Source of the DNA: Streptomyces sp. MMG1121
GTDB lineage: Bacteria > Actinomycetota > Actinomycetes > Streptomycetales > Streptomycetaceae
Length of the DNA: 64,000 nt
Reading direction: 5' to 3'
Assembly (NCBI RefSeq): GCF_001280015.1
Contig: NZ_LGDV01000107.1
Span: forward strand, 1-64,000
Translations under genes and position numbers: made by a program
The notes under the pieces: generated by a model
Told to the model about the DNA's origin: nothing
The model's input: the letters and a program-made list of their open reading frames with translations, nothing else
The model's database searches: none
Part shown: positions 1-64,000 of the stretch, one piece after another
Numbering within the stretch: the first letter of the stretch is position 1
Layout of the letters: each line of letters starts with the position of its first letter

Positions 1-98
1 CCGGCACACCGACCCCCGGCACACCGGCCCGGCGCACCCCGCCCCCCGGCACGCCGGCCCACGGCACCCTGGCCTCCGGCGCCCCGCCCTCCGACGCC
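1..98. repeat. GC-rich imperfect repeat at window edge
   Basis: The first ~90 bases repeat variants of CCGGCACACCG and CCGGCGCCCCG. The reading frame of the next gene stays open through this stretch to the window edge and would encode a Pro/Gly/Thr/Ala-rich segment. It may be a low-complexity N-terminus of that protein or a repetitive upstream region. Confidence 0.4.
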
Positions 99-1127
99 GT
101 GTTCCCGGGCGCTCCGGCCCCGGCCATGCCGGTCCGGGGCATTCCAGCCCCCGGCGAGCCGCTCGCCCCCCTCGCCCCCCTCGACCGTCTGATCCGGCGC
201 CTTCGCCCCGGTCGTGCCGGTGCCAGTGGCACCGCTCACGAACTCGCCGTGCGCCACCGGTTGCTGCTGGCTCTGTCGGCGCTGCTGACGCTGGCCCTGT
301 TCCTGTCGTACGAAGGGGTGCACGGTGATGCCGACCCGCTGCGTACCTCCAGTGCCCCGGCCGTGCTGTCCATCGACACCGCGTTGTACGCGCTCGGGCA
401 GGCCCAGCAGGATGCCGGTGCGGCGGCGCCGACCAGTGACTTCCAGAAGCAGATCTCGGTTGCCGCGCAGAGCCTCGCGGCAGCCGCCGGGGACGATGTC
501 GGGGGCACGGCGGGGCGGCAGGCCCTGCAGACCGTCGCCGGGCTGATCACCGTGTACGCCGTCAAGGTCCAGCAGGCCCAACTCCAGCCCGCGGACAGCG
601 TGTTGCGCGAGGCCTACCTCAGTTACGCCACCAGCGTGCTGACGGACCAGGGTTCCGGGATCCAGGCCCGGCTGACGGCCCTGCGGACACAGCAGCGTGC
701 CGCGGTGCACCGCCAGACCTCGTTCGGGCCGTGGCTGTGGCTCGGCTGGAGCATGACCCTGCTGCTGGCCGTCGCCCTCGCCACGGCCCTGCTGGAGACC
801 CAGCTCTTCCTGCGCCGCCGCTTCCGGCGCCGCTACAACCGCGGACTCCTCGCGGCGGGCACCCTGCTGGTCGCCTGGGTCGGCACCGCGCTGCTGTTCA
901 CCGCATGGACGCACCGGGGCATGGCGCGCACCCGCGCCCTGCTCGACCGCCCGCTGACCGGGCAGCTCATCACCGACGCGGGGCGGCACACCACCTCGTA
1001 CCTCGCCCACACCGGCTTCCGCGCGTCGGCCGCGGTGGGCATCCTGATCGGAGGCATCCTGCTCATGACCCTCGCCGAGACAGGACTGCGGCGGCACATC
1101 GACGACTACCGGTTCAGGCCGCGGTGA
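99..1127 (+). CDS. Four-TM membrane protein, function unknown
   Basis: 342 aa from the GTG used here. The frame remains open to the window edge, so the true start may lie upstream, or at ATG 126. After a Pro-rich N-terminus there is a hydrophobic segment at ~50-68. A long Ala/Gln-rich, probably helical extracytoplasmic region follows (~75-205), then three further TM segments (~210-232, 250-270, 308-328) and a basic tail. The stop overlaps the GTG of the next gene in a GTGA, so the two are translationally coupled, and the partner is a solute-binding-type protein. No family is recognised. A membrane scaffold or sensor working with the binding protein is only an inference. Confidence 0.6.
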   Translation: MFPGAPAPAMPVRGIPAPGEPLAPLAPLDRLIRRLRPGRAGASGTAHELAVRHRLLLALSALLTLALFLSYEGVHGDADPLRTSSAPAVLSIDTALYALGQAQQDAGAAAPTSDFQKQISVAAQSLAAAAGDDVGGTAGRQALQTVAGLITVYAVKVQQAQLQPADSVLREAYLSYATSVLTDQGSGIQARLTALRTQQRAAVHRQTSFGPWLWLGWSMTLLLAVALATALLETQLFLRRRFRRRYNRGLLAAGTLLVAWVGTALLFTAWTHRGMARTRALLDRPLTGQLITDAGRHTTSYLAHTGFRASAAVGILIGGILLMTLAETGLRRHIDDYRFRPR

Positions 1128-2434
1128 GCGCCCCGCACAGCGGCCCCGCACCGGCCGCCGCCCCGCGCCGCATCCGTACCCGCACCGTCACCGTGGTGGC
1201 GAGCTGCCTGATCCTGCTGGCGGCGGCCCTCGTCGCCGGCGTACGCGCCCTCGGGCAGGAACCGACCGTCACCCTGCTGGCCAACTGGACCGGCACGGAC
1301 GAACGCAACTTCCGCGAGACGGTGCTCGATCCGTTCGAGCGCGCGCACCACATCCACGTCGACTACCAGGGCAGCTCCGCCGAGAGCCAGGTGCTCGGCG
1401 CCGACGTCGAGGCCGGCACACCGCCCGACGTGGTGGTGCTGACCGGGCCCGGCGAACTCGCGTCCTACGCCCGGCAGGGGCAGCTGAAACAGCTCGACGG
1501 CCTCCTGCCCCGGGACGGCTTCGGCGCGTCCTGGACCACCCCGCTGGACGGGCACGTGTACTGGTTCCCGCTCAAGGCCGACCTGAAGAGCATCGTCTGG
1601 TATCCGGCCGGCACCGGCGAGCGACAGCGCACCGAGGCCGCGCGCGAGCCCGGCCAGTGGTGCGTCGGCATGGGCTCCGGTGCGACCAGCGGCTGGCCCG
1701 GTACCGACTGGATCGAGGACATCCTGCTCCAGCGGTCCGGCCCGGACGCGTACCAGCGCTGGGTGCGCGGCGAACTGCCCTGGCAGTCCCAGGAGGTCAA
1801 GGGGGCCTGGACGACCTGGGGCCGCATGGTGGGCGCGGGAGGCGACCCCGAGCTGGTACGGCGGGCACTGAAGACCCCGTACCAGCAGGCGTCCGAGCCG
1901 CTCACCCGCACCCCGCGGGGCTGCACGCTGGAGCACCAGGCGTCGTTCATCCGCAACGAGGACCCGTGGAAGCGGGCGGACGGGCGCTACGAGCCCTCGG
2001 CCCGGCTGATCCCCGGGGCGAGGACCGTCGACGCCTGGGAGGTCTCCGGTGACCTGGTCGCCCTGCTGCACGACACCTCCGCGGCCAAGACCCTGATCGG
2101 ATACCTCGCCTCGGCCGACGCCCAACGGGCCTGGAGCGCCCGGGAGTCCGGCTTCTCCGTCAGCCCCGAGGCCCAGCCCTCCCCCTCCGCGCGGGGCGCC
2201 GACTGGCACCGGACCCTCGCCGCGACCCTCCTGGACGACCGAGCGGTGCACTGCTTCGACGCCTCCGACGCGATGCCGCCCTCGGTGCGCGACGCCTTCG
2301 CCGAGGCGACCATCGAGTACCTCGCCCACCCCGACCACCTGGGCGCCCTGCTGAAGAACCTCGACTCCCTGCGTCTGGCCCACGGCCTGACCTGGCTCCA
2401 GTCGGTGTGCGACCGCATTCCCGCGCCGGGGTGA
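1124..2434 (+). CDS. Extracellular solute-binding protein (family 1-like)
   Basis: 436 aa. The GTG at 1124 was chosen because it overlaps the preceding stop and is followed at once by an export signal: a basic stretch (RRIRTRT), then a hydrophobic segment at ~20-40. The mature part looks like a sugar-type periplasmic-binding fold: an N-terminal LLANWTGTDE segment, then FERAHHIHVDYQG, then TPPDVVVLTGPGELASYA. There is no lipobox Cys, so it is probably held by the uncleaved TM segment. No ABC permease or ATPase genes lie beside it, which is unusual for a transport role and suggests ligand sensing with the coupled upstream membrane protein. Confidence 0.75.
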   Translation: MSAPHSGPAPAAAPRRIRTRTVTVVASCLILLAAALVAGVRALGQEPTVTLLANWTGTDERNFRETVLDPFERAHHIHVDYQGSSAESQVLGADVEAGTPPDVVVLTGPGELASYARQGQLKQLDGLLPRDGFGASWTTPLDGHVYWFPLKADLKSIVWYPAGTGERQRTEAAREPGQWCVGMGSGATSGWPGTDWIEDILLQRSGPDAYQRWVRGELPWQSQEVKGAWTTWGRMVGAGGDPELVRRALKTPYQQASEPLTRTPRGCTLEHQASFIRNEDPWKRADGRYEPSARLIPGARTVDAWEVSGDLVALLHDTSAAKTLIGYLASADAQRAWSARESGFSVSPEAQPSPSARGADWHRTLAATLLDDRAVHCFDASDAMPPSVRDAFAEATIEYLAHPDHLGALLKNLDSLRLAHGLTWLQSVCDRIPAPG

Positions 2435-2487
2435 GGGCCCGGACGGCCCAGGGAGTGCTCCTTGTCCCGCACGTCCCTGGACGCCGC

Positions 2488-3630
2488 TCAGAGCCAGTCG
2501 CGTCGCTTGAAGATGAGGTACAGACCGGCGCACACGATCCCCATCAGCCCGATCGCGAACGGGTATCCGAACCCCCAGTGCAGTTCCGGCATGTGGCTGA
2601 AGTTCATTCCGTAGATGGTCCCGACCAGCGTCGGAGCAAACAGGATCGCCGCCCACGACGAGATCTTCTTGACCTCCTCGTTCTGCTCGAACCCCGCCTC
2701 CGCCAGGGCCCGCATCTCCGCGTTCTGCTGCTGGGTGACCAGCGTCGCGTTGACCGTGAGGATCTCTGTGAGGGCCTGGCGGAAGCCGTCGACGCGCTCG
2801 CTGATGTGGGTGACGTGGTCGGCGACGTCGCGGAGGTAGCGCTGGAGTTCCTCGTCGGTCTCGTACTTGGCGAAGCCGGCCATCAGGCCGTGCAGCATGC
2901 TGACGAGCGGGCGGGTGGCGCGCTGGAACTCGACCGTCTCGCGGGAGAGTTCGTAGATACGGCGGGAGACCTCGGGGTCGCCGCGGAAGACCTCGGTCTC
3001 GATCTCGTCGATGTCGTTCTGCACCCCGGAGACCACCGGGGCGTAGCCGTCCACGACCGCGTCGAGGATCGCGTACAGCACCGCCTCCGGGCCGAGTGCC
3101 AGCAGCTCGGGGGAGTCCTCCATCCGGTGGCGGACCGCCGACAGGTCGGGGGCCGCGCCGTGCCGGACCGTGATGAGGAAGTCCGGGCCGACGAACACGT
3201 GCAGCTCGCCGAAGTCGACCTCCTCGGGGGCGTCCAGATAGCGGGCGGCGCGCAGTACGACGAAAAGCGTCTCGCCGTACCGCTCCAGCTTGGGCCGCTG
3301 GTGCGCCTCCATCGCGTCCTCGACCGCGAGGGGGTGGAGGTCGAACTCGGCAGCCAGGGAGAGGAGTTCGTCGGCGGTGGGGCGGGCCAGGCCGATCCAC
3401 GCCATGCCCGCGGGCTGCTCGCGCAGCTCCCGGAAGGTCTCGGCCAGGGTGGCGGGGGAGGAGACCCGGACGCCGTCGCGGTACAGCACCGCCTCCACGA
3501 TGCTCGCCGGACCGGCCGGATCCGCGGGCGGGGTGCCGGCTGGTCCGGCGGCGGGCGGCGGTGCCGGGGGGACGGCGCGGCGCCACACGGACTTGCGGCC
3601 GCCGTTCCTGCCGTTGAAGCGCTCGGACAT
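2488..3630 (-). CDS. corA: CorA-family magnesium/cobalt channel
   Basis: 380 aa. The ATG at 3630 begins MSERFNGRNGGRK; an in-frame extension upstream lacks typical coding composition. A soluble, mostly helical cytoplasmic domain is followed by two C-terminal TM helices. The CorA signature YGMN, the selectivity filter, sits between them, followed by the periplasmic loop FSHMPELHWGFGYP, and the protein ends in a basic tail (KRRDW). CorA proteins form pentameric channels for Mg2+, or Co2+/Ni2+ in some branches. The gene stands alone between a convergent solute-binding gene and a trypsin gene. The family is clear; the ion preference is not visible. Confidence 0.92.
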   Translation of the reverse strand: MSERFNGRNGGRKSVWRRAVPPAPPPAAGPAGTPPADPAGPASIVEAVLYRDGVRVSSPATLAETFRELREQPAGMAWIGLARPTADELLSLAAEFDLHPLAVEDAMEAHQRPKLERYGETLFVVLRAARYLDAPEEVDFGELHVFVGPDFLITVRHGAAPDLSAVRHRMEDSPELLALGPEAVLYAILDAVVDGYAPVVSGVQNDIDEIETEVFRGDPEVSRRIYELSRETVEFQRATRPLVSMLHGLMAGFAKYETDEELQRYLRDVADHVTHISERVDGFRQALTEILTVNATLVTQQQNAEMRALAEAGFEQNEEVKKISSWAAILFAPTLVGTIYGMNFSHMPELHWGFGYPFAIGLMGIVCAGLYLIFKRRDWL

Positions 3631-3818
3631 CGGCTGCCTCTCGGTCTGGCCTGCGTACGGCGGGATCACCCAGCGAGATGCGAGCAGGATATCCGGGAGG
3701 TGCCCGGCCTCGCGGCCGTGACCGGGCAGGCTGAGGGACGACTTCGAGCCCTTCGGGAACCTCCGTCGTACGGCGCTGAGCCACCCCCCGGACGGTTCAG
3801 CGCCGTACAGCATGGAGA

Positions 3819-3861
3819 GGGCGGCGTTGCGGGCCGCTCGTGGTGGCCCGCAACGCCGCCC
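3819..3861. terminator. 17-bp perfect hairpin terminator
   Basis: A perfect inverted repeat with arms 3819-3835 and 3845-3861 and a 9-nt loop lies 14 nt past the trypsin stop. There is no U-tract, as is usual in Streptomyces. It separates the trypsin and corA transcription units. Confidence 0.8.
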
Positions 3862-3874
3862 TGGTATCTACCTG

Positions 3875-4666
3875 TTACGAGTTGACCTGTGTGGTCACCA
3901 GGTCCGAGAAGGTGGTCAGCCGGGTGTAGACACCCGGGTAACCCGCCTCCGCGCACCCCTCGCCCCAGGAAGTGATCCCTGCCAGGACGCCCCCGATGAG
4001 CAGGGGACCGCCGCTGTCGCCCTGGCAGGTGTCAACGCCGCCGGATGTGTATCCGGCGCAGACCATGTCGGACTGGACGAAGTCCGAACCGTAGGAGCTC
4101 TTGCAGCTGGAGTCGGCCACGACCGGGACGGTCGCGGTCCGCAGCTGGTTGGAGGAGCCGCCGTTCTCCGAGGTGGTGCCCCAGCCGAGGATGCGGGCCG
4201 TGCTGCCGGCCGCGTACACGCCCGTCTGGGAGGAGGAGACGTACGATGCCGGGGTGTACGGCATCGAGGTCGCGAGGGTCAGCACGGACACGTCGTTCCC
4301 GTTGGTGGCATCCGTGTAGTTCGGGTTGACCCAGATCTTGCTGACCTTGCTGACCGTGCCGTCGGTGCCGTTCAGATACGTGCGGCCCCCGACCACGCGG
4401 ACACTGCCGGTCGACTCGCCGGCCATGCAGTGCGCGGCGGTCACGACCTTGTTGGCGGCCACCAGGGTGCCGCCGCAGAACTGGTTGCCGGACGCGTCCG
4501 TGATCTGCATGACGAACGGGTACGCCGTCGTCGTGGTGGTCGTTCCGCCGACGATGGGCTGCGGGGCGGCGCTCGCCGTGGGGGAGGCGATGAGCCCGGT
4601 CGCCGCGGCGGCGGCACCGGCCACCAGGATCGCGGCGGTCTTTCTGGCACGTGTGAGCCCGAACAT
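3875..4666 (-). CDS. Secreted trypsin-like serine protease (S1A)
   Basis: 263 aa. The ATG at 4666 has a GGAG Shine-Dalgarno. The signal peptide runs to ~ASAAP, followed by a very short propeptide, and the mature N-terminus is IVGG at residue 38. The catalytic triad is His79 (TAAHC), Asp125 (NDVSVL) and Ser218 (GDSGGP). Asp212, six residues before the Ser, is the S1-pocket Asp that gives Lys/Arg specificity. Paired Cys residues match the trypsin pattern, and the length matches Streptomyces trypsins. It is preceded by a regulator gene on the same strand and by palindromes just upstream of a likely promoter, so activator-dependent expression is plausible. Confidence 0.95.
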   Translation of the reverse strand: MFGLTRARKTAAILVAGAAAAATGLIASPTASAAPQPIVGGTTTTTTAYPFVMQITDASGNQFCGGTLVAANKVVTAAHCMAGESTGSVRVVGGRTYLNGTDGTVSKVSKIWVNPNYTDATNGNDVSVLTLATSMPYTPASYVSSSQTGVYAAGSTARILGWGTTSENGGSSNQLRTATVPVVADSSCKSSYGSDFVQSDMVCAGYTSGGVDTCQGDSGGPLLIGGVLAGITSWGEGCAEAGYPGVYTRLTTFSDLVTTQVNS

Positions 4667-4769
4667 GAGTCTCCTCAGTGGGGTTGCACCGGTGGGGGGT
4701 CGCACGGGTGGTGTGGCACGGGGGTCGCGGGACCGACCCCCGTGTGCCCGGGCGAGCGGCACAGCCCTT

Positions 4770-4839
4770 ACGCTAGGACCCGGAACGGTCGGCTCCCAAT
4801 GAGGGAACCCCCTAGGGGGTTGGGTGAGGGAAAACCCTC
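4770..4839 (-). promoter_or_regulatory. Trypsin promoter with two upstream palindromes
   Basis: On the minus strand a -35 TTGGGA (4794-4799) and a -10 TAGCGT (4770-4775) are separated by 18 bp. Immediately upstream lie a perfect 16-bp palindrome, AACCCCCTAGGGGGTT (4806-4821), and a second inverted repeat, GAGGGAAAACCCTC (4826-4839), with centres 19 bp apart. The position suits an activator next to RNA polymerase. Confidence 0.6.
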
Positions 4840-4867
4840 GGTCCGCCTCAGTTAACCCGCCACGTCC

Positions 4868-7690
4868 TCACTTCGCGCGGTGAGCCGCCGCCAATCGGAC
4901 GATGTCGACCCGCGATCGGATCCCCAGCTTGCGGTAGACCCGGGTCAGGGTCGCCTCCACCGTCTTCACGCTGATGAACAGCCGGGCGGCGATCTCCCGG
5001 TTGGTGGCCCCCTCCATGACCAGCGCGGCGACCTGACGTTCCATCGCGGCCAGCACACCGAGCGCGTCCAGGGCGTCCGCCGCGGCCGGCGCCGCTTCCG
5101 GCTCGGGGGCGGTGAGGGCCTCGTCCACCTGGCGCAGCCAGGGCAGCGCCCGGCAGCGGCGGAACATCCGGGTGGCCTCGTCGTACGACGACGTCGAGCC
5201 GGGCCGCCGCGGCCGCAGCCGGGCCAGCGCGAACGCGGCCCGCGCCTCCTCCAGACCGTAGCCGAGCTTGCCGAGCCGGTCCTGAGCGGATGTCAGCTGG
5301 GCCACCGCGGCCTCCAGCTCGCCCTGTGCGGCCCGCACCAGTGCCTCGGAGCGGTCCAGGACGGCCAGTACGCTCTCCCGGCCGAGCCGGAGCGCGTGCT
5401 CGCGGCTGACGTCGATGACGGCCTGTGCCTGAGCGGGTTCACCGGTACGGACCAGCGCCTCGGCGAGATCGCCCTGCCAGCGGCCGCGCGCCGGGTCGGT
5501 GATGCCGAGCCCCAGCTCCAGCCGGCGCACCCGGCGCAGCGAGCGCACGGTGCCCGCCGGGTCCCCGGCCACCAACTGGGCGTGTCCGAGCGCGCCCAGG
5601 GCCCGGGAGAGGTACATCTGGTCGCCGTCCTCCTCGGCGTGCTGCACCGCCTCCCGGGCGAGCGCCAGCGCCCGGTCCACATCGCCGCCGGAGGCCTCCG
5701 CGAGCGAGGTGAGCATCGCCGAGGCGGTCTCGCCGATCCCCGAGTCCCGGGCCAGGCGCAGGCTCTCGCGGGCCAGCTCCAGGGCGCGACCGCAGTGCCC
5801 GGCGCGCAGCTCGGTCTCGGCCAGGCCGCGCAGGAAGTGGACCTCGCTCTCCACCGAGCCGCGCCGGCGCACCTCGCGCAGCAGCGCGGTGACCGTCGCC
5901 CGGGCCTCGGCCAGCTGGTCGCCCATGACCAGCCAGCGGAACCGGGCGCTGCCCGCCCCGTTGTGGTGCCAGGCCACCCGGGGGTCCTGCGGCTCCTTCA
6001 GCGCGCGCTCGATGGTCCGGGGCGCCTCCGGATGGCCCATCAGGGTCTCGGTCTGGGCCTGGAAGGCGAGGGAGAGCAGTTCGGTGCGCCGTTCCCGGCC
6101 GCGTGCGGCCAGCTCGGCGGCGTGCGCGGCGGCCTCCCGGGCCTCGGTGAAGTCGCCCGCCACGATCAGTGCCCGCCAGGCCAGCTGGTAGTGCACGAGG
6201 GCCAGCAGCCGGGGATCGTCCCCGGCGTCGGCGAGGGCCTGCGGGAAGACGGCGTCGACCTCGGCCATGGTGTGCCCGGCGCTGTCGATGACGATCATCC
6301 AGGCACGCACCCGGTCGGCGGGCACGGCCGCCCGGGACAGCACCTCGCGGGCGATGTCCCGGGACAGGTCGAGTTCGCCCGCCGTGATCGCGTCCTCGGC
6401 GGCCTGGAGCCGGCGCTCCTCCTGGCTCGGTACGCCGTCGGCGGGAGTGTGCCGTGCGGCGAGCAGCCCCAGCTGGGCCGCGACCGAGGGGGCGCCCCGG
6501 TCCCGGGCGAGGGCGGCGGCCTCGCCGAGCCGGGCGGCCACCCCCGGGTCGGTGCCGGTGGTGGCCAGCGCCAGATGCCGGGCCCGCTCGATCGGGTCGG
6601 AGGCGGCCGTGGACAGGGCCGCGTGCGCGGCGCGCCGCTCGGGCGCGGGCGCCTCCGCGTACAGCGCGGCGGAGATCAGCGGGTGCGCGAACCGTACGGC
6701 GGGGGCGTCGGGCTCGGTGGCCAGCAGCCCGAGTTCGGCGGCCTGGGCGCACTCCGCCTCGGCGTTCTCGCGGCCGGCCGCGTGCAGCAGCGCCGGAGTG
6801 GGGCGGGCGCCGGCGCTGGCCACCAGCAGCGTGCGGCGGGCCTCGACGGAGAGCATGTCCAGGCGGCTGAGCACCAGGGCGCGCAGCGAGGTCGGCACCG
6901 GCAGCGGCTCGCCGGGCCGGGGCCGGGTGGGGCTCTCGGCGAGCGCGCGGCCGAGTTCCAGGGCGAACAGCGGGTTGCCGCCGCTGGTGCGGTGGATCTC
7001 GCGGACCGTGGAGCGGGGCAGCGATCCGTGGCCGCGGTGGTCGAGCAGCTGGGCGACCTGGGTGCGCGAGAGCGCGCCGAGCCGGACCGCGAGGGTGCCC
7101 GGCGGGCAGGCGCGCAGATGCCGGTCGTACTCCTGGCTGTCCTGGCCCTCGGTGCGCACCGCGCACAGCAGTTGCACCGGGGTGCCCTCCAGGCGCCGGG
7201 CGGCGAAACCGAGCAGCTCGGCGCTGGCCGGGTCGAGCCACTGCAGGTCGTCGGCGACGACGAGGACGCCGCCGAGCGCGGCCAGGGCGCGCAGCGCGGA
7301 GAGCACGGCGAGGCGCAGGGCGAGGCCGTCGCGCTGCAGGCTGGACTCGCCGCGGCCGGTGAGCGCCGACTCCAGCGCCGTGCGCTGGGCGGCGGGCAGT
7401 CGCGGGGCGACGTCGTCGAGGACCAGACCGAGGAGATCGGCGAGGGCCAGGAACGGAAGGTGGGATTCGGACTCGGTCGCCGAACAGCGCAGGACGGTGC
7501 GCGCGGTGGTGCCGTATTCCTCGGCCAATGCCCGCAGGACGGTGGATTTCCCAATTCCGGCGGGACCGTGCAGCAGCACACTGCCGCCCGAGGCGAGCTG
7601 GTCACGGGCGCCGGCGAACAGCTCCTCGCGGCCGATGACCAGGTCGGGACGGCACTTGGCAGGCTCCTGGAAGTCCCGTCGCACGGTCAC
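4868..7690 (-). CDS. LAL-type LuxR-family ATPase regulator
   Basis: About 940 aa from GTG 7690. A second GTG at 7684 has better spacing from the GAGGGGAG Shine-Dalgarno, and a TTG at 7720 is also in frame. The N-terminal AAA/STAND ATPase has a Walker A (HGPAGIGKST) near residue 43 and a Walker B-like VVADDLQWLD near 145. A long helical, TPR-like middle follows. The C-terminal LuxR helix-turn-helix contains GATNREIAARLFISVKTVEATLTRVY split over its recognition helices. Size and order are those of LAL regulators such as MalT, which act as ATP-dependent activators. The adjacent trypsin promoter shares an 11-mer with this gene's own upstream region, so it is a candidate target. Confidence 0.9.
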   Translation of the reverse strand: MTVRRDFQEPAKCRPDLVIGREELFAGARDQLASGGSVLLHGPAGIGKSTVLRALAEEYGTTARTVLRCSATESESHLPFLALADLLGLVLDDVAPRLPAAQRTALESALTGRGESSLQRDGLALRLAVLSALRALAALGGVLVVADDLQWLDPASAELLGFAARRLEGTPVQLLCAVRTEGQDSQEYDRHLRACPPGTLAVRLGALSRTQVAQLLDHRGHGSLPRSTVREIHRTSGGNPLFALELGRALAESPTRPRPGEPLPVPTSLRALVLSRLDMLSVEARRTLLVASAGARPTPALLHAAGRENAEAECAQAAELGLLATEPDAPAVRFAHPLISAALYAEAPAPERRAAHAALSTAASDPIERARHLALATTGTDPGVAARLGEAAALARDRGAPSVAAQLGLLAARHTPADGVPSQEERRLQAAEDAITAGELDLSRDIAREVLSRAAVPADRVRAWMIVIDSAGHTMAEVDAVFPQALADAGDDPRLLALVHYQLAWRALIVAGDFTEAREAAAHAAELAARGRERRTELLSLAFQAQTETLMGHPEAPRTIERALKEPQDPRVAWHHNGAGSARFRWLVMGDQLAEARATVTALLREVRRRGSVESEVHFLRGLAETELRAGHCGRALELARESLRLARDSGIGETASAMLTSLAEASGGDVDRALALAREAVQHAEEDGDQMYLSRALGALGHAQLVAGDPAGTVRSLRRVRRLELGLGITDPARGRWQGDLAEALVRTGEPAQAQAVIDVSREHALRLGRESVLAVLDRSEALVRAAQGELEAAVAQLTSAQDRLGKLGYGLEEARAAFALARLRPRRPGSTSSYDEATRMFRRCRALPWLRQVDEALTAPEPEAAPAAADALDALGVLAAMERQVAALVMEGATNREIAARLFISVKTVEATLTRVYRKLGIRSRVDIVRLAAAHRAK

Positions 7691-7759
7691 CGCTCCCCTC
7701 GTGTGTCGTGTTCGGGCCAAATTCTAGGCAACGATCCTTGAAATTCAGACGGAAGCCGT

Positions 7760-7770
7760 GGTGAGGGAAA
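7760..7770 (-). promoter_or_regulatory. 11-mer shared with the trypsin promoter
   Basis: TTTCCCTCACC (minus strand) occurs here, 70-80 bp upstream of the LAL gene, and again at 4823-4833 beside the trypsin palindromes. It may be part of an operator used for autoregulation. It is short, and the evidence is only its recurrence. Confidence 0.35.
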
Positions 7771-7858
7771 TAACAGGATGGCAAGTATGGGGAAAATCAA
7801 GGTCCACCCGCTTTAATAGGCAGGTTTCTTTACTGCTGTCGTGGACGCCCTGACGGGG

Positions 7859-8689
7859 CTACGGCAGCAGTCCCGCCCTGCGGGCCGCGGTCACCGCCTC
7901 CCCTCGGGTGTGGGCGCCCAGCTTCCGCATCGCCGAACGCAGATAGCCCTTGACCGTCTCCGCGCGCAGGCCCAGCCGCTCGGCCACCGCCGCGTTGGTG
8001 GCCCCCGCCGCCACCCAGGACAGCACGTCGAGTTCGCGTGGCGCCAGACGCGTACCCCCGGCCGGGCGCGACGCCGTCAACAGCCCGCACGCGGCCAGCA
8101 GTTCCGCCCGCAGGGCGGGATCCGCGATCCGGGGCGCGAGCGCCCTCAGTGCCGCGTGCGCCTCGCGCACCTGCTCCCAGGCGGCGCTCCGCCCGGCCGC
8201 GGCCGGCTCCGGCCGGGCCGCCACCAGCAGCTCCCGCGCCTCGTCCCGCACCACCAGCACCTGTTCCACGTCCCGCGCGGCGGCCATGGCCGCGCCCAGC
8301 GTGCGGTCGCCTAGCGGCTGGGCCGAGCGCAGCGCGCCGTACAGCACCCCGCGCACCCGGCGCCGCACCACCACTGGCACCGCGAGCACCGAGTAGATGC
8401 CCTCGGCGGCCACCTGGACGTCGTACTCGTGGCTGATCTGACGGGAGTTGGAGTAGTCCGTCACCGCGCAGGGCCGGGCCAGCGCCACCGCCTTGCCGCC
8501 GAGCCCGTTGCCGGAGGTCACCGCGAGCGCGCGCAGCGAGGTCGTGTGGGTGCCGCTCAGCTCGCTGATGCGGATCTGCGGCCGGCCCGCTTCCAGCAGC
8601 CCGCCGAAGGCGACCGGCAGTCCCGTCGCCCTTCGCAGCCGGGCCAGCGCGCCGCCGATCTCCACTGTCCCCGCCGCGTCTGCCGTCAT
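7859..8689 (-). CDS. GAF-domain LuxR-family regulator
   Basis: 276 aa. The ATG at 8689 has a close GGAGCGG Shine-Dalgarno. Residues ~10-155 look like a GAF-type sensor domain (GNGLGGKAVALARPCAVTDY and VLAVPVVVRRRVRGVLYGA are typical segments). The C-terminal ~65 residues are a LuxR helix-turn-helix (LAPRELDVLSWVAAGATNAA...AERLGLRAETVKGYLRSAM). It is divergent from a two-gene acyl-CoA ligase operon, with a palindrome between them. Regulators of this build next to acyl-CoA synthetases usually control them in response to an aromatic or acyl ligand. The ligand is not visible. Confidence 0.85.
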   Translation of the reverse strand: MTADAAGTVEIGGALARLRRATGLPVAFGGLLEAGRPQIRISELSGTHTTSLRALAVTSGNGLGGKAVALARPCAVTDYSNSRQISHEYDVQVAAEGIYSVLAVPVVVRRRVRGVLYGALRSAQPLGDRTLGAAMAAARDVEQVLVVRDEARELLVAARPEPAAAGRSAAWEQVREAHAALRALAPRIADPALRAELLAACGLLTASRPAGGTRLAPRELDVLSWVAAGATNAAVAERLGLRAETVKGYLRSAMRKLGAHTRGEAVTAARRAGLLP

Positions 8690-8713
8690 CCGTCCGCTCC
8701 TTCGGTCGTCCAC

Positions 8714-8729
8714 ACCCCCGTTCGGGGGT
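8714..8729. promoter_or_regulatory. Palindromic operator in divergent promoter region
   Basis: ACCCCCG-TT-CGGGGGT is a perfect 7+2+7 inverted repeat in the 116-bp gap between the GAF-LuxR gene and the acyl-CoA ligase operon. NarL/LuxR-type helix-turn-helix proteins bind such symmetric sites, so the GAF-LuxR protein is the obvious candidate. Confidence 0.5.
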
Positions 8730-8805
8730 AGTGAGACCTGCATCACGGATTAGACGATGCCAGAGAGCCGCCCGGCAATGGTCGGGAACAACAGGAGGAC
8801 AACCG

Positions 8806-10479
8806 ATGACGACGGCGACGGAGCTGTTCCGCAGGGCCCGGGACTTCCTGCTGGAGCACCGCGAGGACTACCCGGCCGCCTGTGCGGGCTTCACCTGGCC
8901 GCGGCCCGCGCACTTCAACTGGGCGCTGGACTGGTTCGACGTGATCGCCTCCGGCAACGACCGGACCGCACTGCACATCGTCGAGGAGGACGGCGGCGCA
9001 AGGCGGCTCTCCTTCGCCGAACTGGCCGAACGCTCCGACCGGGTGGCGAACCACCTGCGCGCGCGGGGCGTCGCCGCCGAGGACCGCATCCTCGTCATGC
9101 TCGGCAACCAGGCCGAACTGTGGGAGACCGCGCTGGCCGCGATGAAGCTGCGCGCCGTCGTCATCCCGGCCACTCCGCTGCTCGGCCCGGCCGACCTCGG
9201 CGACCGGGTGGAGCGGGGCCGGGTGAAGCACGTGATCGCGCGGACCGAGGACGCCGCCAAGTTCGCCGAGGTGCCCGGCGGTTACACCCGCATCGCGGTC
9301 GGCGGGGCGCCCGGGCCGGGCTGGGAGCCGTACGAGGACGCGTACACCGCTTCCGCGGCGTTCGTGCCGGACGGCCCGACCCTGGCCGACGACCCGCTGA
9401 TGCTGTACTTCACCTCCGGTACGACGGCCCGCCCCAAGCTGGTCGAGCACACCCACACCTCGTACCCGATCGGGCATCTGGCGACCATGTACTGGATCGG
9501 CCTGAAACCCGGCGACGTGCATCTGAACATCTCCTCGCCCGGCTGGGCCAAGCACGCCTGGTCCAATCTGTTCGCGCCGTGGAACGCCGAGGCGACCGTC
9601 TTCATCCACAACTACACGCGCTTCGACGCGGGCCGGCTGATGGCCGAGATGGACCGGCACCGGGTGACCTCCTTCTGCGCCCCGCCGACGGTGTGGCGGA
9701 TGCTGATCCAGGCCGACCTCGCCCAGCTGCGCACCCCGCCCCGGGAGGTCGTGGCGGCGGGCGAACCGCTGAACCCCGAGGTGATCGAGCAGGTCCGGCG
9801 GGCCTGGGGCGTCACCGTCCGGGACGGCTTCGGGCAGACCGAGACCGCCGTCCAGGTCTCCAACAGCCCCGGGCAGGTGCTCAAGACCGGCTCCATGGGC
9901 CGGCCGAGCCCCGGCTACCGCGTCGAACTCCTCGACCCGGTCTCCGGCGCGCCCGGCGCCGCCGAGGGCGAGATCGCCCTCGACCTGTCCGAGCGCCCGG
10001 TCGGCCTGATGACCGGCTACCACGGCGATCCGGACCGTACGGCCGAGGCGATGGCGGGCGGCTACTACCGCACCGGCGACATCGCCGCCCGGGACGCGGA
10101 CGGCTATCTGACCTACGTCGGCCGCGCGGACGACGTCTTCAAGGCCTCCGACTACAAGATCAGCCCGTTCGAGCTGGAGAGCGCGTTGCTGGAGCACGAG
10201 GCGGTGGCCGAGGCGGCCGTGGTGCCCGCGCCGGACGAGCTGCGGCTCGCGGTGCCGAAGGCGTACGTCGTCCTCGCCGAGGGCTACGAGCCGGGACCGG
10301 ACACCGCCAAGGTCGTCTTCGACCACTCCCGCCAGGTGCTCGCCCCCTACAAGCGCATCCGCAGGCTGGAGTTCGGCGCGCTGCCCAAGACCGTCTCCGG
10401 AAAGATCCGCCGGATCGAGCTGCGCGAGGCGACGGCCCAGGGCTCCGCGAACGAGTACCGCGAGGAGGACTTCCGGTGA
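8806..10479 (+). CDS. AMP-forming acyl-CoA synthetase (medium-chain/benzoate-CoA-ligase-like)
   Basis: 557 aa. The ATG at 8806 follows a strong AGGAGGACA Shine-Dalgarno. It activates a carboxylic acid via acyl-AMP to an acyl-CoA. Visible adenylation core motifs are [20 protein letters not shown] (P-loop), [14 protein letters not shown] and the C-terminal [10 protein letters not shown] with the catalytic Lys. N-terminal features such as [12 protein letters not shown] resemble medium-chain acyl-CoA synthetases. Its stop overlaps the GTG of a second ligase, so the two are made together, presumably under the divergent GAF-LuxR regulator. The substrate is not deducible. Confidence 0.9.
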
Positions 10480-12068
10480 CCTCTCAGCCGTCGTACACGC
10501 ACGGGACCGGTTCCACCGCCCTGCTCGGCGACACCATCGGCGCCAACCTGGACCGTGCCGTGGCGACCTGGCCGGACCGCGAGGCGCTGGTCGACGTGCC
10601 CTCGGGGCGGCGCTGGACGTACGCCCAATTCCGGGACTCCGTCGAGGAGTTGGCGCAGGGGCTGGTCGCCGCCGGGATCGTCAAGGGCGACCGGGTGGGC
10701 ATCTGGGCGGTCAACTGCCCGGAATGGGTCCTGGTGCAGTACGCCACCGCCCGCATCGGCGCGATCATGGTGAACATCAACCCGGCGTACCGGACCCACG
10801 AGGTCGAGTACGTCCTGGGCCAGGCGGGGGTCTCCCTGCTCTTCGCCTCCCCGCGCCACAAGACAAGTGACTACCGGGCGATGGTCGGGCAAGTACGGGG
10901 AAACTGCCCGGAGTTGCGCGAGGTCGTGTACATCGGCGACCCGAGCTGGGAGGAGCTGCTCCGGCGGGGGACCGGTGACGCCCCGTACGCGGAGCTGTCC
11001 TGCGACGACCCCATCAACATCCAGTACACCTCGGGGACGACCGGCTTCCCGAAGGGCGCCACCCTGTCCCACCACAACATCCTCAACAACGCTTATTTCG
11101 TCGGGGAGTCGATCTCGTACACGGAGCAGGACAGGATCTGCGTCCCCGTCCCCTTCTACCACTGCTTCGGCATGGTGATGGGCAATCTGGCGGCCACCGC
11201 GCACGGCGCCTGCGTCGTCATCCCCGCGCCGTCCTTCGACCCGCGAGCGACCCTGGAGGCGGTGCAGCGCGAGCGGTGCACGTCCCTGTACGGCGTGCCG
11301 ACGATGTTCATCGCGGAGCTGAACCTGCCCGACTTCGCCTCCTACGACCTCTCCTCCCTGCGCACCGGCATCATGGCGGGCTCGCCCTGCCCGGTGGAGG
11401 TGATGAAGCGGGTCGTCGCCGAGATGCACATGGCGGAGGTCTCCATCTGCTACGGCATGACCGAGACGTCTCCGGTGTCGCTCCAGACCCGCGTCGACGA
11501 CGACCTCGAACACCGCACCGCCACCGTCGGCCGGGTCCTGCCGCACCTGGAGGTCAAGGTCGTCGACCCGGCCACCGGCGTCACCCGGCCACGCGGCACG
11601 GCGGGCGAGTTGTGCACCCGCGGCTACAGCGTGATGCTCGGCTACTGGAACGAGCCCCTGAAGACCGCCGAGGCCGCGGACGCGGGCCGCTGGATGCACA
11701 CCGGAGACCTGGCGGTGATGCGCGAGGACGGGTACGTCGAGATCGTCGGCCGCATCAAGGACATGATCATCCGGGGCGGCGAGAACATCTACCCGCGCGA
11801 GATCGAGGAGTTCCTCTACGCCCACCCGAAGATCAAGGACGTCCAGGTCGTCGGGGTGCCGCACGAGAGGTACGGCGAGGAGGTCCTCGCCTGCGTGATC
11901 CCGCAGGACCCCGCCGACCCGCCCACCCCGGCGGACCTGCGCGCCTTCTGCGAGGGCCGGCTCGCGCACTACAAGATCCCGAGCAGGCTCCAGATCCTCG
12001 ACGCCTTCCCGATGACGGTGTCCGGGAAGGTGCGCAAGATCGAACTGCGGGAGACGTACGGGGGATGA
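10476..12068 (+). CDS. AMP-binding fatty-acyl-CoA synthetase (FadD/YngI-like)
   Basis: 530 aa. The GTG at 10476 overlaps the upstream stop in a GTGA, indicating translational coupling. Adenylation motifs are [38 protein letters not shown], the [16 protein letters not shown] hinge and [12 protein letters not shown] with the catalytic Lys. The overall pattern is that of the FadD-like acyl-CoA synthetases common in actinobacteria. Two different ligases in one operon suggest successive or alternative activation of related acids, for example in fatty or aromatic acid catabolism. Confidence 0.92.
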
Positions 12069-12081
12069 GCGAGGGGGCGCG

Positions 12082-12123
12082 GGGGCGGCCCCTGACGAAC
12101 CCTTCCGTGCGTCAGGACCGCCC
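12082..12123. terminator. Bidirectional hairpin between convergent genes
   Basis: GGGCGG...CCTGACG pairs with CGTCAGG...CCGCCC around an ~11-nt loop. The hairpin serves the acyl-CoA ligase operon, and its right arm overlaps the end of the convergent zinc-ribbon gene. Confidence 0.6.
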
Positions 12124-12864
12124 GTCCCGTGCCCGCGTCCCCCGCTCCGGCGCGCCCTCGGTGTTCAGGGTGTCGGCCGCGTCGTTCACCGGCTGGGGGA
12201 CGCCCGCGAGGTCCAGGACGAACAGGGGGACGCCCAGGGCGGTCGCGCGCAGCCGGGCGTCGTCCGTGTAGCCGGCCAGCGAGATGTACACGCAGTCCGC
12301 GGACTCCGTCATCGCCGTCAGCCACAGGCACTCCACGTCGCGCGGTGCCGCCGGGCGGACGGTCGGGTCCACCTGGGCGAGGAGTCCGTGCGCGGCGAGC
12401 CCGATGCCGTTCGGCGGGCGCTGGTCGGCCCGGCGGATGTCCCGGTAGCCGAGCCAGCGCAGATAGAGCGCGGCGGTGGTGACGGCGTCGCGAGCGGTGC
12501 GGATGGCGCGCGGCTGGAAGGCGGGGCGGGCGGCACCCGGCTCGGAGGCGACGGCTCCGGTGGCCCGCTCCGGCGCTGACGCCGCCGGTGGTGGTGGCGG
12601 GGGGCCCGCGGTCACCGGGATGCGCAGGACCGTGCCGCAGGAGCAGCCCAGTTCCGGCTGCGGCCACTGGTTGCGGCGGCCACAGGCGGTGCACGGCAGC
12701 GCGATCCACTCGTCGTCCCAGGCGCGATGGGCCGTCACGACCGGCTCGGCGGCCGGATCCAGGTCCGCGGCGGTGGGTGCGCCGCAGGCGCACGGATACA
12801 CCGGCGCGGTGTAGACGTGCTCGCGCCGGCAGACCGGACAGCGCACCGGCACGCTCTCGGGCAT
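12112..12864 (-). CDS. Zinc-ribbon protein with degenerate Mrr-like nuclease domain
   Basis: 250 aa. The N-terminal ~80 residues carry two Cys knuckle pairs (CPVC...CACG and CTAC...CSCG), a double zinc ribbon, followed by a Pro-rich linker (~85-95). Residues ~125-225 resemble the Mrr/PD-(D/E)XK restriction-endonuclease fold: AVTTAALYLRWLGYRDI, then PPNGIGLAAHGLLAQV, then ISLAGYTDDARLRATALGVPLFVLDL. In active Mrr proteins the GID...QVK core carries Asp and Lys. Here the corresponding residues read GIG and QVD, so catalysis is probably lost. It may be a DNA-binding or scaffold protein; the function is unknown. Confidence 0.6.
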   Translation of the reverse strand: MPESVPVRCPVCRREHVYTAPVYPCACGAPTAADLDPAAEPVVTAHRAWDDEWIALPCTACGRRNQWPQPELGCSCGTVLRIPVTAGPPPPPPAASAPERATGAVASEPGAARPAFQPRAIRTARDAVTTAALYLRWLGYRDIRRADQRPPNGIGLAAHGLLAQVDPTVRPAAPRDVECLWLTAMTESADCVYISLAGYTDDARLRATALGVPLFVLDLAGVPQPVNDAADTLNTEGAPERGTRARDGRS

Positions 12865-12977
12865 GGCCCACTCCCAGGCGTCGCGTCGGGACAGCGCTCC
12901 CCATCGTGCCCCTCTCCCGCCCCCCTTGTCCGGCGCTTGCCGGGTCTGCGCCGGATCGCGGCCATGTCCGACGTCTC

Positions 12978-13044
12978 TTGACGGCTTTCGCAGGTCCCCC
13001 TACATTGTTTCCAGATAGTAGAAATTAAATTCCGCATTACGGAA
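12978..13044 (+). promoter_or_regulatory. gcl promoter with tandem AllR-type operators
   Basis: -35 TTGACG (12978-12983), a 17-bp spacer and -10 TACATT (13001-13006) form a good vegetative promoter. Downstream lie TTCCAGATAGTAGAA (13009-13023, degenerate) and TTCCGCATTACGGAA (13030-13044, perfect inverted repeat), 21 bp apart start to start. They overlap the transcription start region and the early leader. Repression by the IclR-type AllR encoded at 53684-54478 is inferred. Confidence 0.75.
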
Positions 13045-13132
13045 GTGATGTGGAAGTAGTCGACTCTGGAGACTGTGCTCACCGCGGGGCGCGACGGGAG
13101 TACGCATCCGACAGCCGAAGCAGGAGTACTCG

Positions 13133-14920
<1,788 letters not shown>

Positions 14921-14942
14921 CAGTCCCAGCAACACCAACCGA

Positions 14943-14972
14943 GGGTGGCCCGTCCGGGAGGAGGGGCCACCC
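14943..14972 (+). terminator. gcl terminator hairpin
   Basis: GGGTGGCCC (14943-14951) pairs with GGGCCACCC (14964-14972) across a 12-nt loop, 22 bases after the gcl stop. Confidence 0.8.
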
Positions 14973-15442
14973 TTCGGCGTTCCGGCCCGCCTGGCGGGGC
15001 TGTCTGCTCCGACCGCACCGGTGCTCCCCGCCCGCCGGGCCCCGTGCGCTCAGGCCCGGCCGCCCGTCGTACGGCAAGTCGCGAGTGGCGGCTCCCAAGG
15101 CCGGCCGGTACGGCTCCCGCAGTCGGCCAGCCAGCCAGCCAGCCACGCCGGGCCCCGGACCGGCGCCGGAGGTTCTCCCCGGGGGCGACGTTCACGGCTC
15201 CCCCACCGGCCGGAGCACCGCCGAGCGCCCCCGCGCAGCCGCCCCGAGCCGCCCCGTACACAACCTTCTCCAGCCCCCGGCAGCCGCTCCCGGGCCCCCC
15301 TTGCCGCCCCTCGGTGCCGATCTGCCGCGCAGCCGCCCTCGAACCCCCTGCGGTCCCCGCCCCGGCCCCCGGCAGCCCACGCCCCTGAGCCGCGCCCGTA
15401 CAGCCCGCTCAAGCCCCTGACGACCGCCCCGGCCGCTGCACC
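14973..15442. other. C-rich intergenic stretch with no convincing gene
   Basis: About 470 bases of very C-rich sequence on the plus strand, with several long frames of Pro/Arg/Ser/Ala-only composition. No start with a Shine-Dalgarno and no recognisable domain is present. I see nothing functional in it beyond the preceding gcl terminator. Confidence 0.5.
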
Positions 15443-15676
15443 TCACACCTCGTGTTCCGACAGCCCCGGCCAGTCGTCCGGGCCGCCGCCCTGCCATTCG
15501 ATCAGGTCGCTCTCCTCCACCTCGATGCGGTCCAGATCGGCCAGTCGGAGGATCTCCACGACGTCGTCCAGGTGGGAGGCGAGGCCCAGGGTCACGTCGC
15601 CCTCGGTGACGCGGCGGGAGCCGTCCAGGGCCGGGGCATGGACCACGATGTGCGGGTACTGCGTCGGATTGCCCAT
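15443..15676 (-). CDS. Small conserved-type hypothetical protein
   Basis: 77 aa, ATG at 15676. The composition is ordinary and acidic (pattern LDDVVEILRLADLDRIEVEESDL), unlike the low-complexity frames around it. There is no signal peptide or TM segment and no family is recognised. A set of strong hairpins lies upstream, between it and catalase. It looks like a real short Streptomyces protein, but no role can be assigned. Confidence 0.5.
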   Translation of the reverse strand: MGNPTQYPHIVVHAPALDGSRRVTEGDVTLGLASHLDDVVEILRLADLDRIEVEESDLIEWQGGGPDDWPGLSEHEV

Positions 15677-16095
15677 GACCTCAGCGTGCTGCGGATGCGT
15701 CCGGGTCGCACGCCGAGCCCGTACAACGCGAAGCGGCGCCCCCCTGGATCAGGGGGGCGCCGCAGATACTCCATGGTGTCCGTCCGACGGCGCGAGGCTG
15801 GGCGCGACAGGTCGTTCGCGCCGCCGGACGGGGCTGGTGGGGACCCTGTTGCAGGGATCCGGGTGGGGACCGCGGCGGTGTACGACGGACCCGGTTCCCC
15901 TTTCCCTCTGGTCGGGAAGGGGAACCGGACCTTCACCACCGCACTGGCTCGCACGCCGCCGCGGTCCTCGCCCTGCCCGCGCCTCCGCCTGGCGACCACC
16001 CCTCATCCGGGTCGTCCGGCGTACTGCGCGGGCCGCGTGCGGAGATCCTGACCTCCCGTCAGATTCCGTACGCCGCTGGGGTGTTGCTCTGGCTG
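15677..16095. other. Intergenic region holding a run of four hairpins
   Basis: Between catalase and the 77-aa gene there is no credible CDS. Instead there are four inverted repeats: 15733-15763 (14-bp perfect stem, 3-nt loop), 15780-15831 (16 bp, one mismatch), 15844-15856 (5 bp, triloop) and 15891-15928 (15 bp with one bulge). The last, 168 nt past the catalase stop, could end the catalase transcript. Confidence 0.7.
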
Positions 16096-17553
16096 TCAGT
16101 CCTCGCGCAGGGCGCGGACCGCCTCCTCCACGCGCTTGCCGTAGTCCGGGTCGGCGGCGTGGAAGTGGGCCAGGTTCTTCTCGATCACGTCGTCGCGGGT
16201 GACCTGCGAGAGGCCGCCGGCGATGTTCGCGACCAGGCGGGACTTCTCCTCCTCGGACATCAGGCGGTACAGCTCGCCCGCCTGGAAGAAGGCGTCGTCC
16301 TTGGTGTGCAGCGGGGCCTCGTGGGTGCCGGTGTGGCCGGAGACCGCCAGCGGGGCCGACAGCGGGCGGCCGGTCTCGGCCGGGCCGTCGTAGGAGTTCG
16401 GCTCGTAGTTCTTGGCGCCGCGGCCCTGGGCGTTGGTCGCCATGAGGCCGTCCCGGCCGTAGTTCTGCGCGGTCGTCGCCTTCGGGGCGTTCACGGCCAG
16501 CAGGGTGTGGTTGACGCCCAGGCGGTAGCGGTGCGCGTCCGCGTAGGCGAACAGACGGCCCTGGAGCATCTTGTCGGGGGAGGGGCCGATGCCCGGAACG
16601 AAGTTGTTCGGGGAGAACGCGGCCTGCTCGACCTCGGCGAAGACGTTGTCCGGGTTGCGGTCGAGGACCAGACGGCCCACGCGCTGCAGCGGGTAGTCCT
16701 TGTGCGGCCACACCTTGGTGAGGTCGAACGGGTTGAAGCGGTAGTCCGCCGCCTCGGCCGCCGGCATGATCTGGACGTACAGCGTCCAGGACGGGTGCAC
16801 CCCGCGCTCGATGGCCTGGAGCAGGTCCGTCTGGTGCGAGTTGGGGTCCTTGCCCACCAGCTCCGCGGCCTGCTCGCTGCTCAGGGAGCGGATGCCCTGG
16901 TTCGTCTTGAAGTGGTACTTGACGAAGAAGGCCTCGCCCTGGGCGTTCGTCCACTGGTACGTGTGCGAGCCGTAGCCGTTCATGTGGCGGTACGACGCCG
17001 GGATGCCGCGGTCGCCCATCAGCCACGTCACCTGGTGCGTGGCCTCGGGGGCGTGTGCCCAGAAGTCCCAGACGTTGTCCGGCTCCTGCTTGCCCGTGAA
17101 CGGGTCGCGCTTCTGGGAGTGGATGAAGTCGGGGAACTTGATCGGGTCCTTGATGAAGAACACCGGGGTGTTGTTGCCGACGAGGTCGTAGTTGCCCTCT
17201 TCGGTGTAGAACTTCAGCGCGAAGCCGCGCGGGTCGCGGACGGCGTCGGCGCCGCCGAGGGAGTCGGCGACCGTCGAGAAGCGCAGGAACACCTCGGTGC
17301 GCTTGCCGATCGCGCTCAGGAAGTCGGCGTGGGTGAAGCCGGTGACGTCGTCCGTCACCTCGAAGTGGCCGTACGCGCCGGAGCCACGGGCGTGCACCAC
17401 GCGCTCCGGGATGCGCTCGCGGTTGAAGCGCGCGAGCTTCTCCAGGAGGTGCTGGTCCTGGAGCAGGAGCGGGCCGCCGACGCCGGCGGATGCTGAGTTC
17501 TGGTTGTCGGCGACCGGGGCGCCGGACTCTGTCGTGAGCACGCGCTTCGACAT
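16096..17553 (-). CDS. katA: Monofunctional haem catalase
   Basis: 485 aa, ATG at 17553 with GGAAGG upstream. It dismutates H2O2. Small-subunit catalase landmarks are the catalytic His in [12 protein letters not shown], the distal Asn in VGNNTPVFF, and the proximal haem-ligand Tyr in [14 protein letters not shown]. The length is typical of the ~55-kDa clade. It lies between gcl and glxR, and its promoter carries an AllR-type 15-mer over the -10. Uricase, encoded 4 kb away, makes H2O2, so co-regulation of this catalase with purine catabolism makes sense. Symbol by family; several catalases may exist in the genome. Confidence 0.95.
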
Positions 17554-17578
17554 CGTGGACCTTCCGTGCGGGTGGCAG

Positions 17579-17644
17579 CGGAAATCTTCTTCCGCTTCGT
17601 GGAGCCTAGGAGTGGGGCAATCTGAACGTCAACAGTTTGTTGAA
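17579..17644 (-). promoter_or_regulatory. Catalase promoter with two operator classes
   Basis: On the minus strand -35 TTGACG (17627-17632), an 18-bp spacer and -10 TAGGCT (17603-17608). The inverted repeat TTCAACAAACTGTTGAC (minus strand, 17628-17644) runs into the -35. TTCCGCTTCGTGGAG (17590-17604) touches the -10 and differs from the allR-promoter site TTCCGCTTTGTGGAA in two positions. A CGGAA half-site sits exactly 21 bp further down (17579-17583). Confidence 0.65.
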
Positions 17645-17724
17645 GTTGATTCCGGGCGGCGCCGACGCCTGGGCGCGACAGGACAGGTGTCAGCGCCGGC
17701 GCCGCCCGGAAGTCTCGGGGTGCG

Positions 17725-18615
17725 TCAGATCTGGGCGCCGGAGAGGCGCTCCACGGCCCGCAGCAGGGCCGAGTGGTCCAGGCCGCCGTCGCCCTGGGCG
17801 CGCAGCGAGGCGACCAGCTGGGCGACCACGGCGCCGACCGGCAGCGCGGCGCCGACGTTGCGGGCGGCGTCGGTGACGATGCCCATGTCCTTGTGGTGCA
17901 GGTCGATGCGGAAGCCCGGCTTGAAGTCGCGGTTCAGGAAGTTGTCCTTCTTGCGCGTCAGCACGGTCGAGCCCGCGAGGCCGCCGTTGAGGACGTCCAG
18001 CGCGGCCGCCAGGTCCACGCCCGACTTCTCCAGGAAGACCACGGCCTCGGCGCACGCCTGGATGTTGACGGCGACGATCAGCTGGTTGGCCGCCTTCACG
18101 GTCTGGCCGGAGCCGTGCGGGCCGCACAGCACGATGGTCTTGCCGAGGGCGTCGAAGATCGGCTTGGCCTGGGCGAAGTCGGCCTGCTCGCCGCCGACCA
18201 TGATCGACAGTACGGCCTCGACGGCGCCGGCCTCACCGCCGGACACCGGGGCGTCGAGCACCCGGATGCCCTTGTCCTTGGCCGCGGCGGCCAGGTCCAC
18301 GGAGGTCTGCGGGGTGATCGAGGACATGTCGATCAGCAGCGCGCCGGACTTCGCGTTCTCCAGGATGCCGGCGGGGCCGTAGGAGATGGCCTCGACCTGC
18401 GGGGACGCGGGCACCATCGTGATGACCACGTCGGCGTCGCGCACGGCCTCGGCGATCGAGGAGGCGACCGTACCGCCGGCGGCGGCCAGCCGGTCCAGCT
18501 TGTCCTGCTCCAGCGTGAAGCCGGTGACCTGGTAACCCGCCTTGATCAGGTTCTCGGACATGGGGGAGCCCATGATGCCGAGGCCGATCCACGCGATCTT
18601 GGGAAGGTTGCTCAT
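17725..18615 (-). CDS. glxR: Tartronate semialdehyde reductase (2-hydroxy-3-oxopropionate reductase)
   Basis: 296 aa, ATG 18615. It reduces tartronate semialdehyde, the Gcl product, to D-glycerate with NAD(P)H. The N-terminal Rossmann motif is WIGLGIMGSPMSENL at ~9-23. The substrate-binding motif DAPVSGGEAGA is near 122, and the catalytic Lys is in GSGQTVKAANQ near 171. This is the beta-hydroxyacid dehydrogenase pattern at normal family length. It lies 45 nt downstream of hyi, so the two form an operon transcribed from the hyi promoter, while the downstream catalase has its own promoter. Confidence 0.95.
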   Translation of the reverse strand: MSNLPKIAWIGLGIMGSPMSENLIKAGYQVTGFTLEQDKLDRLAAAGGTVASSIAEAVRDADVVITMVPASPQVEAISYGPAGILENAKSGALLIDMSSITPQTSVDLAAAAKDKGIRVLDAPVSGGEAGAVEAVLSIMVGGEQADFAQAKPIFDALGKTIVLCGPHGSGQTVKAANQLIVAVNIQACAEAVVFLEKSGVDLAAALDVLNGGLAGSTVLTRKKDNFLNRDFKPGFRIDLHHKDMGIVTDAARNVGAALPVGAVVAQLVASLRAQGDGGLDHSALLRAVERLSGAQI

Positions 18616-18660
18616 GATGGGGGTGCTGCCTCTCTCAACTGCTCTGCAAAGTCGGGGGGT

Positions 18661-19500
18661 TCAGCGCGCGGGGCGCGCTTCGCGCGGGAGCCACTCGAAG
18701 GACTCGGCGCTCGGGCGGTCGCCGGCCTTGTACTCCAGGCCCACCCAGCCGTCGTAACCGGCCTTCGCCAGCTGGTCGAGCAGCTCCTCCAGCGGGAGCG
18801 AACCCGTCCCGGGTGCGCCGCGGCCGGGGTTGTCCGCGATCTGGACGTGACCGGTCTTCGCCGCGTACTGCTCGATGACCGACGGCAGGTCCTCGCCGTT
18901 CATGGACAGGTGGTACAGGTCCATCAGGAACTTCGCGTTCCCGAGGCCCGTCGCCTCGTTGACCTTGTCCACGATCTCGATCGCCTTGGGCGCGCTCACG
19001 ATCGGGCACTTCGGCGATTCGGGCTGGTTGAGGGCCTCGATCAGTACGGTCCCGCCGACCCGGCCGACCGCCTGGGCCGCGAGGACCAGGTTCTCCAGGG
19101 CGAGCGCGTCCTGCTCGGCCGGGTCCACGCCGTCGACGCGGTTGCCGTACAGGGCGTTGAACGTCGTGCAGCCCAGGGACTGGGCGAAGGTGATGGCCAC
19201 CTCGATGTTGGCGCGGAACCTTTCCGACTCCTCACCGGGGACCGACAGGGCGCCGCGGTCGGGGCCGGGCAGCTGGCCGGCGTAGAAGTTCAGGCCCGTG
19301 AGCTGGACGCCCGCGTCCTCGATCGCCTTCTTCAGGGCGTCGAGCTCGGACTGCTCGGGGGTGGGGGAGTCGACCCAGGGCCACCACAGCTCGACCGCCG
19401 TGAAGCCCGCCGCGGCGGCGGCCGCGGGACGCTCCAGGAGCGGGAGTTCCGTGAAGAGGATCGACAGGTTGACGTTGAAGCGCTGGTCTGCGAATCCCAT
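18661..19500 (-). CDS. hyi: Hydroxypyruvate isomerase
   Basis: 279 aa, ATG 19500. It interconverts hydroxypyruvate and tartronate semialdehyde, feeding GlxR. The fold is a TIM barrel of the xylose-isomerase-like/Hyi family: NVNLSILFTELPLLERP at the N-terminus, AVELWWPW, the metal-site segments VLIEALNQ and FLMDLYHLSMNGED, and VGLEYKA near the C-terminus. Length is normal. It is the first gene of the hyi-glxR operon, with a vegetative promoter and two AllR-type sites directly upstream. Confidence 0.93.
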   Translation of the reverse strand: MGFADQRFNVNLSILFTELPLLERPAAAAAAGFTAVELWWPWVDSPTPEQSELDALKKAIEDAGVQLTGLNFYAGQLPGPDRGALSVPGEESERFRANIEVAITFAQSLGCTTFNALYGNRVDGVDPAEQDALALENLVLAAQAVGRVGGTVLIEALNQPESPKCPIVSAPKAIEIVDKVNEATGLGNAKFLMDLYHLSMNGEDLPSVIEQYAAKTGHVQIADNPGRGAPGTGSLPLEELLDQLAKAGYDGWVGLEYKAGDRPSAESFEWLPREARPAR

Positions 19501-19530
19501 CGGGGGCCGCGCTCCCTTCCGTGGTCGATA

Positions 19531-19595
19531 TTCCGTATTACGGAAGTTGGTTTCTGCTTAATGGAAGATTGCCGTCGGATGTCGGCGCTTGTCAA
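19531..19595 (-). promoter_or_regulatory. hyi-glxR promoter with tandem AllR-type operators
   Basis: Minus-strand -35 TTGACA (19590-19595), 18-bp spacer, -10 CAATCT (19566-19571). TTCTGCTTAATGGAA (19552-19566) overlaps the -10 and start site, and the perfect inverted repeat TTCCGTATTACGGAA (19531-19545) lies 21 bp downstream of it. The arrangement mirrors the gcl promoter. Confidence 0.75.
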
Positions 19596-19661
19596 GGGGG
19601 GTCCGTGGCCAAGTCCCCCGCGGCCGCTCCGCGGGACCGCCTCGCGCGTTAGGTTGAGCGC

Positions 19662-19925
19662 GTGCGATTGAGAGTGGAGTTCACGACCGAACCCTTCGAC
19701 CTGGACGAGGCGCCCGCGCACGCCCTGGCGGCGCGGGAGGTCATAGAGACGGCAGAACTGGACGCCGTCGACGTCGGCCCGTTCGGCAACACGGCGGAAG
19801 GCGGCGCGGACCGTGTCCTGGGCGCCGTGGAAGCGCTGCTCCGCAAGAGCCTGCAGGCCGGTGCCACCCGGATCTCGCTCCAGGTCAACGTGATCGACGA
19901 CGGCTTCGGGGAGGGTGGTAGATGA
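19662..19925 (+). CDS. Thiamine-binding-like (MTH1187/YkoF-type) small protein
   Basis: 87 aa, GTG 19662. A TAGGTT -10-like box at 19650-19655 places the transcription start at or near the GTG, so the mRNA is probably leaderless. The beta-alpha-beta pattern (RLRVEFTTEPFDL, VDVGPFGNTAEGGADRVL, ISLQVNVIDD) resembles the small MTH1187/YqgV thiamine-binding family. Its stop overlaps the next gene's ATG. Gcl, encoded nearby, needs thiamine diphosphate, which gives a possible but unproven link. Confidence 0.5.
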   Translation: MRLRVEFTTEPFDLDEAPAHALAAREVIETAELDAVDVGPFGNTAEGGADRVLGAVEALLRKSLQAGATRISLQVNVIDDGFGEGGR

Positions 19926-20281
19926 CCGGGAACGAGCCCTTTATCGCGGCTGTGAAGCCGCTGGTCGACGCCATGGGCGGGGAGATATGCGCGCCCGACG
20001 AGGCGGGCCCCGAGGACGTCGTCCTCGCCTGGGAGGGCGTCGACGTCGTCGGCGTACGCCTGCCCCAGCTCGCCGACTCCCTCGACCACATCCTCGCGGC
20101 CATGGAGCGCAGGCGGGGGCCGCTGGCCGATCTGGACCGCAGGACCAAGCAGGAGGTCGTACGTACGCTGGAAGCTCGCGGCGCCTTCGCCGTGCGGCAC
20201 GGCGTGGAGACCGTGGCCGGCGCGCTCGGCGTCAGCCGCTTCACGGTCTACAACTATCTCAACCGGGACAAGGGCGCCTGA
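19922..20281 (+). CDS. Small helix-turn-helix regulator
   Basis: 119 aa, starting in an ATGA overlap with the preceding gene. Residues ~78-115 form a C-terminal helix-turn-helix (GAFAVRHGVETVAGALGVSR then FTVYNYLN) of the Fis/PucR tail type. The N-terminal ~75 residues are acidic and helical with no recognised ligand domain. It sits immediately before the urate operon and a strong terminator, so it is a candidate local regulator, perhaps for the TTCAAC-N5-GTTGAC repeat downstream. Family assignment beyond the helix-turn-helix is uncertain. Confidence 0.7.
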   Translation: MTGNEPFIAAVKPLVDAMGGEICAPDEAGPEDVVLAWEGVDVVGVRLPQLADSLDHILAAMERRRGPLADLDRRTKQEVVRTLEARGAFAVRHGVETVAGALGVSRFTVYNYLNRDKGA

Positions 20282-20321
20282 TCGGCCACCTCGGACAGGG
20301 CAAGAGCGCCTGATCGGCCAA

Positions 20322-20347
20322 GGGGGCGGAGCGGTCGGACCGCCCCC
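20322..20347 (+). terminator. Terminator before the urate operon
   Basis: GGGGGCGG (20322-20329) pairs with CCGCCCCC (20340-20347). Just upstream the 15-mer GCGCCTGATCGGCCA occurs twice, so the end of the regulator gene appears to have been locally duplicated. Confidence 0.7.
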
Positions 20348-20375
20348 GGAACCGTTCTGCTTGTTACGCGGATTT

Positions 20376-20418
20376 TTCAACAAAGTGTTGACGTGGCGTT
20401 TCCGGGGGCGTTCACTAT
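20376..20418 (+). promoter_or_regulatory. uraD promoter with TTCAAC-N5-GTTGAC repeat
   Basis: TTCAACAAAGTGTTGAC (20376-20392) is a near-perfect inverted repeat whose right arm runs into a -35 TTGACG (20388-20393). A possible -10, CACTAT (20413-20418), follows at 19 bp. It differs by one base from the repeat at the catalase promoter. Confidence 0.55.
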
Positions 20419-20465
20419 CGGCAGCCCGTTCAGCACGAAGGCCGTTTCCGGCCACGGAGGCTCCC

Positions 20466-20978
20466 GTGACGACGACTTCCACGCCCCCGGGCCTGGCTCG
20501 GTTCAATCACCTGGAGGAGCGCGAGGCCCGCGCCGCCCTCCACGAGGCGTGTGCCTCCACCGAGTGGGCCCGGCGGCTGTCCGCCGCCCGCCCCTACGCC
20601 ACCGCGGAGGATCTCTACGCCGCCAGTGACGCCGCCATGGCCGAGCTGACCGCGGGGGACCTCCAGGAGGCGATGGCGGGACATCCGCCGATCGGGCGCC
20701 CCAAGCCCGGCGACCCCACCTCCGCCCGCGAGCAGCGCGGCATGGCCGGCGCCTCGGAGGAGCTCAGGACAGAGCTGCTGGAACTCAACCTGGCCTACCA
20801 GGAGAAGTTCGGGCATGTGTTCCTGATCTGCGCCACCGGCCGGACCGGCGAGCAGATGCGCGACGCGGTCAAGGAGCGGATCGGGAACTCGCCGGAGCAG
20901 GAGCGGGAGATCGTCCGCACCGAGCTGGGCAAGATCAACCGCATCCGACTGGCCCGACTCGTCGAAGAGGACGCCTGA
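20466..20978 (+). CDS. uraD: OHCU decarboxylase
   Basis: 170 aa. The GTG at 20466 was chosen for its GGAGG Shine-Dalgarno; a longer frame upstream is not credible because it would start inside the promoter. It decarboxylates 2-oxo-4-hydroxy-4-carboxy-5-ureidoimidazoline to S-allantoin, the last step of urate oxidation. The catalytic His is in AMAGHPPIGRP near residue 67. Further family segments are ACASTEWARRLSAARPY and KFGHVFLICATGRT, and the protein is entirely helical. It is the first gene of uraD-uraH-uricase, with gaps of only 4 and 6 nt. Confidence 0.95.
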   Translation: MTTTSTPPGLARFNHLEEREARAALHEACASTEWARRLSAARPYATAEDLYAASDAAMAELTAGDLQEAMAGHPPIGRPKPGDPTSAREQRGMAGASEELRTELLELNLAYQEKFGHVFLICATGRTGEQMRDAVKERIGNSPEQEREIVRTELGKINRIRLARLVEEDA

Positions 20979-20982
20979 CACC

Positions 20983-21375
20983 ATGAGCACCAGCACCACC
21001 GCCTCCGTGTCCACGCACATCCTGGACACCTCCATCGGCCGCCCCGCCGACGGTGTCGCCGTCCACCTCTCCGCCCGCGGCGGAAGAGAAGCGGACTGGC
21101 AGACGCTCGGCGGCTCGGCGACCGACGCCGACGGCCGGTGTAATGACCTGCCGGCCCTGCCGGAAGGCACCACGCACGTACGGCTCGACTTCGCCGTCGA
21201 GGCGTATTTCGAGAAGAAGCAAGCCGATGCGCAGCAGGACGCCCCCGCGAATCGGGACAGCGGTGCCGTGTTCTTCCCCGAGGTGGCGATCACCTTCGCC
21301 GTGAAGCCCGGGGAGCACTACCACGTGCCGCTGCTGCTCAACCCGTTCGGCTACTCCGTTTACCGAGGGAGCTAG
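20983..21375 (+). CDS. uraH: 5-Hydroxyisourate hydrolase (transthyretin-like)
   Basis: 130 aa, ATG 20983. It hydrolyses 5-hydroxyisourate, the uricase product, to OHCU. Signatures are the N-terminal STHILDTSIGRPA with the catalytic His, an internal HVRLDF segment, EHYHVPLLLNPFGYSVYRGS at the C-terminus with the second His, and the diagnostic YRGS tail. Length is typical of the tetrameric transthyretin-related family. It sits between uraD and uricase, which gives the whole three-step urate-to-allantoin set in one operon. Confidence 0.97.
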   Translation: MSTSTTASVSTHILDTSIGRPADGVAVHLSARGGREADWQTLGGSATDADGRCNDLPALPEGTTHVRLDFAVEAYFEKKQADAQQDAPANRDSGAVFFPEVAITFAVKPGEHYHVPLLLNPFGYSVYRGS

Positions 21376-21381
21376 CAGAAG

Positions 21382-22305
21382 ATGCCCACGATTCTGGGAC
21401 AGAACCAGTACGGCAAGGCCGAGAACCGAGTCGTAAAGATCACGCGGGACGGCGCCACCCACCACATCAAGGACCTCAACGTCTCCGTCGCTCTGAGCGG
21501 TGACATGGAGGAGGTCCACTACTCGGGCTCCAACGCCAACGTCCTGCCGACCGACACCACCAAGAACACGGTGTTCGCGTTCGCCAAGGAGCACGGCATC
21601 GAGTCCGCCGAGCAGTTCGGCATCCACCTCGCCCGCCACTTCGTCACCTCGCAGGAGCCGATCAAGACCGCGCGGATCCGGATCGAGGAGTACGCCTGGG
21701 AGCGGATCGAGACCTCCGACGCCAACTCCAAGTTCATCGGCGCGGACGAGGTCAAGCACTCGTTCGTGAAGAAGGGCCAGGAGACCCGCGTCACCCAGAT
21801 CACCTACGACGGTGAGACGTGGGAGGTCGTCTCGGGTCTGAAGGACCTGACGGTGATGAACTCGACCAACTCCGAGTTCTGGGGCTACGTCAAGGACAAG
21901 TACACCACCCTCCAGGAGGCGTACGACCGCATCCTGGCGACCTCGGTCTCCGCCCGCTGGCGGTTCAACTGGACCGACGACGAGCAGAAGATGCCCAACT
22001 GGGAGAAGTCCTACGAGCAGGTCAAGAAGCACATGCTCCAGGCCTTCGCCGAGACGTACTCCCTCTCCCTGCAGCAGACGCTGTACCAGATGGGCTCTCG
22101 GATCATCAACAACCGCGGCGAGATCGACGAGGTCCGCTTCTCGCTGCCGAACAAGCACCACTTCCTCGTCGACCTGGAGCCCTTCGGGCTCAAGAACGAC
22201 AACGAGGTCTACTTCGCCGCCGACCGGCCCTACGGCCTGATCGAGGCGACCGTCCTGCGGGACGGCTGCGAGCCGAAGATCCCGGTCGATCTGACCAACC
22301 TCTGA
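21382..22305 (+). CDS. Urate oxidase (uricase)
   Basis: 307 aa, ATG 21382. This cofactor-independent oxidase converts urate, O2 and water to 5-hydroxyisourate and H2O2. Landmarks are NQYGKAENRVVKITR (active-site Lys12), LPTDTTKNTVFAFAKEH (active-site Thr), FIGADEVKHSFVKKGQE, and MNSTNSEFWGYVKDKYTTL; the C-terminus is DLTNL. Length matches actinobacterial uricases such as that of Arthrobacter. Its peroxide product provides a reason for linking the nearby catalase to the same regulon. It is known as uox or pucL in different organisms. Confidence 0.97.
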   Translation: MPTILGQNQYGKAENRVVKITRDGATHHIKDLNVSVALSGDMEEVHYSGSNANVLPTDTTKNTVFAFAKEHGIESAEQFGIHLARHFVTSQEPIKTARIRIEEYAWERIETSDANSKFIGADEVKHSFVKKGQETRVTQITYDGETWEVVSGLKDLTVMNSTNSEFWGYVKDKYTTLQEAYDRILATSVSARWRFNWTDDEQKMPNWEKSYEQVKKHMLQAFAETYSLSLQQTLYQMGSRIINNRGEIDEVRFSLPNKHHFLVDLEPFGLKNDNEVYFAADRPYGLIEATVLRDGCEPKIPVDLTNL

Positions 22306-22317
22306 CGCGGGACGCGC

Positions 22318-22347
22318 GTCCCCGGTCCCGCCGCCCGGACCGGGGAC
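22318..22347 (+). terminator. Hairpin between uricase and permease
   Basis: An 11-bp perfect stem (22318-22328 with 22337-22347, 8-nt loop) lies in the 64-nt gap. It may reduce read-through from uricase into the permease gene. Confidence 0.6.
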
Positions 22348-22369
22348 ACGCCACACCGGAGGGAACGAA

Positions 22370-23782
22370 ATGGCACAGCCTGCGAAGGGGCCCGACACGG
22401 CCCCGTGTTCCACCCAGCCGGTGCACACCGAGGACGCCGTCACGTCCGTGCACCCGGTGGACGAGAAGCTCCACCTGACGCGGCTCGTCCCCGCCGCACT
22501 GCAGCACATCGCCGCCATGTACGCGGGCGTTGTCACTCCTCCGCTCATCATCGGCCAGGCCTGCGGACTCGACATCGCGGCCCGCACCCGGCTCATCGCC
22601 GCGAGCCTGCTCATCGCGGGCGTCGCGACCATCCTGCAGACCATCGGCGTCAAGGGCTTCGTCGGCAACCGGCTGCCCTTCGTCAACGCCGCCTCCTCCG
22701 CGGGCATCGCCCCGATCCTCGCGATCGCCGAGACCAACGACAAGGGGCACCAACTCCCCGCCGTCTACGGCGCGGTGATGGTCGCGGGCGCCTTCTGTCT
22801 CGCCGTCGGCCCGTTCTTCGGACGGCTGCTGCGCTTCTTCCCGCCCCTGGTCACCGGCGTCGTCATCACGCTGATCGGCGTCACCCTGATGCCGGTCCCG
22901 GTGAGCTGGGCCCAGGGTGGTGACAAGACCGCCCCCGACTTCGGCGCGATGAACCACCTCGCGCTCGCCGGGTTCACCCTCGCCGTCATCCTGCTGATCC
23001 AGCGCTTCGGCCGCGGCTTCGTCAAGCAGGTCGCCCTGCTGTTCGGACTGCTCATCGGCACCCTGGCCGCCATCCCGTTCGGCATGGCGGACTTCAGCGC
23101 CCTGAAGTCCGCGCCCGTCGCCGCGCTGCCGACTCCGTTCGCCTTCGGCTCGCCCGAGTTCCAGCCCGCGGCCGTCCTGTCGCTGTGCATCGTCATGCTG
23201 GTCCTCATGACCGAGTCCAGCGCCGGCATGCTGGCGCTCGGCGAGATCTGCGACCGCCGCACCGACGCGAGGACCATCACCCGCGGTCTGCGCACCGACG
23301 GCATCGCCACCCTGATCGGCCCCGTCTTCGGCGGCTTCCCCACCTCCGCCTTCGCCCAGAACGTCGGCGTCGTCTCCCTCACCCGGGTGCGCAGCCGCTA
23401 CGTCGTCGCCGTCGCCGGCGCCGCCCTGCTCGTCCTGGGTGCCTTCCCGGTCCTCGGCGCGGTCGTCTCGCTGGTCCCCATGCCGGTCCTCGGCGGTGCG
23501 GGCATCGTCCTGTTCGGCTCGATCGCCGTCAGCGGCATCCGTACGCTGTCGGAGGCGGGGCTGGACGACAGCTCCAACATCATCCTGGTGGCCGTCGCGC
23601 TCGGCGCGGGCATCATCCCGCTGGCCGCGCCGACGTTCTACGCCGAGTTCCCGGCCTGGGCACAGACCGTGCTCGGCTCCGGCATCAGCGCGGGCGCGCT
23701 CGCCGCCGTCCTGCTCAATCTGTTCTTCCATCATCTCGGCACCCGGAGCCGCCAACCGGCCCCGGCACTCAAATCCTCCTAG
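22370..23782 (+). CDS. NCS2 nucleobase:cation symporter (urate/xanthine permease)
   Basis: 470 aa, ATG 22370 with GGAGGGAACG upstream. A ~45-residue hydrophilic N-terminus precedes about 12-14 TM segments. The family pattern is clear: LQHIAAMYAGVVTPPLIIGQ (TM1 QH motif), NRLPFVNAASSAGIAPIL, FFPPLVTGVVITLIG, MTESSAGMLALGEI (NCS2 signature Glu) and GGFPTSAFAQNVGVVSLTR (TM10 region). It sits directly behind the urate operon, so urate or xanthine import is the likely role. It is paralogous to the permease at 25667, with which it shares HPVDEKL and much of the core. Confidence 0.93.
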   Translation: MAQPAKGPDTAPCSTQPVHTEDAVTSVHPVDEKLHLTRLVPAALQHIAAMYAGVVTPPLIIGQACGLDIAARTRLIAASLLIAGVATILQTIGVKGFVGNRLPFVNAASSAGIAPILAIAETNDKGHQLPAVYGAVMVAGAFCLAVGPFFGRLLRFFPPLVTGVVITLIGVTLMPVPVSWAQGGDKTAPDFGAMNHLALAGFTLAVILLIQRFGRGFVKQVALLFGLLIGTLAAIPFGMADFSALKSAPVAALPTPFAFGSPEFQPAAVLSLCIVMLVLMTESSAGMLALGEICDRRTDARTITRGLRTDGIATLIGPVFGGFPTSAFAQNVGVVSLTRVRSRYVVAVAGAALLVLGAFPVLGAVVSLVPMPVLGGAGIVLFGSIAVSGIRTLSEAGLDDSSNIILVAVALGAGIIPLAAPTFYAEFPAWAQTVLGSGISAGALAAVLLNLFFHHLGTRSRQPAPALKSS

Positions 23783-23851
23783 GGTCCTGCCGTGCCCTTC
23801 CCGTGGAAACTCCCCGTCCCACGGGCCGCCACTGAAAGACAAGGAAGCACC

Positions 23852-25237
23852 ATGGCGCCATCGGCAGCCCAGCGCATCGTCATCGAGAACTGTGCCATCG
23901 CGACCGTGGACGCGGGCGACACCGAGTACGCCTCGGGGCACCTGGTCCTCGCCGACAACCGGATCGAGTCCGTCGGCGCGGGCCAGGCCCCCCGAGGACT
24001 GGAGAACGTGGTGCGCCGGATCGACGCGAGCGGCCATCTGGCCACGCCCGGTCTGGTCAACACCCACCACCACTTCTACCAGTGGATCACCCGGGGTCTG
24101 GCCACCGACCACAACCTGTTCAACTGGCTCGTCGCGCTCTACCCCACCTGGGCGCGCATCGATGAGCAGATGACCCATGTGGCCGCGCAGGGCTCCCTCG
24201 CCATGATGGCCCGCGGCGGCGTCACCACCGCCATGGACCACCACTACGTCTACCCGCACGGCTCCGGCGACCTGTCCGGTTCGATCATCCGGGCCGCCGC
24301 CGAGATGGGCGTCCGCTTCACGCTGGCCCGCGGGTCGATGGACCGCAGCGAGAAGGACGGCGGCCTGCCGCCGGACTTCGCCGTCGAGACGCTGGAGGGC
24401 GCGCTCGCCGCCACCGAGGAGACCGTCAAGCAGCACCACGACGCCTCCTTCGACGCCATGACCCAGGTGGCGGTCGCCCCGTGCTCGCCGTTCTCCGTCT
24501 CCACCGAACTCCTGCGTGAGGGTGCTCAGTTGGCCCGCCGCCTCGGCGTACGGCTGCACACCCACGGCTCGGAGACCGTGGAGGAGGAGAAGTTCTGCCA
24601 CGAGCTGTTCGGCATGGGCCCGACCGACTACTTCGAGTCCACCGGCTGGCTCGGCGAGGACGTGTGGATGGCGCACTGCGTCCACATGAACGACTCCGAC
24701 ATCGCCGCCTTCGCCCGGACCAAGACCGGTGTCGCGCACTGCCCGTCCTCCAACGCCCGCCTCGCGGCCGGCATCGCCCGCGTCCCCGACATGCTCCGGG
24801 CGGGCGTCCCGGTCGGCCTCGGCGTCGACGGCACCGCCTCCAACGAGTCCGGCGAACTCCACACCGAACTGCGCAACGCCCTGCTGATCAACCGCCTCGG
24901 CGCCCACCGCGAGGCCGCGCTGAACGCCCGCCAGGCGCTGCGGCTCGGCACGTTCGGCGGCGCCCAGGTGCTCGGCCGCGCCGAGCAGATCGGCTCGCTG
25001 GAGGCCGGCAAGCTGGCCGACGTGGTGCTGTGGAAGATGGACACGCTCGCCCACGCCTCCATCGCCGACCCGGTCACCGCGCTGGTCTTCGGCGCGGCGG
25101 CGCCGGTCACCGCGTCCTTCGTCAACGGCCGGCAGATCGTGGACAACGACCGCCTGGTCACCGTCGACGAGGACGCCATCGCCCGCTCCACCCGCGAGGA
25201 GGCCCAGCGCCTCGCCCGGATCGCCGCTCAGGCCTGA
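23852..25237 (+). CDS. Amidohydrolase, 8-oxoguanine/guanine deaminase type
   Basis: 461 aa. The ATG at 23852 follows AAGGAAG. It belongs to the amidohydrolase superfamily, cytosine/guanine-deaminase branch: metal-binding HxH in VNTHHHFYQW near 67-71, VRLHTHGSETVEEE (metal His plus catalytic Glu), MAHCVHMND, and the final metal Asp in GLGVDGTASNE. The sequence resembles 8-oxoguanine deaminases, which convert 8-oxoguanine to urate. Position between two NCS2 permeases and after uricase supports a role feeding urate into the operon. Guanine or another purine analogue is possible. Confidence 0.82.
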   Translation: MAPSAAQRIVIENCAIATVDAGDTEYASGHLVLADNRIESVGAGQAPRGLENVVRRIDASGHLATPGLVNTHHHFYQWITRGLATDHNLFNWLVALYPTWARIDEQMTHVAAQGSLAMMARGGVTTAMDHHYVYPHGSGDLSGSIIRAAAEMGVRFTLARGSMDRSEKDGGLPPDFAVETLEGALAATEETVKQHHDASFDAMTQVAVAPCSPFSVSTELLREGAQLARRLGVRLHTHGSETVEEEKFCHELFGMGPTDYFESTGWLGEDVWMAHCVHMNDSDIAAFARTKTGVAHCPSSNARLAAGIARVPDMLRAGVPVGLGVDGTASNESGELHTELRNALLINRLGAHREAALNARQALRLGTFGGAQVLGRAEQIGSLEAGKLADVVLWKMDTLAHASIADPVTALVFGAAAPVTASFVNGRQIVDNDRLVTVDEDAIARSTREEAQRLARIAAQA

Positions 25238-25274
25238 TCCACCCCGCACTCCGGCGAGCCGGTCCCGCACTGGA

Positions 25275-25450
25275 CCGGCCCGCCGGGAAACCCGGCGGCC
25301 GGCCCCTCGTACGCCCGGCCCGCCGGAAGACTCGGCGGCCGTCCTCGCAGTCGGCCCGCCAAAACGGTTCGTCGGCTGTCCTCGCGGGCGGTCCGCCGAA
25401 TGGTTCGGCCGTCGCCTCGTCGGACGGCTTGCCGGAAGACTCCGGCCGGG
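25275..25450. repeat. Imperfect ~37-bp tandem repeats, each with a hairpin
   Basis: About 4.7 diverged units (from 25275, 25315, 25352, 25389 and 25426) each contain a CCGCC...GGCGG-type inverted repeat such as GCCGGAAGACTCGGC. They fill most of the 429-bp gap between the deaminase and the second permease. The remainder (25451-25666) has no recognised gene; it holds CGTTCCGGGGTGTGTG / CACACGCCCCGGAACG, a further inverted repeat near 25501-25540. Confidence 0.6.
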
Positions 25451-25666
25451 AGGGACGGCTCCCGGCCGGGACCGTGGACCCGAGCGGGGTTCACGGCAGC
25501 CGTTCCGGGGTGTGTGTGGACGCACACGCCCCGGAACGGTCACCCCACCACCCCACGCCGCTCGACCGCTCAAGTGCCACCCCCGTCACGGTCCCGCACG
25601 ACCGCCCGCACCACCTCCATGAAACCCACGTCGAAGACGACGTGTTACCCGTCCGGAGGAGCCGCC

Positions 25667-27034
25667 GTGACCGCCCATCCTGTCGACGAAAAACTCCCCG
25701 CCCTGAAAATGGCGACCAGCGGCCTGCAGCACGTGGCCGCCATGTACGCGGGAGTCGTCGCACCACCCCTGATCGTCGGCGCGGCCGTAGGCCTGTCCGG
25801 CACCGACCTGACCTTCCTCACCGGAGCCTGTCTCTTCACCGCCGGGCTCGCCACCTTCCTGCAGACCCTCGGCTTCTGGAAGATCGGCGCCCGACTTCCC
25901 TTCGTCAACGGCGTCACCTTCGCCGGCGTCGCCCCCATGACGGCCATCGTCACCTCCGCCAAGGACAAGTCCGACGCCCTGCCGATGATCTTCGGCGCGG
26001 TCATCGTCGCGGGCGTCCTCGGCTTCATCGCCGCCCCCTTCTTCAGCAAGGCCGTCCGCTTCTTCCCGCCGGTCGTCACGGGCTCGGTCATCACCCTGAT
26101 CGGTGTCTCCCTGCTGCCCGTGGCCTTCGGCTGGGCCCAGGGTCCCGACCCCACGGCGAGCGACTACGGTTCGACGACCAACCTCACCCTCGCCGGCGCC
26201 ACCCTCCTGATCGTCCTGCTGCTGCGCCGCTTCACCCGGGGCTTCGTCAAGCAGATCGCGGTTCTGCTCGGCCTCGTCATCGGCACGCTCATCGCCATAC
26301 CGTTCGGCGCCACGGACTTCGGCCCCGTCGCCCACGCCGACGTCGTCGGCTTCCCGACCCCGTTCCACTTCGGCGCCCCGACGTTCCACATCGCCGCGAT
26401 CCTGTCGATGTGCGTGGTGATGGTCGTCTCCATGACGGAGTCGACCGCCGACATGCTCGCCCTCGGCGAGATCGTCGAACGCCCCTCCGACGAGAAGGTC
26501 ATCGCGGCCGGCCTGCGCGCCGACACCCTCGGCTCGGCGCTCAGCCCGTTCTTCAACGGCTTCATGTGCAGCGCGTTCGCGCAGAACATCGGCCTCGTGG
26601 CCATGACGAAGATCCGCAGCCGCTTCGTCGTCGCCGTGGGCGGCGGCTTCCTGGTCCTGATGGGCCTGTGCCCGATGGCCGCCTCGCTCATCGCGGTCGT
26701 CCCCCGCCCGGTCCTCGGCGGCGCCGGCGTGGTCCTGTTCGGCTCGGTCGCCGCGAGCGGTATCCAGACCCTCGTCCGGGCCGGCCTGGAGAAGGACAAC
26801 AACGTCCTGATCGTCGCCGTCTCCCTCGCCGTCGGCATCATCCCGATCACCACGCCGGACTTCTACCACGCCTTCCCGGAGACCGCGAGGATCGTCCTGG
26901 ACTCGGGCATCTCCACCGGCTGCGTCGCCGCCGTCCTGCTCAACCTCGTCTTCAACCACCTCGGCAGGAGCCAGGACGCCGAGGACGTCACGCACCCGAT
27001 GGAGGCGGGCCAGGAACTCACGCCCACACACTGA
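25667..27034 (+). CDS. Second NCS2 nucleobase permease
   Basis: 455 aa. The GTG at 25667 was chosen for its GGAGGA Shine-Dalgarno six bases upstream; an in-frame ATG at 25619 would add a non-conserved leader. It has the same NCS2 pattern as the protein at 22370: LQHVAAMYAGVVAPPLIVG, ARLPFVNGVTFAGVAPM, FFPPVVTGSVITLIGVSLLP, MTESTADMLALGEIV and FMCSAFAQNIGLVAMTK. The two probably arose by duplication and may divide xanthine, urate or guanine uptake. The long repeat-rich gap upstream suggests it has its own promoter. Confidence 0.92.
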   Translation: MTAHPVDEKLPALKMATSGLQHVAAMYAGVVAPPLIVGAAVGLSGTDLTFLTGACLFTAGLATFLQTLGFWKIGARLPFVNGVTFAGVAPMTAIVTSAKDKSDALPMIFGAVIVAGVLGFIAAPFFSKAVRFFPPVVTGSVITLIGVSLLPVAFGWAQGPDPTASDYGSTTNLTLAGATLLIVLLLRRFTRGFVKQIAVLLGLVIGTLIAIPFGATDFGPVAHADVVGFPTPFHFGAPTFHIAAILSMCVVMVVSMTESTADMLALGEIVERPSDEKVIAAGLRADTLGSALSPFFNGFMCSAFAQNIGLVAMTKIRSRFVVAVGGGFLVLMGLCPMAASLIAVVPRPVLGGAGVVLFGSVAASGIQTLVRAGLEKDNNVLIVAVSLAVGIIPITTPDFYHAFPETARIVLDSGISTGCVAAVLLNLVFNHLGRSQDAEDVTHPMEAGQELTPTH

Positions 27035-27042
27035 GAAGCGAT

Positions 27043-27101
27043 GCGCCGTCGTGTGCGGCGGGCGGGACCCATGAACCCTCGCCCTCGCCGCGCACGGCGC
27101 G
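27043..27101. terminator. Hairpin between convergent permease and araC genes
   Basis: GCGCCGT...GTGCGGCG (27043-27060) pairs imperfectly with CGCCGCGCACGGCGC (27086-27100). It lies between two convergent genes and could end both transcripts. Confidence 0.45.
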
Positions 27102-27120
27102 CTCACCCGGTACTGCGGCC

Positions 27121-27942
27121 TCAACCAGCTGTCCGTACCGACCCGCGAGGCGCCGACTGGCAGGGTGTCAGGGCGGGCAGCCGGCCGGTGAAGTACGAAC
27201 GTGGCGGGACGCCCATCAGGGCGCGGAAGTCGGACGTCATGTGCGACTGGTCGAAGTAGCCCGTGGCGGCGGCGAGTTGGGACCAGGGGGCGTGTCCGGC
27301 CCGGGTGAGGACCGTGCGGACGCGGTCGATGCGGGCGTAGTGCTTGGGGGAGACCCCGACGCCCTCGGCGAACAGATTGCGCAACTGCCGTTCGCTGACG
27401 GCCAGTTCCCGGGCCACGTCGCGCACCTGCGCCGGCGTCCGATCCGGCCGGACCGACAGCGCGTCGACGCCCGCCCGCACCAGCGCCGTACGGGCCGGGT
27501 CCACGACGGCCGACAGCAGCTCGGGGAGTGCCCCGGCGAGGTACGGCACCGCCTCCCGCGGGTCCAGCCGGCCCAGCCCGGCCGCGAGCCGGCGGGGCAG
27601 CGCGCCCGGCAGCTCCTCCAACGGGACGGCCCGGCCGACCAGTTCGGCGGCCCGGACACCCAGCAGCGGACGGGCCATGCCCGGCGTCAGACGCAGCTCG
27701 ACACAGCGGACATGGGTCTTGCCCTCGTGGTACGAGGCCCGCACCTGCGGCCCGCAGGCGAGCACGTCGCGCCGTCCGTCCGCCCCCACCCGCAGCACCA
27801 CCCTGGTGACCGCGGTGGGCAGGTGCACAAAGGGCTTGTCGGCGGGTTCGGCGAGCGACACGGACAGCGTGCGCACCCCGGCGATCCAGGGGCGCAGGAC
27901 CTCGGGCGTGGTCAGGGCCTGCTCGGCGATGGCGTTCGGCAT
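27121..27942 (-). CDS. AraC-family transcriptional regulator
   Basis: 273 aa. The ATG at 27942 (MPNAIAEQALTTPE) was chosen over upstream in-frame codons that would run into the divergent gene's promoter. An N-terminal effector region is followed by a C-terminal pair of helix-turn-helices at ~165-255: VRDVARELAVSERQLRNLFAE, then the conserved ATGYFDQSHMTSDFRALMGVPP. It is divergent from an NmrA-like NAD(P)-binding protein, a common pairing in which the AraC protein controls the neighbour. The ligand is unknown. Confidence 0.88.
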   Translation of the reverse strand: MPNAIAEQALTTPEVLRPWIAGVRTLSVSLAEPADKPFVHLPTAVTRVVLRVGADGRRDVLACGPQVRASYHEGKTHVRCVELRLTPGMARPLLGVRAAELVGRAVPLEELPGALPRRLAAGLGRLDPREAVPYLAGALPELLSAVVDPARTALVRAGVDALSVRPDRTPAQVRDVARELAVSERQLRNLFAEGVGVSPKHYARIDRVRTVLTRAGHAPWSQLAAATGYFDQSHMTSDFRALMGVPPRSYFTGRLPALTPCQSAPRGSVRTAG

Positions 27943-28036
27943 CACTCCACGGTAAGTCGCCGCAACTGCTTCCGGGCGGGCGAACCGTGCCGGAATTTCC
28001 AAGAGACACCCGCCGCCTCGCGCCATCGTGGACGCC

Positions 28037-28891
28037 ATGATTCTGGTGACGGGTGCCACGGGCACCACCGGCAGTGAAGTCGTACGACAGCTCGCGGCGC
28101 GCGGTGCGAAGGTGCGCGCCCTGACCCGTGACCCGGACCGGGCCCGGATGCCCGCGGGCGTGGAGACGGTCCGCGGGGACTACGCCGACCAGGACTCCCT
28201 GGCGGCCGCGATGGCGGGCGTGACGGCCGCCTATGTGCTGTGCCCGCCCGGTCCCGGCGCCGCCCACGACCGGGCGATGGTGGCGGCGGCCCGGGCGGCG
28301 GGCGTACGGCGGCTGGTGAAGCTCTCCGCCATCGGCATCGACGATCCCGACACGGGCCCGACCCTCGCCTGGCACGGGGAGGGCGAGCGGCTGGTGCGGG
28401 AGAGCGGGGCCGAGTGGACGGTCCTGCGGCCGTCGTCGTTCGCCTCGAACACGCTGGCCTGGGCGGAGGCGGTGCGCCGGGGAGAGCCGGTGCCGAACAT
28501 GACCGCAGACGGGCCGTCGGGTGTGATCGACCCGCGTGACATCGCCGAGGTGGCGGTGCGGGCCCTGCTCGAGGCCGGGCACGCGGGGCGGACGTACACA
28601 CTGACCGGACCGGCGGCGATCACCGTCCCGGACCAGGTCGCCGTCCTCGCCGAGGTGCTCGGCCGGCCGCTGACCGCCCGCACCCTGACGCTGGACGAGA
28701 CCCGCGACTTCCTCCGCACCGCCTACGGCATCGCCGAGAGCGGGCTGGAGGGCGTCCTGACCGGTGTCGCCTACCTCCGCGACGGCCACAACGCGACGGT
28801 CACCGAGGACGTGCCGGAGGTGCTGGGCCGGCCGGCCAGGACGTTCAAGGAGTGGGCCGAGGACCACAAGGAGGCCTTCGGCACGAGCTGA
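28037..28891 (+). CDS. NAD(P)-binding NmrA/atypical SDR protein
   Basis: 284 aa from ATG 28037; a GTG nine bases earlier is also possible. The Rossmann nucleotide-binding motif VTGATGTTGSEVVRQLAARG sits at the very N-terminus, then GDYADQDSLAAAMAGVTAAY and VKLSAIGID, but the catalytic YxxxK of classical SDRs is not seen. This matches NmrA/TMR-like atypical SDRs (NADPH sensors, isoflavone-reductase-like or quinone reductase enzymes). It is probably regulated by the divergent AraC protein. The reaction is unknown. Confidence 0.85.
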   Translation: MILVTGATGTTGSEVVRQLAARGAKVRALTRDPDRARMPAGVETVRGDYADQDSLAAAMAGVTAAYVLCPPGPGAAHDRAMVAAARAAGVRRLVKLSAIGIDDPDTGPTLAWHGEGERLVRESGAEWTVLRPSSFASNTLAWAEAVRRGEPVPNMTADGPSGVIDPRDIAEVAVRALLEAGHAGRTYTLTGPAAITVPDQVAVLAEVLGRPLTARTLTLDETRDFLRTAYGIAESGLEGVLTGVAYLRDGHNATVTEDVPEVLGRPARTFKEWAEDHKEAFGTS

Positions 28892-28982
28892 ACGGGCCCG
28901 GCGAACGGGTACCTCGCGAAGGCGCGGGCGGCCTACGAGGCCGAGCACCGGCCCGAGTTGCCCGACGCGCGGGCCGCCGGCG

Positions 28983-29405
28983 CTACAGGCCGAACAGCGC
29001 GAGGTCCGTCGTCAGCTCCTTGAACGTCTGCGGCGGGTCGGGGACCAGCTTGCGCTCCTTGAGGTCCATCAGCCCGCCGACGGCGGTGACCTCGGCCGCC
29101 AGGGTGCCGTCCGTCTTGCGGATCTCCTGGCGGATGGTGAAGGTCTTGCCGGTGCCCCACTCGAACGCACAGGTCACGTCGACCTCGTCGCCGGCGAGCA
29201 GTTCGCGCCGGAAGCGGATCGTCGTCTCCAGCGCCACCGGCCCCACCCCCCGCCCGACGAGCCGGGCCTGGCTGATCCCGGCCGCCTGGAGCAGCGACCA
29301 GCGGGCGTGCTCCGCGTAGTTGAGGTACACGGACTGGTTGAGGTGTCCCTGAGTGTCGGTCTCGTAGCCACGGACGGTCACACGGACGGAAAACGGTTCG
29401 GCCAC
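28983..29405 (-). CDS. Hotdog-fold acyl-CoA thioesterase
   Basis: 140 aa, GTG 29405. It resembles the 4-hydroxybenzoyl-CoA thioesterase/YbgC family: RGYETDTQGHLNQSVYLNYAEHAR split over the active-site strand and helix, where the usual catalytic Asp of D-x-x-G-H-x-N is present as DTQGHLN. Later come TTIRFRRELLAGDEVDV and a C-terminal strand. Length is normal for a single hotdog. It hydrolyses an acyl-CoA, substrate not visible. It stands alone. Confidence 0.88.
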   Translation of the reverse strand: MAEPFSVRVTVRGYETDTQGHLNQSVYLNYAEHARWSLLQAAGISQARLVGRGVGPVALETTIRFRRELLAGDEVDVTCAFEWGTGKTFTIRQEIRKTDGTLAAEVTAVGGLMDLKERKLVPDPPQTFKELTTDLALFGL

Positions 29406-29457
29406 TGCTTGCCCTTCTCACGCTCGAAAATCCGGTCGATCGATCCTGGCACGCCGC

Positions 29458-30078
29458 TCACACCCGGCGTGGCGAGGCCAGCAGATACCGCGCTCTCGTC
29501 CGCGGCTCGGTGTACTCGCCCGCCTGCCAGCCCGCGCGCTCCAGCGTGGCCGCACAGGCCGCCAGGGTCTCGGCGTCCGGCGCGTACACGGCAACGGCCT
29601 CCGGCTGCGCGGTCGCCCGCACCCGGTAGCCGTCCGCGTCCCCGCCCGCCGGACGGTGCCCGGCCGCCTCCAGGGCGAGTGCGGCGGCCCGCACCAGATG
29701 CGTCCGCTCCCAGCCGCACGGCCGGTCCACGGTGCCGTCGGGATGGGTCATCCGGCGCAGCTCCAGCAGCCCCTGCCAGGCGCTGCGCACCTCGCGCAGC
29801 CGCGTCGGCCCCGCCGCGGGCGGCTCCTCCTCGCCGCCGACCCGGGCCGCGAACACCCCCGCGGCGGGCTCCGGCTCCGCTGCCGGCTCGGGCACCGCCT
29901 CCCGTATCCGATGGCCCGCCGGGGTCAGGAAGTGGTCGTGCGGCGGCCGCGGATGGCGGAACGCCAGCCCCCGCTTCACCAGCGCCGCGAGCTGTGTCTC
30001 CGTGCCGCGCAGCCGCCCGGTGACCGGATCGGCGCCATCGATCACCCGCCGCTGTGCGGCACTCGGCGCTCGCGTCAC
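29458..30078 (-). CDS. Hypothetical protein, actinobacterial type
   Basis: 206 aa from GTG 30078 (TRAPSAAQRRVIDGAD). Residues 1-55 could fold as a winged helix (VTGRLRGTETQLAALVKRGL then LTPAGHRIREAV, which resembles the end of MarR-like wings). The C-terminal ~90 residues contain a ferredoxin-like alternation (GYRVRATAQPEAVAVYAPDAE, ACAATLERAGWQAGEYTEP). No catalytic motif, signal peptide or TM segment is present. No function is assigned. Confidence 0.6.
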   Translation of the reverse strand: MTRAPSAAQRRVIDGADPVTGRLRGTETQLAALVKRGLAFRHPRPPHDHFLTPAGHRIREAVPEPAAEPEPAAGVFAARVGGEEEPPAAGPTRLREVRSAWQGLLELRRMTHPDGTVDRPCGWERTHLVRAAALALEAAGHRPAGGDADGYRVRATAQPEAVAVYAPDAETLAACAATLERAGWQAGEYTEPRTRARYLLASPRRV

Positions 30079-30157
30079 AGCCGTACCCCTTCCGCATCCG
30101 CCCCTGCCCTCGCAGAGTACGGCGCGGCTCTGACAACGGGGTGCGGCTGTACGGCCC

Positions 30158-30757
30158 CTACCCCGGCGGCCGGATGTTCCAGCCCGCCACCACCGGTCGC
30201 CCGTGCTCGGTGCCGAGGCGGCACAGGGCGCCCGTGGCCAGCTGGAAGAGGGCCCCGTGCTGGGGCGGCAGGCCCAGGCGGCGGGCGGTGAGGACACGCA
30301 GGAAGTGGCCGTGGGCGATCAGCACGACGACCCCCTCGGTGTTGGCGAGAGCGGCGTCGACCTTGCCGAGCATCCGGTCGGCGCGCTCGCCGACCTGCTC
30401 CGGGGTCTCGCCCGGATGCTCCGGCGGGCCCGGCGCGACCCCGTCCGTGAACAGGAACCAGCCGGGCCGGCTCCGCTGGATCTCCACGGTGGTCACGCCC
30501 TCGTAGCCGCCGTAGTCCCACTCGCGCAGGTCGACGTCGACCCGGGCGTCGTGGACCCCGATGAGTTCGGCGGTCTCCCGGGCCCGCTGGAGCGGGCTGA
30601 CGAACGCGGCCCCGATCCGGTGCGAGCGGATCAGCGGTACCAGCCGGCGTGCCTCCTCGCGGCCGTGCTCGGTGAGGGGCACGTCGGTCGAGCCGGTGTG
30701 CCGTCCGGAGCGCGACCACTCGGTCTCACCGTGCCGGACGAGAAAGAGGTCACTCAC
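30158..30757 (-). CDS. Histidine phosphatase family (phosphoglycerate-mutase-like)
   Basis: 199 aa from GTG 30757. The phosphorylated active-site His is in FLVRHGETEWS at residue 9. A second conserved Arg/Glu region follows (SPLQRARETAEL, DLREWDYGGYEG), and the late His is in VVLIAHGHFLRVL near 149. Length and pattern fit the cofactor-independent phosphatase branch, such as acid phosphatases and broad-range sugar-phosphate phosphatases, rather than glycolytic mutase. No operon partner is evident. Confidence 0.92.
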   Translation of the reverse strand: MSDLFLVRHGETEWSRSGRHTGSTDVPLTEHGREEARRLVPLIRSHRIGAAFVSPLQRARETAELIGVHDARVDVDLREWDYGGYEGVTTVEIQRSRPGWFLFTDGVAPGPPEHPGETPEQVGERADRMLGKVDAALANTEGVVVLIAHGHFLRVLTARRLGLPPQHGALFQLATGALCRLGTEHGRPVVAGWNIRPPG

Positions 30758-30831
30758 GTCTCCACCGTGACACGGACCACCCGCCGCCCGCAGTACGGAC
30801 TGCGCCGGACGGCGGCCGGTTCCCCGTCCGC

Positions 30832-31362
30832 TCAGGACCGGTGCGGCGCGGCCAGGGTGATGCTGTCGCCGCAGGCGTCGATCTGCGCGGCCTTTCCGTG
30901 GGCGTCCCGGACGGGGACGACGGCGGCGCCGCTGTCGTGCGGTGCCCGGATCACCGCCTCGGGCTGCTGCACGCACCAGCCGCCGGCGCCGTTCGCGCCG
31001 CGCGGCGTGTAGCGCAGGTCCACGGTGAGCGATGCCTTCCCGGGCAGGGGAACGGGATCGGGACGGCCGTGTCCGGCGCCCTCGATGCTGTCCGCCTTGC
31101 CGTTGTGGATCTCCAGGCCCGGGTAGCCGTCGAACACACAGCTGCCCGGGCCCTTGTTGACGGCCGTCAGCCGGGCGTGGGCCGGGCCGGCGCCCCGGTC
31201 GGTGCCGGCCAGCGTCAGGCTCCACCTCAGGGCGGCGGTGCGGCACGGCGTCAGGCCCGCGTCCCGTTTGGAGTCGGTGGTGGTCGTACCGCAGGCCGTC
31301 AGGGCCAGGGCGGCGGTGAGGACGGCGAGTGCGCCGGTGGTCGGCCGGTTCGTCGCGCGCAT
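30832..31362 (-). CDS. Lipoprotein with DUF4232 domain
   Basis: 176 aa, ATG 31362. The signal peptide ends in a lipobox LTAC with Cys at residue 24, so the mature protein is membrane-anchored outside the cell. The DUF4232-type beta domain follows: CRTAALRWSLTLAG, TAVNKGPGSCVFDGYPGLEI, and a paired Cys near the end (IDACGDSI). Such proteins are common in Streptomyces and of unknown function. It lies 32 nt from the end of the secreted protease gene upstream and is probably co-transcribed with it. Confidence 0.88.
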   Translation of the reverse strand: MRATNRPTTGALAVLTAALALTACGTTTTDSKRDAGLTPCRTAALRWSLTLAGTDRGAGPAHARLTAVNKGPGSCVFDGYPGLEIHNGKADSIEGAGHGRPDPVPLPGKASLTVDLRYTPRGANGAGGWCVQQPEAVIRAPHDSGAAVVPVRDAHGKAAQIDACGDSITLAAPHRS

Positions 31363-31394
31363 CGTTCCCCCTTCTTCTCTGCGGATGGTGCGGG

Positions 31395-33197
31395 TCAGGT
31401 GCCGGGGTGGACCAGCGTGTTCTCGGTGCCGAGGGCCTTGGTGCCGGTGTCGGCGTACAGCGTGGTCTCGCCGTCGGACCAGCGCACGATCAGGTCGTCG
31501 TCCGCGTGGTCGGCCGTGAAGTTCCCGGCGGTCATGACCTGGGCGTGCTGCCAGGTGCCGTTCGGGCCGAGCACCCGGGTCCGGGTGCCGGGCCCGGCGG
31601 CCGACGTGCCCGCGTAGGAGTCGAGCGAGCCGTCCGCCCAGCGCACCAGCAGGCCGCCGGCGGCGTTGCCGCCGAAGGTCCCACCGGTCAGCAGGGCGGC
31701 CTTGGTCCAGGTGCCGTTCGCCTTGACCAGCTGCTTGGCGGGGCCGAAGCCGCCGGAGCCGACCCCGGTGTACAGGCTCAGGCGGCCGTCCGACCAGCGC
31801 ACCAGCAGATCGGTGGCGCCCTTGCCGCCGTCGAACTGCCCGGACGTGATCTGTACGGCGTTCTTCCAGGCGGAGCCGGAGGCAGCCATCCGGACCTCCC
31901 GGCCCAGGCCGGCGGTGCCGATGCCCGGGTACAGGGTGGCCTCGCCGTCGGACCAGCGCACCAGCAGATCCGGACGCCCGTCGCCGGTGAGGTCGCCGCC
32001 GGTGAGCGTGCGGGCGTGGGTCCAGGTGGAGTTGGCCTTCAGCAGCCGCTTCTCGGACCCGAAACCGCCCTTGCCGTTCCCGGGGTACAGGGTCATCCCG
32101 CCGTCGGACCAGACGGTCAGCAGGTCGTCCAGGTGGTCGCCGGTGTAGTCGCCCGCGGCCAGCAGCGTGGCCTTGCGCCAGCGCGCCGCGCCGCCCGGGA
32201 GCACGTCCTTGAGGCCCTGGTACGGCGGCAGGTCGCCGGGCAGGTCCTGGTTCGCGACCGCGGCGGAGAGCAGGCGCGCGGCGTCGGGGCCGAACGCCGG
32301 GGCGTAGCTGATGTAGTCGACGTCGGCGTCGTTGCCGCCGCCGTTGTAGCCGCCGAGGTTGCCGATGACGTGGCCGGTGCGCGCGTCGTCCTTGTAGTCG
32401 GTGATCCACGGGCTGCCGGACACCCCGCCGTAGTAACCGCCACAGGTCATCGACAGCTGCCGGTAGCCGGGCAGTTGGCTGGTCGGCACGGTGCACTTCA
32501 CGGCACGTCCGGCGCTGTTGTTCCTGGCCGAGGGGTAGCCGACGACGGTCACGTTCTTGTTCGTGAAGCCGGACGGCTGGGTGAAGGTCAGTCCGCCGCC
32601 GACCGCGTCCTGCAGGCTCTGGCCGCTCTGGTTGGCCGAGACCCGGGCGAACGCGGTGTCCAGGTCGGACGCGGGCTGCTTGGTGGTCGACGACCCCGGA
32701 TCGGGCACGTACCGGGGGTCGGTGAACAGCCGCTGGATGTGGAAGATGCCGTACGGCTGCTTGTCGGGGCCCGCGCCCTTCGCGAACTTCGGGACGAAGA
32801 TGTAGTCGCCCTTCATGTTCAGCACGCAGTGGGCCGCGGTGAGGACGACATCGCGCGCCGCGGTGTCCATCACGCTGCCGGTGCAGTGCCAGGTGGTGCC
32901 GGCGGGCCCGTCGGACCCGAAGAAGGTTCCCACCAGGCGCGTCCCCGCGAACATCGTGCCCTGCGGCCGGCCCGTCGCGGCGACCGACGGCCCCGGCCCG
33001 GCCGGTGCCGTGCGCGCGCCGTCCAGCGGCCGGGCGTCGGCCATGCGGCCGGCGGTCCAGAACCGGGCGGCGTCCTGGGCCTCCCGCCCGGCGGCGGGCG
33101 ACGGCGGCGTGGGCGACGTGCTGGTACCGGCCTGTGCCGCGGGAGCCGCGCCCCCGACCGCCGTAAGACACACAACGGCGACGGTCGCCCGGCGCAT
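31395..33197 (-). CDS. Secreted V8/trypsin-like protease with FG-GAP repeats
   Basis: 600 aa from ATG 33197. It has a signal peptide (~1-24), a linker, then a chymotrypsin-fold protease at ~75-275: catalytic His123 (LTAAHCVL), Asp near 178-180 (ASDLDTAFA) and Ser262 (GGVSGSPW), the V8/glutamyl-endopeptidase-like form. After ~300 come five FG-GAP/VCBS-type repeats of about 47 residues, each with a W(S/A)DG...LY core, predicted to form a beta-propeller-like binding module. The protease-propeller fusion suggests a substrate-anchoring or wall-associated enzyme. The start is uncertain because no good Shine-Dalgarno is seen. Confidence 0.85.
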   Translation of the reverse strand: MRRATVAVVCLTAVGGAAPAAQAGTSTSPTPPSPAAGREAQDAARFWTAGRMADARPLDGARTAPAGPGPSVAATGRPQGTMFAGTRLVGTFFGSDGPAGTTWHCTGSVMDTAARDVVLTAAHCVLNMKGDYIFVPKFAKGAGPDKQPYGIFHIQRLFTDPRYVPDPGSSTTKQPASDLDTAFARVSANQSGQSLQDAVGGGLTFTQPSGFTNKNVTVVGYPSARNNSAGRAVKCTVPTSQLPGYRQLSMTCGGYYGGVSGSPWITDYKDDARTGHVIGNLGGYNGGGNDADVDYISYAPAFGPDAARLLSAAVANQDLPGDLPPYQGLKDVLPGGAARWRKATLLAAGDYTGDHLDDLLTVWSDGGMTLYPGNGKGGFGSEKRLLKANSTWTHARTLTGGDLTGDGRPDLLVRWSDGEATLYPGIGTAGLGREVRMAASGSAWKNAVQITSGQFDGGKGATDLLVRWSDGRLSLYTGVGSGGFGPAKQLVKANGTWTKAALLTGGTFGGNAAGGLLVRWADGSLDSYAGTSAAGPGTRTRVLGPNGTWQHAQVMTAGNFTADHADDDLIVRWSDGETTLYADTGTKALGTENTLVHPGT

Positions 33198-33356
33198 ATG
33201 GTACGAGAGCAACGGAGCTTCCCCCTGGTCTGATCGGTCCGGACCGAGGGGAACAGCGCTGCGGCGCTGGTCGGGTGCGTGTGCAGGAGCCCCCCGGGTC
33301 GTGCCGGGTGATCTTCGCACGAACACCCGGAGACGCGCACGTACGTACGAAATGGG

Positions 33357-34565
33357 CTACTGCCGATACCCGCCGAGGAAGCGCCCGATGCGCCCGATCG
33401 CCGCCTCCAGGTCCTCCGCGTGCGGCAGGGTGAGGATGCGGAAGTGGTCGGGGGAGGGCCAGTTGAAGCCCGTGCCCTGGACCACCTGGATCTTCTCGCG
33501 CAGCAGCAGGTCCAGGACGAACTTCTCGTCGTCGTGGATCTTGTGCACTTTCGGGTCGATGCGCGGGAACGCGTACAGCGCGCCCTTGGGCTTCACGCAG
33601 GAGACACCGGGGATCTCGTTGAGCTTCTCCCACGCCGTGGTGCGCTGCTCGTACAACCGGCCGCCGGGCAGCGTCAGTTCGCGGATGGACTGGCGGCCGC
33701 CGAGCGCGGCCTGGATGGCGTACTGGGCGGGGGCGTTGGCGCACAGACGCATGGAGGCCAGCATGGTCAGGCCCTCCAGATAGTTCTTCGCGTGCTGCTT
33801 CGGCCCGGTCACGACGAGCCAGCCGGAGCGGAAGCCCGCCACCCGGTACGTCTTCGACAGGCCGCAGAAGGTGAGGACGACCAGGTCGGGGGCGAGGGCG
33901 GCGGCCGAGTGGTGCACGGCGTCGTCGTACAGGATCTGGTCGTAGATCTCGTCGGCGAACACCATCAGGCCGTGCCGGCGGGCGAGGTCCAGGATGCCCT
34001 CGACGACCTCCTTCGGATACACCGCGCCCGTGGGGTTGTTCGGGTTGATGATGACCACGGCCTTGGTCCGGTCCGTGATCTTCGAGGCCAGGTCGGCCAG
34101 GTCGGGGTTCCAGTCGGCCTGTTCGTCGCACAGGTAGTGCACGGCCTTGCCGCCGGCCAGTGTCGTCACGGCCGTCCAGAGCGGGAAGTCCGGTGCGGGG
34201 ATGAGGATTTCGTCGCCGTCCTCGACCAGAGCGGTCACGGCCATGGAGACCAGCTCCGAGACGCCGTTGCCGAGGAACACGTCGTCGACGTCCACCTCCA
34301 GGCCCAGGTTCTGGTAGCGCTGCGCGACCGACCGGCGGGCGGAGAGGATGCCGCGCGAGTCGGTGTAGCCGTGCGCCCGGGGCAGCATCCGGATCATGTC
34401 CTGGAGGATCTCCTCCGGCGCCTCGAAGCCGAAGGCCGCGGGGTTGCCGGTGTTCAGGCGCAGCACGCTGTGCCCCGCTTCCTCCAGCGCGTTGGCGTGC
34501 TCGATCACCGGGCCGCGGATCTCGTAACAGACCTCGCTGAGCTTGTTCGACTGCCGGAACTCCAT
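33357..34565 (-). CDS. PLP-dependent aminotransferase (AlaA/alanine-type)
   Basis: 402 aa, ATG 34565 with CCGGAGGGG upstream. It is a class I/II aminotransferase: RLNTGNPAAFGFEAPEEIL, HGYTDSRGILSARR, ADEIYDQILYD (Asp and Tyr contacting PLP) and the PLP-binding Lys in FCGLSKTYRVAGFRSGW. This pattern is that of the AlaA-like glutamate-pyruvate transaminases. The divergent HxlR regulator shares its promoter region, and two CTTGG-N5-CCAAG-type operators lie between the two genes, so its expression is probably controlled by that regulator. Confidence 0.9.
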   Translation of the reverse strand: MEFRQSNKLSEVCYEIRGPVIEHANALEEAGHSVLRLNTGNPAAFGFEAPEEILQDMIRMLPRAHGYTDSRGILSARRSVAQRYQNLGLEVDVDDVFLGNGVSELVSMAVTALVEDGDEILIPAPDFPLWTAVTTLAGGKAVHYLCDEQADWNPDLADLASKITDRTKAVVIINPNNPTGAVYPKEVVEGILDLARRHGLMVFADEIYDQILYDDAVHHSAAALAPDLVVLTFCGLSKTYRVAGFRSGWLVVTGPKQHAKNYLEGLTMLASMRLCANAPAQYAIQAALGGRQSIRELTLPGGRLYEQRTTAWEKLNEIPGVSCVKPKGALYAFPRIDPKVHKIHDDEKFVLDLLLREKIQVVQGTGFNWPSPDHFRILTLPHAEDLEAAIGRIGRFLGGYRQ

Positions 34566-34589
34566 GGACCCCTCCGGAAACTCGTGTTG

Positions 34590-34639
34590 CTTGGTTTTAC
34601 CAAGTGTGAGCTTGGAAAGTCCAACAACGTGTCTAGACT
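34590..34639. promoter_or_regulatory. Two HxlR-type operators and a leaderless promoter
   Basis: CTTGGTTTTACCAAG (34590-34604, perfect inverted repeat) and CTTGGAAAGTCCAAC (34611-34625) are 21 bp apart start to start. The second overlaps a -35-like TTGGAA, with -10 TAGACT at 34634-34639 and the regulator's ATG at 34647, so that mRNA starts at or within a base of its ATG. Confidence 0.65.
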
Positions 34640-34646
34640 GCGTCGC

Positions 34647-35273
34647 ATGTCACCACGCCGAAGCTACGACCAGTACTGTTCCGCAGCCCGCGCCCTCGAC
34701 CTCGTCGGCGACCGCTGGACCCTGCTGATCGTCCGGGAACTGCTGGCCGGCCCCCGCCGCTACACGGACCTGCACGCGGACCTGCCCGGCGTGAGCACGG
34801 ACGTACTCGCCTCCCGGCTGAAGGACATGGAACGCGACGGCCTCACCACCCGCCGCCGCCTGCCGCCGCCCGGCGCGGCCTTCGTGTACGAACTCACTGG
34901 CCGTGGGCGGGAGTTGCTTCCAGTGATCCAGGCGCTGGGCGCCTGGGGCGCGGCCGAACTGGGCGAACGCCGCCCGACCGACGCGGTCCGCGCCCACTGG
35001 TTCGCGCTGCCCTTGCTGCGCGCCCTGGAGGGGGAAGGGCTGGTCGAAGTCGGGCTGGAGGAGGGCGAGTTCCATCTGCGGCTCGGCGCGCAGGAGGGCC
35101 CGGTGTACGGCGACGGACCCGCGCCCGTCGAGGCGGACGCGCGACTGGTGATGGACGCGGCGACCTGCGAGGCGGTGGCGCGGGAGCAGCTGAGCCTCAC
35201 GGACGCGGTACGGGGCGGGCGGGTGACGGTGACGGGGGAGAGCACGTTGACGAAGACGCTGCGGGAGAACTGA
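34647..35273 (+). CDS. HxlR-family winged-helix regulator
   Basis: 208 aa, ATG 34647, probably translated from a leaderless mRNA. The N-terminal ~95 residues are a typical HxlR domain (YCSAARALDLVGDRWTLLIV, then RRYTDLHADLPGVSTDVLASR, and the wing GAAFVYELTGRGREL). A C-terminal ~100-residue extension contains an SCP2/sterol-carrier-like segment (ADARLVMDAATCEAVAREQL) seen in some longer HxlR proteins and possibly a ligand pocket. Redox or aldehyde sensing is known for the family, but no conserved N-terminal Cys pair is obvious. It likely represses itself and the divergent aminotransferase. Confidence 0.9.
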   Translation: MSPRRSYDQYCSAARALDLVGDRWTLLIVRELLAGPRRYTDLHADLPGVSTDVLASRLKDMERDGLTTRRRLPPPGAAFVYELTGRGRELLPVIQALGAWGAAELGERRPTDAVRAHWFALPLLRALEGEGLVEVGLEEGEFHLRLGAQEGPVYGDGPAPVEADARLVMDAATCEAVAREQLSLTDAVRGGRVTVTGESTLTKTLREN

Positions 35274-35284
35274 GCGCACACGGC

Positions 35285-35316
35285 AAAAAAGAAGGCCCGC
35301 TGGTAGGCGGGCCTTC
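35285..35316 (-). terminator. Classical intrinsic terminator with U-tract
   Basis: GAAGGCCCGC / GCGGGCCTTC form a 10-bp perfect stem with loop TGGTAG. The A6 run at 35285-35290 gives a U6 tract on the minus strand, after the secreted-protein gene that ends at 35327. It can also stop the hxlR transcript. Confidence 0.85.
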
Positions 35317-35326
35317 AGCACGGTGG

Positions 35327-36130
35327 TCAGACGCCCGGCGGCACCCGGGACGGCCGTCCCGACCCCCGCGTCAGCGCGTACCCGCCGATGCCGGCGAGAG
35401 CCGCCAGCACGGCGCCCACAGCGGTCCACACCCAGCGGTCGGACCACCAGCCGGAGGACCAGCCGTCGTGCGAACCGAAGCTGGACAGCACCGCCGCCTT
35501 CGAACCGTCCTTCTGCTCCGCGGACTTGACGGCGATACCGGGAACGAGCGGCTTGGCCAGCGAACCGTCCACAGCCGCCGCCCCGCCGATGTCCTTGGAG
35601 TCGGCCCGCACCTCGGCGCTCACCGGCTGCCCGAGGTCGGAGGCGCCCAGGTCCACCACGGTCAGCCGGACGTAGTAAGTGCCCGGCAGCGGGTCGTCGG
35701 CCCACGGCTCCGACCAGCCCCGCACCGTGCGCAGCACACACGCCAGCCCGACCTGCGAGGCGTCCTGCGCGGCGGTACGGGTGTTGGCGCCGTACTGGCA
35801 GGCCTGCCGGCGCCGCAGCCCGTCGTAGACGTCGAGCTGCCAGGTCTGCGAGCCGTGCGTCTGCGGGAGCTTCACGGTCGCCTTGACGGTGGGCCGTTGG
35901 CCGACGTCGGCGGGGAAGGACCAGTACAGGTAGTCACCGGTGGAGCCGGACGCGGTGGCCGACTGACCCTGCTCGATCTCCGCCGCCGTACGGAAGGAGG
36001 TGCCCGCCCGGGTCGGCGTCGAGCCGTCGGACGAGGCGCTCGGCGAAGGGCTCGGGGTGTCGGCGGCGGCCGGCCCGGCGGCCAGGCCCAGCGCCAGCAG
36101 CGCGCCGCCCAGAACACGTGTGATCCGCAT
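35327..36130 (-). CDS. Exported membrane-anchored protein paired with vWA protein
   Basis: 267 aa. The ATG at 36130 overlaps the stop of the upstream vWA gene (ATGA), so translation is coupled. It has a signal peptide (1-24), a Ser/Pro/Thr-rich linker, a beta-rich extracytoplasmic domain at ~50-225 with paired Cys residues (QACQYG, GLACVL), and one C-terminal TM helix (~238-258) with a short basic tail. No known family is recognised. The context suggests it forms an extracellular complex with the vWA protein. Confidence 0.75.
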   Translation of the reverse strand: MRITRVLGGALLALGLAAGPAAADTPSPSPSASSDGSTPTRAGTSFRTAAEIEQGQSATASGSTGDYLYWSFPADVGQRPTVKATVKLPQTHGSQTWQLDVYDGLRRRQACQYGANTRTAAQDASQVGLACVLRTVRGWSEPWADDPLPGTYYVRLTVVDLGASDLGQPVSAEVRADSKDIGGAAAVDGSLAKPLVPGIAVKSAEQKDGSKAAVLSSFGSHDGWSSGWWSDRWVWTAVGAVLAALAGIGGYALTRGSGRPSRVPPGV

Positions 36131-37392
36131 CAGTTCGTCCTCCAGACCGCGACCCGCCAGCGCGACAGCCAGCCCCACAGCAGACCCGCCACGAACCCGA
36201 TCAGCACCAGGGTGCCCAGCAGCCACCAGCCGCGCCCGAGCCCGAAGGCGGCCACGTCGTGATGTCCCGACGGCCCGTCCACGACGTCGACGGTCAGCTC
36301 GATCGGCAGACCGGGCGTCGTCTTGACCCCCGCGGCGGCCGAGAACGAGTGGCTGACCTGCAGACACACGGTCTCCGCGGGCGCGTTGTCGTCATCGCTG
36401 TCCGGCTTCGGATAGCGCAGCCCGGTGGAGACGACGTCCGTACGGCCGGTGCCGGCGGCCTCGCCGCGCACGATCTCCCGTCCATGGACCGTCACCGCCC
36501 GCAGCAACACCCCGTACCCGGGGTTCACGGCGCGGTCGTCGGCCACGCTCACCGAGGCGCGCAGCTCCTGGCCGGGCCTGACGTCGACCTTGTACCAGCG
36601 CTGCTGCCCGAACCCGGCACGGTCGGTGTACAGACCGGACTTGAGCGCCGGCGCGTTCGTGCACTGGGCGCCGCCCTCGGTGGCCACCGGGGTCACCACC
36701 GGATCGGCCGCCCGGTCGACCAACTGCCCGACCCGGCTGCTGAGTTCTTCCTTGTGCCGTACGTCGGTGTAGGTGCCGCCGGTCGCGTCCGCGATGCAGC
36801 TGAGCTGGTCACGGGTCTTGGCGTCCGGCACCAGGCCGAGGGTGTCGATGGTCAGCCCGATGCCCTTGGCGGCTATCTCGCGGGCCACCTCGCACGGGTC
36901 GAGCGGCTGACAGGTGTCCTCGCCGTCGCTGATCAGGACGATACGGTGCGTTCCGCTGCCGCCGTTCAGATCGTCCGCCGCCTTCAGCAGCGCGGGCCCG
37001 ATCGGCGTCCAGCCGGTGGGCTGGAGCGTGGCCACCGCGGTCTTCGCGTCGGTCCGGTTCAGCGGGCCGACCGGGTAGAGCTGCGCGGTGTCCTTGCAGC
37101 CCTCCTTGCGGTCGTTGCCGCGGTAGTTGGCGCCGAGCGTGCGGATTCCGAGCTGGACCTCCTGCGGAGTCGCGTCCAGCACCTCGTTGAACGCCTGCTT
37201 CGCCGCGGCCATCCGGGAACCGCCGTCGATGTCCCGCGCGCTCATGGAACCGCTGACGTCCAGCACGAGTTCGACCTTCGGGGCGGTCGCCTGCGTCTCG
37301 TCGGCGGCGGCCCCGCCGGGAAACGCGATCCCGGCCGCCAGGGCGGCGAGCAGAGCGCAGACTCCCGCCGCCAGCCGTTGTCTTCTGATCAT
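36130..37392 (-). CDS. Secreted membrane-anchored von Willebrand factor A protein
   Basis: 420 aa, ATG 37392. A signal peptide (1-30) precedes a vWA domain at ~35-225 with a complete MIDAS: DVSGSMS (Asp-x-Ser-x-Ser), the Thr in GWTPIGPAL, and the Asp in LISDGEDTC. A beta-rich region follows (~240-375), then a C-terminal TM helix near 392-412 and a basic cytoplasmic tail. vWA domains mediate metal-dependent protein binding. The coupled downstream gene encodes a similarly built, singly anchored protein, so a cell-surface adhesion or assembly complex is plausible. Confidence 0.88.
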   Translation of the reverse strand: MIRRQRLAAGVCALLAALAAGIAFPGGAAADETQATAPKVELVLDVSGSMSARDIDGGSRMAAAKQAFNEVLDATPQEVQLGIRTLGANYRGNDRKEGCKDTAQLYPVGPLNRTDAKTAVATLQPTGWTPIGPALLKAADDLNGGSGTHRIVLISDGEDTCQPLDPCEVAREIAAKGIGLTIDTLGLVPDAKTRDQLSCIADATGGTYTDVRHKEELSSRVGQLVDRAADPVVTPVATEGGAQCTNAPALKSGLYTDRAGFGQQRWYKVDVRPGQELRASVSVADDRAVNPGYGVLLRAVTVHGREIVRGEAAGTGRTDVVSTGLRYPKPDSDDDNAPAETVCLQVSHSFSAAAGVKTTPGLPIELTVDVVDGPSGHHDVAAFGLGRGWWLLGTLVLIGFVAGLLWGWLSRWRVAVWRTN

Positions 37393-37401
37393 CGCCGGAT
37401 C

Positions 37402-38943
37402 CTATTGATCAGAGGCTCCGGGCTCCAAAACGAGCGGGTTCGGCAGCGACGTCCACTGGTCCCCGGACGCCTGCGGGGACAGCCGCATCAGGGTCAACGC
37501 CTTGACCGGCACGGGTGCTTCGCGCAGGGCCGACAGGTCGGGGGTGGGCGGAAGGTGCGGGACGGCGGCGGTCAGGGCCGCCGCGAGGGGCGCGGCCGAG
37601 CCCGCCGTGGCGGCCAGGGCGCCCGCCACCAGGGAGCCGAACAGCTTGCGGCGCAAGGTGGTTTCGTCGTCCGTGACGAGACGTCCGGTGAGCGGGGGCG
37701 GGGTGATGCCGTGCCGGGTCAGCCGGGCGGGGCTGATCCTGATGTCGGCCAGGTCGCGGTAGACCAGCCGCCGGGGAGTGCCGTCGGCCGCCAGGATCAC
37801 CAGCAGGTTCTGGCCGTGCGCCTCCAGGGCCACACCGAGGTCGAGCAGGCGCAGGCCCACCCTGAGCGCCAGTCGGGCGAACGCGGCCAGCCAGTCGGGG
37901 GAGTCCGGCAGACCGGTGAGGGCAAGCGCGGCCACCGGCAGGACCTGCTCGCCCGGACCCGCGTACACCTCGGGAGACTCCCGCAGCAGCGCCGCCAGAC
38001 CGGGCGAACCGGCCGTCACCGCGCCCAGCGTGCGGGTGATGTGCAGCAGGCCTTCGCCGTGCGCCACCAGCTGTTCGGCCAGGTCGTTGAGCGGCCCGGC
38101 GGACCGGATCGAATACGCGGAGATGTCCCGCACCGACGACGTCAGACGGGTGCTCAGCGCTGTCTTCACATGCGGGCCGCCGGGCAGCGCCAACGTCCGC
38201 AGGGAGAGCAGGGGATGGGCAGGCAGCCAGGCGTCGGCGGGGCGGTCGAGGACGTGGGCGGCCTGCCAGGGGTGCACGGGGACCAGGAGCTGCCGACCGT
38301 CCCGCAGCTCCGCCGGCCAGTCGCCGCCCACCAGGCACGCGGCCGCCGGCACCGGTACCGTCCCCAGCTCCACCACCGGCCGGTGCTCCGGGCCGTACGC
38401 CAGCTGCTCAGCGACCGAGAAACCGGGCCGGGAACGACAGTTGGGGTGGTACGGGTGCCCGTCGGTGACCCGCTGCTCCCACTCCCAGTCCCTGCCCCGG
38501 CCTTCGGCCGGAGGAACCCCCACGGGCCACTCCTTCGGGTGATCCGCGTCGGCCCGGGACAGCGCCAACGAGGCCGTGCTGTGCGCCAGTTCGGCAGCGA
38601 ACGCGTCGGCGTGCGGCACCGCGAGCGCGGTCATCAGGGCGGCCGCATCGACGTGCCGGTCCCGGCCGAGGCGGACGCCGGTGACGTACGCGCTCGTGGC
38701 GTACGGATCCGCGTGCGGCCCGTACAGCGTCCGGCCGTCGGCCAGCCGCAGGGCCAGGCTGTGCGCCCCGCGCACCCGGCCGGTGATCCACGGCAGCGGC
38801 TCATGGGCCAGCGCCCGCCACAGACGGGTCAGCACGGCGGCGCGGGCGCCCGGCAGTTCCGCCGAGTACCGGGGCAGCAGGGCGGGCCGCACGGCGGCCA
38901 GCTCCTGTGCGATCTCGGCCTCGGCGGCGGGGGAACGGTGCAC
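37402..38943 (-). CDS. IucA/IucC-family NIS siderophore synthetase
   Basis: 513 aa from GTG 38943, chosen for its GAGGAG Shine-Dalgarno. It catalyses ATP-dependent amide or ester formation between a carboxylic acid (often citrate) and an amine or alcohol in NRPS-independent siderophore assembly. Family features are DGHPYHPNCRSRPGF (ATP/substrate region), LLVPVHPWQAAHVL, KTALSTRLTSSVRDISAYS, and EAHGQNLLVIL near the C-terminus. It is divergent from a second NIS synthetase, with 167 bp between them. No decarboxylase, monooxygenase or transporter is beside it, so the product cannot be deduced. Confidence 0.92.
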   Translation of the reverse strand: MHRSPAAEAEIAQELAAVRPALLPRYSAELPGARAAVLTRLWRALAHEPLPWITGRVRGAHSLALRLADGRTLYGPHADPYATSAYVTGVRLGRDRHVDAAALMTALAVPHADAFAAELAHSTASLALSRADADHPKEWPVGVPPAEGRGRDWEWEQRVTDGHPYHPNCRSRPGFSVAEQLAYGPEHRPVVELGTVPVPAAACLVGGDWPAELRDGRQLLVPVHPWQAAHVLDRPADAWLPAHPLLSLRTLALPGGPHVKTALSTRLTSSVRDISAYSIRSAGPLNDLAEQLVAHGEGLLHITRTLGAVTAGSPGLAALLRESPEVYAGPGEQVLPVAALALTGLPDSPDWLAAFARLALRVGLRLLDLGVALEAHGQNLLVILAADGTPRRLVYRDLADIRISPARLTRHGITPPPLTGRLVTDDETTLRRKLFGSLVAGALAATAGSAAPLAAALTAAVPHLPPTPDLSALREAPVPVKALTLMRLSPQASGDQWTSLPNPLVLEPGASDQ

Positions 38944-39110
38944 GGTCGGCTCCTCGGGTACGCGGGGCACGGGCCAGAGGCACGATTGTGAGGTACGACA
39001 GACATACTGATCGCGACCGGCTCCCGGACGCACCCCGCGGCGGACCGAGGGCCTCCGGGACCGGCGGGAAATCCCCGTCGGCCGCACGCCCGGCAGGCCA
39101 CCGCGGGACA

Positions 39111-40685
39111 ATGGACGACGTGGACGACGTGTTCGGCCCCCAGGACGAAGAACGAATGGATCGCGTGGACCTCACACCCCCCACCGATGCCGTCGGCCGC
39201 CGCGCCGACGCGTACGCGGCCGCGCCCCTGCTCAACTGTCTGCTGCGCGAGGTGGCCGAGCCGCTCCCCGGCCCGGACCCGGACCCGGCCGAGGCCCCCG
39301 GCCCCGGTCACCACCGGGTCCACCGGCTGCCGAGCGGCCGGCTGCTGCGGGTACGGGCCGGGCGGCGCCCCGCAGACCCCGAGGTCCGCGCGGCCGGGAT
39401 CTGGCACCCCCTCGGCCATACCGAACTGGTCAAACTGGTCGCCGAGGAGCTGCGCCGGCGCACCGGGCTGCCCGGCGGCGACCTGCCCGCCGAGATGGTC
39501 GACAGCCGGGACGCGGTCGCCGCGCTGCTCACCGCCCGCGCCGGGGCGACCGCACCCGCCGACCCCTATCTGCGCTCCGAGCAGTCCCTGATCACCGGCC
39601 ACCCCTACCACCCGGCCCCCAAGGCGCGCGGCGGCGGCCCGGTCGCGTCCTGGCTGCCGTACGCCCCCGAGGCGTACGCCCGCTTCCCGCTCGTGCTGCT
39701 CGGCGTCCGCGAGGACCAGGTCGCCGAGGAGGGCGACACCCGGGCCCTGGACGCCCTCGGCACCGCCCCGCCCGGCTACCGGCTGCTGCCCGCCCATCCC
39801 TGGCAGCTCGACCTGGTCGCCCGCGAGCTCGCCCCGGCCTTCGCCGACGGCCGTCTGGTCCGGCTCGGCGTCACCGCCTTCGACGCCTGGCCGACGGCCG
39901 CGATCCGCACGGTCTACGCACCCCGGCGCGACCTCTTCCTGAAGTTCAGCCTGGATGCGCGGATCACCAACGACATCCGCCGCCTGTGGCGCCACGACCT
40001 GCGGCGACTGCGCCGTACCGACACAGCCGCCGGGCGCGCCTTCGCGGCCATGGGCCCGCCCGCGGCCTGGCTGAGCGACCGCGGCTACCGTACGGCCGCC
40101 TTCGCCTTCGAGGAACTGGCGGTGCTCGTCCGCGACGGTCTGCGCGGCCACCTCCCGCCCGGCGCCACCCCGCTGCTCGCGGCCGGACTCGCCGAGGGCT
40201 TCGACGGCAGCCCGCTGGCCGCCGCGGCCGATCCGGCCGCCTGGTGGGAGGCGTATCTGCGCCAGGTCGTGCCGCCCGCCCTCACGGCGTTCGACGCCCA
40301 CGGGGTCGTCGTCGAGGCCCATCTGCAGAACACGCTCGTCGCCGTGGACGCGGCCGGCACCCCCGTGCAGGCGCTGTTCCGGGACGCCGAGGGCGTCAAG
40401 CTGCTGCCGGACGTGTCCCGCGCCGCGGGCTGGGAGCGGCTGGTGTACTGCCTGGTGGTGAACCACCTCACCGAGATCGCCGCGGCCCTCGCCGAGCACC
40501 ACCCCGGCCTCGACCCCTGGCCCGCCGCCCGCCGCGAACTCGCCCGGCACGCCCTGCCCGAGATCCCCGCCCTGCTCGCCTCGCGCACGCTGCCCGGCAA
40601 GACCAACCTGCTGCTGCGCTGGACAGGCGCGGACGGCGCGGACGCCCGCTATCTGCCCCTGCCGAACCCGCTCGCGGGCGGCTGA
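39111..40685 (+). CDS. Second IucA/IucC-family NIS siderophore synthetase
   Basis: 524 aa from ATG 39111; ATG 39156 is an alternative start. It has the same fold as the divergent protein at 37402: LITGHPYHPAPKARGG, YRLLPAHPWQLDLV, LFLKFSLDARITNDIRRLW, VVEAHLQNTLVAV, and FRDAEGVKLLPD, which is better conserved than in its partner. The C-terminus is RYLPLPNPLA, and the partner ends almost the same way (SLPNPLVLE). Two diverged synthetases suggest two successive condensations on one scaffold. I found no DmdR-type iron box in the gap between them. Confidence 0.92.
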   Translation: MDDVDDVFGPQDEERMDRVDLTPPTDAVGRRADAYAAAPLLNCLLREVAEPLPGPDPDPAEAPGPGHHRVHRLPSGRLLRVRAGRRPADPEVRAAGIWHPLGHTELVKLVAEELRRRTGLPGGDLPAEMVDSRDAVAALLTARAGATAPADPYLRSEQSLITGHPYHPAPKARGGGPVASWLPYAPEAYARFPLVLLGVREDQVAEEGDTRALDALGTAPPGYRLLPAHPWQLDLVARELAPAFADGRLVRLGVTAFDAWPTAAIRTVYAPRRDLFLKFSLDARITNDIRRLWRHDLRRLRRTDTAAGRAFAAMGPPAAWLSDRGYRTAAFAFEELAVLVRDGLRGHLPPGATPLLAAGLAEGFDGSPLAAAADPAAWWEAYLRQVVPPALTAFDAHGVVVEAHLQNTLVAVDAAGTPVQALFRDAEGVKLLPDVSRAAGWERLVYCLVVNHLTEIAAALAEHHPGLDPWPAARRELARHALPEIPALLASRTLPGKTNLLLRWTGADGADARYLPLPNPLAGG

Positions 40686-40731
40686 CCCGCCCGGGCCCGG
40701 CGATCTGCCGACGCTCGGGCGGGCCGGACGT

Positions 40732-40743
40732 TATGCTGTGCGC
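40732..40743 (+). promoter_or_regulatory. Promoter for leaderless trp leader transcript
   Basis: A -10 box TATGCT (40732-40737) lies 7 bases before the leader ATG, so the transcript probably begins with that ATG. The -35 is weak (CCGACG-like). Confidence 0.55.
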
Positions 40744-40785
40744 ATGCATCTTTCGTCATGTCTGAGCTGGTGGCGCTCCGGTTAG
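40744..40785 (+). CDS. Trp-Trp leader peptide of the trpS attenuator
   Basis: A 13-residue open reading frame, MHLSSCLSWWRSG, with two adjacent TGG codons (40768-40773) and a stop at 40783-40785. It starts at the predicted transcription start, so it is leaderless. Directly after the Trp codons come three mutually exclusive RNA stems. CGCTCC (40774-40779) pairs with GGAGCG (40785-40790), CGGCC (40789-40793) pairs with GGCCG (40812-40816), and the terminator stem lies at 40811-40832. This is ribosome-mediated attenuation: slow translation of the Trp codons, when charged tRNA-Trp is scarce, should favour 2:3 pairing and let transcription reach trpS. Such control has been described for the auxiliary resistant TrpRS of S. 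coelicolor. Confidence 0.88.
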   Translation: MHLSSCLSWWRSG

Positions 40786-40810
40786 GAGCGGCCGACTCGC
40801 GTGCATGACC

Positions 40811-40832
40811 GGGCCGTTCGGAAGGACGGCCC
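40811..40832 (+). terminator. Attenuator terminator hairpin before trpS
   Basis: GGGCCGT (40811-40817) pairs with ACGGCCC (40826-40832) around an 8-nt loop, followed by a short TTCT. Its left arm can instead pair with 40789-40793, which defines the antiterminator. Confidence 0.8.
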
Positions 40833-40898
40833 TTCTGCGTCCCCCTGGACCAGGGCCCGTGCCATTCTGACGGCGAGACCGACCCACCAGGAGACGTT

Positions 40899-42011
40899 GT
40901 GAACACCACGCCCCAGGCCGTTGGCCCCGACGCCACTGCCGCAGGTCCCTCCGCCGACTCGCTCGGGACCTCCGCCGCGCAGGCCCGCAGTGCGGTGCTG
41001 GAGGAACTGATCCTCAAGGACCCCGGACGATTCCGCATGCTGACGGGCGACCGCCCCACCGGCCGCCTGCACCTGGGACACTACTTCGGCACGCTGCACA
41101 ACCGCGTCCGGCTCCAGGACCTCGGCGTCGAGACGTTCGTGATCATCGCGGACTACCAGGTCCTGACCGACCGCGACGTGGCGGACAACCTGACCGGGCA
41201 CGTCGAGGACCTCGTACTGGACTACCTCGCCATCGGCGTGGACCCGGCGCGCAGCACGATCTTCACGCACAGCGCCATCCCCGCCCTCAACCAGCTGATG
41301 CTGCCCTTCCTCAGCCTCGTCTCCGTCGCCGAACTGGGCCGCAACCCCACGGTCAAGGACGAGATCGCCCACTCGCGCCAGTCCGCGGTGAGCGGCCTGA
41401 TGTTCACCTACCCCGTCCACCAGGCCGCCGACATCCTCTTCTGCAAGGGCAACCTGGTGCCGGTCGGCCAGGACCAGCTCCCGCACCTCGAGGTCACCCG
41501 CACCATCGCCCGTCGCTTCAACGACCGCTACGGCAACGGCACTCCGGTCTTCCCCCAGCCCGACGCCCTGCTCTCCAACGCACCGCTCCTGCTCGGCACG
41601 GACGGCACCAAGATGAGCAAGAGCCGCCGCAACGCCATCACCCTGGCCTCCGACGCCGACGAGACGGCCCGGCTGCTCAAGGGCGCCAAGACGGACTCCG
41701 AGCGGCACATCACCTACGACCCGGAGCACCGCCCCGAGGTGTCCTCCCTGCTCCTGCTGGCGGCCCTCTGCCAGAACCGGACCCCCGAGGACGTGGCCGC
41801 CGGCATCGGCTCCGCGGGCGCCGCCGCGCTGAAGAAGACCGTGACCGAGGCGGTCAACGAGTATCTGGCGCCGATCAGGGCCCGCCGCACCGAGTACGCA
41901 CAGGACCGCGCCTACCTGCAGCGGACGCTGCGCGAGGGCAACGAGCGCGCCAGGGCCGTGGCCGACGCCACGCTCGCCGAGGTGCGGGCCGCGATGAACA
42001 GCCACTACTGA
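40899..42011 (+). CDS. trpS: Auxiliary, inhibitor-resistant-type tryptophanyl-tRNA synthetase
   Basis: 370 aa, GTG 40899 with AGGAG upstream. It charges tRNA-Trp. Class I motifs are HLGHY at 58-62 (HIGH equivalent) and KMSKS at 238-242. Where Bacillus-type TrpRS has DQHAIT, this protein has DYQVLT, so Gln87 appears to replace the His whose mutation is known to give indolmycin resistance. The ~45-residue N-terminal extension is typical of the auxiliary TrpRS1 group. With the leader peptide upstream and the sulfur-indole biosynthetic genes downstream, the best reading is a self-resistance target copy induced when the antibiotic blocks the housekeeping enzyme. Confidence 0.92.
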   Translation: MNTTPQAVGPDATAAGPSADSLGTSAAQARSAVLEELILKDPGRFRMLTGDRPTGRLHLGHYFGTLHNRVRLQDLGVETFVIIADYQVLTDRDVADNLTGHVEDLVLDYLAIGVDPARSTIFTHSAIPALNQLMLPFLSLVSVAELGRNPTVKDEIAHSRQSAVSGLMFTYPVHQAADILFCKGNLVPVGQDQLPHLEVTRTIARRFNDRYGNGTPVFPQPDALLSNAPLLLGTDGTKMSKSRRNAITLASDADETARLLKGAKTDSERHITYDPEHRPEVSSLLLLAALCQNRTPEDVAAGIGSAGAAALKKTVTEAVNEYLAPIRARRTEYAQDRAYLQRTLREGNERARAVADATLAEVRAAMNSHY

Positions 42012-42028
42012 CGCGCCCGCGCCACCCC

Positions 42029-42059
42029 GGCCCGGTCCCGTACGTCACGGGGCCGGGCC
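42029..42059 (+). terminator. trpS terminator
   Basis: A 13-bp stem (42029-42041 with 42047-42059, one G-U pair, 5-nt loop), followed by a T-rich TCTTCGTGT. It isolates trpS from the biosynthetic operon. Confidence 0.8.
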
Positions 42060-42096
42060 TCTTCGTGTGCGCTCCCCACAGAAACGCCTCACAAAC

Positions 42097-42159
42097 GGTC
42101 CAGGACCCCTCGAGAGCGATCCAGGAACCCTCGAGAACGATTCGAGGTCCCCGGGACAC
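42097..42159 (+). promoter_or_regulatory. Three 21-bp direct repeats upstream of the biosynthetic operon
   Basis: Units starting at 42097, 42118 and 42139 share G(A/G)T(C/T)C(A/G)(A/G)G(G/A) followed by CCCTCGAG-like sequence; the first two are ~86 percent alike. They are followed by CCTCGTTTGAGG (42160-42171), an inverted repeat. The spacing of two helical turns suggests tandem binding sites for a regulator encoded elsewhere. Confidence 0.5.
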
Positions 42160-42205
42160 CCTCGTTTGAGGTCAGCTCGACCGTGGTTCAGCTGGGGAGG
42201 CACAG

Positions 42206-42841
42206 GTGACAGGACTGTACGGCGACCTGCCGGAGACCGTCCGATTCGAACCCGAACCGGCCCGACGTTTTATGAACAACGCCGTGCGAGAAGCCCAGAA
42301 ATGTCTGGACAGCCGGGACGCCGACGGCGTGCCCAGCCATCTGCCGCGTGCGTCGGGTCTCCTTTTCGGACGGTCGGACGCCACGGAGATCACGATCAGC
42401 CACATCGAATTCGTGCCCAATGTCCGTGATCGTGACGAGAGCGTCATCGCCGAATTCGAAGGGACCATCGCCCCGCAGTTCGGCGAGGTGTACCGGAACC
42501 CGGGGCGAGGATTCTGGTCCGACGAGAAGGGCGTCCTGCGGGCCGTCATGGAACAGTCCGCGAACGGTCTGGAGCTGATGGGCTCCATCCATTCGCATCC
42601 CAACTGGCACGAAATCGGCCCGCCGCACGAACGGTTCCAGGAACTGAGTGAGCACCCGACCCGGATGGACGAATACCTTTTCCGCCAGTCCTGCTGGCCG
42701 GTCAACGTGATCTGGTACGTCCGGTCGACCGGTGACGGTATGGCGCACCGGGTAGCGGGCTGGCGGCCCGGTCCGGAGCACTGCGGCAGGCTCGACATCC
42801 GGATCCCGTCGGCGATCCACCAGGAATTTTCCGTCGCATGA
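42206..42841 (+). CDS. JAMM/MPN+ metalloprotein, sulfur-carrier processing or sulfurtransferase
   Basis: 211 aa, GTG 42206 with GGGGAGG five bases upstream. It has a JAB1/MPN fold with the zinc site GSIHSHP (His129, His131) and a strand GLLFGRS. The canonical spacing to Ser-x2-Asp is not kept; instead Thr152-x2-Asp155 follows after a 12-residue insertion, so the metal site is probably present but re-shaped. JAMM proteins next to ThiS/MoaD-like carriers trim the carrier C-terminus, and I recall that in chuangxinmycin biosynthesis the JAMM protein Cxm3 acts as a deubiquitinase-like sulfurtransferase. The adjacent carrier has exactly such an extension. It is the first gene of a five-gene operon. 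Confidence 0.88.
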   Translation: MTGLYGDLPETVRFEPEPARRFMNNAVREAQKCLDSRDADGVPSHLPRASGLLFGRSDATEITISHIEFVPNVRDRDESVIAEFEGTIAPQFGEVYRNPGRGFWSDEKGVLRAVMEQSANGLELMGSIHSHPNWHEIGPPHERFQELSEHPTRMDEYLFRQSCWPVNVIWYVRSTGDGMAHRVAGWRPGPEHCGRLDIRIPSAIHQEFSVA

Positions 42842-42854
42842 GGGAGGAAAAGAA

Positions 42855-43202
42855 ATGACGAACGTCGTGCAGAGTGTCGGCAAGAGCCTTTCGGTGCCGA
42901 CCGTGACCGTCAAGCTTCCCGCCGCTTTCCATGTGCTGACCGGAGGCCGGAGGCAGCTGCCAGGCGAGGGCGAGAACATTCGCGACGTACTGGTGGACGT
43001 CGACCGGGAGTGTCCCGGCGTACTGGATCGGCTGATGGACCAGGAAGGGTCCGTGAAGCGTTACGTCAACGTCTACCGGAACGACAACGACATCAGGGGC
43101 CTCGACGGGCTCGAGACGAAAGTGGAGAACCAGGACGTCATCTGGATCGTGCCGGCGGTCGCGGGCGGCAGCGGAACGGCACGAATCGAGGAGTCACGAT
43201 GA
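42855..43202 (+). CDS. MoaD/ThiS-like sulfur carrier with masked Gly-Gly
   Basis: 115 aa, ATG 42855, with GAGGGAGGAAA overlapping the end of the JAMM gene. It is a ubiquitin-like beta-grasp protein: TVTVKLPAAFHVLTGG at the N-terminus, RYVNVYRNDNDIRGLDGLET, and VIWIVPAVAGG at residues ~96-105, close to MoaD and CysO. The functional C-terminal Gly104-Gly105 is followed by ten residues, SGTARIEESR, so it cannot be thiocarboxylated until trimmed; the JAMM protein encoded just upstream is the expected protease. Once activated by an E1-like enzyme from elsewhere it would carry sulfur as a thiocarboxylate. Its stop overlaps the P450 start. Confidence 0.92.
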   Translation: MTNVVQSVGKSLSVPTVTVKLPAAFHVLTGGRRQLPGEGENIRDVLVDVDRECPGVLDRLMDQEGSVKRYVNVYRNDNDIRGLDGLETKVENQDVIWIVPAVAGGSGTARIEESR

Positions 43203-44413
43203 CGGACGTCATTCCCACGGAATTCTTCACCCAGCCCGGGGCGAATCCGCACGCGGCGGCCGCCGAGCTGAGGTCCAGGTGCCCGGTGCACCGGATCGAC
43301 GTTCCGCCCGGCGCCGAGGCGTACGCGGTCCTCGGCAACAAGGTCGTCGAGGAGGCGCTCGGCGATGCGCGCCTGTCCAAGCAGGTCGAGAACCTGCCCG
43401 CCCGCTACCGGCACCGGGCCGTGACCAACAGCCTGCTCGTCGTGGGCAACCTCGGCTTCGCCGACCCGCCCAAGCACACCCGGCTGAAGAAGCCCATCAG
43501 CCGCGCGTTCCTGCCGTCCCGGGTCGCCCGGCTCCGGCCCCGTGTCCAGGCCATCGTCGACGACCTCATCGACGCCTTCCCGGAGAACGGTGAGATCGAC
43601 CTGCTGACCGAATTCGCGCTGCCGCTGCCGCTCACCGTCATCTGCGAGTACCTGGGGATACCCATGGCGGACCGGCCGCTGTTCCTGGAGTGGAGCTACG
43701 TCCTCAGCCAGGATCCGCTGCAGCACGACGAGGCCGAACTGAAGGCGGCCAGCGAGGAGTTCTCGGACTACTTCACCCAGCTGGTGGCCGAGCGGCGCAA
43801 GGACCTGCGCGACGACCTGCTGAGCGAGATCATCAGGGCCAGGGACGCCGGTGTGTACAGCGAACAGGAGCTGCTGTCGACGCTGCTGCTGCTGATCATC
43901 GCCGGGCACAAGACGGTGGCCAACATGCTCGGCAACGGAACGGCCCTGCTGCTCCGCCATCCCGGGCAACTCGCCCTGCTCCGCGCCCGACCCGAACTGA
44001 TTCCCTCCGCGATCGAGGAGATCCTGCGCTACGAGGGGTCGGCCGCCTGGGCCTCGATGCGGATCGCGGCCGAGGACATGCACCTCGGGGGAGTGGACAT
44101 CCCCAAGGGCAGCTTCGTCCACCTGTCGCTGTCCAGCGCGGGCCACGATCCCGACGTGTACGACGACCCGGAACGCTTCGACGTCACCCGGTCACCGAAC
44201 CGGCACCTGTCCTTCGGTCACGGCCCGCACTTCTGCATCGGTGCCCCGCTGGGCCGGCTCCAGGGCGAGATCGCCTTCTCCACGCTGCTGCGCCGGCTGC
44301 CGAGGCTCGAACTCGCCGTGCCGCCACAGGAGATCGCCTGGCTCTCCGACAGTTCGCTCAGCCGGGGTCTGGAGTCCCTGCCCCTGCGCGTGGGAAAGCG
44401 GCTGCCCCGATGA
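43199..44413 (+). CDS. Cytochrome P450, candidate C-S bond-forming enzyme
   Basis: 404 aa, ATG 43199 in an overlap with the carrier gene. It has an ExxR motif at 274-277 (EEILR) and a haem-binding loop FGHGPHFCIGAPLGR with Cys346. The I-helix reads IIAGHKTVANM: the usual acid of AG-x-(D/E)-T is Lys238, with Thr239 retained, so proton delivery for O2 activation should be unusual. In chuangxinmycin a P450 closes the sulfur bridge onto indole C4, and this gene's place behind the sulfur-carrier genes fits that role. Soluble class; redox partners are not in the window. Confidence 0.93.
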   Translation: MTDVIPTEFFTQPGANPHAAAAELRSRCPVHRIDVPPGAEAYAVLGNKVVEEALGDARLSKQVENLPARYRHRAVTNSLLVVGNLGFADPPKHTRLKKPISRAFLPSRVARLRPRVQAIVDDLIDAFPENGEIDLLTEFALPLPLTVICEYLGIPMADRPLFLEWSYVLSQDPLQHDEAELKAASEEFSDYFTQLVAERRKDLRDDLLSEIIRARDAGVYSEQELLSTLLLLIIAGHKTVANMLGNGTALLLRHPGQLALLRARPELIPSAIEEILRYEGSAAWASMRIAAEDMHLGGVDIPKGSFVHLSLSSAGHDPDVYDDPERFDVTRSPNRHLSFGHGPHFCIGAPLGRLQGEIAFSTLLRRLPRLELAVPPQEIAWLSDSSLSRGLESLPLRVGKRLPR

Positions 44414-44454
44414 CCAGGGAATCGATGACCAGGGAATCGGTGACCGGGGAAGCG
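44410..44454 (+). repeat. Triplicated 15-bp start region
   Basis: ATGACCAGGGAATCG occurs twice in tandem, then GTGACCGGGGAAGCG. Each unit brings an in-frame start codon, so the reductase can begin at 44410, 44425 or 44440. The first overlaps the P450 stop. Confidence 0.9.
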
Positions 44455-45393
44455 GACGGTCCGAGCATCGCCGTGGTGGGCGCCGGCGCGGTGGGCGGCT
44501 ATCTCGGCGGCCGGCTCGCCGCCGCCGGGCACGATGTGCGCTTCCTGGCGCGCGGCGAGAACCTCGCCGCGCTCCGGCGACAGGGGCTGCGCGTCGTCGC
44601 CGGCTCCGGCGACGAGGTCATACCCGAGGTGCGGGCGTCGGACGACCCGCACGACCTCGGCGAGGTCGACTACGTCCTGCTCTGCGTGAAGACCTCGCAG
44701 CTGCCGGCGGCCGTCGACGCGCTGCCCCCACTGGTCGGTGCGGGCACGGCCGTCGTCACCGTGCAGAACGGGGTGGAGGCACCCGAGCAGGTCGCGGCCG
44801 CGATCGGCCGCGACCGGGTCCTTCCCGGCACGGTCAGGGTCGTCGCCACGACGATCCGCCCGGGCGAGGTACGACACGTGGGTCCCCCCGGCGCGCTGGG
44901 CTTCGCCGAGTGGGACGGCGACGTGACCAAGCGGGTGCTGCGACTGCGCGAACTGCTCAGTGCCGCCACGATGACGGCGACGGAGCCGAGCGACATCTGG
45001 GCCGAGCTGTGGGCGAAGTTCCTGCTGCTGGTCCCGATCGGCAGCCTCGGAGCCGCCACCGGCGGCGCGACCGTCGGCGAACTCCGCTCGCGCCCCGGCA
45101 CCCGCGGACTGCTGATCGCCGGCATGCGGGAGATCCACGAGACCGCCCTCGGACTCGGGATCGCACTGCCGGACGATGCCGTGGAGCGGGCGGCAGGACT
45201 CATGGACCGGCAGTCGGCCGACGTCACCACCTCGCTGCAACGGGACATCCTGGCGGGCAGGCCGTCGGAGCTGGAGGCCTGGACCGGGGCCGCCGTCCGC
45301 CTCGCCGCCCGGGCGGGGAGGACCGCACCCGTCCACGAGACGCTCTACGAACTGCTCGCCACGCGGGCGTCGCTGACAGAACGGACTCTTTGA
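44410..45393 (+). CDS. Ketopantoate-reductase-like (PanE/ApbA family) dehydrogenase
   Basis: 327 aa from ATG 44410. The N-terminal Rossmann motif is VVGAGAVGGYLGGRLAAAGH (~20-39). Further PanE features are DYVLLCVKTSQLPAAVDAL, VTVQNGVEAPE, and the catalytic Lys in ELWAKFLLLVPIG near 198; the C-terminal helical domain ends with a SELEAWTGAAVRLA segment. Ketopantoate reductases act on alpha-keto acids. In a sulfur-indole pathway a likely job is reduction of a methyl-indolepyruvate-derived thioketone to the alpha-thiol. This is an inference, and a true pantothenate role is unlikely in this operon. Confidence 0.85.
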   Translation: MTRESMTRESVTGEADGPSIAVVGAGAVGGYLGGRLAAAGHDVRFLARGENLAALRRQGLRVVAGSGDEVIPEVRASDDPHDLGEVDYVLLCVKTSQLPAAVDALPPLVGAGTAVVTVQNGVEAPEQVAAAIGRDRVLPGTVRVVATTIRPGEVRHVGPPGALGFAEWDGDVTKRVLRLRELLSAATMTATEPSDIWAELWAKFLLLVPIGSLGAATGGATVGELRSRPGTRGLLIAGMREIHETALGLGIALPDDAVERAAGLMDRQSADVTTSLQRDILAGRPSELEAWTGAAVRLAARAGRTAPVHETLYELLATRASLTERTL

Positions 45394-45425
45394 CACCCGA
45401 CCGGCACTCACGAGGAGTCCGAGCG

Positions 45426-46511
45426 ATGAACGTGAGGTTCGCAGAACGCGGCACCCTGCGCGAGGTGAACGCCTACCGGGCCACGGAGTCGGCGGCCGCC
45501 GGGCGTTCTCCCGTCACCTTCGACCTGTCCAGCAACGAACTGGCTCTTCCCCCACTGCCCACCGCGCTCGCCGTCATCGAGGAGGGCCTGACCCGGCTCG
45601 CCCGCTACCCCGACCCGACCGCCCGGGCCCTGACCGAGGAGATCGCCGGTCATCTGCGCCTTCGCGCGGACGAGGTGGCGGTCGGCCCCGGCAGCGCGGG
45701 TGTGCTCCAGCAGATCCTGCTCGCCCTGTGCGGCGAGGGCGACGAAGTCGTCTACGCCTGGCCGGGGTTCGACGCGTATCCCCTGCTGGTCGCCATCTCC
45801 GGCGCCACCGGCGTCCACGTCCCGCTGACGTCGTCGGGGGAGCACGATCTCGACGGGATCCGGGCCGCGGTCGGTGCGCGGACGAGGGTGGTGATCCTGT
45901 GCTCCCCGCACAATCCGACCGGAACGGTGATCGACCGCGACCGGCTGCACCGTTTCCTGCACGCACTTCCGGACCACGTGGTGACGGTCCTGGACGAGGC
46001 GTACGTGGAGTTCGACCGGGGCGGTGACCCCCCGGGCACGCCGGAGGTGATGCGCGCGCACGGCAACACCGTGGTGCTGCGCACCTTCTCCAAGGCCTAC
46101 GGGCTGGCTGGTCTGCGGGTCGGATACGCGGCCGGACCCCGGCAGGTCATCTCCACCGTCCGCAAGACGGCGCTGCCGTTCGGCGTGACACACATCGCCG
46201 AACAGGCCGCGATCCTGTCCCTGCACAGCGCGGCCGAACTACGCGAACGCCTGGCTGCGGTGACCGCCGCGCGCGAGGAACTGACCGCAGCATTAAGGCA
46301 ATTGGGGCTGCCGGTCCTGCCGTCCCGCGCCAACTTCGTCTGGCTCCCGCTCCCTTCGGCCGCCGAGTCCCTCGCCCGGACGGCGGCCACGGCAGGGGTC
46401 CGGGTCCGGGCCTGCCCGGGGTACGGCGTACGGATCTCCGTGGGAGAGGCCGAGGCGCATCGAGCACTGCTGACAGCGCTCGGCGGGGCAGCCCGCGGGA
46501 ATTGGTTCTAG
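45426..46511 (+). CDS. HisC-like PLP aminotransferase, candidate tryptophan transaminase
   Basis: 361 aa, ATG 45426 with GAGGAG nine bases upstream, 32 nt after the reductase. It is a fold-type I aminotransferase of the histidinol-phosphate/aromatic group: DLSSNELALPP, ARYPDPTARALTEEIA, CSPHNPTGTVI, VLDEAYVEF and the PLP Lys223 in RTFSKAYGLAGLRVGY. HisC relatives accept aromatic amino acids, so formation of indole-3-pyruvate from tryptophan, the first step toward chuangxinmycin or indolmycin, is proposed. A strong terminator follows, which ends the operon. Confidence 0.88.
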   Translation: MNVRFAERGTLREVNAYRATESAAAGRSPVTFDLSSNELALPPLPTALAVIEEGLTRLARYPDPTARALTEEIAGHLRLRADEVAVGPGSAGVLQQILLALCGEGDEVVYAWPGFDAYPLLVAISGATGVHVPLTSSGEHDLDGIRAAVGARTRVVILCSPHNPTGTVIDRDRLHRFLHALPDHVVTVLDEAYVEFDRGGDPPGTPEVMRAHGNTVVLRTFSKAYGLAGLRVGYAAGPRQVISTVRKTALPFGVTHIAEQAAILSLHSAAELRERLAAVTAAREELTAALRQLGLPVLPSRANFVWLPLPSAAESLARTAATAGVRVRACPGYGVRISVGEAEAHRALLTALGGAARGNWF

Positions 46512-46518
46512 GACGTCT

Positions 46519-46564
46519 GGAATGCGGCCGGAGTGCTGCTCGAATTCACTCCCGGCCGTATTCC
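46519..46564 (+). terminator. Long terminator after the five-gene operon
   Basis: Arms 46519-46535 and 46547-46564 form a 17-bp stem with one G-U pair and one bulged base around an 11-nt loop. Confidence 0.82.
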
Positions 46565-46634
46565 GCGCCCGCTTCTTCCGAGTAATCTCGGGACAGCTTT
46601 CATTTGCCCGTCCCCCTGCAGTTCGCAGACTTCC

Positions 46635-46640
46635 TAGGGT
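46635..46640 (+). promoter_or_regulatory. -10 box for the radical SAM gene
   Basis: TAGGGT at 46635-46640 lies 9 bases before the GTG at 46650, so the second biosynthetic transcript is leaderless or nearly so. No good -35 is visible, which suggests activator dependence. Confidence 0.4.
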
Positions 46641-46649
46641 AGGCATCCT

Positions 46650-48521
46650 GTGAAAATCCTGATGATCGCCATGCCGTGGCAAGGGCTCGACACACCGTCC
46701 AGCGCACTGGGAATCCTGGGGCCGTGCGTGCGGAGAAACGCCGCCGACTGGACCGTCGACGTGCTGTACGCCAACCTCGGCTGGGCCGAACACCTGATGC
46801 GGGAGAGCGACGGCTCCATCACGACGTCGGATTACGGGAACATCGCGGATCAGGTGTTCCACGGCGTGGGCGACTGGGTGTTCACTTCGGCGCTGTACGA
46901 CGTCGACAGCCATATGGCCGACGAGTACTCCGCGTTCCTCGAACAACGGGACATCGACCCTGCGCTTCCCGTGCAGATGCACAGGTACGCCCGGGGATTC
47001 GTCCGGGACCTGGCGGCCGAGATCGCCGCCGATCCGCCGGACGTCGTCGGGTTCACGACCACCTTCATGCAGAACGTGCCGTCCCTCGCCCTGGCCAGGG
47101 AGCTGAAGAGGCGCGCACCCGGCATCCGCACGGTACTCGGCGGCAGTAACTGCGACGGAGCGCAGGGCCCCGCCCTGCACCGGAATTTCGAGCAGCTCGA
47201 CTACGTGATCAGCGGCGAGGGCGAGCGTGCCCTGCCCGCGCTGCTCAACCGCATCGCCAAGGGCAGGAGCGTCGCCGACGTCCCGGGGCTCAGCTGGCGC
47301 GGGGACGACGGACAGACGGTGGTGAACCCGCCGGCCCAGGGCGCCATCCCGTTCGCCGCGGTGCCCGCGCCCGACTACGACGCCTACTTCCGGGCGCTCG
47401 CCGACTCCTCCCTCCGGGACCACGTCAGCCCGATGCTGGTGCTGGAGACCTCCCGAGGCTGCTGGTGGGGAGAGGCCCACCAGTGCACGTTCTGCGGCCT
47501 GAACGGATCGAACATCGATTTCCGCAGCAAGGCCCCCGAACGGATCGCCCAGGAAGTCCGGGATCTCGCCGAGCGCCATCAGGTCCTCGACATGGTGATG
47601 GTGGACAACATCCTGGACCTGAAATATCTCAACACGGCCATGCCGGAGATAGCCGCCCTCGACTGTGATCTGCGCATCCACTACGAGATCAAGTCCAACA
47701 TGAACCGGGAGCAGTTGAGCAAACTGAAAGAAGCGAACGTCCTGTTCGTACAGCCCGGTATCGAGAGCCTCAGCAGTCATGTGCTGCGCCTCATGGACAA
47801 GGGCGTCAGCGCCGCGCACAACGTACGCATGCTGCGCGACGGACAGGATCTCGGTCTCAACGTGACCTGGAGCATTCTCTACGGCTTCCCCGGCGAGACA
47901 GAGGACGACTACCGCGCCCTGCTCGGAAAAATGGCCACGCTCGAACACCTGGAACCGCCGACCGGGGCCTGGCGCATCGCGCTGGAGCGGTTCAGCCCCT
48001 ACTTCGAGGATCCCAGCCAGGGATTCATGTTCCGCCGTCCGTCCGAGATCTACGACTTCATCTACCAGGTCCCCCGGAACGAGCTGTACGACATGGTGTT
48101 CTTCTTCGACACCAGCGTCCAGGGAATCTCGGGGTCCATCGAGGACGAGATGAAGCAGGCGTGCGAGGAATGGGCCAAGGCATACCCGCACAGCACCCTC
48201 TCCTACTGGACCGACGACCGGGGCCGCGTCGTCATCGAGGACCGCCGCGCCAGCTGGCCGGAGGAGGTCATCGAGCTGGACGACGTCCAGAGCAACGTCT
48301 ACCTCGGCATGTTCCAGGGCGCCGGCCTCCAGGGAGTACGCCGACGGCTGGCCGGCAGCGGACACGTCGTCGCGGACGCGGACATCGAGGAGACGCTCCG
48401 CTACTTCGTCGAACGCGGCCTGGCCTTCGAGGACGAAGGGCGCTACGTCAGCGTCGCGCTCGAGATCGACCCGTACCGACGGAAGCTGGTCGAGGGCAAG
48501 GAGGTCATGGCATGTCGATGA
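46650..48521 (+). CDS. B12-binding radical SAM C-methyltransferase
   Basis: 623 aa, GTG 46650. The N-terminal ~200 residues are a cobalamin-binding-like Rossmann domain (ILMIAMPWQGLDTPSSALGI, DVVGFTTTFMQNVPSLALAR, TVLGGSNCDG). The radical SAM barrel follows with SRGCWWGEAHQCTFCGLNG: Cys271, Cys279 and Cys282, a CX7CX2C cluster motif instead of CX3CX2C, as in the RiPP-maturation rSAM C-methyltransferase family. Helical C-terminal domain. No RiPP precursor is nearby; in chuangxinmycin such an enzyme methylates the beta carbon of indolepyruvate, which I take as its role here. It is translationally coupled to the DUF5825 gene. Confidence 0.92.
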   Translation: MKILMIAMPWQGLDTPSSALGILGPCVRRNAADWTVDVLYANLGWAEHLMRESDGSITTSDYGNIADQVFHGVGDWVFTSALYDVDSHMADEYSAFLEQRDIDPALPVQMHRYARGFVRDLAAEIAADPPDVVGFTTTFMQNVPSLALARELKRRAPGIRTVLGGSNCDGAQGPALHRNFEQLDYVISGEGERALPALLNRIAKGRSVADVPGLSWRGDDGQTVVNPPAQGAIPFAAVPAPDYDAYFRALADSSLRDHVSPMLVLETSRGCWWGEAHQCTFCGLNGSNIDFRSKAPERIAQEVRDLAERHQVLDMVMVDNILDLKYLNTAMPEIAALDCDLRIHYEIKSNMNREQLSKLKEANVLFVQPGIESLSSHVLRLMDKGVSAAHNVRMLRDGQDLGLNVTWSILYGFPGETEDDYRALLGKMATLEHLEPPTGAWRIALERFSPYFEDPSQGFMFRRPSEIYDFIYQVPRNELYDMVFFFDTSVQGISGSIEDEMKQACEEWAKAYPHSTLSYWTDDRGRVVIEDRRASWPEEVIELDDVQSNVYLGMFQGAGLQGVRRRLAGSGHVVADADIEETLRYFVERGLAFEDEGRYVSVALEIDPYRRKLVEGKEVMACR

Positions 48522-49240
48522 GCACGCTGCTGGACATCGGTGAACTCAGGGCACGGGCCGAGGACGAGGCACGCGTACCGGACGGTGGCCGGCCCGCGGC
48601 CGCGACGCTGACCCTCGGGGCCGACGGGGAAGCGCTTCCCGCCGCCACGGAGCTGGCGGCGCTGCTGCCCCGCGTACCCGTCGCCGGAGTGCGGCTGGCG
48701 CGGCCCGCCGACTTCTCGGCGCTCCCCGGTGACGAGATCGCGCGGATCATCGCGTTGCTCCGCGAATGCTCCTCGACCGGCGCCCGCGTCATCTGGTCCC
48801 TGGTCCTTGGTGCGCGGCAGCTCGACCTGATCCCACGGCTCGACCATCTGCCCGCCCCCGAGACGATCACGGTGGCGGGGCGGGGGACCACGTCCGCCGG
48901 CGAGTGGCGGTCCGCCCGCAATTTCGGCCTGCTCCACTTCCGCAAGGGCCCGGCGTTCCTGTCCGTCGTGGACGAGCGCCCCGAGTCCTGCGACCGGATC
49001 ATCATCGACGATCCCGCCACCACGGAGGTCTTCCTCCAGGGCCTGGAGGGATGCGCCTGGACCGAGCTGACCCGCGACCCGCGCCACGCGGCCGCAGCGC
49101 GGGACCTGGCGGCCAAGGGCCTGCTCCTGCGCGTCGGGGACCACGCCGTGACGCTGCCGGTGCACATGCGTGCGTGGCCCCTGGGAGCGGCCCTCCTGGG
49201 CGGAACGCTGGCGTCGGCCGGAAAGAAGAAGGACGAGTGA
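48512..49240 (+). CDS. DUF5825-type partner of the radical SAM enzyme
   Basis: 242 aa, ATG 48512 (or 48518), overlapping the radical SAM stop, with a strong AAGGAGGTC site. The core alternates strands and helices (TELAALLPRVPVAGVRLARP, IARIIALLRECSSTGARVIWSL, HFRKGPAFLSVVDERPES). The last ~55 residues resemble a winged helix followed by a hydrophobic tail. Proteins of this type (DUF5825) travel with rSAM C-methyltransferases, and I recall an essential auxiliary protein in chuangxinmycin C-methylation. The tight coupling supports a two-subunit enzyme. Confidence 0.8.
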   Translation: MSMSTLLDIGELRARAEDEARVPDGGRPAAATLTLGADGEALPAATELAALLPRVPVAGVRLARPADFSALPGDEIARIIALLRECSSTGARVIWSLVLGARQLDLIPRLDHLPAPETITVAGRGTTSAGEWRSARNFGLLHFRKGPAFLSVVDERPESCDRIIIDDPATTEVFLQGLEGCAWTELTRDPRHAAAARDLAAKGLLLRVGDHAVTLPVHMRAWPLGAALLGGTLASAGKKKDE

Positions 49241-49792
49241 CGGAGCGCCCCGCAAGGGGCGCGAGGACGGCGCGACCCGCCGTCCGGCACGAGGTTCGCG
49301 ACGATGCGGACCAGGCCCGGGCGGCGCACGCCGGTGGACGACGGATCACCGCGGTCCGCCCGGCGGCGGGCCGTCGACGCCCAGGCCCCGCACTGCCCGG
49401 ACCGCCGATGCCCCTCGCGTCGATCGATCCGCCCAGGTCGGACAGGTTCATCAGCCGGCCCCGCCGGTCGTAGGGCGACCACCGGCAGCACCCGCGGGTG
49501 CCGGGTGAGCGCGGAACTGCCGAGCCGGCCCTGCTGCCCGGCCGCGACGACCGTGATCACGCCCGGGCGCGCCGCGTGGTCCAGCGCCGGCCGGTCGTCC
49601 CCCAGGACGACGAGACCGCGGTGTGCGAAGGGGAGGGCGCCACCATGCCGGAGCTCTGCCCCGGCCGCTGCGGCGCACCCGGTGCCCGGCCGCCGTACGC
49701 GTGCCGGCAGTGCCGTGCGGACTGCACGAGCCACTGCGTTTCCGACCACTCCCACTGACGCGCGTTCTTCCCCGGCTGTCACGCTTGGTCGT
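49241..49792. other. Gene-poor gap at the right edge of the biosynthetic cluster
   Basis: No intact gene. Most of it is the decayed subtilase described separately. A plus-strand frame at 49645-49758 would give a 37-residue Cys-rich peptide (six Cys in its last 25 residues), but it is antisense to the relic and has no clear Shine-Dalgarno. Confidence 0.55.
49290..49640 (-). pseudogene. Decayed S8 (subtilisin-like) peptidase fragment
   Basis: On the minus strand, ~49455-49620 reads ALDHAARPGVITVVAAG, then QQGRLGSSALTRHPRVLPVVA, which matches the oxyanion-hole region of PatA/PatG-like subtilases, where AAGNQG is usual (here Asn is Gln). One base-frame shift near 49466-49470 is needed to continue into RGRLMNLSDLGGSIDARGI then GGPGSAG, the expected following segment (SNLG-SIGRRG-APG). 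No catalytic Asp, His or Ser region survives. The edges are approximate. It is a relic left beside the biosynthetic cluster. Confidence 0.6.
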
Positions 49793-50704
49793 ATGAGAGA
49801 GGTTGCTGCAACCCGCTACATCGCACCCCTGCGCTCCGGTGGCTCCGTCCCCGCAGTCGTCGAGGCCGACGATCTCGGCACGTACGTGGTGAAGTTCACC
49901 GGCTCGGCGCAGGGGCACAAGGCGCTGGTCGCCGAGGTGATCGTCGGTGAACTCGCCCGCGCGCTCGGCCTGCGCTTCCCGGAGCTGGTCCTCGTCCACT
50001 TCGACCCGGCGATCGCCGCGGACGAGCCCCACCAGGAGGTCCGGGAGCTGCACGGCGCGAGCGTGGGCGTGAACCTCGGGATGGACCATCTGCCGGGCGC
50101 CGCCGACTTCACGCCCGAGATCGCGAAGAGCTTCCCCGTGGACCCGCTGGAGGCGGGCCGGATCGTCTGGCTGGACGCGCTGACCGTCAACGTGGACCGG
50201 ACGGTGCACAGCTCCAACCTCATGGTCTGGCCCACGCTCGGCACCGTACCGCCGCGCCTGTGGCTCATCGACCACGGCGCCGCCCTCGTCTTCCACCACC
50301 GCTGGGACACCACGGCCCCGGGCAAGAAGTACGACTTCCGGCAGCACGCCCTCGGCCACTACGGCCCCGACGTCCGCGCGGCCGACGCCGAACTGGCCCC
50401 CAAGGTCACGGAGGAACTGCTGCGGGGCATCGTCGCCGAGGTCCCCGACGCCTGGCTGGCGGAGGACGCCGGCTTCGCGACGCCCGACGACGTCCGCGCC
50501 GCCTACGTCGACTACCTCCTGGCCCGGGTGCGCCTGTCGGCCGAGTGGCTGCCCACCGACTTCCCGAGCCGCGAGCAACTCGCCGCCGAGGAGAGCGTCC
50601 GCGCGGCGAAGACCCGGGCGGACCGCCCGGACTGGCTCAAGCGCGTCCCCGACCTGCACGGCAAGCCGGCCGCGGAACAGGACTGGTCGGTGCACCTGGG
50701 CTGA
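49793..50704 (+). CDS. HipA-like kinase family protein
   Basis: 303 aa, ATG 49793. It has an N-terminal glycine-rich strand pair and Lys (GTYVVKFTGSAQGHKALVAEV), a central VWLDALTVNVDRTVHSSNLM (catalytic-loop-like Asp...Asn) and LWLIDHGAALVFHH (metal-binding Asp). This is the HipA-like kinase pattern found in standalone actinobacterial proteins. It lacks the HipB antitoxin partner, so it need not be a toxin. It is convergent with aceB across a strong shared terminator. Confidence 0.82.
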   Translation: MREVAATRYIAPLRSGGSVPAVVEADDLGTYVVKFTGSAQGHKALVAEVIVGELARALGLRFPELVLVHFDPAIAADEPHQEVRELHGASVGVNLGMDHLPGAADFTPEIAKSFPVDPLEAGRIVWLDALTVNVDRTVHSSNLMVWPTLGTVPPRLWLIDHGAALVFHHRWDTTAPGKKYDFRQHALGHYGPDVRAADAELAPKVTEELLRGIVAEVPDAWLAEDAGFATPDDVRAAYVDYLLARVRLSAEWLPTDFPSREQLAAEESVRAAKTRADRPDWLKRVPDLHGKPAAEQDWSVHLG

Positions 50705-50712
50705 ACACGGCC

Positions 50713-50742
50713 GAGCGGCCCCGGGATCTCCCGGGGCCGCTC
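50713..50742. terminator. Bidirectional terminator between hipA-like and aceB genes
   Basis: A 13-bp perfect stem, GAGCGGCCCCGGG / CCCGGGGCCGCTC, with tetraloop ATCT, lies centrally between the two convergent stop codons. Confidence 0.88.
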
Positions 50743-50755
50743 GCATCCGCGGGAC

Positions 50756-52381
<1,626 letters not shown>

Positions 52382-52463
52382 GAGCTGTCACTTCCTTCAG
52401 CGGTGGCACCACGTGCCAAGAGGCACGAATAGGGCAATCAGCGCCGACTGTGCGGGCAGGCGC

Positions 52464-52517
52464 TTCTGAACAGTGGATAGTAGTTTCCTCATCGTGGAAC
52501 TTCAATGGTTTGTTGAT
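52464..52517 (-). promoter_or_regulatory. aceB promoter with AllR-type sites and a second repeat
   Basis: Minus-strand -35 TTGAAG (52500-52505), 17-bp spacer, -10 TACTAT (52477-52482). The spacer is essentially the operator TTCCTCATCGTGGAA (52485-52499, plus strand); a weaker copy, TTCTGAACAGTGGAT (52464-52478), lies 21 bp downstream over the -10. ATCAACAAACCATTGAA (minus strand, 52501-52517) covers the -35. Confidence 0.75.
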
Positions 52518-52565
52518 ATCGAGATTCTCTGAGTCGAGGAAAGGTGGCGCCCAGTGCCACCCCGT

Positions 52566-53168
52566 TCACTCAAGGTGGCGCAGGTCGGCCTCGGTGTCGA
52601 TGTCATACGGCTCGGCCACGTCCGCGCACTCCACGAGCCGGACGAGCGCCGCATGCTCCTTCAGGTAGGCGCGGGCCCCGCGATCCCCGGTGGCGGCGTG
52701 TGCGATGCCCGCCCAGTGGGCCGCGCCGAAGAGCACGGGATGCCCGCGCACACCGTCGTAGGCGGCCGACACCAGCGATTTCTCGTCCTCGTACGCCCCG
52801 AGCACCCGGGCCACCGCGGCCGGCCCGATGCCCGGCTGGTCGACGAGGCTCACCAGGGCCGCGCGCGCTGCCGTACCGTCGAGCGAGGCCAGCCCGGCGC
52901 GCAGCGAGGAGCCCATGCCCTCGGCCCAGTCGGGGTTGTCCACGAGCACACAGCCGTCCAGCCCGGCCCGCGCCCGGACCTCGTCGGCCCGCGCCCCCAG
53001 GACGACATGGATGCGCTCGCACCCGACCGCGCGCAGCACACCGACGGCATGTTCGACCAGCAACCGTCCCCGGTGCTCCAGCAGTGCCTTGGGCCGCCCG
53101 CCGAGCCGCCGGCCGCCGCCGGCGGCGAGCAGCAGTCCGGCGACCTCCTCGTGATGTGTGTCCGTCAT
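52566..53168 (-). CDS. MobA/MocA-like nucleotidyltransferase
   Basis: 200 aa, ATG 53168. The N-terminal nucleotide-binding signature LLLAAGGGRRLGGRPKALLE with its Lys is at ~12-31, then VVLGARADEVRA, DNPDWAEGMGSSLRAGL, VSLVDQPGI (metal Asp) and a GHPVLFGAAHW segment. This fits MocA-type CTP:molybdopterin cytidylyltransferases, which make the MCD cofactor of xanthine dehydrogenase-type hydroxylases. Placement between aceB and allR suggests a link to xanthine oxidation to urate, although no xanthine dehydrogenase subunits are in the window. Confidence 0.8.
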   Translation of the reverse strand: MTDTHHEEVAGLLLAAGGGRRLGGRPKALLEHRGRLLVEHAVGVLRAVGCERIHVVLGARADEVRARAGLDGCVLVDNPDWAEGMGSSLRAGLASLDGTAARAALVSLVDQPGIGPAAVARVLGAYEDEKSLVSAAYDGVRGHPVLFGAAHWAGIAHAATGDRGARAYLKEHAALVRLVECADVAEPYDIDTEADLRHLE

Positions 53169-53297
53169 GCGTCCTGCATACCCGACGCGGAGCCCGGCGG
53201 CCGGTTCCCTTGGGCTGAATTTCGGTCCGCGCGGTGGCGCTCCCGGACACGGTGGCGTTTACTGACCCGCGCACGACGGCGTGTGAGGGGGAGGCCT

Positions 53298-53612
53298 GTG
53301 TTGCGGAGCTTGGGGCAGAGACCGGTGATCGGCAGCGACGAGGATCCGAGGGTGGCGGAACTGCGGACCGCGGTGGCCCGCCTGCGCCGCGAACTCGCCG
53401 CCCTGCCCTCCGAGTTTCCCGACCGTGTCATCGCCGAGGACGAACTGGCGGCCCTGGCGGCGATGGCCTCCGGCGGCGCGCCGGAGATCCCGCGCCTGCG
53501 CAGCTCCCTGTTGCTGATCGCGGGAGCGATCGGTTCGGTGAGCGCCCTGGCGAGGGGCCTGAGCGGGGTCCGGGAGGCGGTGGACCTGTTCGGGGAATCA
53601 CCGAGGGCTTAG
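53298..53612 (+). CDS. Small DUF5955-type protein
   Basis: 104 aa, GTG 53298 with GGGGGAGG three bases before CCT-GTG. The N-terminal half is an amphipathic helix (RVAELRTAVARLRRELAALP); the C-terminal half is a moderately hydrophobic helix (LRSSLLLIAGAIGSVSALARGL), not long enough to be a confident TM segment. It resembles the actinobacterial DUF5955 family, with no known role. It is isolated between the MobA-like and allR genes. Confidence 0.65.
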   Translation: MLRSLGQRPVIGSDEDPRVAELRTAVARLRRELAALPSEFPDRVIAEDELAALAAMASGGAPEIPRLRSSLLLIAGAIGSVSALARGLSGVREAVDLFGESPRA

Positions 53613-53683
53613 GGGTGCGGGGTGCTCAGACCTGCCTCAGGCGCGCGGGGCCGTAGCGCTGTGCGGCCGCGCCGCGTGGACGG

Positions 53684-54478
53684 CTAGGCGCCCGAACTGG
53701 CCAAAGCCTGGGACAGCTCGACGGCGATCCCCTGCAGCACCGGCACGATCTTCTCGGTCGCGGCCTCGGTCACCCGCCCGGCAGGCCCGGAAATGGAGAT
53801 CGCCGCCGCCGTCGGAGACTCCGGCACGGACACCGCCAGGCACCGCACCCCGATCTCCTGTTCGTTGTCGTCGACGGCGTACCCCAGCCGCCGTACGTCC
53901 TCCAGCGCCGCCAGGAACCCGTCGGGCGTGGTGATCGTCTTCTCGGTCGCGGCCGGCATCCCGGTCCGGGCGAGCAGCGCCCGCACCTCCTCATCGGGAG
54001 TGCTCGCCAGCAGTGCCTTGCCGACACCGGTGGAGTGCGGCAGCACGCGTCGGCCCACTTCCGTGAACATCCGCATCGAGTGCTTCGACGGCACCTGCGC
54101 CACGTACACGATCTCGTCGCCGTCCAGCAGTGCCATGTTCGCCGTCTCGCCGGTCTCCTCGACCAGCCGGGCCAGGTACGGCCGCGCCCAGGTGCCGAGC
54201 AGCCGGGACGCCGACTCGCCGAGCCGGATCAGCCGGGGGCCGAGCGCGTACCGCCGGTTCGGCTGCTGGCGTACGTAGCCGCAGGCGACCAGGGTGCGCA
54301 TCAGCCGGTGGATGGTCGGCAGCGGCAGCCCGCTGGTCGCGGACAGCTCGCTCAGACCGACCTCGCCGCCCGCGTCCGCCATCCGCTCGAGCAGGTCGAA
54401 GGCGCGCTCCAGGGACTGGACACCGCCCCCGGCGGAGGGCTTGGTGGAGTCGGTGGTGCTGGCGCTGGACGTCGGCAC
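53684..54478 (-). CDS. allR: IclR-family repressor of allantoin catabolism
   Basis: 264 aa, GTG 54478 with AAAGGAA upstream. The N-terminal winged helix is at ~18-80 (SLERAFDLLERMADAGGE, LSELSATSGLPLPTIHRLMR). The IclR effector domain follows with YVAQVPSKHSMRMFTEVG, HSTGVGKALLA, and ECRCLAVSVPE-like GVRCLAVSVPESP. It is divergent from allB-alc. The S. coelicolor orthologue AllR is known to control allB, alc, gcl, glxR, hyi and a malate synthase, and all have homologues here. A TTCCG-N5-TGGAA site inside its own promoter suggests autoregulation. Confidence 0.93.
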   Translation of the reverse strand: MPTSSASTTDSTKPSAGGGVQSLERAFDLLERMADAGGEVGLSELSATSGLPLPTIHRLMRTLVACGYVRQQPNRRYALGPRLIRLGESASRLLGTWARPYLARLVEETGETANMALLDGDEIVYVAQVPSKHSMRMFTEVGRRVLPHSTGVGKALLASTPDEEVRALLARTGMPAATEKTITTPDGFLAALEDVRRLGYAVDDNEQEIGVRCLAVSVPESPTAAAISISGPAGRVTEAATEKIVPVLQGIAVELSQALASSGA

Positions 54479-54558
54479 GGCACGTTCCTTTCGGGGGCTG
54501 GCAGGAAGGCAGAAGCCTACCCGGCAGCCGGTTGACTCCCTGCTTGTACGTAGCTACG

Positions 54559-54601
54559 TTCTGCTTGCTGAAATTCTAATTCCGCTTTGTGGAAACGTCC
54601 A
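54559..54601 (-). promoter_or_regulatory. allR promoter with tandem AllR-type operators
   Basis: Minus-strand -35 TGGACG (54596-54601), 17-bp spacer, -10 TAGAAT (54573-54578). TTCCGCTTTGTGGAA (54580-54594) lies in the spacer. TTCTGCTTGCTGAAA (54559-54573) lies 21 bp away, over the end of the -10. Confidence 0.72.
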
Positions 54602-54671
54602 GAGTGGGTGCGGGGTACACGTTGTCCGGAAGTGTGCCCCTTGACGGCGGAGAAGTCGGAGTGAAGACTCC

Positions 54672-54722
54672 TTCAACAGAACGTTGAAATCCGTTACGTG
54701 GGTGTAAATCCCGTTTCTGGAA
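54672..54722 (+). promoter_or_regulatory. allB upstream inverted repeat and weak AllR-type site
   Basis: TTCAACAGAACGTTGAA (54672-54688) is a perfect 6-5-6 inverted repeat. Some 20 bp on, ATCCCGTTTCTGGAA (54708-54722) keeps the outer TCC and GGAA of the AllR-type 15-mer. The exact allB promoter is not clear; TTGAAA (54684-54689) may be its -35. Confidence 0.5.
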
Positions 54723-54752
54723 CGTAAAACGGCGGTACAGAGAGGGGTTCGG

Positions 54753-56093
54753 GTGTCCGACGCTGAACTGGTCCTGCGCTCGACGCGCGTCATCACTCCG
54801 GAAGGGACACGGGCCGCCACGGTCACCGTGTCGGCCGGGAAGATCACGGCCGTCCTGCCGTACGACGCCGAGGTCCCGCCCGGGGCCCGGCTCGAGGACG
54901 TCGGTGACCACGTCCTGCTGCCCGGCCTGGTTGACACCCACGTGCACGTCAACGACCCCGGCCGCACCGAGTGGGAGGGCTTCTGGACCGCCACGCGTGC
55001 GGCGGCGGCCGGCGGTATCACCACCCTGGTCGACATGCCGCTCAACTCCCTCCCGCCGACCACCACGGTCGAGAACCTGCGTACCAAGCAGGACGTGGCC
55101 CGCGACAAGGCGCACATAGACGTCGGCTTCTGGGGCGGTGCCCTGCCCGACAACGTGAAGGACCTGCGCCCGCTGCACGACGCCGGCGTCTTCGGCTTCA
55201 AGGCCTTCCTGTCCCCGTCCGGCGTGGACGAGTTCCCGCACCTCCATCAGGACCAGCTCGCCCAGTCCCTGGCGGAGATCGCCGGCTTCGACGGGCTGCT
55301 GATCGTGCACGCCGAGGACCCGCACCACCTCGCCGCCGCCCCGCAGCACGGCGGCCCCAAGTACACCGACTTCCTCGCCTCCCGCCCGCGCGACGCCGAG
55401 GACACGGCCATCGCCACCCTGATCGCGCAGGCCAAGAGGCTCCACGCGCGCGTGCACGTCCTGCACCTGTCCTCCAGCGACGCGCTTCCGCTCATCCGCG
55501 CCGCCCGCGCGGAGGGGGTCCGGATCACCGTGGAGACCTGCCCGCACTACCTCACCCTGACGGCCGAGGAAGTCCCGGACGGCGCCAGCGAGTTCAAGTG
55601 CTGCCCGCCCATCCGCGAGGCCGCCAACCAGGACCTGCTGTGGGAGGCACTCGCCGACGGCACCATCGACTGTGTCGTCACCGACCACTCGCCCTCCACC
55701 GCCGACCTGAAGACCGACGACTTCGCCACCGCCTGGGGCGGCATCTCCGGCCTCCAGCTGAGCCTGTCCGCCGTATGGAGCGAGGCACGCGCGCGTGGAT
55801 ACGGCCTGGAGGACGTCGTCCGCTGGATGTCCACGCAGACGGCCGCCCTGGTCGGCCTCGACGCGCGCAAGGGCGCCATCGCGCCCGGCCACGACGCCGA
55901 CTTCGCCGTCCTCGCACCGGACGAGACCTTCACCGTCGACCCGGCCGCCCTCCAGCACCGCAACCGGGTCACCGCGTACGCCGGCAAGACCTTGTACGGC
56001 GTCGTGAAGTCCACCTGGCTGCGCGGCGAACGCATCGTTGACGGCGGCGAGTTCACGGAGCCGAAGGGCACGCTGCTCACCCGCCCCCAGTAA
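54753..56093 (+). CDS. allB: Allantoinase
   Basis: 446 aa, GTG 54753 with GAGAGGGG upstream. It hydrolyses allantoin to allantoate. It is a cyclic amidohydrolase: HVH metal site in [31 protein letters not shown] (characteristic of allantoinases), the carbamylated-Lys region [26 protein letters not shown], and the last metal Asp in VTDHSPS. It starts the allB-alc operon, divergent from allR, and completes the route from the uricase operon's allantoin to allantoate. Confidence 0.97.
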
Positions 56094-56146
56094 GCCACCC
56101 CCGCACCCGCAACCGGCCGACGCGCAGAAAGGAACCCCTGATCACC

Positions 56147-57262
56147 GTGACGGCGACACCCAGCTTCACCGGCGACGCGAGCCCCTACGGAGGCGGCGAC
56201 CCGTACGCGGACTACCGCACCGCCGACTTCCCCTTCACCCAGTACGCCAACCTCGCCGACCGCCAGCTCGGCGCCGGTGTCGTCGCCGCCAACGACGAGT
56301 TCTTCGCCCAGCGCGAGAACCTGCTGGTGCCCGAGCGGGCCGAGTTCGACCCCGAGCACTTCGGGCACAAGGGCAAGATCATGGACGGCTGGGAGACCCG
56401 CCGCCGGCGCGGTGTCTCCGCCGAGCACCCGTGGCCGACGGCCGAGGACCACGACTGGGCACTGGTGCGCCTCGGCGCGCCCGGCGTGATCCGCGGGATC
56501 GTCGTCGACACGGCCCACTTCCGCGGCAACTACCCGCAGGCGGTCTCGGTCGAGGCCGCGTCCGTGCCCGGTTCCCCGTCCCCGGAGGAACTGCTCGGCG
56601 ACGACGTGAAGTGGACGACGATCGTCCCGCGCACCCCGGTCGGTGGTCACGCGGCGAACGGATTCTCCGTATCGGCCGAGCAGCGCTTCACGCACCTGCG
56701 CGTCAACCAGCACCCCGACGGCGGCATCGCCCGCCTGCGCGTGTACGGCGAGGTCGTCCCGGACCCCGAGTGGCTCGCGGTCCTCGGCACCTTCGACGTG
56801 GTCGCGCTGGAGAACGGCGGCCAGGTCGAGGACGCCTCCAACCTCTTCTACTCCCCGGCCACCAACACCATCCAGCCGGGCCGCTCCCGCAAGATGGACG
56901 ACGGCTGGGAGACCCGCCGCCGCCGCGACCAGGGCAACGACTGGATCCGTTACCAGCTGGTCGCGCAGGCGCAGATCCGCGCCGTGGAGATCGACACCGC
57001 CTATCTCAAGGGCAACAGCGCCGGCTGGGCCTCGGTCTCGGTCAAGGACGGCGAGGACGGCGACTGGGTCGAGATCCTGCCGCGCACCCGCCTCCAGCCC
57101 GACACCAACCACCGCTTCGTGCTCCCGGCCCCGGCCGTCGGCACCCACGCGCGCGTGGACATCTTCCCCGACGGCGGCATCTCCCGCCTCAGGCTGTTCG
57201 GTTCCCTGACCGAGGACGGCGCGGCCCGGCTCGCCGCCCGGCACCAGGAACTGGGCGGCTGA
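56147..57262 (+). CDS. alc: Allantoicase
   Basis: 371 aa, GTG 56147; the AAAGGA site is rather far away (~13 nt), so the start could be different. It cleaves allantoate to ureidoglycolate and urea. Two internal allantoicase repeats are visible, each starting MD(G)GWETRRRR: ~79-84 and ~245-251, followed by VVDTAHFRGNYPQAVSVEA in the first and EIDTAYLKGNSAGWASVSV in the second. The RLRVYGEVVPD and RLRLFGSL segments end each repeat. It lies 53 nt downstream of allB. The next enzyme, ureidoglycolate lyase, is not seen nearby. Confidence 0.95.
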   Translation: MTATPSFTGDASPYGGGDPYADYRTADFPFTQYANLADRQLGAGVVAANDEFFAQRENLLVPERAEFDPEHFGHKGKIMDGWETRRRRGVSAEHPWPTAEDHDWALVRLGAPGVIRGIVVDTAHFRGNYPQAVSVEAASVPGSPSPEELLGDDVKWTTIVPRTPVGGHAANGFSVSAEQRFTHLRVNQHPDGGIARLRVYGEVVPDPEWLAVLGTFDVVALENGGQVEDASNLFYSPATNTIQPGRSRKMDDGWETRRRRDQGNDWIRYQLVAQAQIRAVEIDTAYLKGNSAGWASVSVKDGEDGDWVEILPRTRLQPDTNHRFVLPAPAVGTHARVDIFPDGGISRLRLFGSLTEDGAARLAARHQELGG

Positions 57263-57277
57263 CCCACCCCGCACGCG

Positions 57278-57317
57278 CGCGGGGCGCCCCGGCCTGGACA
57301 GCACCGGGCGCCCCGCG
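57278..57317 (+). terminator. alc terminator
   Basis: A 12-bp perfect stem (57278-57289 with 57306-57317) lies 16 bases after the alc stop, around a 16-nt loop. Confidence 0.75.
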
Positions 57318-57386
57318 TGTCACCCGTACGGACCCGGCTCACGGATCCCTGGAACTCTCCGGTCCTCCTCCTGCGTTCTTGTCCAC

Positions 57387-58202
57387 GTGACCCTTCAGCA
57401 AGAGATCGTCGGCAACGCCATGCAGATGGCGGTCGTCAACCTGCAGCCCGGCCAGACCGTGTACTGCGAGGCCGGAAAGTTCCTGTTCAAGACGACGAAC
57501 GTGACCATGGACACGCGGCTGTCCGGCCCGTCCGCAAACGGCGGGCAGCAGGGGCAGGGCGGCGGCTCGGGCATGGGCGGCCTGCTGCGCCAGGCCATGG
57601 GCACCGCCATGCAGGTGGGCCAGCGCGTGCTCGCGGGCGAGTCGCTGGCCTTCCAGTACTTCACCTCCCAGGGCGGTGCGGGCACGGTCGGTTTCGCGGG
57701 CGTGCTCCCGGGCGAGATGCGCGCGCTGGAACTCGACGGCACGCGCGCCTGGTTCGCCGAGAAGGACGCCTTCGTGGCCGCCGAGTCCACCGTCGACTTC
57801 GGCATCGCCTTCGCCGGCGGCCGCACCGGCATGAGCGGCGGCGAGGGCTTCGTCCTGGAGAAGTTCACCGGGTACGGCACGGTGATCATCGCGGGCGCGG
57901 GCAACTTCATCGACCTCAACCCCGCCGACTTCGGCGGCCGGATCGAGGTGGACACCGGCTGTGTGGTCGCCTTCGAGGAGGGCATCCAGTACGGCGTCCA
58001 GCGCGTCGGCGGCCTCAACCGCCAGGGGATCATGAACGCCGTCTTCGGCGGCGAGGGCCTGTCCCTGGCCACCCTGGAGGGCAACGGCCGGGTGATCCTG
58101 CAGTCCCTCACCATCGAGAGCCTCGCCAACGCCCTGAAGAAGGCCCAGGGCGGTGACAAGCAGGGCCCGACCGGCGGACTGTTCTCCACGCACGCCGGCT
58201 GA
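57387..58202 (+). CDS. AIM24/TIGR00266-family protein
   Basis: 271 aa, GTG 57387. A double-stranded beta-helix/jelly-roll protein of the AIM24 family: VVNLQPGQTVYCEAGKFLF at the start, a Gly-rich insert (~48-62), FAGVLPGEMRALELDGTRAW, KFTGYGTVIIAGAGNFIDL and a VDTGCVVAFEEGIQY strand. There is no signal peptide or TM segment. Family members are widespread and poorly characterised. It is independent of the allantoin operon because a terminator separates them. Confidence 0.85.
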   Translation: MTLQQEIVGNAMQMAVVNLQPGQTVYCEAGKFLFKTTNVTMDTRLSGPSANGGQQGQGGGSGMGGLLRQAMGTAMQVGQRVLAGESLAFQYFTSQGGAGTVGFAGVLPGEMRALELDGTRAWFAEKDAFVAAESTVDFGIAFAGGRTGMSGGEGFVLEKFTGYGTVIIAGAGNFIDLNPADFGGRIEVDTGCVVAFEEGIQYGVQRVGGLNRQGIMNAVFGGEGLSLATLEGNGRVILQSLTIESLANALKKAQGGDKQGPTGGLFSTHAG

Positions 58203-58210
58203 CCGATGAG

Positions 58211-58262
58211 TTCCGGGTGCCGGCGGGGTCTGAGGTGATGACAGCAGACCCCGCACCCGGAA
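58211..58262 (+). terminator. Terminator between AIM24 and DHFR-like genes
   Basis: An 18-bp stem in two 9-bp blocks (58211-58219 with 58254-58262; 58224-58232 with 58245-58253), with a 4-nt bulge on the left arm and a 12-nt loop. Confidence 0.82.
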
Positions 58263-58275
58263 GAGGGCACCCGCC

Positions 58276-58884
58276 ATGAGCAAGCTCGTCTCCACCGTGT
58301 TCGTGACGCTCGACGGCGTCCACCAGGCCCCGGGCGGCCCCCAGGAGGACCTCAGCGGCGGCTTCGTCCACGGCGGCTGGACCCATCCGTTCGGCGACGA
58401 GGACTTCGGCCGGTTCGCCACCGAGGCCTTCGACCGAGCCGGCGCGTTCCTGCTCGGCCGTCGTACGTACGACATCTTCGCCGCCTACTGGCCGGGGAAG
58501 ACCGACCCCGCCGACCCGATCGCCTCCCGGCTGAACGCACTCCCGAAGTACGTCGTCTCCTCCACCCTCCACACACCCGAGTGGTCCGGCACGACCGTGA
58601 TCGGCGGCGACCTGGCCAAGGAGGTCCAGGCCCTCAAGGAGCGCACGGACGGCGAACTCCAGGTGCACGGCAGCGGCGCCCTGGTCCGCTCCCTGATCGA
58701 CCTCCGGCTGCTCGACACCCTGCACCTGCTGACCTTCCCGGTCGTCCTCGGCACCGGCCGCCGGCTGTTCCCGGACGGCACGGTCCCCACCCGCTTCCGG
58801 CACACCGGCGGTCGCGTCACCGGCGCGGGCGTCTCCATCCAGAGCTACGACCTGGCGGGCGACCCCGAGTACGGGTCGTTCTGA
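58276..58884 (+). CDS. Dihydrofolate-reductase-family protein (RibD C-terminal type)
   Basis: 202 aa, ATG 58276 with GAGGGC upstream. It has the DHFR/RibD-C fold: VSTVFVTLDGVHQAPGG at the N-terminus, FLLGRRTYDIFAAYWPG, LPKYVVSST, ELQVHGSGALVRSLIDLRL (NADPH-binding Gly motif) and LTFPVVLGTGRRLF. Such stand-alone proteins are common in actinobacteria and are probably NADPH-dependent reductases; a folate role is doubtful. No operon partner is evident. Confidence 0.9.
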   Translation: MSKLVSTVFVTLDGVHQAPGGPQEDLSGGFVHGGWTHPFGDEDFGRFATEAFDRAGAFLLGRRTYDIFAAYWPGKTDPADPIASRLNALPKYVVSSTLHTPEWSGTTVIGGDLAKEVQALKERTDGELQVHGSGALVRSLIDLRLLDTLHLLTFPVVLGTGRRLFPDGTVPTRFRHTGGRVTGAGVSIQSYDLAGDPEYGSF

Positions 58885-59012
58885 CTCCCCGAAAGACGCC
58901 TGAGCAGCGCGTGAACCCTGGCCGAAGATCGTCACGGCCGGTACGGTGATCCCGCCCCGCGCGAGCCGCCGACGTCTCCGCAACTCCTTCGGAGACCGGG
59001 AGAGCCGCCCGT

Positions 59013-59924
59013 ATGTCCTCGATCGCCGTACCGGGCGCCGCCGCCCTGCCCCGCCGCGCCTGGCACACCGACCTGCCGGTCCTGCTCGTCGCCGTCTGCT
59101 GGGGCGCCAGCTACCTCGCCGCGAAGGACATCACCACCACCCGTACGGTGCTGGCCGTCCTGGTCCTGCGCTTCGCGCTCGCCGTGCCCGTCCTGGCCGT
59201 CGCCGGACGCCGCGCCCTGCGCTCGCTCACCGGCGCCCAGTGGCGCGGCGCCGCCCTGCTCGGGCTGATCCTGAGCGGGATCTTCCTGCTGGAGACCTAC
59301 GGGGTGGTGCACACCTCGGCGACCAACGCCGGCCCGATCATCAGCCTCACCATGGTCCTCACCCCGCTCGCCGAGGCCGCCGTCACGCGCACCCGGCCCA
59401 CCCCGGCCTTCCTCGGCGCGGCGCTGCTGTCGGTCCTCGGCGTCGTCCTGCTCACCCAGGGCGGCGGCTTCACCCAGCCCTCGGTCGGCGATGTGCTGAT
59501 GCTGCTCGCCGCGTTCGCCCGCACGGTGCACGTCCTCGCCATGTCCCGGATCAGGGCCGTACAGGGCGCCGACGCGCTGCCGCTCACCACGGTCCAGCTC
59601 GGCGCGTCCGTCGCCGTCTTCGCCCTGCTGTCGGTCGTCTCCGGCGGTCCTGCGCCCTGGGAGGTCGCGGCGGACCTCGGCGCGCGGGACTGGGCCGGGC
59701 TGCTGTTCCTCACCGTGCTGTGCACGGTCTTCGCCTTCTTCGTGCAGATGTGGGCGGTACGTCGCACATCCGCGTCCCGGGTCGGCCTGCTGCTCGGCAC
59801 CGAGCCGCTGTGGGCCGCCGCGACCGGGATCGCGCTGGGCGGGGAACGGCTCGGCGCGCTCGGCCTCGCGGGCGGCGGTCTGGTGCTTGTGGGGACCGCG
59901 TGGGGACGCAGGACGGCAGGTTAA
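59013..59924 (+). CDS. EamA/DMT-superfamily transporter
   Basis: 303 aa, ATG 59013. Ten predicted TM helices arranged as two EamA repeats: LPVLLVAVCWGASYLAAKDI opens the first (typical W-G-x-x-x), and VGDVLMLLAAFARTVHVLAM the second, followed by a WAVRRTSASRVGLLLGTEPLWAA segment characteristic of the family. It is probably a metabolite or amino-acid exporter. It stands alone with no regulator, so the substrate is not predictable. Confidence 0.92.
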   Translation: MSSIAVPGAAALPRRAWHTDLPVLLVAVCWGASYLAAKDITTTRTVLAVLVLRFALAVPVLAVAGRRALRSLTGAQWRGAALLGLILSGIFLLETYGVVHTSATNAGPIISLTMVLTPLAEAAVTRTRPTPAFLGAALLSVLGVVLLTQGGGFTQPSVGDVLMLLAAFARTVHVLAMSRIRAVQGADALPLTTVQLGASVAVFALLSVVSGGPAPWEVAADLGARDWAGLLFLTVLCTVFAFFVQMWAVRRTSASRVGLLLGTEPLWAAATGIALGGERLGALGLAGGGLVLVGTAWGRRTAG

Positions 59925-60009
59925 CTTCCTGAAAACTCATCGGACTTGAACGGAAAATCTTCAACTTTGTCGTTGACATGCCAACGTCTACGCGCGTCAT
60001 CATGAGGGC

Positions 60010-60405
60010 ATGAGATTCCCCCCACGCATCACTCGCATCGGCGCCGCGGCCGCGCTCCTGTCCGCCCTCGTCGTCGGCGGCACCGTCTCCGCCACCACGG
60101 CGAACGCCGCGGCCGACTCGGTCGGCAGCATCTGCTACAGCGCCCTGCCGTCGCAGGCGCACGACACGCTGGACCTGATCGCCCAGGGCGGCCCCTACCC
60201 GTACTCGCAGGACGGCACCGTCTTCTCCAACCGTGAAGGCGTCCTGCCCAGCCAGTCGTCGGGCTACTACCACGAGTACACGGTGAAGACCCCCGGCTCC
60301 TCCACGCGCGGCACCCGGCGCATCATCACCGGCGAGGAGACGCAGGAGGACTACTACACCTCCGATCACTACGTCACGTTCAACCTGATCGACTTCGGCT
60401 GCTGA
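60010..60405 (+). CDS. Secreted guanyl-specific ribonuclease, RNase Sa type
   Basis: 131 aa, ATG 60010 with GAGGG upstream. A Sec signal peptide (1-34) leaves ~96 residues, the same length as RNase Sa. The catalytic residues Glu89, Arg104 and His120 have the same spacing as Glu54, Arg69 and His85 of RNase Sa; Cys42 and Cys131 match its single disulfide (89 residues apart). The core DTLDLIAQGGPYPYSQDG and the HEYTVKTPG region are nearly those of the known enzyme. It cleaves RNA after G outside the cell. No barstar-like inhibitor gene is adjacent. Confidence 0.96.
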   Translation: MRFPPRITRIGAAAALLSALVVGGTVSATTANAAADSVGSICYSALPSQAHDTLDLIAQGGPYPYSQDGTVFSNREGVLPSQSSGYYHEYTVKTPGSSTRGTRRIITGEETQEDYYTSDHYVTFNLIDFGC

Positions 60406-60454
60406 GCCGGACGACAGGACCCGAGGGAACAGCACGACAGGTCTGACCCGCAAC

Positions 60455-60496
60455 CTCGCCCCGCGGCCACCCCCCTACCCCGGGCCGCGGGGCGAG
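60455..60496. terminator. RNase gene terminator
   Basis: CTCGCCCCGCGGCC (60455-60468) pairs perfectly with GGCCGCGGGGCGAG (60483-60496) around a 14-nt loop, 50 bases past the RNase stop. Confidence 0.85.
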
Positions 60497-60603
60497 CGGC
60501 GTCCGGGCCCGCGCCGCCGAAAGTCGATGAGCCCGCGACTTTGGTAGCCGATCACGCGGGCGGGGCCGTCACGGGCACCGGCCGCTGCGTAGATTTGTCG
60601 ACT

Positions 60604-61863
60604 GTGAGTGAAGACCGACCCCGTCCGGCCCCCCTCCCCGGCAACGGGCTGCGCCGCTGGATGCTCCCGTCCGCCGTGGTCCGGGAACTGGACCCGGACG
60701 CGGCCCCCGCGGGACGCCGGCCGCGACGCACGGCCCGGGACTGGGCCGTCGACACCAGCTGCTTCCTGCTGGTCGGCCTGCTGTATCTGGTGACCGCCGT
60801 GTCCCTGGTGCGGCATCCGGACGTGCCCGAGGGCCTCGTCGTCGCCGACGTGGTGCTGGGCGCCCTGTCCTGTCTCGCCGTCTGGCTGCGCCGCCGCTGG
60901 CCGGTCGGTCTCGCCGTCGCGATGATCGCGGTCGCCTTCGTCTCCTCGACGTCCGGCTGGGCCTCCCTGGCCGCCCTGTTCACCGTCGCCGTGCACCGGC
61001 CGTTCCGCTACGTCGCCTGGATCGCCGGCGCCAATCTCGCCCTCGTACCGCTCTACTACTGGCTGCGCCCCGACACCGGCCTGGGGTACACGGCCTCCCT
61101 GGTCTTCGCGCTGCTGCTCACCGTCTGCGTCGTCGGCTGGGGCATGTTCGTCCGCTCCAAGCGGCTGCTGATGCTGAGTCTGCGGGACCGGGCACACCGC
61201 GCGGAGACCGAGGCAAGGCTGCGTGCCGAGCAGGCGCAGCGCCTCGCCCGCGAGGACATCGCCCGCGAGATGCACGACGTGCTCGCCCACCGGCTCACCC
61301 TGCTCAGCGTGCACGCCGGAGCCCTGGAGTTCCGGCCGGACGCGCCCCGGGAGGAGGTCGTGCGGGCCGCCGGTGTCATCCGGGAGAGCGCCCACGAGGC
61401 CCTCCAAGACCTGCGGGAGATCATCGGCGTGCTGCGCACCGGCGGCTCCGACGACGCGGCCGGCGGCCGCCCCCAGCCGACGCTCGCCGCGCTCGACCCG
61501 CTCGTCACCGAGTGCCGCGAGGCAGGGATGAAGATCACGCTCGACCACCGCGTCGCCGACCCCGCCGCCGTGCCCGCCTCCGTCGGCCGCACCGCCTACC
61601 GCATCGCCCAGGAGGCCCTGACCAACGCCCGCAAGCACGCCCCCGGCGCCGAGGTCACGCTCCGCCTCACCGGCACGCTCGGCGACGGCCTCACGATCAC
61701 CGTCACCAACCCACCGCCGCAGGCCGACGCCCCGCCCGTCCCCGGTTCCGGCCAGGGCCTGATCGGCCTGACGGAACGCGCGACCCTGGCCGGCGGGCGC
61801 CTGGAGCACGGGAGCACGGGCGACGGCGGGTTCGAGATCCGGGCCTGGCTGCCGTGGAACTGA
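60604..61863 (+). CDS. NarL-type sensor histidine kinase
   Basis: 419 aa. The GTG at 60604 was chosen because a -10 box TAGATT (60590-60595) puts the transcription start at the GTG, giving a leaderless mRNA. About five TM helices (~45-195) with very short loops make up a membrane-embedded sensor. Next come a HisKA_3 dimerisation domain with the phospho-acceptor His in DIAREMHDVLAHRLTLLS near 235, and a HATPase with AYRIAQEALTNARKHAPGA (N box) and GSGQGLIGLTERA (G box). It is paired with the response regulator 35 nt downstream. The signal is unknown. Confidence 0.93.
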   Translation: MSEDRPRPAPLPGNGLRRWMLPSAVVRELDPDAAPAGRRPRRTARDWAVDTSCFLLVGLLYLVTAVSLVRHPDVPEGLVVADVVLGALSCLAVWLRRRWPVGLAVAMIAVAFVSSTSGWASLAALFTVAVHRPFRYVAWIAGANLALVPLYYWLRPDTGLGYTASLVFALLLTVCVVGWGMFVRSKRLLMLSLRDRAHRAETEARLRAEQAQRLAREDIAREMHDVLAHRLTLLSVHAGALEFRPDAPREEVVRAAGVIRESAHEALQDLREIIGVLRTGGSDDAAGGRPQPTLAALDPLVTECREAGMKITLDHRVADPAAVPASVGRTAYRIAQEALTNARKHAPGAEVTLRLTGTLGDGLTITVTNPPPQADAPPVPGSGQGLIGLTERATLAGGRLEHGSTGDGGFEIRAWLPWN

Positions 61864-61898
61864 GCGACGCGTTGCCCGCTCGTGATTTCTTGGAGCCC

Positions 61899-62570
61899 AT
61901 GACGCCGATCAAACTTCTCCTGGTGGACGACGACCCGTTGGTACGCGCCGGACTCACGCTGATGATGGGTGGGGCCGAGGACATCGAGATCGTCGGGGAG
62001 GCCGCCGACGGCGCCGAGGTCGAGGAGCTCGTGGGGCGCACCCGGCCCGACGTCGTCCTGATGGACATCCGCATGCCGTCGGTGGACGGGCTCACGGCGA
62101 CCCGGCGGCTACGCGCGCGTGCTGACGCCCCGCAGGTCGTGGTGCTCACCACCTTCCACGCCGACGAACAGGTGCTGCACGCCCTGCGCGCGGGCGCCGC
62201 CGGGTTCGTCCTGAAGGACACCTCGCCCGCCGAGATCGTCGACGCGGTACGCCGGGTCGCGGCCGGGGAACCGGTGCTGTCACCCGCCGTCACCCGTCAG
62301 CTGATGCGGCACGCGGCCGGTACCGCCGCCGACTCCCGGCAGGCACGCGCGCGTGAGCGGCTCGCCGTGCTCAACGACCGCGAGCGGGAGGTCGCCGTCG
62401 CCGTCGGCCGGGGCCTGGCCAACGCCCAGATCGCCGCCGAACTCTTCATGAGCGTGGCCACCGTCAAGACCCACGTCTCCCGCATCCTCGCCAAGCTCGA
62501 CCTCAACAACCGGGTCCAGATCGCCCTGCTCGCCTACGACGCGGGACATCTCGACGAGGACGGGCACTAA
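61899..62570 (+). CDS. LuxR-family response regulator
   Basis: 223 aa, ATG 61899 with TTGGAG upstream. The receiver domain at ~1-120 has the acidic pair in LLVDDDPLVRAGL, the phospho-acceptor Asp in VVLMDIRMPSVDG, Thr in VLTTFHADEQ, and Lys in GFVLKDTSP. The LuxR helix-turn-helix occupies ~155-220 (LNDREREVAVAVGRGLANAQ, IAAELFMSVATVKTHVSRIL). It is the cognate partner of the upstream kinase. Its targets are not evident. Confidence 0.95.
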   Translation: MTPIKLLLVDDDPLVRAGLTLMMGGAEDIEIVGEAADGAEVEELVGRTRPDVVLMDIRMPSVDGLTATRRLRARADAPQVVVLTTFHADEQVLHALRAGAAGFVLKDTSPAEIVDAVRRVAAGEPVLSPAVTRQLMRHAAGTAADSRQARARERLAVLNDREREVAVAVGRGLANAQIAAELFMSVATVKTHVSRILAKLDLNNRVQIALLAYDAGHLDEDGH

Positions 62571-62641
62571 AGGCCGTAGCCGGGCGTTGTCCCTGTACCG
62601 GGAGAGCCCGGTGGGCCTCGGGGGAGTCCGGAAGGGGAGCG

Positions 62642-63826
62642 ATGGACAGGCAAGACGTGGTGGACCTGGGAGAGTTCGGGGACGAACTGCGCACGGACCC
62701 GCATCCGGAGTACGCCCGGCTGCGCGAGCGGGGCCCGGTGCACCGCGTCCGGCTGCCGGGCTGGGCGGACGAGGCCTGGCTGATCGTCGGGTACGAGGAG
62801 GCACGGGCGGCCCTCGCCGACCTCCGGCTGGCCAAGGACACCAGCAAGATCGGCGTGACCATCCTGGAGCAGGAGATGGTCGGCAAGCACCTGCTGGCCA
62901 CCGACCCGCCGCAGCACACCCGTCTGCGCTCCCTGGTCACGCGCGCGTTCACGATGCGCCGGGTGGAGCAACTGCGCCCGCGGATCCAGCAGATCACCGA
63001 CGAGCTTCTCGACGAGATGCTCCCGGCGGGCCGCGGCGACCTCATCGGCTCCCTCGCCTACCCCTTGCCCATCACCGTCATCTGCGAGCTGCTCGGCGTC
63101 CCGGACATGGACCGCGAGGAGTTCCGCAAGCTGTCCACCGGGGTGGTCGCACCGGCCGATGAGCAGACGGCGAACGACGCGGTCGTCCGCCTCGGCGCGT
63201 ACCTCACCGACCTGATCGAGGACAAGCGCTGCTCCGGCCCCACCGACGACCTGCTCAGCGATCTGATCCGCACCACCGCAGAGGACGGCGACCGGCTCTC
63301 CGCGCAGGAACTGCGCGGCATGGCCTTCCTGCTGCTCGTCGCGGGCCACGAGACGACCGTCAACCTCATCGGCAACGGCGTCCACGCCCTTCTCGCCCAC
63401 CCCGGTCAACTGGCCGCCCTGCGCGCCGACATGAACCTCCTGGACGGCGCCGTCGAGGAGATGCTGCGCTACGAGGGCCCGGTGCACAGCGCCACGTACC
63501 GGTTCGCCGCCGAGCCCCTGGAGATCGCCGGCGCGGCGATCGAGAAGGGCGAGCACGTGGTGGTGAGCCTCACCGCCGCCCAGCGCGACGGCGACCGCTT
63601 CGGCGACCCGCACCGGTTCGACATCCACCGCGACACCCGCGGCCATCTCGCCTTCGGCCACGGCATCCATTTCTGCCTCGGCGCACCCCTGGCCCGTCTG
63701 GAGGGCCGCATCGCCGTCGGCACCCTCCTGCGCCGCGCCCCCGGCCTCGCGCTCGACGGCACACCGGGCGAGTGGCTGCCGGGCCTGCTGATGAGAGGGA
63801 TGCGGAGCCTGCCCGTGCGCTGGTGA
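62642..63826 (+). CDS. Cytochrome P450 (bacterial CYP105/107-like)
   Basis: 394 aa, ATG 62642 with GGGGAGC upstream. The I-helix LLVAGHETTVNLIGNG carries the normal acid-alcohol pair, in contrast to the P450 at 43199. The ExxR motif is in AVEEMLRYEG, and the haem loop is FGHGIHFCLGAPLARLE with the Cys ligand near 343. Length is typical of soluble class I bacterial P450s. No ferredoxin or biosynthetic partner lies beside it, so it is an orphan whose substrate cannot be told. Confidence 0.94.
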   Translation: MDRQDVVDLGEFGDELRTDPHPEYARLRERGPVHRVRLPGWADEAWLIVGYEEARAALADLRLAKDTSKIGVTILEQEMVGKHLLATDPPQHTRLRSLVTRAFTMRRVEQLRPRIQQITDELLDEMLPAGRGDLIGSLAYPLPITVICELLGVPDMDREEFRKLSTGVVAPADEQTANDAVVRLGAYLTDLIEDKRCSGPTDDLLSDLIRTTAEDGDRLSAQELRGMAFLLLVAGHETTVNLIGNGVHALLAHPGQLAALRADMNLLDGAVEEMLRYEGPVHSATYRFAAEPLEIAGAAIEKGEHVVVSLTAAQRDGDRFGDPHRFDIHRDTRGHLAFGHGIHFCLGAPLARLEGRIAVGTLLRRAPGLALDGTPGEWLPGLLMRGMRSLPVRW

Positions 63827-63839
63827 GCGACCCCGGGCA

Positions 63840-64000
63840 TCAGCCGTACGAGGGCTGCACCCGGTCCGGGATCTCCGTGAGCCGTACCGGCCGGCGCTCC
63901 CGCCGGGAGACCTCGCAGGCCTCGGCGATCCGCAGCGCCTGCAGGGCCTCGTGGCCGTCGCACGGGTTGGGCCGCTCGCCGCGCACCACCTCGACGAAGG
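63840..64000 (-). CDS. C-terminus of Gfo/Idh/MocA-type oxidoreductase (partial)
   Basis: The last ~53 residues of a gene that begins beyond the window: FVEVVRGERPNPCDGHEALQ, then ALRIAEACEVSRRERRPVRL. The pattern F-x-x-V-(R/L)-G-E-x-P-x-(C/T)-x-x-D-(G/A)-x-x-A-L-x-(A/V)-x-x-(I/L)-A-E-A-x-x-x-S is the usual end of inositol-dehydrogenase-like sugar oxidoreductases. Confidence 0.78.
   Translation of the reverse strand, partial: FVEVVRGERPNPCDGHEALQALRIAEACEVSRRERRPVRLTEIPDRVQPSYG

Follow-up and report, generated by a model that had tools for sequence, protein, structure and literature searches.

A predicted chuangxinmycin biosynthetic cluster with a likely resistance gene in a Streptomyces insertion

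Gene content and insertion site

The window (the whole 64,000-nucleotide stretch of Streptomyces DNA that was analysed) carries eight cxn-type genes between positions 40744 and 49240, all on the plus strand and in the order trpRS, cxnF, cxnE, cxnD, cxnC, cxnB, cxnA, and cxnA1. When the cluster proteins were scanned, Pfam matches were obtained to tRNA-synt_1b, ThiS, p450, ApbA/ApbA_C, Aminotran_1_2, Radical_SAM together with B12-binding, and DUF5825. The first gene, trpRS (40899..42011), encodes a 370-aa tryptophanyl-tRNA synthetase (PF00579) of the auxiliary, inhibitor-resistant type, to judge by its pocket residues. It is followed by cxnF (42206..42841, start uncertain), encoding a JAMM deubiquitinase-like sulfurtransferase with an H129-S-H-P motif. 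Along 99% of its length, this protein shares 77% identity with the "JAMM metalloprotease" P0017 of Actinoplanes tsinanensis. CxnF had no match at E <= 0.001 in Pfam and NCBIfam, and P0017 itself matched Prok-JAB below threshold only. The ThiS/MoaD-like carrier gene cxnE (42855..43202) encodes a protein 85% identical to A. tsinanensis P0197 over 84% of its length, and its translation extends ten residues (SGTARIEESR) beyond the Gly-Gly.

The next gene, cxnD (43199..44413), encodes a C-S bond-forming cytochrome P450 identical at 357 of 403 positions (88.6%) to crystallised CxnD (PDB 6kfw); in the P450 tree the two fall within one five-row group with a support of 96. A ketopantoate-reductase-like NAD(P)H reductase is encoded by cxnC (44410..45393; scanned from 44416), whose start is most likely the ATG at 44410, overlapping the cxnD stop, and a HisC-like aminotransferase by cxnB (45426..46511; NCBIfam NF002878, 398.2 bits against a cut-off of 374). 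The B12 radical SAM protein CxnA (46650..48521) carries a CX7CX2C motif and scored 580.6 bits against TIGR03975 (cut-off 281.85). Its DUF5825 partner gene, cxnA1 (48518..49240), also follows the radical SAM gene at all of the other six cluster loci. The preliminary description had listed the same eight genes, and this inventory was borne out, seven of the families by Pfam and the JAMM protein by its identity to P0017. That description had placed them in two transcription units. Three are more likely, since strong hairpins were predicted downstream of trpRS (z -4.97) and of cxnB (z -4.69). The former, a 13-bp GC-rich hairpin at 42029..42059 on the plus strand, is a possible terminator missed by a consensus terminator scan, which found no site on this strand.

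Identical gene content and order were found at two other loci (L003 and L048), and three more (L004, L005, and L006) have all but one of the eight genes, which argues against a chance assembly. Several genera have retained the cluster, and the family shows variable parts: the aminotransferase gene cxnB is missing from three relatives, Micromonospora and Labedaea strains among those without it, the methylase gene cxnA is split by an IS66 element in one (L081), and the carrier shares one frame with its P450 or JAMM neighbour in some.

The whole cluster, trpRS included, lies within an inserted segment of about 9.1 kb (approximate limits 40692..49790), for which an empty site was seen in four relatives (G020, G016, G007, and G013). 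In these genomes the matches to the two flanks are 50-142 bp apart, ending at window positions 40675-40708 and restarting at 49813-49826. Beyond the cluster, a HipA-like gene has its apparent start, read from the sequence, at 49793.

Relation to the published chuangxinmycin pathway

The published biosynthetic set comprises CxnA1, A, B, C, D, E, and F together with trpRS (PMC12087186), and the A. tsinanensis cluster is deposited as MIBiG BGC0001485 (PMC12795557). The gene content of the window is the same. Direct comparison with reference sequences covered CxnF, CxnE, and CxnD, which are 77-89% identical, and CxnA, CxnA1, CxnB, and CxnC were assigned by Pfam/NCBIfam family and position. The chuangxinmycin-type reading of the preliminary description, which had proposed this very comparison with A. 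tsinanensis, is upheld by both results. We consider it very probable that the insertion holds a chuangxinmycin biosynthetic cluster with its likely resistance gene and that its predicted product, formed from tryptophan, is chuangxinmycin. The gene content, the close identity to three reference proteins, and the insertion were observed directly; the individual enzymatic steps proposed here for this strain follow the published pathway by analogy. CxnB would convert tryptophan to indolepyruvate. Sulfur would be handed over from thiocarboxylated CxnE via the JAMM protein CxnF. CxnC would then turn the thione into a thiol, and formation of the C-S ring would fall to the P450 CxnD. The methyl group would be added as the last step by CxnA together with CxnA1. 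The preliminary description had placed methylation before sulfur transfer, an order that differs from the published route, in which norchuangxinmycin is methylated last (PMC12087186).

The main product could instead be norchuangxinmycin or a different congener of the thiopyranoindole type. According to PMC12087186, an S. coelicolor host initially produced mainly norchuangxinmycin, and the relative with the IS66 element carries a split methylase gene. In the window, however, both cxnA and cxnA1 have uninterrupted open frames, with the CX7CX2C motif present in the former, and we regard a congener as an improbable main product.

The published cluster also includes a LysR activator gene, cxnR (PMC12087186). 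No LysR regulator was found among ten scanned genes flanking the window cluster, and expression may therefore be low or otherwise controlled. The host differs as well, being Streptomyces here and Actinoplanes for the published cluster. An intact cluster left silent by a missing activator is unlikely, although it deserves more weight than a congener. Against it stand the intact genes, the retention of the cluster in several genera, and the report that Streptomyces hosts made the product when a strong promoter drove the biosynthetic genes, CxnA1-F alone having sufficed in heterologous hosts (PMC12087186).

The radical SAM/DUF5825 pair could also be read as part of a RiPP cluster, acting on a peptide. 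CxnA belongs to TIGR03975 ("RiPP maturation"), and among its relatives outside cxn clusters (42-48% identical, n=20) one of 47% identity (L007) adjoins a repetitive small peptide gene. The same pair of a B12 radical SAM protein and a DUF5825 protein is described for the clavusporin and biphenomycin-like RiPP pathways, with C-methylation reported for the clavusporin pair (PMC12257519). In contrast to the pairs described there, the predicted substrate in the window is a small indole rather than a peptide. The P450, the JAMM protein, and the carrier match chuangxinmycin proteins, and the two longer gaps of the cluster contained only unremarkable small ORFs, none recognised as a convincing RiPP precursor. 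A RiPP with a precursor gene was the counter-example that the preliminary description had named, and in our judgement a RiPP cluster is barely conceivable here.

Tryptophanyl-tRNA synthetase and its leader region

Two TrpRS genes were found in the genome, and the cluster copy is 35% identical to the other, housekeeping copy. Val42 and His45 of E. coli TrpRS contact chuangxinmycin; contact positions of the E. coli enzyme were transferred to the window TrpRS by motif, in our own mapping. At three positions of the inhibitor pocket, the cluster enzyme has R, A, and Q, as do all seven cluster enzymes, whereas the housekeeping copy has Q, V, and H. At three other contact positions (Y, D, and Q) the two copies agree. 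These substitutions suggest that trpRS is a resistance gene and that its product likely protects the cell from chuangxinmycin. In kind, the enzyme resembles the auxiliary indolmycin-resistant TrpRS1 of Streptomyces described in PMC9437257; it differs from the latter in sharing one insertion with a cluster for a TrpRS inhibitor.

Within the genus, 36 of 199 genomes, that of the window included, were listed with such an auxiliary enzyme (at least 70% identity), and one solitary enzyme (L050) falls among the cluster enzymes in the TrpRS tree, in which row L090, marked as solitary, is the window enzyme itself. Both findings would suit a TrpRS that the strain already possessed and beside which the cluster landed by chance. 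Against this, the empty site of the four relatives leaves no room for trpRS, the gene is present at all seven cluster loci, and a single origin of the cluster TrpRS was not rejected (p-AU 0.70). We consider a pre-existing TrpRS very unlikely.

Ahead of trpRS, the sequence encodes a leader peptide, MHLSSCLSWWRSG (40744..40785, plus strand), in which two Trp codons stand side by side. The preliminary description had begun the cluster at 40744, the ATG of this leader, and its text made no mention of the peptide. On the same strand lie hairpin 1:2 (40774..40790; pairing in 100% of cells across 27 sequences), an antiterminator (40786..40819) in which 40786-40793 can pair with 40812-40819 (99.1% of cells paired), and a terminator hairpin (40811..40832) that is followed by a short T-rich stretch; a long T run is absent. 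The antiterminator is mutually exclusive with both hairpins. With its tandem Trp codons and its mutually exclusive antiterminator and terminator structures, the region has the make-up of a classical Trp attenuator upstream of trpS; attenuators of this leader peptide-terminator type are described in PMC1262725.

Trp-type leaders were detected at 27 of the 36 loci examined. Four of these were among the seven cluster loci and 23 among the 29 solitary trpRS loci; none was found at the remaining three and six, respectively. Leader and pairing are both conserved. Covariation in hairpin 1:2 is thin: compensation was seen at two pairs, both times in the same two of the 27 sequences. The 102-nt leader region folded more stably than most shuffled versions (z -2.72, 2/200); for the whole 165-nt region upstream of trpRS, many shuffles were at least as stable (z -1.33, 21/200). 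Our comparison with A. tsinanensis was made at the protein level. The arrangement suggests that resistance may be inducible through uncharged tRNA-Trp: chuangxinmycin would inhibit the housekeeping TrpRS, uncharged tRNA-Trp would accumulate, and a ribosome stalled on the two leader Trp codons would allow the antiterminator to form and the resistant TrpRS to be transcribed.

Possible carrier processing and implications

By analogy, CxnE would lose its C-terminal tail and be thiocarboxylated, the latter by an enzyme of the ThiF/rhodanese type whose gene lies elsewhere. Three ThiF-family genes in the genome scored above the cut-off, the best being read as having a C-terminal rhodanese part. In Labedaea, carrier and P450 occupy one frame. 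We tentatively propose, as a possibility that we hold to be rather doubtful, that carriers of the cxn family are processed like ubiquitin precursors and that the cluster senses its own antibiotic via the Trp attenuator on the resistance gene. A short tail in the window, and an entire P450 in Labedaea, would hide the Gly-Gly, and the JAMM protein would serve as protease as well as sulfurtransferase. Counting slightly against this proposal, the Labedaea frame contains an in-frame GTG inside the PAVAGG motif of the carrier itself.

The cxn pathway is already known; less expected are the attenuator ahead of its resistance gene and the frames that the carrier shares with a neighbour. Chuangxinmycin is an old TrpRS inhibitor that has attracted renewed interest against tuberculosis (PMC12087186), and a Streptomyces cluster represents a source in a tractable genus. 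The shared carrier frames allow the protease role of the JAMM protein to be tested, and the attenuator offers a testable case of self-resistance that the action of the antibiotic itself would switch on.

Relation to the chuangxinmycin pathway

All eight genes listed in the preliminary description were found on the + strand at window 40744-49240. The comparison with the chuangxinmycin proteins of Actinoplanes tsinanensis bore out its assignment: the P450 was identical to CxnD (PDB 6kfw) at 357 of 403 residues, and the JAMM protein and ubiquitin-like carrier shared 77% and 85% identity with their A. tsinanensis counterparts (P0017 and P0197, respectively). The radical SAM (rSAM) protein scored 580.6 bits with TIGR03975. 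According to the available text on the A. tsinanensis route, Trp is transaminated by CxnB, sulfur is brought in by CxnF (JAMM) and CxnE (carrier), the thione is reduced by CxnC, the P450 CxnD closes the ring to give norchuangxinmycin, and methylation by CxnA (rSAM) with CxnA1 (DUF5825) is the final step (PMC12087186). A search of openly licensed papers, in the text available, found no description of a cxn cluster in Streptomyces. No LysR gene was found among the ten flanking genes scanned.

Intergenic spacing in the cluster is mostly short, with 4-base overlaps at cxnE/cxnD and cxnA/cxnA1, and also at cxnD/cxnC provided that cxnC starts at ATG 44410; the longer gaps are 194 bases after trpRS and 138 bases after cxnB. 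Because each of these gaps holds a strong predicted hairpin, the cluster more likely forms three transcription units than the two originally proposed. A consensus scan identified no + strand terminators.

The probable TrpRS resistance gene and its leader

Two TrpRS genes, 35% identical to each other, were found in the MMG1121 genome. Contact positions of E. coli TrpRS, whose V42 and H45 contact chuangxinmycin according to the available text of PMC12093056, were mapped onto the window enzyme by motif. At three inhibitor-pocket positions, the window enzyme carries R, A, and Q, whereas the housekeeping copy carries Q, V, and H. TrpRS at least 70% identical to the window's was present in 36 of 199 genus genomes, including its own, and close CxnF was missing from the other 35; 29 of these were fetched and compared as solitary trpRS loci (L050-L078). 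Pocket R and Q were common to all cluster (7/7) and solitary (29/29) enzymes, and pocket A was found in 7/7 and 24/29, respectively. Three further contact positions (Y, D, Q) were the same in all cluster and solitary enzymes compared and in the housekeeping copy. The cluster enzymes grouped with one solitary enzyme in the TrpRS tree (SH-aLRT 87), and a single origin of cluster TrpRS was not rejected (p-AU 0.70, the placement of the window's duplicate row being unconstrained).

Vecchione and Sello have reportedly published on attenuation of this gene in S. coelicolor. Classical attenuators upstream of trpS were predicted for some Streptomyces already in 2005, as stated in the available text of PMC1262725. 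Of the trpRS loci, 4 of 7 in clusters and 23 of 29 solitary ones have an upstream leader peptide containing a pair of adjacent Trp codons. It was not found in cluster loci L004, L005, and L081, where the hairpin sequence is partly retained, as judged by eye. In an alignment of 27 sequences, 100% of cells were paired in hairpin 1:2 and the terminator, and 99.1% in the competing antiterminator. Invariant pairs made up 4 of 6 in the first of the two helices (hairpin 1:2 and terminator) and 5 of 8 in the second. Covariation is thin, because changes on both sides were limited to two pairs of hairpin 1:2, in two sequences (L059 and L064). The 102-nt leader region folded better than shuffled sequences (z -2.72), and the 165-nt upstream region hardly better (z -1.33).

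Carrier tails and shared reading frames

Residues beyond PAVAGG or a similar motif were present in 62 of 67 CxnE-like proteins (P0187-P0253), 58 of these tails starting with Ser; the remaining five end at Gly-Gly. Among 38 distant MoaD-like proteins, counted by eye, 27 stop precisely at Gly-Gly, and any extension past it is at most three residues long. Among the 59 close CxnD proteins examined (P0085-P0142 plus the partial P0160), five have the carrier in frame with CxnD, namely P0085-P0088 and P0160, and both Pfam domains were present in all three scanned (P0085, P0087, P0088). This label requires four changes on the tree. P0085 (Labedaea) and P0086 lack a Met close to the P450 N-terminus. 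The closest in-frame codon of start type upstream of the Labedaea P450 is a GTG that falls within the PAVAGG motif of the carrier, and no ribosome-binding site is visible for it. An internal start is possible in P0087, P0088, and P0160, and could also occur in P0060 and P0078, in which CxnF and CxnE are joined in one frame. In Micromonospora wenchangensis (L005), one open frame at 11866-13236 covers cxnA1 and cxnF, where an internal GTG start is possible. From these frames we infer that the carrier may be made as a fusion protein and that such fusions may be cleaved. Nothing on a JAMM/sulfur carrier/P450 polyprotein or fusion was found in a search of openly licensed papers.

Distribution, insertion site, and variants

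The rSAM protein was searched against genome contigs with one genome per species, perhaps leaving out its own, and 24 loci were recovered. Four, at 76-84% identity, all carry the cxn cluster (Streptomyces sp. ISL-87, Micromonospora sp. MW-13, M. wenchangensis, and Labedaea rhizosphaerae). The other 20 share 42-48% identity; at E <= 1e-5, DUF5825 was detected at 14 and a P450 (28-32% identity) at two (L007 and L025), and no other cxn genes were found. CxnF matched in 26 of 392 genus genomes (E <= 1e-10), closely in G000 and G236 (75%) and at 37-48% identity in the other 24. A protein search at E <= 1e-10 gave 84 CxnF-like proteins, including the window's own, and when 394 genomes from the class were searched, the P450 CxnD was present at E <= 1e-150 in two, G000 and G475.

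Several neighboring features were also observed. A similar small, glyoxalase-like (by eye) protein adjoins the gene of the 37-48% identical JAMM family (L029-L046, L082-L085; 24/392 genus genomes) in three of four longer loci read (L082, L083, L085). In Nocardiopsis chromatogenes (L007), a repetitive small peptide gene with MIRSAAT-like repeats (8148-8345) directly precedes the rSAM and DUF5825 pair (8425-10877), whose rSAM is 47% identical to CxnA; together these look like a RiPP cluster. Labedaea locus L006 has two more P450-like genes near the cluster (8403-9620 and 5654-6913).

In genomes G020, G016, G007, and G013, matches to the flanks (an IucA/IucC-type gene and a HipA-like gene) lie only 50-142 bp apart. 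G011 and G003 carry about 1.8 and 12.7 kb of other DNA there; since the G003 insert (L098 1261-12338) consists of other genes, resembling by eye sugar or polysaccharide enzymes, the site seems to accept insertions. The inserted part of the window includes trpRS and its leader. G+C is 69.5% at 40692-49825 versus 73.4% and 71.1% in the flanks. The genes directly flanking the cluster had no match among predicted genes of cluster loci L003-L006, and by inspection the neighbors in G236 differ from the window's. The adjoining HipA-like kinase gene (49886-50704) matches PADLOC candidate PDC-M66A (E 4e-12).

The cxnB gene is missing from L004, L005, and L006, and the best aminotransferase elsewhere in these genomes is 41-45% identical; therefore, another enzyme would have to replace CxnB. 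An IS66-type transposase gene splits cxnA in L081 (G475), for which norchuangxinmycin is the predicted product. The window cluster belongs to the known chuangxinmycin kind, with a probable resistance gene that has a conserved attenuator and with informative variation among its relatives.
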